A stretch of 24,238 nt of DNA. Origin: a virus. The notes beneath the pieces were generated by a model. The model was not told the origin of the DNA and did no database searches. It saw only the letters and a program-made list of their open reading frames with translations. A program made the translations under genes and the position numbers. Positions 1 to 24,238 of this stretch are shown here, piece by piece (within the stretch, counting starts at the first letter, position 1; every line of letters begins with the position of its first letter). Location: the IMG/VR virus record IMGVR_UViG_3300027963_000328, positions 1 through 24,238 of that record; one strand, written 5' to 3'.

Positions 1-363
1 CCAATTCTTCGCTCGCTTGCGCACTTGATTTCGCCACTCCTCGGCCTCAGCGGCAATGCGTTGCTCTCTGGCGCGGTCGTAGGCGCTTAATTTTACCAAT
101 GGCGCAAGATCAATCCCGGCCTCGCCTGCTAGTAAATCAATAGCCTGCCTGATGCTGATGTTGTGATATTTTACGGCAAACGTGATGACGTCGCCGCCCA
201 CGCCGCACCCGAAGCACTTGAAAAACTCGCCCTTCACGCGAAAGCTGGCGGTCTTTTCCTCATGAAACGGGCACATTGCCGCGCCTCGCTTGAATTCCAC
301 GTAGCGGGCTGCGTATTCCTCCATCTGGATAGCTGATTTGATTGCTTGAATGTTGCAGGTCAT
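1..363 (-). CDS. CHC2 zinc-finger DNA primase-type protein (partial at window edge)
   Basis: The first 121 residues of a protein that continues past the left edge. It carries a CHC2-type zinc ribbon: C-P-F-H at about residues 32-35, followed by F-F-K-C-F-G-C-G and then GGDVITFAVKY, as in the zinc-binding domain of DnaG-type primases, which reads the priming site on single-stranded DNA. After about residue 80 it becomes a charged, Arg/Glu-rich helix. No RNA-polymerase or TOPRIM motif is visible before the edge, so a full primase and a stand-alone zinc-finger protein are both possible. The ATG shares an ATGA with the stop of the upstream helicase gene, which implies translational coupling. The domain call is firm; the full function is not. 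Confidence 0.85.
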   Translation of the reverse strand, partial: MTCNIQAIKSAIQMEEYAARYVEFKRGAAMCPFHEEKTASFRVKGEFFKCFGCGVGGDVITFAVKYHNISIRQAIDLLAGEAGIDLAPLVKLSAYDRAREQRIAAEAEEWRNQVRKRAKNW

Positions 364-1784
364 CGGTATGCTCCTAGTTCCTTCCGCCATCGACGCGGCG
401 GCCACCGGCCGAACAAACCTTTGAATGCCGCGGACGCGTAATAGTCAGAATACGGTGAACCGTCCATCTTCACGCTGTTTTTTTGCTTTGCCAGCAAATT
501 GGCGTAAATCGTCTTCTGGTGTTTTCCCATTGACGCCTGGCGCTCTTCTAACAGCTGAAGCTCCCCAGCCTCCGCTTGAATCTTTGCTTTTCTTTTTCTG
601 GCAAAACTATACCCGCATTCGCAATCGTCCACCTCGCCAACCTCGTAGCACCGACCGCAATCAGGGCAAACGTCCATTCGGTCTTCGACATCTTTTGTGT
701 CGCCGCCGACTGCGCCCCCCACGCGATCCTCGCTCAATGACCACTCCCGGGGCTCTGCCGGTGAGCCGTGGCGGATCGCGCAGCCGCCGTGGTCCAAAAT
801 GATGCAATCCTGCTTACCGGGAAACGTGCGCAGCGCTCGACCAGCCATCTGCAAATATAGGCTCAAAGACTTCGTCGGCCGCACAATCGACAGAGCGGAA
901 ACCCGCGGGCAGTCCCACCCCTCGCAGAGGACTCCAAAGTTGCTGACGACCTGGATATCGCCAGCCGCCAGCCTCGCCAGTATAGACTCTCGATCCATCT
1001 TCGGCGTCGTGCCGTCGACGTGCTCGGCCGTCACGCCCGCTGCTCGAAACTCCTGGACAAGTAGCTTTGAATGCCCAATCCCGCTTGCGAATAATACGGT
1101 CGTGCGGTCCGCGCATCGCTTCTGCCACTCGCGCAACACATCACCGACCAGTTTAGAGTCGCTCATTTTTGCGTCCAGCTGCGGCTGGCTGTAGTCGCTT
1201 CCTGCCATCTTGATGCCTTTCAGATCAAGCTTCCATGAGTACACTTTCGGCCGCACAAGATAGCCGCGGTCAATCAGGTCGCCGATGCCCGGGCCGCGAA
1301 CCATCGCCTTAAATAGTTGGCCTCCTAGGCCCTTATTGTCGGACCTGATAGGTGTCGCGGTGATTCCGATGAGCACCGGATCGCCGCAGGCCTCAATGAT
1401 CTGCTGGTAGCTGTTAGATCGCGCCCGGTGGGCCTCGTCGACGAAGACGATATCCGGCCGCCATGGCATTTGGCGGCGGATCGCAGTCTGGATAGAGACG
1501 ACCTGCACCGGAAGGTTAGGCCGTGCCCGAGCGTGGCCGGCCATGATTACGCCGTGGTCGACGCCCATCTCGTCAAGCTTCGCTGACGTTTGCGAGATCA
1601 ATTCCATGCGGTGCGCTACGAAGTATATGCGCTTGCCGCGCTCAGACGCTAGCCGTATGATCTCCGACGCTACGACAGTTTTGCCTGCTCCGGTACTTAA
1701 CTGGTAAAGAATTCTCCTTTCCCCCCGGCGCACGGCTTCTCGTATTGTTTCTATATCCTCGATTTGATACTGACGTAGTTGCAT
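360..1784 (-). CDS. DEAD/DEAH-box superfamily 2 helicase
   Basis: A 474-residue SF2 helicase. Motif I (Walker A) STGAGKT is at residues 30-36, motif II DEAH at 116-119, motif III TATP at 142-145, and motif VI Q-M-A-G-R-A-L-R at 311-318. These are all the expected landmarks of two RecA-like domains. The N-terminal LRQYQIEDI resembles the Q-motif region of restriction-enzyme/SSL2-like helicases. A Cys-rich segment (CPDC at 372-375, then CEC near 387-389) probably binds zinc. It lies between a VRR-NUC-like nuclease gene and a CHC2 primase-type gene, so a role in phage DNA replication or fork processing is likely. The ATG has no obvious Shine-Dalgarno sequence, and its start region overlaps an opposing promoter at 1764-1792. 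Confidence 0.93.
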   Translation of the reverse strand: MQLRQYQIEDIETIREAVRRGERRILYQLSTGAGKTVVASEIIRLASERGKRIYFVAHRMELISQTSAKLDEMGVDHGVIMAGHARARPNLPVQVVSIQTAIRRQMPWRPDIVFVDEAHRARSNSYQQIIEACGDPVLIGITATPIRSDNKGLGGQLFKAMVRGPGIGDLIDRGYLVRPKVYSWKLDLKGIKMAGSDYSQPQLDAKMSDSKLVGDVLREWQKRCADRTTVLFASGIGHSKLLVQEFRAAGVTAEHVDGTTPKMDRESILARLAAGDIQVVSNFGVLCEGWDCPRVSALSIVRPTKSLSLYLQMAGRALRTFPGKQDCIILDHGGCAIRHGSPAEPREWSLSEDRVGGAVGGDTKDVEDRMDVCPDCGRCYEVGEVDDCECGYSFARKRKAKIQAEAGELQLLEERQASMGKHQKTIYANLLAKQKNSVKMDGSPYSDYYASAAFKGLFGRWPPRRWRKELGAYR

Positions 1785-1792
1785 GTTATAAT
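1764..1792 (+). promoter_or_regulatory. Sigma70-type promoter for the HNH endonuclease gene
   Basis: The -35 TTGATA (1764-1769) and -10 TATAAT (1787-1792) are separated by 17 bp, a near-perfect sigma70 match. Transcription would begin near 1799, just before a GGAGGA ribosome site at 1805-1810 and the ATG at 1815. The -35 box and spacer lie over the first codons of the oppositely oriented helicase gene, so the promoter shares sequence with that gene's start. Expression is untested. Confidence 0.75.
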
Positions 1793-1814
1793 TTTACGAC
1801 AGGCGGAGGAACAT

Positions 1815-2411
1815 ATGCCGAAAGGAATTTTCGAGAGAAAGACAAAGCCATTGAATGTCCCGATCGAGGAACTTAAATCTCTTATCGCTAGCGGCGTGAG
1901 AATGAGCGAGATCGCGCGCCGATACGGAGATGAGCGACACGCCATTGGGAAAGTGCTCGACTCCCTTGGAATTCCAAGGCCACCGGCACATTCCTGCCCT
2001 GGTTCCATTAACCCAGCATGGAATGGCGGTCGTAAAACCGACAAAGATGGATATATCCTTATCTACCGGCCCGATCACCCGTCCGCTGTTGGCGGAGGCA
2101 AGGGACGCGCTGGGTACGTCCGAGAGCACCGGCTCGTAATGGAGGGAGTCCTGGGCCGCCATCTGGCCGCAAGCGAAGTAGTCCACCATAAGGACTCGAA
2201 CAGAAAAAACAACACGCCTGACAATCTTGAACTTTTTTCCACCAACGCAGAACACTTGGCTATGGAGCTGAAGGGAAGAGTCCCAAAGTGGAGCCAAGCC
2301 GGATTTCAAAAAATGGTGGATGGAGGGATGAAAAACAAGGGAAAATCGCCGTCTACTGAAAGCCGTAAAAGGATGAGCGAGGCCCATCTCCGCAGGAGCG
2401 GAAAGCTGTAA
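1815..2411 (+). CDS. HNH homing-type endonuclease
   Basis: A 198-residue protein and the only plus-strand gene in the window. The start at 1815 is chosen because GGAGGA sits four bases upstream; an in-frame upstream start at 1779 lies over the promoter and is unlikely. Residues 15-55 resemble a resolvase-like helix-turn-helix (SEIARRYGDERHAIGKVLDS). Residues 101-148 hold the HNH_3-type nuclease: EHR, then VVHHKDSNRKNNTPDNLEL, with the paired His and conserved Asn residues. The C-terminal S-T-E-S-R-K-R-M-S-E-A-H resembles the NUMOD3 DNA-binding motif of homing endonucleases. It is wedged between minus-strand genes, converging with the nuclease gene one base away. This fits a free-standing selfish endonuclease. 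No intron is evident. Confidence 0.9.
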   Translation: MPKGIFERKTKPLNVPIEELKSLIASGVRMSEIARRYGDERHAIGKVLDSLGIPRPPAHSCPGSINPAWNGGRKTDKDGYILIYRPDHPSAVGGGKGRAGYVREHRLVMEGVLGRHLAASEVVHHKDSNRKNNTPDNLELFSTNAEHLAMELKGRVPKWSQAGFQKMVDGGMKNKGKSPSTESRKRMSEAHLRRSGKL

Positions 2412-2412
2412 A

Positions 2413-2775
2413 CTATGCTCCAAAGCCTGCCTCCTGATACCATTTGCGCAACATATCCAACGAGTCCGCCCAGGTCGCGTGCAGTCCTTGATGCCTACGC
2501 TTTGCCATGTACTCTAGCTGCTTAACTCGTGGCCTTTTCCCAGACGCCTTCATTTCTAGTTCGAAATACTCAACGCAATCCGGCCCCCGCTTGCGCATAC
2601 AACGCCAGTCGCATTCGCCCTCCTCTCCCATGCGCACTACGGCGCCACCGGACACTGGCTGGAATGTTCCGACGTGCTGGCGTCGACAGATCCAACCTTC
2701 ACGCCGGAGCCATGAGATGCAGTCGTGAACCACTTCACGCTCGGACTGCATATTGTTGCTCATGTTTTTTGCCAT
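2413..2775 (-). CDS. VRR-NUC-like PD-(D/E)XK nuclease
   Basis: A 120-residue protein. The start at 2775 is preceded by AGGGAGG seven bases upstream, a better site than the in-frame GTG at 2799 or the ATG at 2763. Residues 10-30 (SEREVVHDCISWLRREGW) resemble the first helix of the fold. D56 lies in GECDW, and the E-x-K pair E74/K76 lies in YFELEMKASGKRPRVKQLEY, which is the VRR-NUC catalytic layout with a following Gln. Such small nucleases often sit beside SF2 helicases in phage replication modules and may cut branched DNA. Here the helicase gene is next, now separated by the inserted HNH gene. The family call rests on motif reading only. Confidence 0.75.
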   Translation of the reverse strand: MAKNMSNNMQSEREVVHDCISWLRREGWICRRQHVGTFQPVSGGAVVRMGEEGECDWRCMRKRGPDCVEYFELEMKASGKRPRVKQLEYMAKRRHQGLHATWADSLDMLRKWYQEAGFGA

Positions 2776-3170
2776 TGATTTGCCTCCCTCCGCGCCCACT
2801 CCAACATCTCGTTCCGCTCAAAATACGCGACCCACTCGACGCACTCTAGCTTTTCGCACATCGGCGCGTCTGGCGCCGGTATTCGCCGGCCAACCTCCAA
2901 AACCGGCGCGATCGGCACGTACGGGTCTAGAGTTCGCTGAGATGGCGCGATAGCCGTATAGGGTGCTGGCTTTTTCTTTTGCAGGCAAAACCCACGCTTC
3001 TCCCGCGGGATCAGCGGCCCGCCTTTCGCCGCGTTCGTCGCCAGCTTGCGCCGGTAGTATTCGCGGCCGTATTCGCGCCGACAGTCGACGCACATGCCGC
3101 GTTCAACTCCGGCGCTTGACCCGCACCTGCACTCGGTCGCCGGGCTGCCTTTTGATCCTCTATTTATCAT
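2760..3170 (-). CDS. Hypothetical protein with Cys-rich N-terminus
   Basis: A 136-residue protein that I do not recognise. Residues 14-30 hold four Cys in a C-x-C-x(9)-C-x2-C layout (CRCGSSAGVERGMCVDC), followed by a basic, Tyr-rich helix (RREYGREYYRRK). This looks like a small zinc ribbon of the kind seen in phage HNH-associated or DNA-binding proteins. The middle is Pro-rich and the C-terminal third is a probable amphipathic helix. The start at 3170 is preceded by GGAGGAGGA, which also encodes the Glu-rich tail of the upstream micro-gene, and its ATG shares an ATGA with that gene's stop. It overlaps the start of the nuclease gene by 16 bases. Confidence 0.7.
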   Translation of the reverse strand: MINRGSKGSPATECRCGSSAGVERGMCVDCRREYGREYYRRKLATNAAKGGPLIPREKRGFCLQKKKPAPYTAIAPSQRTLDPYVPIAPVLEVGRRIPAPDAPMCEKLECVEWVAYFERNEMLEWARREANQWQKT

Positions 3171-3274
3171 TCCTCCTCCTCGTCCTTCCAGCGATCATAA
3201 ATCCGGTCCTCGCGGTCCCCGTCGTCCTCCCGCTCCTCGGCGTAGGCCGGGTGGTCGGGCCCGGGCAGCGTCAT
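3167..3274 (-). CDS. Small acidic protein, 35 residues
   Basis: A short ORF filling the gap between the methyltransferase stop (3286) and the next gene. The protein is strongly charged and acidic, with an EEREDDGDRED stretch and a final DEEEE. The codons for that Glu run (GAG GAG GAG GAA) form the Shine-Dalgarno sequence of the following gene, and TGA overlaps its ATG. Only a weak ribosome site precedes its own start. It could be a real micro-protein or a translated leader that couples the methyltransferase to downstream genes. No family is recognised. Confidence 0.5.
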   Translation of the reverse strand: MTLPGPDHPAYAEEREDDGDREDRIYDRWKDEEEE

Positions 3275-3285
3275 GTGATTCTCGA

Positions 3286-3993
3286 CTACCACAGCACCTC
3301 CTGCGCTAGCCGCTTGGCGGCCATCTCGCAATACTTCTCTTCGATCTCGATCCCAATGGCGGAAATACCAGATTCCTTTGCAGACGCCAAAGTGCTGCCT
3401 ATTCCGCAAAACGGGTCTAGCAATACCTGCCCGGTCTTGGACAGCCGCAACAGCATCTTCAGCAAATGCAGCGGCTTTTCGTGAGGATGATCCGTTGGCT
3501 CGACGTGGGCCCGAATGGTTGAAATAACAGGCTGCTCAGGTTTAGCCGGTGAGCCCTTCTTAAAAACCATCGCATCCTCGTGCGAATAGCGAATAGTGTA
3601 CCCAAGCCCCGGTGCCCCCTTGTCCCACACGCAGCAACCAAAGTATTCAAATCCAACGCCGCGCATTATTTGCCCGACGTCTAGCATTCGCCGGGCCCCG
3701 GCAAATACTACCACCCAAGCATCTTCAGTGAGCCGATTCCACAGCAACGGAGCAACCGCTTCCACTATCGACAAGTCGCGGTCGTTTTGGATAACGCGCC
3801 CGTTCCGCCCATCGGTGCTATGCAACTGGCGACGACCGTAACCGCCTCCCAGGTCCTGCGTCCCATACGGCGGATCCGTAAGGACCAGGTCCACCTTCGG
3901 CAGCCCCGGCAGAATCTCCCTGCAATCCCCGTGGTAAATCGTAATCCCGGCGTGTTCGTAGTAGGGTTTCGGTAACCTGTTTTCTTGCTCCAT
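3286..3993 (-). CDS. DPPY-type DNA methyltransferase (probably N6-adenine)
   Basis: A 235-residue protein from the chosen start, where GGAGGAG lies six bases upstream. A longer form from 4098 shares an ATGA with the preceding gene and adds 35 residues; it cannot be excluded. The catalytic motif IV TDPPYG is at about residues 39-44. The cofactor motif I DPFCGIGST is at 193-201, followed by I-E-I-E-E-K-Y at 215-221. Catalytic motif before cofactor motif is the beta-class arrangement, and DPPY is typical of N6-adenine enzymes. HPHEKP at 169-174 is typical of the family. No restriction partner is nearby, so it is probably an orphan enzyme that protects phage DNA from host restriction. The target sequence cannot be read from the protein. 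Confidence 0.9.
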   Translation of the reverse strand: MEQENRLPKPYYEHAGITIYHGDCREILPGLPKVDLVLTDPPYGTQDLGGGYGRRQLHSTDGRNGRVIQNDRDLSIVEAVAPLLWNRLTEDAWVVVFAGARRMLDVGQIMRGVGFEYFGCCVWDKGAPGLGYTIRYSHEDAMVFKKGSPAKPEQPVISTIRAHVEPTDHPHEKPLHLLKMLLRLSKTGQVLLDPFCGIGSTLASAKESGISAIGIEIEEKYCEMAAKRLAQEVLW

Positions 3994-4094
3994 TAGAAAC
4001 TCCTCCGCAAACCAATCGTGTAAGCCCAGCCGCGCCCCGGCATCGTGGAATTCACCCGCGCAGCGTAATTGCTCAGAGCGGCAATGGGCGATGG

Positions 4095-4496
4095 TCATGC
4101 CACGCCCCCATCTCGACCGTCCCCAGCCCGAAGGCGGGCGGCTTCGGCGCGGATCACTCGGGAAGCGTAAGCATTCCCAACTTTCTCCGCTACAGCCTCC
4201 AGCGCCTCGGCCTTGATTTCCCCGATGAAGAGGCCAAATGACTTGTCCCCCTTCCGTGCCGCCTGGAGCGCGGCCAACGTCCGCTTGTACTCGTTCGATT
4301 GCGCCTCAATGCTCGCCTTGGCGTCGGCGAAGGCCAGCGCCGCGTCGCAGAAGGCCCGCATTACAGGAAAGCAGGCTCTCATATCAGTCATCTCCCTCAG
4401 CGCTGCGGCCCCAGCCATAAGCGCGTCAAATACCTCGCCCTGCGGATACATCATTGCCTGCGCCTCCAGCTCTCTCGCGTGTTTTTTATTGGTCAT
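4095..4496 (-). CDS. Hypothetical alpha-helical protein
   Basis: A 133-residue protein with no recognised family. It is Ala/Glu-rich and predicted helical throughout, with a charged C-terminal end (ASRVIRAEAARLRAGDGRDGG). The start at 4496 is preceded by GAGGAG about ten bases upstream, and the gene overlaps the end of the upstream coiled-coil gene by 11 bases. Its stop shares an ATGA with a possible long form of the methyltransferase. An in-frame extension to 4838 is rejected because it lies over the upstream gene in another frame and reads as low-complexity Arg/Thr sequence. It sits among early genes; no function is proposed. Confidence 0.7.
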   Translation of the reverse strand: MTNKKHARELEAQAMMYPQGEVFDALMAGAAALREMTDMRACFPVMRAFCDAALAFADAKASIEAQSNEYKRTLAALQAARKGDKSFGLFIGEIKAEALEAVAEKVGNAYASRVIRAEAARLRAGDGRDGGVA

Positions 4497-5085
4497 CGTC
4501 TTTGTGCTCCTCGCACTTCTGATCAATCCCAGACCCGTCGCACCCGTAGCAGTCGTGCGTCTGGCCGTTGAGTTGCCACTTTCCGTTCTGGCATTCAAAC
4601 AAGCACCGCGTGCAGTTCGTGCAAGGCTTAATCGGGTGCGCCTGCTGCATCTCCATGTCAATCGCAGCGTCAAAATCGCGCTGCTCCATCCACTCGACGT
4701 CAAATACATACACCGCGATTCCCGGGTGCCACTTGGCCCATCGCCAACGCTCCGCGTCCCGCCGCAGCTCCGCCGCCTGGGCGAGAGCGGTGTTGCGGTC
4801 GGCTTCGGTCTTGAACAGAAGCGAATGGGCCTCCGCAACCTGCTCGTCCTTTTCGGCGACCTGCCGTTTGTACTCGGCCTTCCACGCTTTCGCCTCGTTC
4901 CGCTCCCGCCGCGCCACTTCCAGCGCCAGCTTCAGTTCCTCTTGCCGCTTTTCGAGGTCGTGGAGGGCGACGCGGAGGGTGTCGTTCGTGTTGCGAAGGC
5001 CATCCATCCCTTCGATGTTGATGGCTGCGGCCTCGCGTTCCCGCTGCGCGACTATGGCGCGTTGCTGGTCTTCGCTGGGAGTCAT
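4486..5085 (-). CDS. Coiled-coil phage protein with DnaJ-like zinc motif
   Basis: A 199-residue protein. The ATG at 5085 is preceded by GGAGGAGG and overlaps the upstream stop (ATGA). Residues 5-110 form a long charged coiled coil (runs such as LHDLEKRQEELKLALEVARRERNEAK). It then carries a segment common in uncharacterised phage proteins (DAERWRWAKWHP ending in FDAAIDMEM). The last 50 residues hold several Cys: CTNCTRC, C, then CYGCDGSG and C. CxxCxGxG repeats are the DnaJ-type zinc-binding signature. A zinc-stabilised scaffold or nucleic-acid-associated role is conceivable, but the function is unknown. Confidence 0.75.
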   Translation of the reverse strand: MTPSEDQQRAIVAQREREAAAINIEGMDGLRNTNDTLRVALHDLEKRQEELKLALEVARRERNEAKAWKAEYKRQVAEKDEQVAEAHSLLFKTEADRNTALAQAAELRRDAERWRWAKWHPGIAVYVFDVEWMEQRDFDAAIDMEMQQAHPIKPCTNCTRCLFECQNGKWQLNGQTHDCYGCDGSGIDQKCEEHKDDDQ

Positions 5086-5267
5086 GCCGCCTCCTCCATG
5101 TACTCCGCCCGGCGCCGGACCCGCGTGTCGTGCGCCTCGGCGTTGCTGAGCGCCCACGCGGCCAGCATCCGATAGGCCCGCGCTCGACCATTGTGCTGCA
5201 GCCACAGCGCCGACCAGCAAACCCCGCCCAGCAAACACATAATGCTTCCATAAATCATAATCTGCAT
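5082..5267 (-). CDS. Small single-pass membrane protein
   Basis: A 61-residue protein. Residues 3-23 (IMIYGSIMCLLGGVCWSALWL) form one hydrophobic membrane segment, followed by a basic, Arg- and Ala-rich tail. The start is supported by TAGGAG about eight bases upstream, and the stop overlaps the next ATG (ATGA). The positive tail after a single helix suggests an N-out, C-in or signal-anchor arrangement. It is found among early genes, not the lysis genes, so superinfection exclusion or a host-membrane role is possible. This is speculation; no family is recognised. Confidence 0.65.
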   Translation of the reverse strand: MQIMIYGSIMCLLGGVCWSALWLQHNGRARAYRMLAAWALSNAEAHDTRVRRRAEYMEEAA

Positions 5268-5276
5268 ACCTTTCTC

Positions 5277-5450
5277 CTACCGCTCAGCCTTGCGCCGCAT
5301 TGCGGCAATTAAGTCTTTGCACTTCTGGCCCTCGGCCTGCTCCGGCCAGACTTTTCGGGACACATGCAAGCCTCCCAAGTACGTAATCCTGATCTCGACC
5401 ATTTCCTCTCCCGTGTCAATGATTTGCACCTGCGGCTCAAAAGGGTACAT
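5277..5450 (-). CDS. Small hypothetical protein, 57 residues
   Basis: A 57-residue protein whose start lies inside the last codons of ssb (14-base overlap), with a weak purine-rich GAAGAAG upstream. It reads as a compact beta-rich domain (VQIIDTGEEMVEIRITYLGGLHVSRKVW) followed by a helix (GQKCKDLIAAMRRKAER). A longer in-frame form from 5528 is rejected because it would lie mostly over ssb. Its position suggests co-translation with ssb, but no family or function is recognised. Confidence 0.6.
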   Translation of the reverse strand: MYPFEPQVQIIDTGEEMVEIRITYLGGLHVSRKVWPEQAEGQKCKDLIAAMRRKAER

Positions 5451-5820
5451 CTTCTTCGTCGATCCTTGCCGCAGCCTTTGGCCGGCTGACCACGCCGTCG
5501 TCCGTCCGCTTTTCGAAAGTCTTGACACCCCCGTAGCTGTCGGCGACCAGCTTGACCTTCGAGCGCTTCTGGCCGTCCTTCTCCCACTCCTCCGTCTTCA
5601 ACCGGCCGTCGCAAAGCGCCAAAGCGCCCTTGGTCAGCCCGGCCGCCAGCCAGTCGGGCAGATCCCAGGCTTCCACGTCAAACCACGAAGAATGTGGCTT
5701 GTCCTTCGTGCCGTCGCTCACGGCAATGGAGAACGACGTCACCGTCTTCGTTCCAATCTGTTTAACTTCCGCGTCTTTGCCCAAATGGCCCATAATTGTA
5801 GCCTTCGACATATACGGCAT
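5437..5820 (-). CDS. ssb: Single-stranded DNA-binding protein
   Basis: A 127-residue OB-fold SSB. It begins with the typical SKATIMGHLGKDAEVK strand pair and continues with SSWFDVEAWD and the GALALCDGRLKTEEWEKDGQKRSKVKLVAD core. It ends in an acidic tip, DEEDVPF, the docking tail that SSB uses to recruit replication and repair partners. The start follows directly on the TAA of the Gp157 gene and is preceded by GGAGGTGA, a near-perfect ribosome site. With Bet and Gp157 upstream it forms a single-strand annealing recombination module, where it would coat single-stranded DNA during replication and annealing. Confidence 0.95.
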   Translation of the reverse strand: MPYMSKATIMGHLGKDAEVKQIGTKTVTSFSIAVSDGTKDKPHSSWFDVEAWDLPDWLAAGLTKGALALCDGRLKTEEWEKDGQKRSKVKLVADSYGGVKTFEKRTDDGVVSRPKAAARIDEEDVPF

Positions 5821-6417
5821 TTACTTCACCTCCAGCCGATAACCGCCGCGCATCGCTGCGCCGCGGACCTCCCGGCCCTGCTTGATTGCGTTGCGAATCG
5901 CCGTTTTGTTCGGCGTCGATGTCTCTTTGATGAGCCCCGCGGCGTGCCCAACGGCCGAGGCGCTGAGGTCGTCGATAAGCGCCTGCCACAAAGCAGCCGG
6001 CATCGTCACCGTCACCGTGCGGAACTCGTCGTCCAACACCGTTTCGTTATCCACAATGACCGCGTCAGGCGTTGACTTCACGACCAGCTTCACCGTCTCA
6101 CCTTCGAGCGCCTTGAGCTTGCCTTTGTCGTCGGGACCGATAATCAGCACAGTTCTGATAACAAAATCCTCGATCCGCTCCCGCGCCGCGGCGTACTGCT
6201 TTTTGAGCGTTTTTAAACGGTCGATCTCGCGATCACATGCGGCCTCATGGGAATCGCAATGCAAGATAAACTGGCCGACGTTCTGACGCTTCTTAATCGA
6301 CATCCGCAGCGCAAGCTCAAGCGCTAGCCGATACTCGTCCTCCTGCTCCGGTGTGACGGTCTCGGCAGAGTCCACCAGCGCCATCAAGTCGGTCTCGATC
6401 TCATAAATATTAGGCAT
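5821..6417 (-). CDS. Gp157-family phage protein
   Basis: A 198-residue protein. The start at 6417 is chosen because GGAGG lies six bases upstream, and it overlaps the end of bet by eight bases. The sequence reads like the Sipho_Gp157 family: an N-terminal helical region with IYEIETDLMALVDSAE, a middle coiled coil (CDREIDRLKTLKKQYAAARERIEDFV), then a beta-rich half (KALEGETVKLVVKSTPDAVIV) and a C-terminal KTAIRNAIKQGREVRGA. Members are commonly encoded beside SSB and recombinases in phage early operons. The biochemical role is unsettled; help in resistance or recombination has been proposed. Confidence 0.85.
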   Translation of the reverse strand: MPNIYEIETDLMALVDSAETVTPEQEDEYRLALELALRMSIKKRQNVGQFILHCDSHEAACDREIDRLKTLKKQYAAARERIEDFVIRTVLIIGPDDKGKLKALEGETVKLVVKSTPDAVIVDNETVLDDEFRTVTVTMPAALWQALIDDLSASAVGHAAGLIKETSTPNKTAIRNAIKQGREVRGAAMRGGYRLEVK

Positions 6418-7222
6418 TGAGCGCCTCCAAGAGCTTCTCGTAGCAGGCCTGCGCATCGTCGCCGTTTTGGAATCCGGCCGCGTCGGTCACGTCCCACATG
6501 CTCAAGATCGCCAGAAAGTCTGCCCGGTCAGCCATGCGGCCGGCAACCTCGTCAAACATGGCGATCATGTTCTTTTTGCTGGTCCACGGGCGTACGACCT
6601 GCACCGCCTGCGCCTCGACCACCTGCGCTGGCTCCCGTTGCATCGGAGGCAAGTCCGCCTGCTTCATTTCGTCAGGCGTGTAGAGGCCCGCCAAGTCTTC
6701 AGGAAAGCACTTCCGGATAGCCAGGGCCTCCGCGCATTTAGCCAGTTGGTTGCAGGCCATTTTGGCCCACATGGCGTTGGGCTCGCCGCCCTTCTTTGTC
6801 TGGACGTATTCGGCATAATGTGCCACCGCGTAAATCGGCCGTTCAAAATCTTTGCGGAACACGCCAACCTTAGCCGCAATCGGCGCGACCGGTCGCGTCC
6901 AGACGTCTACCCAGACGCCATCTTCGGCGCACCAATACGGGCCGTCCTGGCCCCGATACAGGCCGCTGCGCTCAGCCACAAGCCTGAAGCCGTCTATCCC
7001 GGTCTGGAATGTCACCCCCATTTGTTGCGTCTCCGGATCCCACCGCTTAACCGGCTGGATATGTTTCCCAAACGGGTCGAGTCGTTTGGCGCGACACAAC
7101 TCCATCAGCAAAGCAAACTCGATATCTGTGCAGCCCTTGGCTATCGTCTGCTTGAGCAGGTCCAGCTGCTGCTTCGATACTTGCGCCGGTTGCGATCCGG
7201 CAACGATCATATGTGTGCTCAT
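6410..7222 (-). CDS. bet: Bet/RecT-type single-strand annealing recombinase
   Basis: A 270-residue protein resembling lambda Beta. Diagnostic stretches are TFQTGIDGFRLVAERSGLYR at about residues 71-90, then PIYAVAHYAEYVQ, and MWAKMACNQLAKCAEALAIR plus CFPEDLAGLYTPDEM at 151-186. It anneals complementary single strands in phage recombination and end-joining. The start at 7222 is preceded by AGGAG five bases upstream. The C-terminal 80 residues diverge from the core, as is usual for the family. No lambda-Exo-type partner nuclease is recognised in the window. SSB and a Gp157-family protein follow directly, completing the familiar early recombination module. Confidence 0.93.
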   Translation of the reverse strand: MSTHMIVAGSQPAQVSKQQLDLLKQTIAKGCTDIEFALLMELCRAKRLDPFGKHIQPVKRWDPETQQMGVTFQTGIDGFRLVAERSGLYRGQDGPYWCAEDGVWVDVWTRPVAPIAAKVGVFRKDFERPIYAVAHYAEYVQTKKGGEPNAMWAKMACNQLAKCAEALAIRKCFPEDLAGLYTPDEMKQADLPPMQREPAQVVEAQAVQVVRPWTSKKNMIAMFDEVAGRMADRADFLAILSMWDVTDAAGFQNGDDAQACYEKLLEALNA

Positions 7223-7395
7223 GTTCTCCTAAGATTTGATCCGACGTGCCTTGCGGCTTGCTCGTTCAACGGCGTCGGCCTCGTTGATCCTGCGTTATCT
7301 CCGTTTGTGATAGTCAGAGTTTCCTCTGCCCTCTTGGGGAATGCCCCCAAGCCCAGGCGCACGTATGCGCCTGCGCCTCGATGCACCGTTTCCAC
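7219..7395 (-). CDS. Doubtful short ORF upstream of bet
   Basis: An open frame of 58 residues, GTG-initiated, whose TGA overlaps the bet ATG (ATGA) as in real operon junctions here. It has no good ribosome site. The protein is unremarkable (Gly-, Arg- and Thr-rich, with TLTITNGDNAGSTRPTPL), and two strong inverted repeats lie inside it. It may be a small gene or merely the structured leader of bet. No family is recognised. Confidence 0.3.
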   Translation of the reverse strand: METVHRGAGAYVRLGLGAFPKRAEETLTITNGDNAGSTRPTPLNEQAARHVGSNLRRT

Positions 7396-7454
7396 GCGGC
7401 CAACGAATCCGGCTAGAGATAACTCCTTTCGAAGTTATTTGGTCCTTTTGGACC
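7333..7454. repeat. Cluster of four inverted repeats
   Basis: Four hairpin-forming inverted repeats lie within 122 bases: CTTGGGG/CCCCAAG (7333-7351, 5-base loop); CAGGCGCA/TGCGCCTG (7354-7373, loop CGTA); ATAACT/AGTTAT (7419-7438, 8-base loop); and GGTCC/GGACC (7441-7454, loop TTTT). All four stems are perfect as listed. None is followed by a T-run on the minus strand, so they are not ordinary terminators. On the minus strand the third hairpin carries an AAAGGAG ribosome-site-like run in its loop and right arm. They may be an RNA leader for bet, operator sites or an origin element. Confidence 0.6.
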
Positions 7455-7538
7455 TCACGCCAACACCCACACAAACCAGCAAATTCCCATAATGCCTGCC
7501 AAGGCTATCGCCTCAGCGTTGTCGTCCAGCCACGTCAT
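7455..7538 (-). CDS. Micro-ORF: 27-residue hydrophobic peptide
   Basis: A 27-residue ORF whose ATG overlaps the stop of the preceding micro-ORF (TGATG). After a short acidic start (MTWLDDNAEAIA) it becomes a hydrophobic, Trp-rich segment (LAGIMGICWFVWVLA) long enough for one membrane helix. It stops one base before the GGTCC/GGACC hairpin. The tight coupling with its neighbours and the clear hydrophobicity favour a real gene. No homolog is recognised and it is too short for a motif-based call. Confidence 0.45.
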   Translation of the reverse strand: MTWLDDNAEAIALAGIMGICWFVWVLA

Positions 7539-7639
7539 CACGGCCGCCGCCGTGTGTCGGTAGACACCAGCAGCACTACGCAAATAACCATTACCGCCGC
7601 GTAGGCCACCACCACAACCCCTGCTTCCCCCCATATCAC
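7538..7639 (-). CDS. Micro-ORF: 33-residue membrane peptide
   Basis: A 33-residue ORF starting with GTG that shares GTGA with the stop of the ribbon-helix-helix gene. It encodes one strongly hydrophobic helix (GVVVVAYAAVMVICVVLLVS) followed by a basic end (TDTRRRP), the layout of a single-pass membrane peptide with a cytoplasmic positive tail. It is followed without a gap by a second hydrophobic micro-ORF. No family is recognised. It could be a holin-like, toxin-like or exclusion peptide; I cannot choose between these. Confidence 0.5.
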   Translation of the reverse strand: MIWGEAGVVVVAYAAVMVICVVLLVSTDTRRRP

Positions 7640-7788
7640 TTCCCCACCCGCGCCAGTCCGGCCTGGATAAACTGCCCAGCTAAAGCCGACATGGAAACGC
7701 CGCTATGCGCGGCCAGCATTTTAAGCGCCCGGTGAATGGCAGAATCGACCCGCACCGGTTGCGTTGTTAACTTGTTAAGCACGGTCAT
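7636..7788 (-). CDS. Ribbon-helix-helix (Arc/CopG-like) DNA-binding protein
   Basis: A 50-residue protein. Residues 8-16 (TTQPVRVDS) would form the beta-ribbon that enters the DNA groove, residues 17-29 (AIHRALKMLAAHS) the first helix, and VSMSALAGQFIQAGLAR the second helix. This is the length and layout of Arc/CopG-type dimeric repressors. It is the first gene after the late terminator and sits at the head of the early block, so it is the best regulator candidate in the window. Its start lies six bases from a -10-like element, so the mRNA may be leaderless. Its stop overlaps a membrane micro-ORF start (GTGA). Confidence 0.75.
   Translation of the reverse strand: MTVLNKLTTQPVRVDSAIHRALKMLAAHSGVSMSALAGQFIQAGLARVGK
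7767..7778. promoter_or_regulatory. Palindrome, possible repressor operator
   Basis: TTAACTTGTTAA reads as TTAAC-tt-GTTAA, a perfect 5-bp inverted repeat lying about 10-21 bases after the predicted transcription start of the ribbon-helix-helix gene and within its first codons. Proteins of that family bind short palindromes and often repress themselves, so this is a candidate autoregulatory site. No second copy was seen nearby. Confidence 0.3.
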
Positions 7789-7794
7789 GAATCA

Positions 7795-7822
7795 ATACTA
7801 CACCTAATTTCGCCGATTGCAA
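7795..7822 (-). promoter_or_regulatory. Candidate promoter of the regulator/early operon
   Basis: On the minus strand TTGCAA (7817-7822) and TAGTAT (7795-7800) are 16 bp apart. The -10 ends six bases before the ATG at 7788, so transcription would begin at or next to the start codon. That would give a leaderless mRNA, as known for some phage repressors. An AGGTG about 12 bases upstream of the ATG could serve as a weak ribosome site if a start further upstream is used. The location directly after a terminator supports it. Confidence 0.45.
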
Positions 7823-7834
7823 CACCCTCCCCGC

Positions 7835-7866
7835 AAATAAAAAAGCCCCCAGCAAACGCCGAGGGC
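7835..7866 (-). terminator. Rho-independent terminator of the late operon
   Basis: Read on the minus strand, GCCCTCGGC-gttt-GCTGGGGGC forms a 9-bp stem with two G-U pairs and a 4-base loop, followed directly by TTTTTTATT. It lies 22 bases after the stop of the holin gene, so it ends the long structural/lysis transcript and separates it from the early regulator promoter. Confidence 0.85.
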
Positions 7867-7888
7867 AGGAGCAATCAGAGATGCTGAT

Positions 7889-8287
7889 CTATTCAGTCTT
7901 TTTGGTTTGGTCGCTTAACTTTGCCAGCGCATCGACCAAGAACCGCGGCAACGGCCACCCGGCGCGGCCCGCGTTTTCGGCGATAGATATCAGCTCGGTC
8001 GCGCAGAACCAAGTCGCCATCATGGCGGCCAGGTCGAATCCGACCGGATGACTATATGTAAACGCGTTGATAGCGGCCACCAGCAAAAGCGCAACGGCTT
8101 TTTTCACAAAGCCCCGGCGCGACACATCAGACGACACCGAGCCGGTTGACCACGCAACCAGGAATCCGGTCGCGAAGTCGATTGACTGCAAGATTAGCAA
8201 AGATTGCAATGCAACGCTCATGGATAGCCACAATCCAACCACCATTCCCGGCAAGCCGACAATCAGCTTTTTGATAGCCGGCGTCAT
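7889..8287 (-). CDS. Phage holin, type 4_1 (TcdE/toxin-secretion) family-like
   Basis: A 132-residue membrane protein with about three hydrophobic segments: residues 13-35, 62-78 and around 82-102. The pattern LQSIDFATGFLVAW, then S-x-x-S-x(5)-G-x-x-KK, and a late F-C-A-T-E-L-I-S-I-A-E-N-A-G with PLPRFLVDAL matches the Phage_holin_4_1/TcdE family. It would form the pore that times lysis. It is the last gene of the late operon, shares an ATGA with the preceding gene and is followed by a terminator. The YkuD-type enzyme three genes upstream could be the muralytic partner. Confidence 0.88.
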   Translation of the reverse strand: MTPAIKKLIVGLPGMVVGLWLSMSVALQSLLILQSIDFATGFLVAWSTGSVSSDVSRRGFVKKAVALLLVAAINAFTYSHPVGFDLAAMMATWFCATELISIAENAGRAGWPLPRFLVDALAKLSDQTKKTE

Positions 8288-8619
8288 AACGTTGGCTTGC
8301 TGCCAAATGCTTTAGTTACCAACACCTGAAACTCGGCCATCTTCTCGATAGCTCGCCCCATCGATTCTTCGTCGACAACCTCCTTGCCGGTCAGTCGCTC
8401 CATTTCGGAAACGATCAACGGAGCCGAGAACGACAGCGTTTCGAGCGCCGCCTGGAGTTTCTCAGGGCCTTTCTTATCGCCCAAATCAGCCTCGGCCTTG
8501 GCAATTGCCCGCCAAACGGTCGACGCAATCGGCGCAAATGGAGCCGGTACAAACATCAGCGCTATCGGCGCGATGGCCTGCGCCCCGCGTCCTACTTTCT
8601 TTAACCAATTCCAATTCAT
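8284..8619 (-). CDS. Small protein next to holin, possible membrane anchor
   Basis: A 111-residue protein. It has one hydrophobic, Pro/Ala-rich segment (residues 12-35, GAQAIAPIALMFVPAPFAPIAS) and an otherwise helical, acidic body with an LTGKEVVDEESM stretch. The start at 8619 is preceded by AAGGAGA, and its stop overlaps the holin ATG. It may be a second holin component, an antiholin or a chaperone of lysis, judging only from its place. I do not recognise a named family. Confidence 0.7.
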   Translation of the reverse strand: MNWNWLKKVGRGAQAIAPIALMFVPAPFAPIASTVWRAIAKAEADLGDKKGPEKLQAALETLSFSAPLIVSEMERLTGKEVVDEESMGRAIEKMAEFQVLVTKAFGSKPTL

Positions 8620-8634
8620 TGCAATATCTCCTTT

Positions 8635-9504
8635 TTAGTTTGCGGCTTCGTAAGACAAATCACAGCGTAATCCGCTTTTACTGCTTCTTGATATGTCGAA
8701 ATAGAGCCACCACCCGCCCACCGGGCGACCAGCGCGACCCTTCTCGATGTGGTATCCGCTCCCGCCGGACGCTTCGCGCTTGTAGCAGCCGCCGCGCAAG
8801 AATAGCTGTTGAGTTTCTGACGGCACGCCAAGATGGTCCAGCGAGGTAATGACGTTTTCGTCAGAGTTGCGCCGATGGATATGACCGCTGTAGTAAACGT
8901 CGGCCACGTACTGGCCGCGCGTGCGGGATTGGTCGATCATTCCGCGCGTCACCTCGCCGCCGCCGCCGTAGCCGTGGTGGTAGTGCAAGGTTTTCGAGAC
9001 GCAGTGCTTCAACGCATCCTCAAATCTGAACCGCACAAAGCCGGTGAACGGCAGATGCAGAACCGGCGATTTGTCCCGCCGCAGCGATCCGGTCAGGCGC
9101 TCTAGCAGGTCAGTCTGATGATGCCGCAGGATTGAAGTTTCGTGGTTGCCGTCCGCCAGAATTGCAATGTTTGCGGCGTACGGCCGGTAAAGGTTTTCGT
9201 GGAACGCCACCAGCCGATCCAGGTAATTCCCGCCGCGCATCTCTTCGCGCAGCCCAGCTTCGCTGGCCCTTTTGTCCCACTTGCCTTCCATGGCGCAAAA
9301 AACGTCCCCGAATTTACAGATCGGAGCGCCAGCGTCGACGGCCTCGCGGTGATGCTTGCGGATAAGGCCAAGGTCCGAGTGCGCGTTGTCAGAATGCTCG
9401 TCAGATATCAGCAAAGCCGTAAAGCGCTGAGTCTTGCCGGTAGCTTGGAAAATGATATCGGCAGAGGTCGCCGACTTGCGCTCGATTGTCCATGCAAGGC
9501 TCAA
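8635..9504 (-). CDS. Calcineurin-like metallophosphoesterase
   Basis: A 289-residue protein with the full set of dimetal phosphoesterase motifs. They are S-D-E-H (D35, H37), G-D at 66-67, G-N-H-E at 119-122, paired His in HYHHGYGGG at 175-181, and G-H-I-H at 207-210. It starts with TTG, preceded by AAAGGAG five bases upstream, and shares TTGA with the stop of the L,D-transpeptidase gene. The substrate cannot be told from sequence: cyclic nucleotides, DNA ends, phosphodiester-linked wall polymers and host alarm nucleotides are all possible. A place within the lysis genes is unusual, since phage phosphoesterases more often sit among early genes. No signal peptide is visible. Confidence 0.87.
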   Translation of the reverse strand: MSLAWTIERKSATSADIIFQATGKTQRFTALLISDEHSDNAHSDLGLIRKHHREAVDAGAPICKFGDVFCAMEGKWDKRASEAGLREEMRGGNYLDRLVAFHENLYRPYAANIAILADGNHETSILRHHQTDLLERLTGSLRRDKSPVLHLPFTGFVRFRFEDALKHCVSKTLHYHHGYGGGGEVTRGMIDQSRTRGQYVADVYYSGHIHRRNSDENVITSLDHLGVPSETQQLFLRGGCYKREASGGSGYHIEKGRAGRPVGGWWLYFDISRSSKSGLRCDLSYEAAN

Positions 9505-9992
9505 ACTGACTCCTTTACTTCAAGTGTTTTTGGTTGGCCAAACTTATCAGCCAACAGCCAGATTTGCCGCATATCCTCGTCGGCCACTCGCAGGCAGCCG
9601 TACGTCGGCCGCAGGAATCCGTAGATTTCAGCAGTGCCAGGATCACCGCCATGCATCCAAATACCAGATCGCTTTGCGGCCTTCACCGCATCGCCCGAGA
9701 TTGCCGAAAGCATCATCACCGGATTCGGGCCGTACGTAGACCGCGGCGCCACGACGCGGCCCCTCGCAGCGGCCCACAGCCCGGTTGGCGTATCGCCAAA
9801 CGGGAGCAGAGGGTTGCGGGAAGGGTTGCCTTCCTTGGTCGCCCTCTGCCCGTCTGCCTTGCCCAAAACTAAGCAGCGATAAATACCGGACCCATTTTGG
9901 TCTACTATTGCCAAGCGGCCAGCCCTGCCGCGGTCAGGGTATTTTGGCAACGTCACCACTACGTTGATCGCAATAGTATTGGTATCTTTCAC
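9501..9992 (-). CDS. YkuD-type L,D-transpeptidase domain protein
   Basis: A 163-residue protein that is essentially one YkuD domain. The N-terminal beta strands carry FGDTPTGLW at about residues 65-73, as in the family. H114 lies in IWMHGG, and the catalytic motif T-Y-G-C-L-R (C133) stands where S-H-G-C-x-R/H is usual, so His is replaced by Tyr. YkuD enzymes form or cut bonds at diaminopimelate in peptidoglycan. There is no signal peptide, so it would stay in the cytoplasm until the holin opens, as an endolysin does. No other muralytic gene is seen. It starts with GTG, sharing GTGA with its upstream neighbour. Confidence 0.83.
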   Translation of the reverse strand: MKDTNTIAINVVVTLPKYPDRGRAGRLAIVDQNGSGIYRCLVLGKADGQRATKEGNPSRNPLLPFGDTPTGLWAAARGRVVAPRSTYGPNPVMMLSAISGDAVKAAKRSGIWMHGGDPGTAEIYGFLRPTYGCLRVADEDMRQIWLLADKFGQPKTLEVKESV

Positions 9993-10225
9993 TTTTGTTT
10001 GGCCGGCGGAGCTTCACAAACCGGATCGCCTTCGGCGTTGGCAATCACCTTCAACCCATCACACGATTTAATCATACTAGCGATAGCCTTTTGCACTTCC
10101 GCTTCTGCCTCGGCCACCTGGAGCTTCAAGGTGGCCACTTTGGCAAGCGCTTTGAAATACGCCTTCTGCTCGTTTACCGTCACTTGCGCCAACGCCGGCA
10201 GGCACAAAAACACTAAATACTTCAC
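9989..10225 (-). CDS. Small exported coiled-coil protein
   Basis: A 78-residue protein with a very short signal peptide (MKYLVFLCLPALA, then Q) and a mature region that is almost entirely an Ala/Lys/Glu-rich coiled coil (LAKVATLKLQVAEAEAEVQKAI). Its two mature Cys (C55, C70) could form a disulfide in the periplasm. It starts with GTG, overlapping the preceding stop (GTGA). Its size, signal and coiled coil, and its place near holin and muralytic genes, recall spanins that bridge the two membranes. However, it lacks a clear lipobox or transmembrane anchor. The spanin idea is an inference. Confidence 0.65.
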   Translation of the reverse strand: MKYLVFLCLPALAQVTVNEQKAYFKALAKVATLKLQVAEAEAEVQKAIASMIKSCDGLKVIANAEGDPVCEAPPAKQK

Positions 10226-10596
10226 GGCTTTTCGGAACGTGCAGCAGCGAACGCGGCCCGCCGCTTGGCTTCAATACTGGCCTGCTTTGCTTTAGCCTCC
10301 TCCACGTCGGCCTTTAGTAAAGCGCTCGGATACTGAGGCGCCAGCTGTTCCGCCGTGTCCAGCGCCAAAGCCTTGACCAATTCCGCCAAGTTGGCATATT
10401 TTGCCTTGCAGTCCTGGGCGGTGTCGCAAACGGATTGGGTAGCCATCCACTGCCTCAAAACGTCCAGCGCGGCAACGGCCGGAACGCCCGAGACCTTTGC
10501 CACGGACTCAACGCCGCCCTCCGTCACGCGGATCACCATCGAAGTCTGCGCGAGGCCAAGGCCCGCGAACAATAGAGCACAAAAGTAGAGTTTCAT
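10222..10596 (-). CDS. Exported hypothetical protein
   Basis: A 124-residue protein. The start at 10596 gives a clean signal peptide (MKLYFCALLFAGLGLA, then Q); an in-frame extension to 10656 would bury it inside the upstream gene. The mature part begins with a short beta region (MVIRVTEGGVESVAKVSG). It then carries a Cys pair (C57, C63) and a long, highly charged helix (ADVEEAKAKQASIEAKRRAAFAAARSEKP). It shows the same architecture as the next gene: signal, Cys pair and helical stalk. The two could act together in the periplasm. No family is recognised. Confidence 0.65.
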   Translation of the reverse strand: MKLYFCALLFAGLGLAQTSMVIRVTEGGVESVAKVSGVPAVAALDVLRQWMATQSVCDTAQDCKAKYANLAELVKALALDTAEQLAPQYPSALLKADVEEAKAKQASIEAKRRAAFAAARSEKP

Positions 10597-10598
10597 AG

Positions 10599-11546
10599 TT
10601 ATTTCCAAGCCGGTATAAACGCCGTTGAGCCATCCGAAGTCACGATCCTGATCCAAGTGTACGGAGCCGTATTGGTCACGGCCGGAGAATTGGCGCCGAG
10701 CAAAGCCGTGCCCGCGCCAGTCGTGTTCGTTCCTGCAAACTTCTGAATGCCGTTGATTGTGAATATAGTGCTTGCCGCGGTTTGGCCGGCGCCGATGTCA
10801 AACAACACCGACGTCGCTCCAGTCGTTGCCAATTGATCTTTTACGCGCAACGTTCCAGACGTCCCAGTTAAGCCAACATCTAGTCGGTACGCTGGCGATG
10901 CGGTTCCTATTCCGTAATTTCCTACGCTGTCTATTCGTGCCCGTTCGGTAATATTTCCGCTTGACCGCGTACCGAACGCTAAATAACTAGCCGCGTTTCC
11001 ATCAGTAGCATTTTCTTTCGCGCCTCGAATAATAGCAAATTGAGAAAATTGTGTTCCGGTATACCGGCCACCAAATCCAATGCTGCCGCCAACGTCTGCC
11101 CCCAACGTTGAATTAGACTGCACGTTCAAAATAGCAGCATTGCCACCGATTGCAAAAGCTGTACTGTTTGCAATAATACTCGCGCCATAGTCAACTGTGT
11201 CGCCAGCTGTGTTTGCGGTGCCATTTGCGACTACTGTAAATTTATTTAATGGAGCCGTTGTTCCAACGCCAAACGTCCCACTTGTCGTCATGTTTCCCGT
11301 AACCTGCAGTTTATTTGCCGCGTCGTCCGTCGCGCTGCCCACGGCTAGGTTGCCAGTGCCGCTGAAATATTTGAAAAGAGACGTGCTGGTAGCCACTCCA
11401 GACGATGCGCCATACAAGATTTGATTCGTTGCAACAGCAGAAGCACCCCCCACTGCGCCGCCAGTCGGATTTGGCGACGGCCCTGGGATGCTGGTAATCT
11501 GCCCAAACCCAATTGCCGCGCAGGCTAGAAATAGAAGAACCTTCAT
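10599..11546 (-). CDS. Fibre-like beta protein with Sec signal peptide
   Basis: A 315-residue protein. From the start at 11546, preceded by GGAGG, it begins with a signal peptide (MKVLLFLACAAIGFG, then Q) and a Pro/Gly linker. It then carries repeats of the kind found in phage fibres and adhesins: GNLAVG...NKLQVTG (65-84), FGVGTTAPLNKFTV (92-105) and YGIGTASPAYRLDV (211-224). The C-terminal YTWIRIVTSDGSTAFIPAW resembles fibre tail ends. Its middle DNA is richer in A+T than its neighbours (a hand count of 10981-11040 gives 24 G+C of 60). A fibre with an export signal is odd, because virion proteins are assembled in the cytoplasm. It may instead decorate the infected cell surface. Confidence 0.7.
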   Translation of the reverse strand: MKVLLFLACAAIGFGQITSIPGPSPNPTGGAVGGASAVATNQILYGASSGVATSTSLFKYFSGTGNLAVGSATDDAANKLQVTGNMTTSGTFGVGTTAPLNKFTVVANGTANTAGDTVDYGASIIANSTAFAIGGNAAILNVQSNSTLGADVGGSIGFGGRYTGTQFSQFAIIRGAKENATDGNAASYLAFGTRSSGNITERARIDSVGNYGIGTASPAYRLDVGLTGTSGTLRVKDQLATTGATSVLFDIGAGQTAASTIFTINGIQKFAGTNTTGAGTALLGANSPAVTNTAPYTWIRIVTSDGSTAFIPAWK

Positions 11547-11911
11547 TACTGCCTCCACTGCGCGTAGTAGTTGAGCCCGGCGCCAGACGCCACGACGCTG
11601 AACCCGCGCACCATCCAAAGGCCGAACGGAATAGCTACGACGTAGCTAGAATTGGCCGGGATGGAAACGGCCGACAGGAACGCAATCGGCGAAGCGTCTC
11701 GCGACTGTAAAGTAAAAGTCAGCGCTCCGGCCGTTGTGTTGGTCACGGTGACGCCAAACAGCATCGCGTCGTACGGCGTCACCTGCGTCAGTGACGTCGG
11801 CGCGGCCTTGGGCGCGATATTCATGACCCCGCTGGTGTACGGCACCGGTACCGGCGTCTCTTGCGCAAGGCCCGCAAAGGCCAGCGCCATCAATAGCAAT
11901 ACGGTTCTCAT
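11546..11911 (-). CDS. Exported beta-rich protein
   Basis: A 121-residue protein with a signal peptide (MRTVLLLMALAFAGLA, then Q) followed by about 100 residues of predicted beta sandwich (FGVTVTNTTAGALTFTLQSRDASPIAFLSAVSIPANSSYVVAIPFG). The VTNTTAGALTFTLQ part resembles a host-like or fibre-associated immunoglobulin-like fold. It shares ATGA with the stop of the large ejection protein and TAATG with the next gene, so it is translationally coupled to both. Its function is unknown; it probably acts together with the fibre-like exported protein encoded next. Confidence 0.65.
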   Translation of the reverse strand: MRTVLLLMALAFAGLAQETPVPVPYTSGVMNIAPKAAPTSLTQVTPYDAMLFGVTVTNTTAGALTFTLQSRDASPIAFLSAVSIPANSSYVVAIPFGLWMVRGFSVVASGAGLNYYAQWRQ

Positions 11912-14900
11912 GGTTTGTTTTTATCCTTTTGGTCCATTGGCGTCGCGTAATCCTTCGCCACTTTTGATATGTTTGCCGCCGCGGCTATCGCGCCAGCGCC
12001 TCGCGAGAACTTTGGGTCGAGGCCACGGCTCAGCGCGGCCACGGCCTTGGGAGAATGCAAAAGCTGCGACAAAGCGCCCGCGCCAATTAGCATCGGGATG
12101 CCGGTTGTTGGATTGGTAAATGCGTAAGCAATTGATCCCGAACTAGTCACAAATAGACCAGAGCCAGACGGATTAGGGTTTTCGGAGGACTTCTTGGCCA
12201 GCGTGAAAAAGTTGTCAAGATCTTCAATCAAACCTGGATTCTTATATAGAATTTTCTTGGTCTCAGGCCCTAATGTCTGCCAGTCCCGCGCCATAGACGC
12301 CTCGCGCGAAAAGCCTCCCTCCGCGGTCGCTTTGGATAGCAACGTATCAATAAACGCCCGCCCGATTGCACGCATTTCACTTGGTGCCAGCTCGGCCACT
12401 TCTCGCAGTTGTGCTATGCCGGCGTCATTTCCCCAAGTCAATTGTTTAAACGCCTGCACTGGCTCAACGCGCAACGCCTTAAGCACGTCGGCCGCGTCGT
12501 ACTTCGCCACCGTTGCCGACCGGCCTTCCTTGAGCAGTGCCAAGGCTTCAGCGCCCCGCGAATTTGTCTCCCTCGCCGAGGCCTCCTCCAACTTCGCCCG
12601 CGCCTTTGGTAATCCGCTGCTGGCTATCTCTTCCGCGTTGCCGCCAAACGCCGCCGCAAAAGACTCAGCCGCAGTAGGAGGATCACCAAACAGGCCGGCG
12701 CCCTTCGCTGCAAACTCAGCATCGTTGGCGTACTGCCTTACTGCCGCCTGAACTTCCTGCATATTGCTTTGCGAAAGCGCCCGCGCAAGCTGCACCGACC
12801 GCGGAGAATACTGCCCCTCGCCAAAAAGACCGCCCTGGTTAAGAAATACCTCGATATCGCCGATCCCGCTATTCTTCGCGCTCTCGATTATGCCGACCGC
12901 CTCCTGCACGTATGGCGTAAGCGACCACTCGCCGCCCTCCACCCGCGCCAACGGCCCGGCGACACGCTCGAGACGCGCTTGCACCACCGACGGAACGCTG
13001 TCGAGTTGCGAAGGATCTTCAAAGAATCGGCCCAATAGCAACCGGTTGACGCGCTCCCGGCCAGGTTTGGTTATGCCCTTCTTGTCAATCAAGCCGGCCT
13101 GCTCTTGCGGCGAAATCACGCCGTCATCAATCAGCCGCTGCACAAGCGTTACGCCTTCGGCGTCCATCAGATCGGCCAGGGTCTTATTCACCCCTAGCGT
13201 CTCTAGCTTGCCGCCGATCTCCTCCAACATCTGCGGAGAGACGCGCCGAGAGTCAGCAATCGCGCGCTCCGCCGGCGTAAGGCTTGCCGTGCCAGTCTTG
13301 TTAAAATCTGTTACGGCCGCCTGCGCGCCGCGGCCCGACTGCACCGATGGGTCATCAATTACACGGACCAGCACCGGCTGCTTCATCCCTTGCAACTGCG
13401 CCGGATCAATCCCGAACATCTGCGCCTGCTGTTCAATCGTCTGCCGGTACCGCTCCGCCCCCTTAGCGTTCGACCGATACACTCTCTCCAATGTCATCAG
13501 CCTGCCATTTCCGCCCAGCGCCTCGCCACCCCCGCTCAGAATCGGCGGCCCGTTTACGGCGTCGGGGTTATTGTTCACCAAATACCGCTCGTCAAACTTG
13601 GCCGGAGTTGCGTTTTCTACCACCTTGCGTTGGTTGACCGCCTGCGTGTAGTCTCTATCGTTTTTGAGCGTGTAACGGGGATTGGGTTGAAAGTTTTGGC
13701 CCGAATGCGAAGCCTGGATATCGGCCAGCTCGCGAACTTCGTACCGTGCCCCGTACTCTTTCGCCGAACCAGGAACCGTCACGGACGTTTGCGAGCCACC
13801 GGCAGGCTGCCGAGTCGGCCCGGCCTCCTCCGCTGCGGCCATCAACGGCGCTGGCCCTTGCATCGCATTCCCGCCCGCAGGCTGCACCGGCCCGCGGCTC
13901 ATCGTCGGCGCTTCGTCAGCAAATTGCACCGCGGAGCCCACCGCCTCAGTAACCGCTTGGTCGAGCGACTTCAGCGCCGCCGAAGCCACACCCTGCGAAA
14001 GCGTCCGCAGCTCCGGCAAATCATCGACGCGCGCCAGTCCCTTGATTGTGCCAAGGTCCATGTCAACAATCGAAGCCGGCGCAAAATCCGGGCCGTCTAG
14101 AATATTTTCCATGGCCTTCATGCCCGGCGACGCCCGCTGCTGCGTCACCGGCAATTGTCGCCGTAACCGATCATAAAAAGGCCGGAGCTGCTGCTTTGCC
14201 GTCCGAAGATCCACCGGCAGTGGCATCTCTTCGTAAACCGGAACTTCTACCATTACAGGCTTGCCGCCTTCGTCCAGGTTGCCCGATGGTACTTTCTTTG
14301 TTCCGGTCTGCACCGTGCGAAGGTTAGCCGGATCGGCTTCAATCTCGCGCAGCGCCTCGTAGGCCTTCCGCGAATCGCCAGCAAAACCCTGCACGCGCCC
14401 CAAAACCGTATCGATCGCGCCCTGCCCCGCCTGCTCTGGCACCACCGGCCACGGCGAGGCTTCTGCCGCCAACTCCTGGCCAACTCGCCGAAAAGCGTCC
14501 CCCTGTGTTGCCTTAGCCCGCTCCGCCAACATGGAACCAATTGGAGTTGAGTCAACCACCTTTTGCAATACCTGCACCGTCTTCGATCCAGTCTGCGTTG
14601 CAGCGTCCAGCGGAATACCGCGTCGAATGCCAAAGTCTACCGCGGCCTGCGTAACAGCGTTTGCGGGACGTGGCAAAAACCTCGACGGCATCGCCTTCGC
14701 AACTTCAGGCATTGCCGCCAGCCCCGCCAAATCTCCAACCGCTTCTCCAGTTCCAAACGTGTCGCCGCTTCCCGCAGCCGTGCCCAGCTTCTCTGCGGCC
14801 GCCGCGATAGGCGGACCAATTCCAGGCAATAGCCCGGCAACCAGCCGACCGCTTGCGTCTAAATACTGTCCCTTCTTGGCTAAATCGTAGGCTTGCGCGA

Positions 14901-15207
14901 ACTGGTCGCCTTGCGCCACGACCATATCCGACACCAGCGCCCCGGCTGGCCCCATAACCATCTGGGAGACCTTGCCGCGTGTATCCTCGGCCGGCGTGAC
15001 GATGCGCTTGCCCATCTCGTAAATATTGCCGAGGGTATTGACCACTAGGCCCTTGGCCGCGCCTGCGCCAAACTGTAACGCCTCGTCAAACCACGACGCC
15101 GGTTTCGGCTCGTCGGATTCCTTCACGATGCGAAAGCCAGGAGGCGCAGGCGGAGCGCCCGCCATGCGAAAGCCAGGCGGAGGCGGTGGGATTTTAGGAT
15201 CAGCCAT
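11908..15207 (-). CDS. Large ejection-type protein with ddrB-like ParB domain
   Basis: A 1099-residue protein in the gp16 position of a P22-like cassette. Its N-terminus is Pro-rich with a PPGFR-type duplication. An amphipathic helical region follows, with LFGAGAAKG-like hydrophobic stretches at about residues 45-60 and 120-165. Residues 474-640 match the ddrB-like ParB domain: ARYEVRELADI, then NPRYTLKNDRDY, and the signature G-G-N-G-R at 565-569. Such domains occur in phage internal proteins (P1 DarB/Ddr types) linked to protection of incoming DNA. The C-terminal 450 residues are helical with a membrane-like stretch near 1030-1060. It is probably carried in the head and ejected with the DNA. 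The role of the ParB domain is an inference. Confidence 0.78.
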   Translation of the reverse strand: MADPKIPPPPPGFRMAGAPPAPPGFRIVKESDEPKPASWFDEALQFGAGAAKGLVVNTLGNIYEMGKRIVTPAEDTRGKVSQMVMGPAGALVSDMVVAQGDQFAQAYDLAKKGQYLDASGRLVAGLLPGIGPPIAAAAEKLGTAAGSGDTFGTGEAVGDLAGLAAMPEVAKAMPSRFLPRPANAVTQAAVDFGIRRGIPLDAATQTGSKTVQVLQKVVDSTPIGSMLAERAKATQGDAFRRVGQELAAEASPWPVVPEQAGQGAIDTVLGRVQGFAGDSRKAYEALREIEADPANLRTVQTGTKKVPSGNLDEGGKPVMVEVPVYEEMPLPVDLRTAKQQLRPFYDRLRRQLPVTQQRASPGMKAMENILDGPDFAPASIVDMDLGTIKGLARVDDLPELRTLSQGVASAALKSLDQAVTEAVGSAVQFADEAPTMSRGPVQPAGGNAMQGPAPLMAAAEEAGPTRQPAGGSQTSVTVPGSAKEYGARYEVRELADIQASHSGQNFQPNPRYTLKNDRDYTQAVNQRKVVENATPAKFDERYLVNNNPDAVNGPPILSGGGEALGGNGRLMTLERVYRSNAKGAERYRQTIEQQAQMFGIDPAQLQGMKQPVLVRVIDDPSVQSGRGAQAAVTDFNKTGTASLTPAERAIADSRRVSPQMLEEIGGKLETLGVNKTLADLMDAEGVTLVQRLIDDGVISPQEQAGLIDKKGITKPGRERVNRLLLGRFFEDPSQLDSVPSVVQARLERVAGPLARVEGGEWSLTPYVQEAVGIIESAKNSGIGDIEVFLNQGGLFGEGQYSPRSVQLARALSQSNMQEVQAAVRQYANDAEFAAKGAGLFGDPPTAAESFAAAFGGNAEEIASSGLPKARAKLEEASARETNSRGAEALALLKEGRSATVAKYDAADVLKALRVEPVQAFKQLTWGNDAGIAQLREVAELAPSEMRAIGRAFIDTLLSKATAEGGFSREASMARDWQTLGPETKKILYKNPGLIEDLDNFFTLAKKSSENPNPSGSGLFVTSSGSIAYAFTNPTTGIPMLIGAGALSQLLHSPKAVAALSRGLDPKFSRGAGAIAAAANISKVAKDYATPMDQKDKNKP

Positions 15208-15209
15208 GG

Positions 15210-16697
15210 CTACTTAGCCCCCGCGCTTACTACAACCCATGACGACCCGTTCCAGCCCAGCCTCTGGCCGTTTGGCCCTTCAGCGTACGCCGTGAATTTG
15301 TCAGAGGCCGCCGGTGCCGTTGCCGTTGGTGCGTCAATTCCCAATTGCACGGCCGCCCTACCTGCTGCAACGCGAAGCCCATTTAGCACTTCAAGCCGAG
15401 CCTCTGCTTTTTGCTTAAGCGTTTTTTGTTGGTCGCCAGGTTGTGGGAAAAACGTCTTCTCGTCGTTTTCGTACTCGCTCGCAGCAATCGCCGCGCCGGA
15501 CTCCTTCCGCAGCCGTGCCTCGGTGAACTCCCGCTGCGCCTGCTTGTAGAGCTGGTTTTCTTCGGTCTGCATCATGTTCGGCAGGAACTTGTAGGCCACC
15601 TGCGCCGTGCCTGACTTGCCAACCATGAGCCCTTCCATTTGCTCCAACCGTCGATTGGCTGAAAGAGCGCGCCCATAGTAACCAGCCGCCGCCTGCTCAG
15701 ACGAGGTCGGCGGCTTCTGATTTCTAGTGATCTCATTAAGCTCCCGCGCCCTTGCGTCCGTCATGTCCTGCCCGCGCACCGTAACGCCCTGGCCCGCGGC
15801 CGCCGATGCAGCTGTCATGTCCTGCCCGCGCTTCGTTACCTCCTGACCGGCTTTCGTCGATGCGGCTTGCGCCTGCTGCTCCGGCGTCATGCCCATCGTC
15901 ATAGCCTGCTGCGGCGTTTTGTTCAGCAGCATTGCTCGAATTTCAGGCGACACCTTTGCATAGTCAAACGTCCGCCGAAGTTCTTCGACCTGAACAGGAT
16001 CGTTCATATCGGTGGCTGCAACCAACCCAGCCGCATACTTCGTCTGCTCTTGAACGCTCTTCCAGCTGTTCTCTGCTGTCTTTTGCTTGAACTCGTCGTT
16101 TTTGATCTGAAGTTCAATGTCTTTTTGAGCATTTGCGATTTGGTCATTGGCCTGAATAGCTTGATTGCGACCCTGCGCGACAAAGTTCTCATCGTACGCA
16201 GGTGGCATCTCTCCCGGCTTGAACAGGCCATCTTGAACGCCTTGAGCGAGGAAGCGTGAGTAGGCTTGCGGCCTTTGCTCTGGAGGTAGGCCCATGATTG
16301 CGCCCGACATCGACGCAACAATTGCCAGTTTGTTTTTCTGGTTGTCGAGTTGCGTCTTGACGTTGTCAAGTTGCACCTTCGACTCGGCCCGTCGCTGCGA
16401 TCCGTACGCTACGGCCATCTGCCCATAGCCGCCTTCTGCGAGCCCCTTTTCAACCGCGTAAGAATCGACACCGCCATCGGGTTTGGAGTGTTGCGATAGA
16501 AGCCTGGAAAAAAGATCTTGGCCGCTTCGCTGCTTTGCTTGGTCGGCCTGCTGCAACCGCGCCTGCTCGATCTCAATACCCCTCAGCTGACCCTGCTGGC
16601 TCAGTTGCTGGAGGTTCATTTGCTTCATTCGAGCGCCGACCAAATCCAGCGGCTCCGGCACTTTTACCGATAGTGAAATGTTTGGGTCAATTGCCAT
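15210..16697 (-). CDS. Gln-rich helical virion protein, gp20-position ejection candidate
   Basis: A 495-residue protein, mostly helical and rich in Gln, Ala, Lys and Glu. The N-terminus (MAIDPNISLSVKVPEPLDL) resembles that of proteins encoded after gp7-like genes in other podovirus-type phages. Residues 25-60 form a Gln-rich coiled coil. Two 18-residue tandem repeats (G-Q-x-V-T-x-R-G-Q-D-M-T) lie in the middle. The last residues (GPNGQRLGWNGSSWVVV) look like a small capping motif. It follows the gp7-like gene by a TAATG junction and precedes the gp16-position gene, which fits P22 gp20. There is no direct family match, so this is a positional assignment. Confidence 0.65.
   Translation of the reverse strand: MAIDPNISLSVKVPEPLDLVGARMKQMNLQQLSQQGQLRGIEIEQARLQQADQAKQRSGQDLFSRLLSQHSKPDGGVDSYAVEKGLAEGGYGQMAVAYGSQRRAESKVQLDNVKTQLDNQKNKLAIVASMSGAIMGLPPEQRPQAYSRFLAQGVQDGLFKPGEMPPAYDENFVAQGRNQAIQANDQIANAQKDIELQIKNDEFKQKTAENSWKSVQEQTKYAAGLVAATDMNDPVQVEELRRTFDYAKVSPEIRAMLLNKTPQQAMTMGMTPEQQAQAASTKAGQEVTKRGQDMTAASAAAGQGVTVRGQDMTDARARELNEITRNQKPPTSSEQAAAGYYGRALSANRRLEQMEGLMVGKSGTAQVAYKFLPNMMQTEENQLYKQAQREFTEARLRKESGAAIAASEYENDEKTFFPQPGDQQKTLKQKAEARLEVLNGLRVAAGRAAVQLGIDAPTATAPAASDKFTAYAEGPNGQRLGWNGSSWVVVSAGAK
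15744..15851 (-). repeat. Two tandem 54-bp repeats in the ejection gene
   Basis: Two in-frame 54-bp units (15798-15851 and 15744-15797) encode A-G-Q-E-V-T-K-R-G-Q-D-M-T and A-G-Q-G-V-T-V-R-G-Q-D-M-T, each followed by five more residues. The identical core GTCATGTCCTGCCCGCGC occurs at 15760-15777 and 15814-15831. Unit length can vary among relatives by slippage. Confidence 0.85.
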
Positions 16698-17890
16698 TAC
16701 GGTCTACCGCCTTGCGTGAAGTTGCTTAAATTCATTCCCGGAAACATCCTCGCGTCGTAGCCGCGATTGGTCGGCAGGCTTGCAGTCGAAGCAAATGGAC
16801 TTCTGCCTTTTTTATTGGCCGCGTTAGCCGCATCGACGGCAGCGTTACCAATCCCGCTTATCGCCCCGGTCCATGCGTTAGCGCTGCCCACGCGGCCCGC
16901 GGCGGTAGCCCTGGCCGCATCCGTCAGGTAGTTGGCCGAACCTTCAGCGCCGCGGATGCCATAGTTGCCAACCGCGGTCGCTCCCTGTTGCGTCAGTTGC
17001 GCCAGGCTATTGGCCCCGCTCATGCCAAACTGGCCGGCCGCGTTTGCCCCAGCCATTCCGACATTGCCAACGTACTGTCCCGTCTGCGCTATGTTCTCGC
17101 CCGTCAGCCGGCCGAGGTTCATCTGATTGGTGCTCGCCTGGCCTCCATACGCTCCCAACGCCGCGTTGCTTCCAGCCGTAGCCCGCTCGCCAATCCCGGT
17201 TAACGTGCGCAAGGTGTCGAGGGTGCCTTCTCTGTTTGTCGTGAACGTCTTCTGCGCCCGATCAAACGCCGAGCCAAATGACGTGCCCGCCAAGCCCTGC
17301 CCGAACGCCGCCATACCTTTCAGCGTCCCGCCGCTACTAATAGCGCCTCGGGCCGCCGCTGATCGTTCTAGCGCCTGCTGCCCCTGCTGTAGCTGGAACT
17401 GGTAGCCTGGATCGTTTTGAAGGTCTTTTCCGTCAAAGGAAAACTGTTGCAGCAGCTGGCCGCCCGGTGCGGTCATTTCCGCTAACGTCTTCGCGCCCTG
17501 CTGGCCCACTTGCTGGTAAGGTTGCAGGTTTGCTTGCTGCTGCGCCAACGTCGTCGCCAGCGTTTGATTTGCGGCCGTAGTCCCGGCGCCGTACGCATCA
17601 ATTGCCCGACCGCTAGCGTCGACGGCCCCAGCCTGCGCTGCTTGCGTTGCCTGCTGCACGCCGCCAACCGCCTGCCCCGTGGCCGCGTCAATGCGCTGCG
17701 CTCCGGCGCTAGTGGCGTCGCTTACACCGGTTGCCGCGTTGTTTGCCGCCTGCTGCACCTGCGCCGCGGCCGCGGTCGCCGCTTGCGATTGCGTACTAGC
17801 TGCGCTGTTGGCCGCTCGGGAGCCTAAGATACCGCCGATGGCAGAGGTTGCGCCGCCAATAATGGCAGGAATGAAAGGTACTACAGGCAT
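16697..17890 (-). CDS. gp7-like DNA-ejection protein
   Basis: A 397-residue protein. A hydrophobic N-terminus (FIPAIIGGATSAIGGILGSRAAN) leads into a long Ala/Gln-rich region. A motif typical of podovirus gp7-like/DNA-transfer proteins follows: NDPGYQFQLQQGQQALERSAAARGAISSGGTLKGM, then AFGQGLAGTSFGSAFDRAQ (about residues 155-210). The C-terminal half is Gly/Ala-rich. It follows the gp14-position gene with a 10-base overlap, as gene 7 follows gene 14 in P22. It would be packaged in the capsid and released into the cell envelope to help DNA transit. Confidence 0.78.
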   Translation of the reverse strand: MPVVPFIPAIIGGATSAIGGILGSRAANSAASTQSQAATAAAAQVQQAANNAATGVSDATSAGAQRIDAATGQAVGGVQQATQAAQAGAVDASGRAIDAYGAGTTAANQTLATTLAQQQANLQPYQQVGQQGAKTLAEMTAPGGQLLQQFSFDGKDLQNDPGYQFQLQQGQQALERSAAARGAISSGGTLKGMAAFGQGLAGTSFGSAFDRAQKTFTTNREGTLDTLRTLTGIGERATAGSNAALGAYGGQASTNQMNLGRLTGENIAQTGQYVGNVGMAGANAAGQFGMSGANSLAQLTQQGATAVGNYGIRGAEGSANYLTDAARATAAGRVGSANAWTGAISGIGNAAVDAANAANKKGRSPFASTASLPTNRGYDARMFPGMNLSNFTQGGRP

Positions 17891-18351
17891 TCAGCCACCG
17901 GGAAATTCAGGCCTAAGCAAATTTGATCGTTCATGACTCCATCCTTTAACCAGCTTTTTTCGTTGCGACCCCATTCGACAAATCCAGCGTTTCGCGCAAG
18001 CTTCAAAGCCAAACGGTTATTGACCGGCACGCTCGTCGTGATGCGCTTGCACGAAGTGTTCAGCCAAATCCATTTAGCCGCGCCACAGGCAGCTTCTACC
18101 GCCTTGAGCCCCCAGAAGGACGGCAGCAAACACGTATGCACCTCGTAACAAGCCGTCGACGACGGAGCAAACATAAACATGCCCCCGTACTCTTCTGCTT
18201 CGTAGACGCCAAGGTAAATAATCGCCGGATGCTCAATCGGCTGGAACTCTTGCGCCGCTGGAGAGCCGTCGTCGGATACGTGCGGATAGATGGCAGGATT
18301 GGTAATCGTTTGGCGGATTAGTTCCATATCTTCCATGCGCTCAAATCTCAT
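17881..18351 (-). CDS. GNAT-fold protein, P22 gp14-position (DUF2824-like)
   Basis: A 156-residue protein. The chain reads as a GNAT acetyltransferase: a central strand pair (YLGVYEAEEYGGMFMFAPSSTACYEVHTCLLPSFWG) and then a helix (KAVEAACGAAKWIWLN). A late motif, ITTSVPVNNRLALKLARNAGFVEWGRN, contains the typical N-x-x-A-x-x-L-x-x-x-x-G-F. Similar proteins occur in P22-like phages next to gp7 and are described as head-assembly gp14 or DUF2824. Whether it retains acetyltransferase activity is unknown. It shares ATGA with the preceding knob-domain gene. The fold call is firmer than the function. Confidence 0.75.
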   Translation of the reverse strand: MRFERMEDMELIRQTITNPAIYPHVSDDGSPAAQEFQPIEHPAIIYLGVYEAEEYGGMFMFAPSSTACYEVHTCLLPSFWGLKAVEAACGAAKWIWLNTSCKRITTSVPVNNRLALKLARNAGFVEWGRNEKSWLKDGVMNDQICLGLNFPVAECL

Positions 18352-18869
18352 AACGCCTCAATAATTAACCAGGCGACGTTCCGCACATCTAGATTGGACG
18401 TGCTCATGATCTTGAAGCTGGTCCCCACAATGATGTCCCGCACGTCAACCGCCCCAGCGCCGCCACTCACGTAGTCCTGACAGGTCACAAATATTCGACT
18501 AGCAGCAGTGACCGAGGTATTGGCAACCACGACCGCGCCTGCCACCATGGTCGCCACTCCCATCTTCGCGTTGCTACCTTCCTTGATCTTCAGCCCCTGG
18601 CCCGCGGTCGTAATCTCTACCGCCGTAGAAAACACGCTGCTGCTTACCATTGGCGCAAAACTAAGCACGCCGCCAACCGTCGAAACGACAGCCTCGCCAG
18701 CGGTCGCCGGCAGAGCATTGGGAAGCGTCAGCAGAACGCTACCTGCCAAAGCGTTAGGCGCTTGCAGCCTGACAACGCTGTTTCCGTTTGCTTTTAGTTC
18801 CGAAAAGTCAATTTTCCCAACGCTGATATCCGCAGCGCTTGGAATGACCTCGATAGTGTTGCGCTTCAT
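18348..18869 (-). CDS. Small virion protein with fibre-knob domain
   Basis: A 173-residue protein. Residues 1-75 hold a beta-rich start (LPNALPATAGEAVVSTVGGVLSF) seen in tail-fibre-type proteins. The C-terminal 90 residues (GQGLKIKEGSNAKMGVATMVAGAVVVANTSVTAASRIFVTCQ, ending in VAWLIIEAL) match a domain that recurs at the ends of many phage virion proteins. It lies between the gp10-like hub and the gp14-position gene, where P22 has the tail needle gene 26, so it may be a needle tip or short fibre. No needle-like coiled coil is visible. It starts with ATG, overlapping the preceding stop (ATGA). Confidence 0.72.
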   Translation of the reverse strand: MKRNTIEVIPSAADISVGKIDFSELKANGNSVVRLQAPNALAGSVLLTLPNALPATAGEAVVSTVGGVLSFAPMVSSSVFSTAVEITTAGQGLKIKEGSNAKMGVATMVAGAVVVANTSVTAASRIFVTCQDYVSGGAGAVDVRDIIVGTSFKIMSTSNLDVRNVAWLIIEAL

Positions 18870-19333
18870 TGGTTGTAAGCCCCTATAAGCGGTACCGATA
18901 CAAGTTCCGGGCGGCGGTCGCCGCGGATCTCAAACTCCCACGATGAATACTCGCCAGTGACGCCAGAGAGCTGATCCTCAACGCCCACCCAATCCGACGA
19001 CCACACAATCGTACTGTCGTCCACGGAATGCAGAAATTTGATGCGGAACCGCAAGCCCACCGGCAGCCGCCCAAATTGACCAGCGAACGATGGCTGCGTA
19101 ATCTGCGTTACGGGCCGGTCCAAGATGACCTGACTGGTGACGTTGGCCGCGTCTATGGTCACCGCGTCGGCCCCCGCCACCGTAACGACAGGCTTGTCCT
19201 GTACGGTCGTCGCAAAGGCAATGATCTCGGAGACCTGCTGGAAAAACATCACCCAAGGCTTTTCGGCCATGCCTCTATTATCAGCCATTTTAGACCGAAT
19301 AGGCGGAGCCATCGGCTGAAACGTCTGGCTCAT
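18866..19333 (-). CDS. Small structural-region protein
   Basis: A 155-residue protein that I do not recognise by name. The N-terminal KPWVMFFQQVSEII resembles the short P-W-x-x-F-F-x-x-V motif common at the start of phage tail-associated proteins. The remainder is beta-rich (PVVTVAGADAVTIDAANVTSQ, then LRFRIKFLHSVDDSTIVWSSDWVG). It follows the gp10-like gene (ATGA overlap) and precedes the knob-domain gene. With that gene it takes the place of P22 gene 26, and the two may form a plug or fibre together. No transmembrane or catalytic motif is seen. Confidence 0.6.
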   Translation of the reverse strand: MSQTFQPMAPPIRSKMADNRGMAEKPWVMFFQQVSEIIAFATTVQDKPVVTVAGADAVTIDAANVTSQVILDRPVTQITQPSFAGQFGRLPVGLRFRIKFLHSVDDSTIVWSSDWVGVEDQLSGVTGEYSSWEFEIRGDRRPELVSVPLIGAYNQ

Positions 19334-20943
19334 GACCCGTCACCTTTGCTTAACTCGACAAAGGCATCAATGAAAGCGCATTCAATAGGCTCCGTCATCG
19401 TCACCTTAAACACCCGATCCCGAGATCGCCCAAGCTGCATCCAGTACGCTCGCTTTGTAAATTGATTAATTGTGCCGGCCGCCATATTTCGATTCGGGCC
19501 GAACGTGTAGCCGCCATCGTTTGATACGTTTAACGTCACCACTGGCGCTGATCCGGGCCCGACGGCCGGAACGACGCCCATCTGCATATCCAGCTGCAAG
19601 CTGTTGTACCTCACCCACTGCAGGTCATCGGAAACATACGGAGCCGAGCGCGTTCGCTTGATTGTTGCGCCGTCGTCGGTAAAGTAATTGATGCTCTGCT
19701 TGTAGATCTTGCCGCTGCTATACGAACCGGTGAAATGAACACCGCCAAACGTCGTTGCGTGAAATTGCCCAGGAGCCTTGTTGCTGGTCGCGCCTTCCAT
19801 TCGCTGGTGCCATTGCTTCATGGTCAGGTCGTAAACCCACGTAGCGTTAGCCGTCGGGAACGTCAGCACGTAAAACGAATGCCCTTTCTCAACGTAGGTG
19901 TACGCAATCGCGTCGGTGATCGTCGCATATTGCGAAATAGCGTACTCGACGGCAAATGTGCTGATCCGAACCGGCTGATATCCAGTGGCCGCCATGACCC
20001 AGCCAACGCCGCGGTCGTCACCCGCCAGCCACACAATCGCGCCGTCGACCTTCGCTACGCTCCACGCCGCAATGATTCCCTCGTCGATAAACGAGCCTTG
20101 GATGCGCTCAAAAGGAAACCCGGCGGCGCCGCTGTTGTACCAGACCTCAATGGTCTTCTGCCCCATCAACCACAGCTCTTGATGGTCCGCAAAGATCGTG
20201 ACTAGTCGATCCTGCCCGCCTGAGCGTATGGCAAAGTCCATATCTCCCCAGCTTGTGCCGTCCAGCAGGCCCGATACGTTGATCTGATTGGTATTGGGCC
20301 GCAAAATGATGAAGTAGCCGTCTAGGTAGCAACCGGCCGTGCCGGTTACGTTCGACGCTCCAAACACCTGGTAAGCAACGGCCGTCTGAATGCCAGCGGG
20401 TCCGGTCAACGTCAAATTCGACGCATTCACAAACGTTGCCACAGTGTAAGGCAGACCGTTGATTGTGATGACGGCCCCGACCATGGCAGCTGTAAACTGG
20501 TCACCGGAGACCCACGCCACATCAAGCAAATTGGTATTAACGACGCCCGTGAAAGGCGGAAACGTCGGGATTGCCGGAGCGCCACCGTTTGACACCCAAA
20601 CCGATGAACCGCTAACGATCATCAGTTGGCTCCCGTTCGATACAATCGTGGCCGGCGTTGCATCGTTCGAAATAACGCCTACAAGCGTCACCACGCCCGC
20701 GGCTGTTATCTCATATAGAGAATTGCCCCCAACGGCAAAGAGTCGATTGTCGCCCGCCCACAGCGCTCGTACCGGTGACGTGGGAAGCGTCACAAACAAA
20801 TTAGACCCAGGAGTGCCGTACAGAACCGACCGCGTGCCTCCGGACGACTCCACTGTCTCCGGATATAGATTAATGCATTCATCCGCAGCAGCAGACTTTG
20901 ATTGAGAACGATACGCAGGCCCGACAAATCCCGGCAGCCGCAT
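19330..20943 (-). CDS. gp10-like packaged-DNA stabilisation / tail hub protein
   Basis: A 537-residue protein. The N-terminus is diagnostic: LPGFVGPAYRSQSKSAAADECINLYPE, followed by SVLYGTPGSNLFV and the strand-turn pattern of a beta-propeller-like body (LWAGDNRLFAVGGNSLYEI). P22 gp10 forms the hub that seals the tail after DNA packaging and holds the needle and spikes. The middle contains IDEGIIAAWSVAKVDGAIVWLAGDDRG, also typical. The C-terminal third keeps a WVYDLTMKQWHQR segment. It starts at a TAATG junction with the gp4-like gene, exactly as gene 10 follows gene 4 in P22. Confidence 0.92.
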   Translation of the reverse strand: MRLPGFVGPAYRSQSKSAAADECINLYPETVESSGGTRSVLYGTPGSNLFVTLPTSPVRALWAGDNRLFAVGGNSLYEITAAGVVTLVGVISNDATPATIVSNGSQLMIVSGSSVWVSNGGAPAIPTFPPFTGVVNTNLLDVAWVSGDQFTAAMVGAVITINGLPYTVATFVNASNLTLTGPAGIQTAVAYQVFGASNVTGTAGCYLDGYFIILRPNTNQINVSGLLDGTSWGDMDFAIRSGGQDRLVTIFADHQELWLMGQKTIEVWYNSGAAGFPFERIQGSFIDEGIIAAWSVAKVDGAIVWLAGDDRGVGWVMAATGYQPVRISTFAVEYAISQYATITDAIAYTYVEKGHSFYVLTFPTANATWVYDLTMKQWHQRMEGATSNKAPGQFHATTFGGVHFTGSYSSGKIYKQSINYFTDDGATIKRTRSAPYVSDDLQWVRYNSLQLDMQMGVVPAVGPGSAPVVTLNVSNDGGYTFGPNRNMAAGTINQFTKRAYWMQLGRSRDRVFKVTMTEPIECAFIDAFVELSKGDGS

Positions 20944-21773
20944 TAATAACCACCCGTTAAGATGTTAAACTGTCCGCCCGACCGATATTCAAAATCAGCG
21001 CACCGCAACTCGGGGCTTGGAGTGTTCAACGACTTGATTTTCGCTTTAAACTCCTCGGCATTGTCTCGGATCAACGGCCACTGCTGCCTATCCGTCTTTT
21101 GGATGCCGGTCAAATTAACCGATGACATCAGCGCAACAGCCAGAGAATGCTTGATTGCCTGAGAGTATCCAGGCGGGAACGCATATTGGGTAGTCTGAAT
21201 GTCCGCAAACAGCCCCACCTGCTGCCACAGATATAAAGCTACCTGCGCCGCCGTGTAGCCCACCGTAGGGATTGGGTACAGCGTTGCCGTGCCAACCGGG
21301 AACCCGGCGTCATAATACAACGCCCGCGGCAGCACCGTCGCCAAGCTCTTCAGCTCTATTTCCTCATACCGTTGAACCGTCAAGATTTGCAGCGGATATT
21401 CAATCGGTTGCGCCGGATTCGTTAACGAAATCCAGCCCGCAGCCTCAATCCGCGCCGGCCGCGGCCAGTTCCACGTCTGCCCTGCGCCAATCGCGTAGCT
21501 GCCCACGTTGGCGGTCGGATTAAACACGTTACGCGTGATGCCCCAAGCAATCAGCCGCTCAGTGTTCCAACTGTCCATCATGTCATTCAATGCCATCAGC
21601 CCGTCGGATAACATCTCCTGGCTTGCCGTCTGCCCTGGCCGCAGCACGCCCAGCAGCCGATATGCCCAGTAGATTGCGTCCTTGGCAGTGAACTGAATAG
21701 AGACGAACGTAGTGGTCGCCGATGGCCCCCACAACGATTGCGCAAACAGTGATTGATTCCAGAGAGTTGACAT
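20943..21773 (-). CDS. gp4-like tail accessory (head-to-tail adaptor) protein
   Basis: A 276-residue protein with the hallmarks of the P22 gp4 tail-accessory family. These are a helical start (AKDAIYWAYRLLGVLRPGQTASQEMLSDGLMALNDMMDSWNTE) and a central Pro/Trp-rich part (WPRPARIEAA). A late FPPGYSQAIKHSLAVALM motif follows. P22 gp4 binds below the portal and connects it to gp10. The gene directly precedes the gp10-like gene. It has no clear ribosome site and only three bases separate it from the tailspike stop. A related partial gene lies at 23863-24238, so this window holds two gp4-type genes. Confidence 0.88.
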   Translation of the reverse strand: MSTLWNQSLFAQSLWGPSATTTFVSIQFTAKDAIYWAYRLLGVLRPGQTASQEMLSDGLMALNDMMDSWNTERLIAWGITRNVFNPTANVGSYAIGAGQTWNWPRPARIEAAGWISLTNPAQPIEYPLQILTVQRYEEIELKSLATVLPRALYYDAGFPVGTATLYPIPTVGYTAAQVALYLWQQVGLFADIQTTQYAFPPGYSQAIKHSLAVALMSSVNLTGIQKTDRQQWPLIRDNAEEFKAKIKSLNTPSPELRCADFEYRSGGQFNILTGGY

Positions 21774-21776
21774 ATT

Positions 21777-23855
21777 TTAGCCGAGATACAGCAACGTACC
21801 GTCGAAGAAATAATTGATGGGCTTGTTGATAGTCGTTGTGACAGTGTTGGCAATACTAGCGCTCGCGGTAAACGTCACCGCTCCACTAGTGGTAACTATT
21901 TGACCACGCCGCCCGGCCCACATTCCAGTTACGGCCCCGATGCCAACGGCACCAGTGATCTTAAAGTTTGGATAAGGCGGGCAGGCTAAAGTCGCCGCAG
22001 AAGCTACTGAAGGCGTAATATTATCAATCCCCACGTTATTTGAGAGCACTAAATTAGTGTGAACGCCGCCAGCTAAATAAATTGGCCCATCCGTAGAATC
22101 TCGAAACGTGTTGCCCGTCAACGAGCAATTATCAGAGCCTCCAGCAAACCCCACGCCATAAGCAATTTGCTTTATTACATCCGGCCTGCGGCTCGTAGTG
22201 CAATTGTTAATTTTTACTCCAGTTACTCCAGCTTCTAACGCAATCATAGACACGTTGATAATATCCGAAATGTTATTCCCAGAAAACTCACACCCATTAA
22301 ACAAAAGTTGTTTTTGCGCCCCTCCGTGATAAGCTGTTGCTGGAGCAATTCTAACGGCACTAGTCCACCCTAAATTGACATTCATTGCGGTAAAATCAAC
22401 GTAATCGCAATTGCCATCAATTGTAACAACAGCTTGAGCGGTTGATTGCGGCTTGGTGTTGCAATGAATATTGGTAAAATGGATGTTGGTGTAAACCAAG
22501 CCAGGAGCCACGTTCCCAGTTATGTATATGCACCGCACCTGGCAGCTGTCCGATATATGGTTTACAAAGTGCAAGTCATCAATTGAACTAGCCGCGGCCA
22601 CAAGACCAATGCCGATTTTTCCGTTTGACGCGCAGTTAGTAAATTGTATGCCGTCGCAGCCTTCAATCAGGATACCGTAAGTCAGCATTGAACTCAGCAA
22701 GCCATTATACTGAGACTCAAACATGGAATTAACGATTAAAACATTATTAATTGCCCCGTCGAATCGAATACCTGCAACAGCAGGCGCGTATCCAGCCAAA
22801 GCCTGCCCTGCGCTTTCATAGTATCGACACCCTGACATCCTCACAAAATTAGACGTAGTGAAGTTATAACCGCCAGATCCGTCGAAAACCGTAAGGTCTT
22901 CAAAGAAAATCTCAGAAGCATTAACGCACGAAAAAGCATATCCAGTGGTGTTGTTAAAACCGTTTGCGTTCCGAACTCTAAAATCTATGAATTTCGTAGA
23001 TGAGTTTGAACCTACAGCCCCGTCTACGAAAAACAAATCTCCGGCGGGGTAGCTTGAATCCCGGTCTATCTGAGACCAATTATTGGACACTCCGCGAATA
23101 ATTCCAGAGCGGACAGCTACAAGTCGAACAAAAATTTTCTGATAAACGGGAACAACCGCATCGGCTAAAAGGACTTCCCACGATAGAGTTGCGTTTGACG
23201 CAAAGCATATTGCCTCTTGAATGCCGCTCGTAGCCGAACTCAGTGTACTGTTTGCGGTTGCATGGCTGCCTGCCGGAGTGAAAGATACAGTGCCTGCTAC
23301 GACGTTAACCGCGGTAATGAGCACCGCCTCAGAAACGCCCACGGTGTCGACGATGCGAATGTAATGCTTATTGACCGATAGCGCATTTATGCCAGCCGGG
23401 AACGGCGACAGCGTAACCGTAGACGATACGCCGCCGGTCAAAGCAATTGACAGCGGCACGCCCGACCAATTAAACGACGCCGCTCTATAAGTTGGCGCTA
23501 TGTTGCGCAAATTAACGCCCAGCGCCGCTTCTACCGCAATCACCTCGTCTTTGAGGTTGTTGTGATGGGACGCGATTATAAGATCCTGCGCCGTCTCGCC
23601 CACGCTATGCGTCGCGGCCGTCGTGCCAGCGTAGCCGCGGGTGCAGCCAGTCGCAATTGCGCCCGCCACAGTGCCTAGAAGGATGATCTCGGAGCCAATT
23701 ACCACTGCTTGGCTTGTTTGGAAAATACCCGACGACACAAATATCAGCGTGGTGTCCACGGCCGTCAGGTTAACCGCCAGCGTCGATGAATCGTTATTGC
23801 CCGCTACGATCAAATCTGCGTTTGTCGCTACTGCTCCAGGGAAAACGGCTGCCAT
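21777..23855 (-). CDS. Right-handed beta-helix tailspike-type protein
   Basis: A 692-residue protein. Residues 1-115 form an N-terminal virion-attachment region: VIGSEIILLGT, C-T-R-G-Y-A-G-T-T-A-A-T-H at 71-83 and H-H-N-N-L-K-D-E at 97-104, a pattern shared by phage tail proteins. Residues 260-600 carry about a dozen short repeats with regular Asn/Ser/Cys turns (GILIEGCDGIQFTNCASNG, LLFNGCEFSGNNISD), typical of parallel beta-helix spikes that bind or cleave surface polysaccharide. No catalytic residues can be named. The coding DNA here is distinctly A+T-rich (a hand count of 22201-22260 gives 21 G+C of 60). AGGAG lies five bases before the start. Confidence 0.85.
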   Translation of the reverse strand: MAAVFPGAVATNADLIVAGNNDSSTLAVNLTAVDTTLIFVSSGIFQTSQAVVIGSEIILLGTVAGAIATGCTRGYAGTTAATHSVGETAQDLIIASHHNNLKDEVIAVEAALGVNLRNIAPTYRAASFNWSGVPLSIALTGGVSSTVTLSPFPAGINALSVNKHYIRIVDTVGVSEAVLITAVNVVAGTVSFTPAGSHATANSTLSSATSGIQEAICFASNATLSWEVLLADAVVPVYQKIFVRLVAVRSGIIRGVSNNWSQIDRDSSYPAGDLFFVDGAVGSNSSTKFIDFRVRNANGFNNTTGYAFSCVNASEIFFEDLTVFDGSGGYNFTTSNFVRMSGCRYYESAGQALAGYAPAVAGIRFDGAINNVLIVNSMFESQYNGLLSSMLTYGILIEGCDGIQFTNCASNGKIGIGLVAAASSIDDLHFVNHISDSCQVRCIYITGNVAPGLVYTNIHFTNIHCNTKPQSTAQAVVTIDGNCDYVDFTAMNVNLGWTSAVRIAPATAYHGGAQKQLLFNGCEFSGNNISDIINVSMIALEAGVTGVKINNCTTSRRPDVIKQIAYGVGFAGGSDNCSLTGNTFRDSTDGPIYLAGGVHTNLVLSNNVGIDNITPSVASAATLACPPYPNFKITGAVGIGAVTGMWAGRRGQIVTTSGAVTFTASASIANTVTTTINKPINYFFDGTLLYLG

Positions 23856-23862
23856 ATTGCTC

Positions 23863-24238
23863 CTATTGGCCCTGCTGGGCGATTGCGTTGACTTGTCCGC
23901 TCAGCGGCACGCCGCCCGGCTCCGCGCCGTTCAGCATCCGGATAGCAGCTTTGGACTCAGCCGCGATCTGCATCGTGGCCGGCGTTGGCACCATGCCAAA
24001 GCTAGGCGCTAGCTCCATGGCCAGGTTGTACTTTAGCGCCCGATCATAACCGGGAGGGTAGCTGTAGTTGGTAATCAGATCAGCAAATTCCGTCAACGGA
24101 ACCCACGTGCCCAGCTGCACCTTGATCTGCCCAGTGGCAAACAACGGCCGCGGCCAAAAGTAAAGCGTCGTCAAGGGAAACGCCATGTCTGCGTACATCA
24201 CCTTGCACACGTTGCCGCTCAACGTCTTTTCGTTGATC
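23863..24238 (-). CDS. Second gp4-like tail accessory protein (partial at window edge)
   Basis: The C-terminal 124 residues of a protein that begins beyond the right edge; the frame stays open to the last base. The end (LYFWPRPLFATGQIKVQLGTW, then LITNYSYPPGYDRALKYNLAMELAP) matches the same stretch of the complete gp4-like protein at 20943-21773, including the P-P-G-Y and Ala/Leu-rich helix. The tailspike gene follows it immediately. It is probably a paralogous adaptor or a diverged copy, not a split piece of the other gene, because the complete copy is intact. Confidence 0.75.
   Translation of the reverse strand, partial: INEKTLSGNVCKVMYADMAFPLTTLYFWPRPLFATGQIKVQLGTWVPLTEFADLITNYSYPPGYDRALKYNLAMELAPSFGMVPTPATMQIAAESKAAIRMLNGAEPGGVPLSGQVNAIAQQGQ

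Follow-up and report, generated by a model that had tools for sequence, protein, structure and literature searches.

Four consecutive open reading frames (P4, P3, P2, and P1) in a 24,238-base viral fragment, hereafter the window, encode proteins with short predicted Sec signals, one of them a tail-fibre homologue. The fragment is P22-like podoviral by gene content (Pfam and PHROG matches), and we consider it probable, judging from sequence, that P1-P4 are the podoviral form of a recurring cassette in which a receptor-binding fibre is exported and meets the virions at lysis. More tentatively, at somewhat below an even chance, we propose an acidobacterial phage group in which virion fibres would be Sec-exported and disulfide-bonded in the periplasm, with the last steps of virion assembly taking place outside the cytoplasm, as the cell lyses or later. 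As far as we found, a tailed-phage assembly route through exported fibres has not been described previously, and our literature search, which covered open-access papers, yielded no precedent for Sec-exported tail fibres.

Table 1. Features of the window, with coordinates, strand, and distinguishing properties.
Feature	Coordinates	Strand	Properties
Holin (Phage_holin_4_1)	7889-8287	-	PF05105, E=2e-24; 90% identity in L069
Conserved 111-aa protein adjoining the holin	8284-8619	-	94% identity in L069, 57-61% in others
Metallophosphoesterase-like protein	8635-9504	-	phrog_7339, E=1e-8
YkuD (L,D-transpeptidase-like) protein, candidate endolysin	9501-9992	-	PF03734; no signal
P1, predicted exported, helical	9989-10225	-	78 aa; signal MKYLVFLCLPALA before Q, 13 residues; Cys55/Cys70
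P2, predicted exported	10222-10596	-	124 aa; signal MKLYFCALLFAGLGLA before Q, 16 residues; Cys57/Cys63
P3, predicted exported, tail-fibre-like	10599-11546	-	315 aa; signal MKVLLFLACAAIGFG before Q, 15 residues
P4, predicted exported	11546-11911	-	121 aa; signal MRTVLLLMALAFAGLA before Q, 16 residues
Protein at ejection-protein position	11908-15207	-	1099 aa; ddrB-ParB domain PF18763, E=3e-17; directly upstream of and overlapping P4
Ejection-family protein	16697-17890		
Protein without signal, homologous to the mature N-domain of exported siphophage fibres	18348-18869	-	no Cys pair
Head closure Hc3	19330-20943		

Following the 1099-aa gene, whose product matches a Rhizobium phage 'putative injection protein' over a short stretch, the gene order is P4, P3, P2, P1, YkuD, metallophosphoesterase, 111-aa protein, and holin. 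The PF18763 domain of the 1099-aa protein is related to DarB-like antirestriction proteins. The genes are closely chained, with ATGA where the upstream stop at 11908 meets the P4 start, TAATG between the P4 stop and the P3 start (with GGAGG 5' of the latter), a gap of two bases between P3 and P2, and GTGA at both the P2/P1 and P1/YkuD junctions. On re-reading the sequence, the coordinates, frames, and junctions given in the original prediction were correct, as were the Cys pairs it placed in two of the four proteins (the mature parts of P3 and P4 have no Cys), and its treatment of the four genes as one cassette is supported. Near-identical contigs elsewhere (e.g., L002/L063) add no independent information.

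Signal peptides were called with a crude hand-written scorer, not SignalP. A filter for a signal with A, G, or S before Gln was passed by 5 of the 179 window ORFs, four of which are P1-P4, while triplet-shuffled windows gave 0.0008 passing per ORF, or ~0.14 expected per window; the P1-P4 signal cluster is therefore more than chance. Scorer and shuffles, together with the P2 start that is invariant in seven homologues, bear out the 13-16-residue signals ending in A or G before Q on which the original prediction was built. A further signal-like start, in ORF 4486-5283 (minus strand; MFAGRGLLVGAVAAA before Q), overlaps other frames and is probably spurious. Longer TTG starts also exist for P2 and P3; the ATG start of P2 is favoured because the homologue alignment supports it, and that of P3 because of the TAATG coupling and ribosome-binding site.

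P3 is the fibre-like member that had been expected among the four. It matches the PHROG tail-fibre family phrog_18345 (E=5e-7), its core has matches among Pelagibacter phage tail fibres, and it has GIGT.SP/LDV-type repeats with the tip WIRIVTSDGSTAFIPAWK at the C-terminus. Residues 88-224 share 81% identity with part of a signal-bearing 1737-aa fibre of siphophage L003, and the C-terminal part shares 40% identity with the fibre end of L018. Both P3 and its siphophage homologues have tail-fibre homology (phrog_18345, phrog_9942, and tail-fibre matches in named phages), and their genes occupy the tail-fibre position, after ejection or hub genes. The assumption that virion fibres normally lack a Sec signal holds for five named fibres that we checked, but not for P3 or any of the related siphophage fibres examined; similarly, the homologues are fibre proteins, as the original prediction had allowed for, but their starts include the signal rather than lying elsewhere.

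The L003 fibre begins with the signal MRAFLLLLPVLMFG followed by QTKF, and after it come a small LA-Q protein with a Cys pair, a predicted exported 141-aa protein, YkuD (67% identity), and metallophosphoesterase (89%). Further siphophage contigs were found by searching with YkuD, metallophosphoesterase, and the fibre N-domain, and every one examined has a short signal of the A/G type before Gln at the start of the long gene that immediately follows the tail hub (MRTIIITALLPFSLLA and MRLLALLAFSLPALA before QF, MNKPIILCALAALAAFG before QS, MLKTLILCALLPVVAFS and MRQLLLILATLAAFG before QA, and MRIFLSFVFTVAALG and MRLYLYILSASLAFG before QS). Second signal-bearing fibre-type proteins lie farther downstream, near the replication side, in G402 (6103-7872; L182, 589 aa) and G397 (31616-32218; L173, 200 aa). 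Many siphophage contigs also share the downstream block of YkuD endolysin candidate, metallophosphoesterase, small protein, and holin, at up to 90-94% identity. The metallophosphoesterase is common to podophage and siphophage cassettes (89-90% identity in siphophages L003/L069); YkuD lies just above the PF03734 threshold (23.7 vs. a cut-off of 23.4 bits), with its catalytic Cys/His motifs present and HGG and GC conserved in six phages. Window positions 7889-9504 and positions 6546-8157 of siphovirus L069 both encode a holin, a 111-aa protein, and a metallophosphoesterase, which share 90-94% identity. This lysis-side block points to recent exchange between unrelated tail types. It was fair to say that no standard phage module has this layout, but many viral contigs carry the module as well.

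Among the small companions, P2 has homologues in seven aligned phage loci, in which the start, the LA-Q signal, and both Cys are invariant. Its relatives mostly lie close downstream of an exported fibre gene, and P2 is a candidate fibre partner or chaperone; as with a Tfa-like chaperone, the gene adjoins the fibre gene in the window and in most relatives. P2 has no Pfam match and no significant PHROG match, known Tfa families included, and neither P2 nor P4 has a match among named phages. P2 combines a beta-hairpin with helices, and a structure model from seven sequences (pLDDT 49) was too poor for a fold search. The mature part of P4 is beta-rich and lacks Cys; it has no Pfam or PHROG family match, and its weak single-sequence all-beta model (pLDDT 52) was likewise too poor for a fold search. 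P1 shares 32% identity with the L003 protein at the same place (9355-9636), which itself has an LA-Q signal and a Cys pair. No independent full-length homologue of the same architecture was found for P1, P3, or P4; what is common is the fibre-signal theme, P2, and the downstream block.

Moreover, cysteines track the signal. The N-domain motif C-L-x...(W/F)-x-x-C of the exported fibres retains its Cys pair in 25 of 25 tested signal-bearing proteins (six clusters at 60% identity) and in none of eight signal-less homologues, where both Cys are absent (Fisher P = 3e-4, computed on clusters). The eight are the window product 18348-18869, which also has a C-terminal K1-lyase_C domain (PF24146, E=2e-20), those of L036 and L019, and five named phage fibres that include two close relatives, L221 and L222; L213, a shorter exported fibre outside the 25, has the first Cys only. 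Cys density per 1000 residues is 10.0 in complete exported fibres vs. 2.8 in signal-less fibres, the Cys of exported fibres lie mostly in close local pairs along the whole protein, and their count is even in 16 of 20 complete exported fibres (P=0.006).

The signal style resembles that of a likely host group. In 400 kb of a Bryobacteraceae (Acidobacteriota) genome, 13 of 44 signal-like proteins have Gln at +1 of the best site, and 23 of 44 have A, G, or S before Gln at any site, typically after 15-17 residues; in E. coli samples the corresponding counts are 0/15 and, by the looser any-site measure, 6/15. Signals in a second Acidobacteriota genome are longer than in the Bryobacteraceae genome. 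Gln+1 frequencies by best site are ~23-30% in G001 and G360 (loci L127-L167), of the same phylum as a Bryobacteraceae metagenome-assembled genome (MAG). Bacterial relatives of YkuD are mostly from Acidobacteriota, including that MAG, and a search of bacterial genomes with the metallophosphoesterase gave no match. A prophage origin of the MAG match was rejected, the gene being chromosomal and located at the end of a contig. The YkuD relatives and the signal length point indirectly to an Acidobacteriota host, probably a Bryobacteraceae-like one, in agreement with the phylum first proposed. Taken together, the Cys evidence and the host signal style favour real export as independent lines of support, and the predicted export of all four proteins is further supported by the signals themselves, the Gln+1 statistics, and the invariance of the P2 family.

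The Q-rule, in which signal peptidase I exposes Gln at +1, has been treated as a Bacteroidetes trait (PMC5837995; PMC10653852), and Acidobacteria are not mentioned in one of these studies (PMC5837995). P1-P4 carry the predicted signature of that rule, a short Sec/signal peptidase I signal with Gln at +1, and two (G198 and G360) of the three Acidobacteriota genomes checked encode a plant-type glutaminyl cyclase. The difference from Bacteroidetes is that the pattern is less strict here (~23-30% by best site) and is found in Acidobacteriota genomes and their presumed phages, such that the rule may extend to Acidobacteriota. No signal was found on long fibre or structural genes of the Bacteroidota phages B124-14 and 11b or of the examined stretches of crAss001 and phi14:2, so signals on fibres are not general to Q-rule hosts. 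Flavobacterium phage FCL-2, a cultured phage, encodes gp71 (L189 45363-45806), a 147-aa hypothetical protein with the signal MKTIVITLLLSISTYS before Q and then the fibre-type GIATTTPTETLDVNG; we saw no other exported fibre-like protein in the five Bacteroidota phages covered, some of which were covered in part.

From the signals, fibre homology, Cys pairs, and conserved cassette, we infer a route in which a fibre-type receptor-binding protein and its small companions would be made as Sec/signal peptidase I precursors, bearing short Gln+1 signals in the style of the host. Cleavage would occur before Gln, with cyclisation to pyroglutamate possible, and the exported proteins would fold in the periplasm, forming disulfides where Cys are present. 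They would first meet the virions when the cell is opened by the holin, YkuD, and the remaining lysis functions. For siphophages, the exported fibre would probably be the virion's own and would dock on the tail hub during or following lysis, while in the podovirus window P3 would probably be an additional fibre, with P2 as its partner or chaperone.

Whether the exported fibre joins the virion is addressed by three siphophage records (G397-G399) with terminal direct repeats of 127, 127, and 59 bases, which are apparently complete genomes. None has a signal-less fibre candidate: their fibre-type genes (978-1156 aa and ~200 aa) all bear signals, and the other large genes scanned in G397 are replication, head, tail-tube, or methylase genes. 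When two siphophage types are compared, identity falls to 45-70% from -374 to +150 bases around the fibre start, against ~70-100% in the hub sequence upstream and 87-100% in the fibre sequence just past the block. The block takes in the C-terminus of the hub, the signal, and the N-terminal part of the fibre. Such co-divergence is expected if hub and fibre parts bind each other, and it suggests that the siphophage fibre docks on the tail hub, although it could be ordinary mosaicism. With T4 long fibres and P22 tailspikes, the late attachment step can be carried out in cell-free conditions, which makes docking during or following lysis feasible. That the siphophage exported fibre is a virion fibre has, on the evidence for and against, an even or slightly less than even chance.

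Alternatively, the exported fibre-like proteins may not be virion parts but periplasmic binders of nascent LPS or an outer-membrane receptor, or soluble decoys released at lysis, which would block superinfection and the loss of progeny to debris; this would combine a T5 Llp-like function with the build of a receptor-binding protein. We regard this as the main rival reading, unlikely but worth serious consideration. Export signals and predicted oxidised folding are compatible with it, as is the masking of a receptor from within by T5 Llp (PMC9586334), and, as would suit a free protein, the shared domain of the exported fibres is not preceded by the N-terminal extension seen in the five named fibres of cyanophages and Pelagibacter phages. 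P3, moreover, need not be a virion fibre, because the signal-less candidates 18348-18869 and 21777-23855 in the window could supply the virion. The latter, a 692-aa tail-fibre-like gene, is flanked by two adaptor-like genes of one family (phrog_12985/phrog_637; 20943-21773 and 23863-24237, minus strand), an arrangement that possibly reflects an adaptor duplication or insertion of a fibre gene between adaptor copies. The surface alteration, decoy, or exclusion roles raised in the original prediction are possible, but we do not favour them for the siphophages, where all fibre candidates bear signals, the fibre gene directly follows the hub gene, and the fibre N-terminus co-diverges with the hub; the late-operon position also fits virion genes.

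The remaining explanations carry much less weight. P1 and P2 could be spanin-like lysis proteins with the fibre an unrelated neighbour, as their genes adjoin YkuD and holin and the proteins are short, helical, Cys-bearing, and predicted to be exported; by sequence inspection, however, neither has a lipobox or a retained transmembrane segment, their sites are of the signal peptidase I type (A before Q), and in most relatives P2 follows the fibre gene, not the holin. The spanin suggestion of the original prediction is not supported on these grounds, and the reading is improbable. It is very improbable that the N-terminal segments are hydrophobic virion or membrane anchors, or chance, on cytoplasmic proteins that are ordinary fibres: export and cleavage are predictions from sequence and the same domains are signal-less in other phages, but Gln at +1 with A, G, or S at -1 recurs across divergent signals, the Cys pairs track the signal exactly, and the signal style matches the host group. 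Chance signals were rejected on the Cys and Gln evidence. To a lysogenic-conversion or adhesin module altering the surface of infected or lysogenic cells we assign the slightest probability. FCL-2 gp71 offers a similar exported fibre-like protein, and there are weak fibre-core matches in genomes of the phylum of G001; this adhesin reading is weak, as the cassette is part of the late operon running from tail to lysis genes, its proteins showed no T9SS or autotransporter domain and no outer-membrane anchor, and there is no close chromosomal homologue.

Tail fibres of phages are as a rule synthesised and joined to the particle within the cell, and tailed phages are taken to assemble wholly in the cytoplasm. 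Signal-bearing fibres with tracking Cys would imply either that assembly spans two compartments and ends at lysis, or that a receptor-binding protein has been co-opted as a shield that the cell releases. Phage proteins linked to the Gln+1 style of their hosts would also provide a sequence mark for the host phylum and suggest a reach of the Q-rule beyond Bacteroidetes. The GIGTTxP/LDV fibres of Pelagibacter phages and cyanophages (phrog_18345, phrog_9942) share the repeat and N-domain families and, in the siphophages, the fibre position, but the five named ones checked have no signal and no N-domain Cys pair, and they carry the N-terminal extension. Similarly, the tail genes of P22-like podoviruses (Hc3, ejection proteins) follow the same order up to the last ejection protein. 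In P22 the tailspike gene comes next, whereas here its position is taken by four exported proteins rather than a cytoplasmic tailspike. T5 Llp and N15 Cor are also phage proteins outside the cytoplasm and near receptors; they are lipoproteins, whereas the proteins described here have no lipobox and the architecture of a receptor-binding fibre. A receptor-blocking lipoprotein of this kind was rejected for want of a lipoprotein signal. The closest published parallel that we found is in Porphyromonas gingivalis phages (Nixviridae), which encode exported Q-rule proteins of undescribed role, possibly acting on the outer membrane (PMC10367356). These likewise have phage Sec signals that expose an N-terminal Gln and match the signal style of the host, but their hosts are Bacteroidetes and they are not reported as tail fibres, whereas in the phages studied here the main fibre gene itself bears the signal, together with the companion P2 and the Cys pairs.
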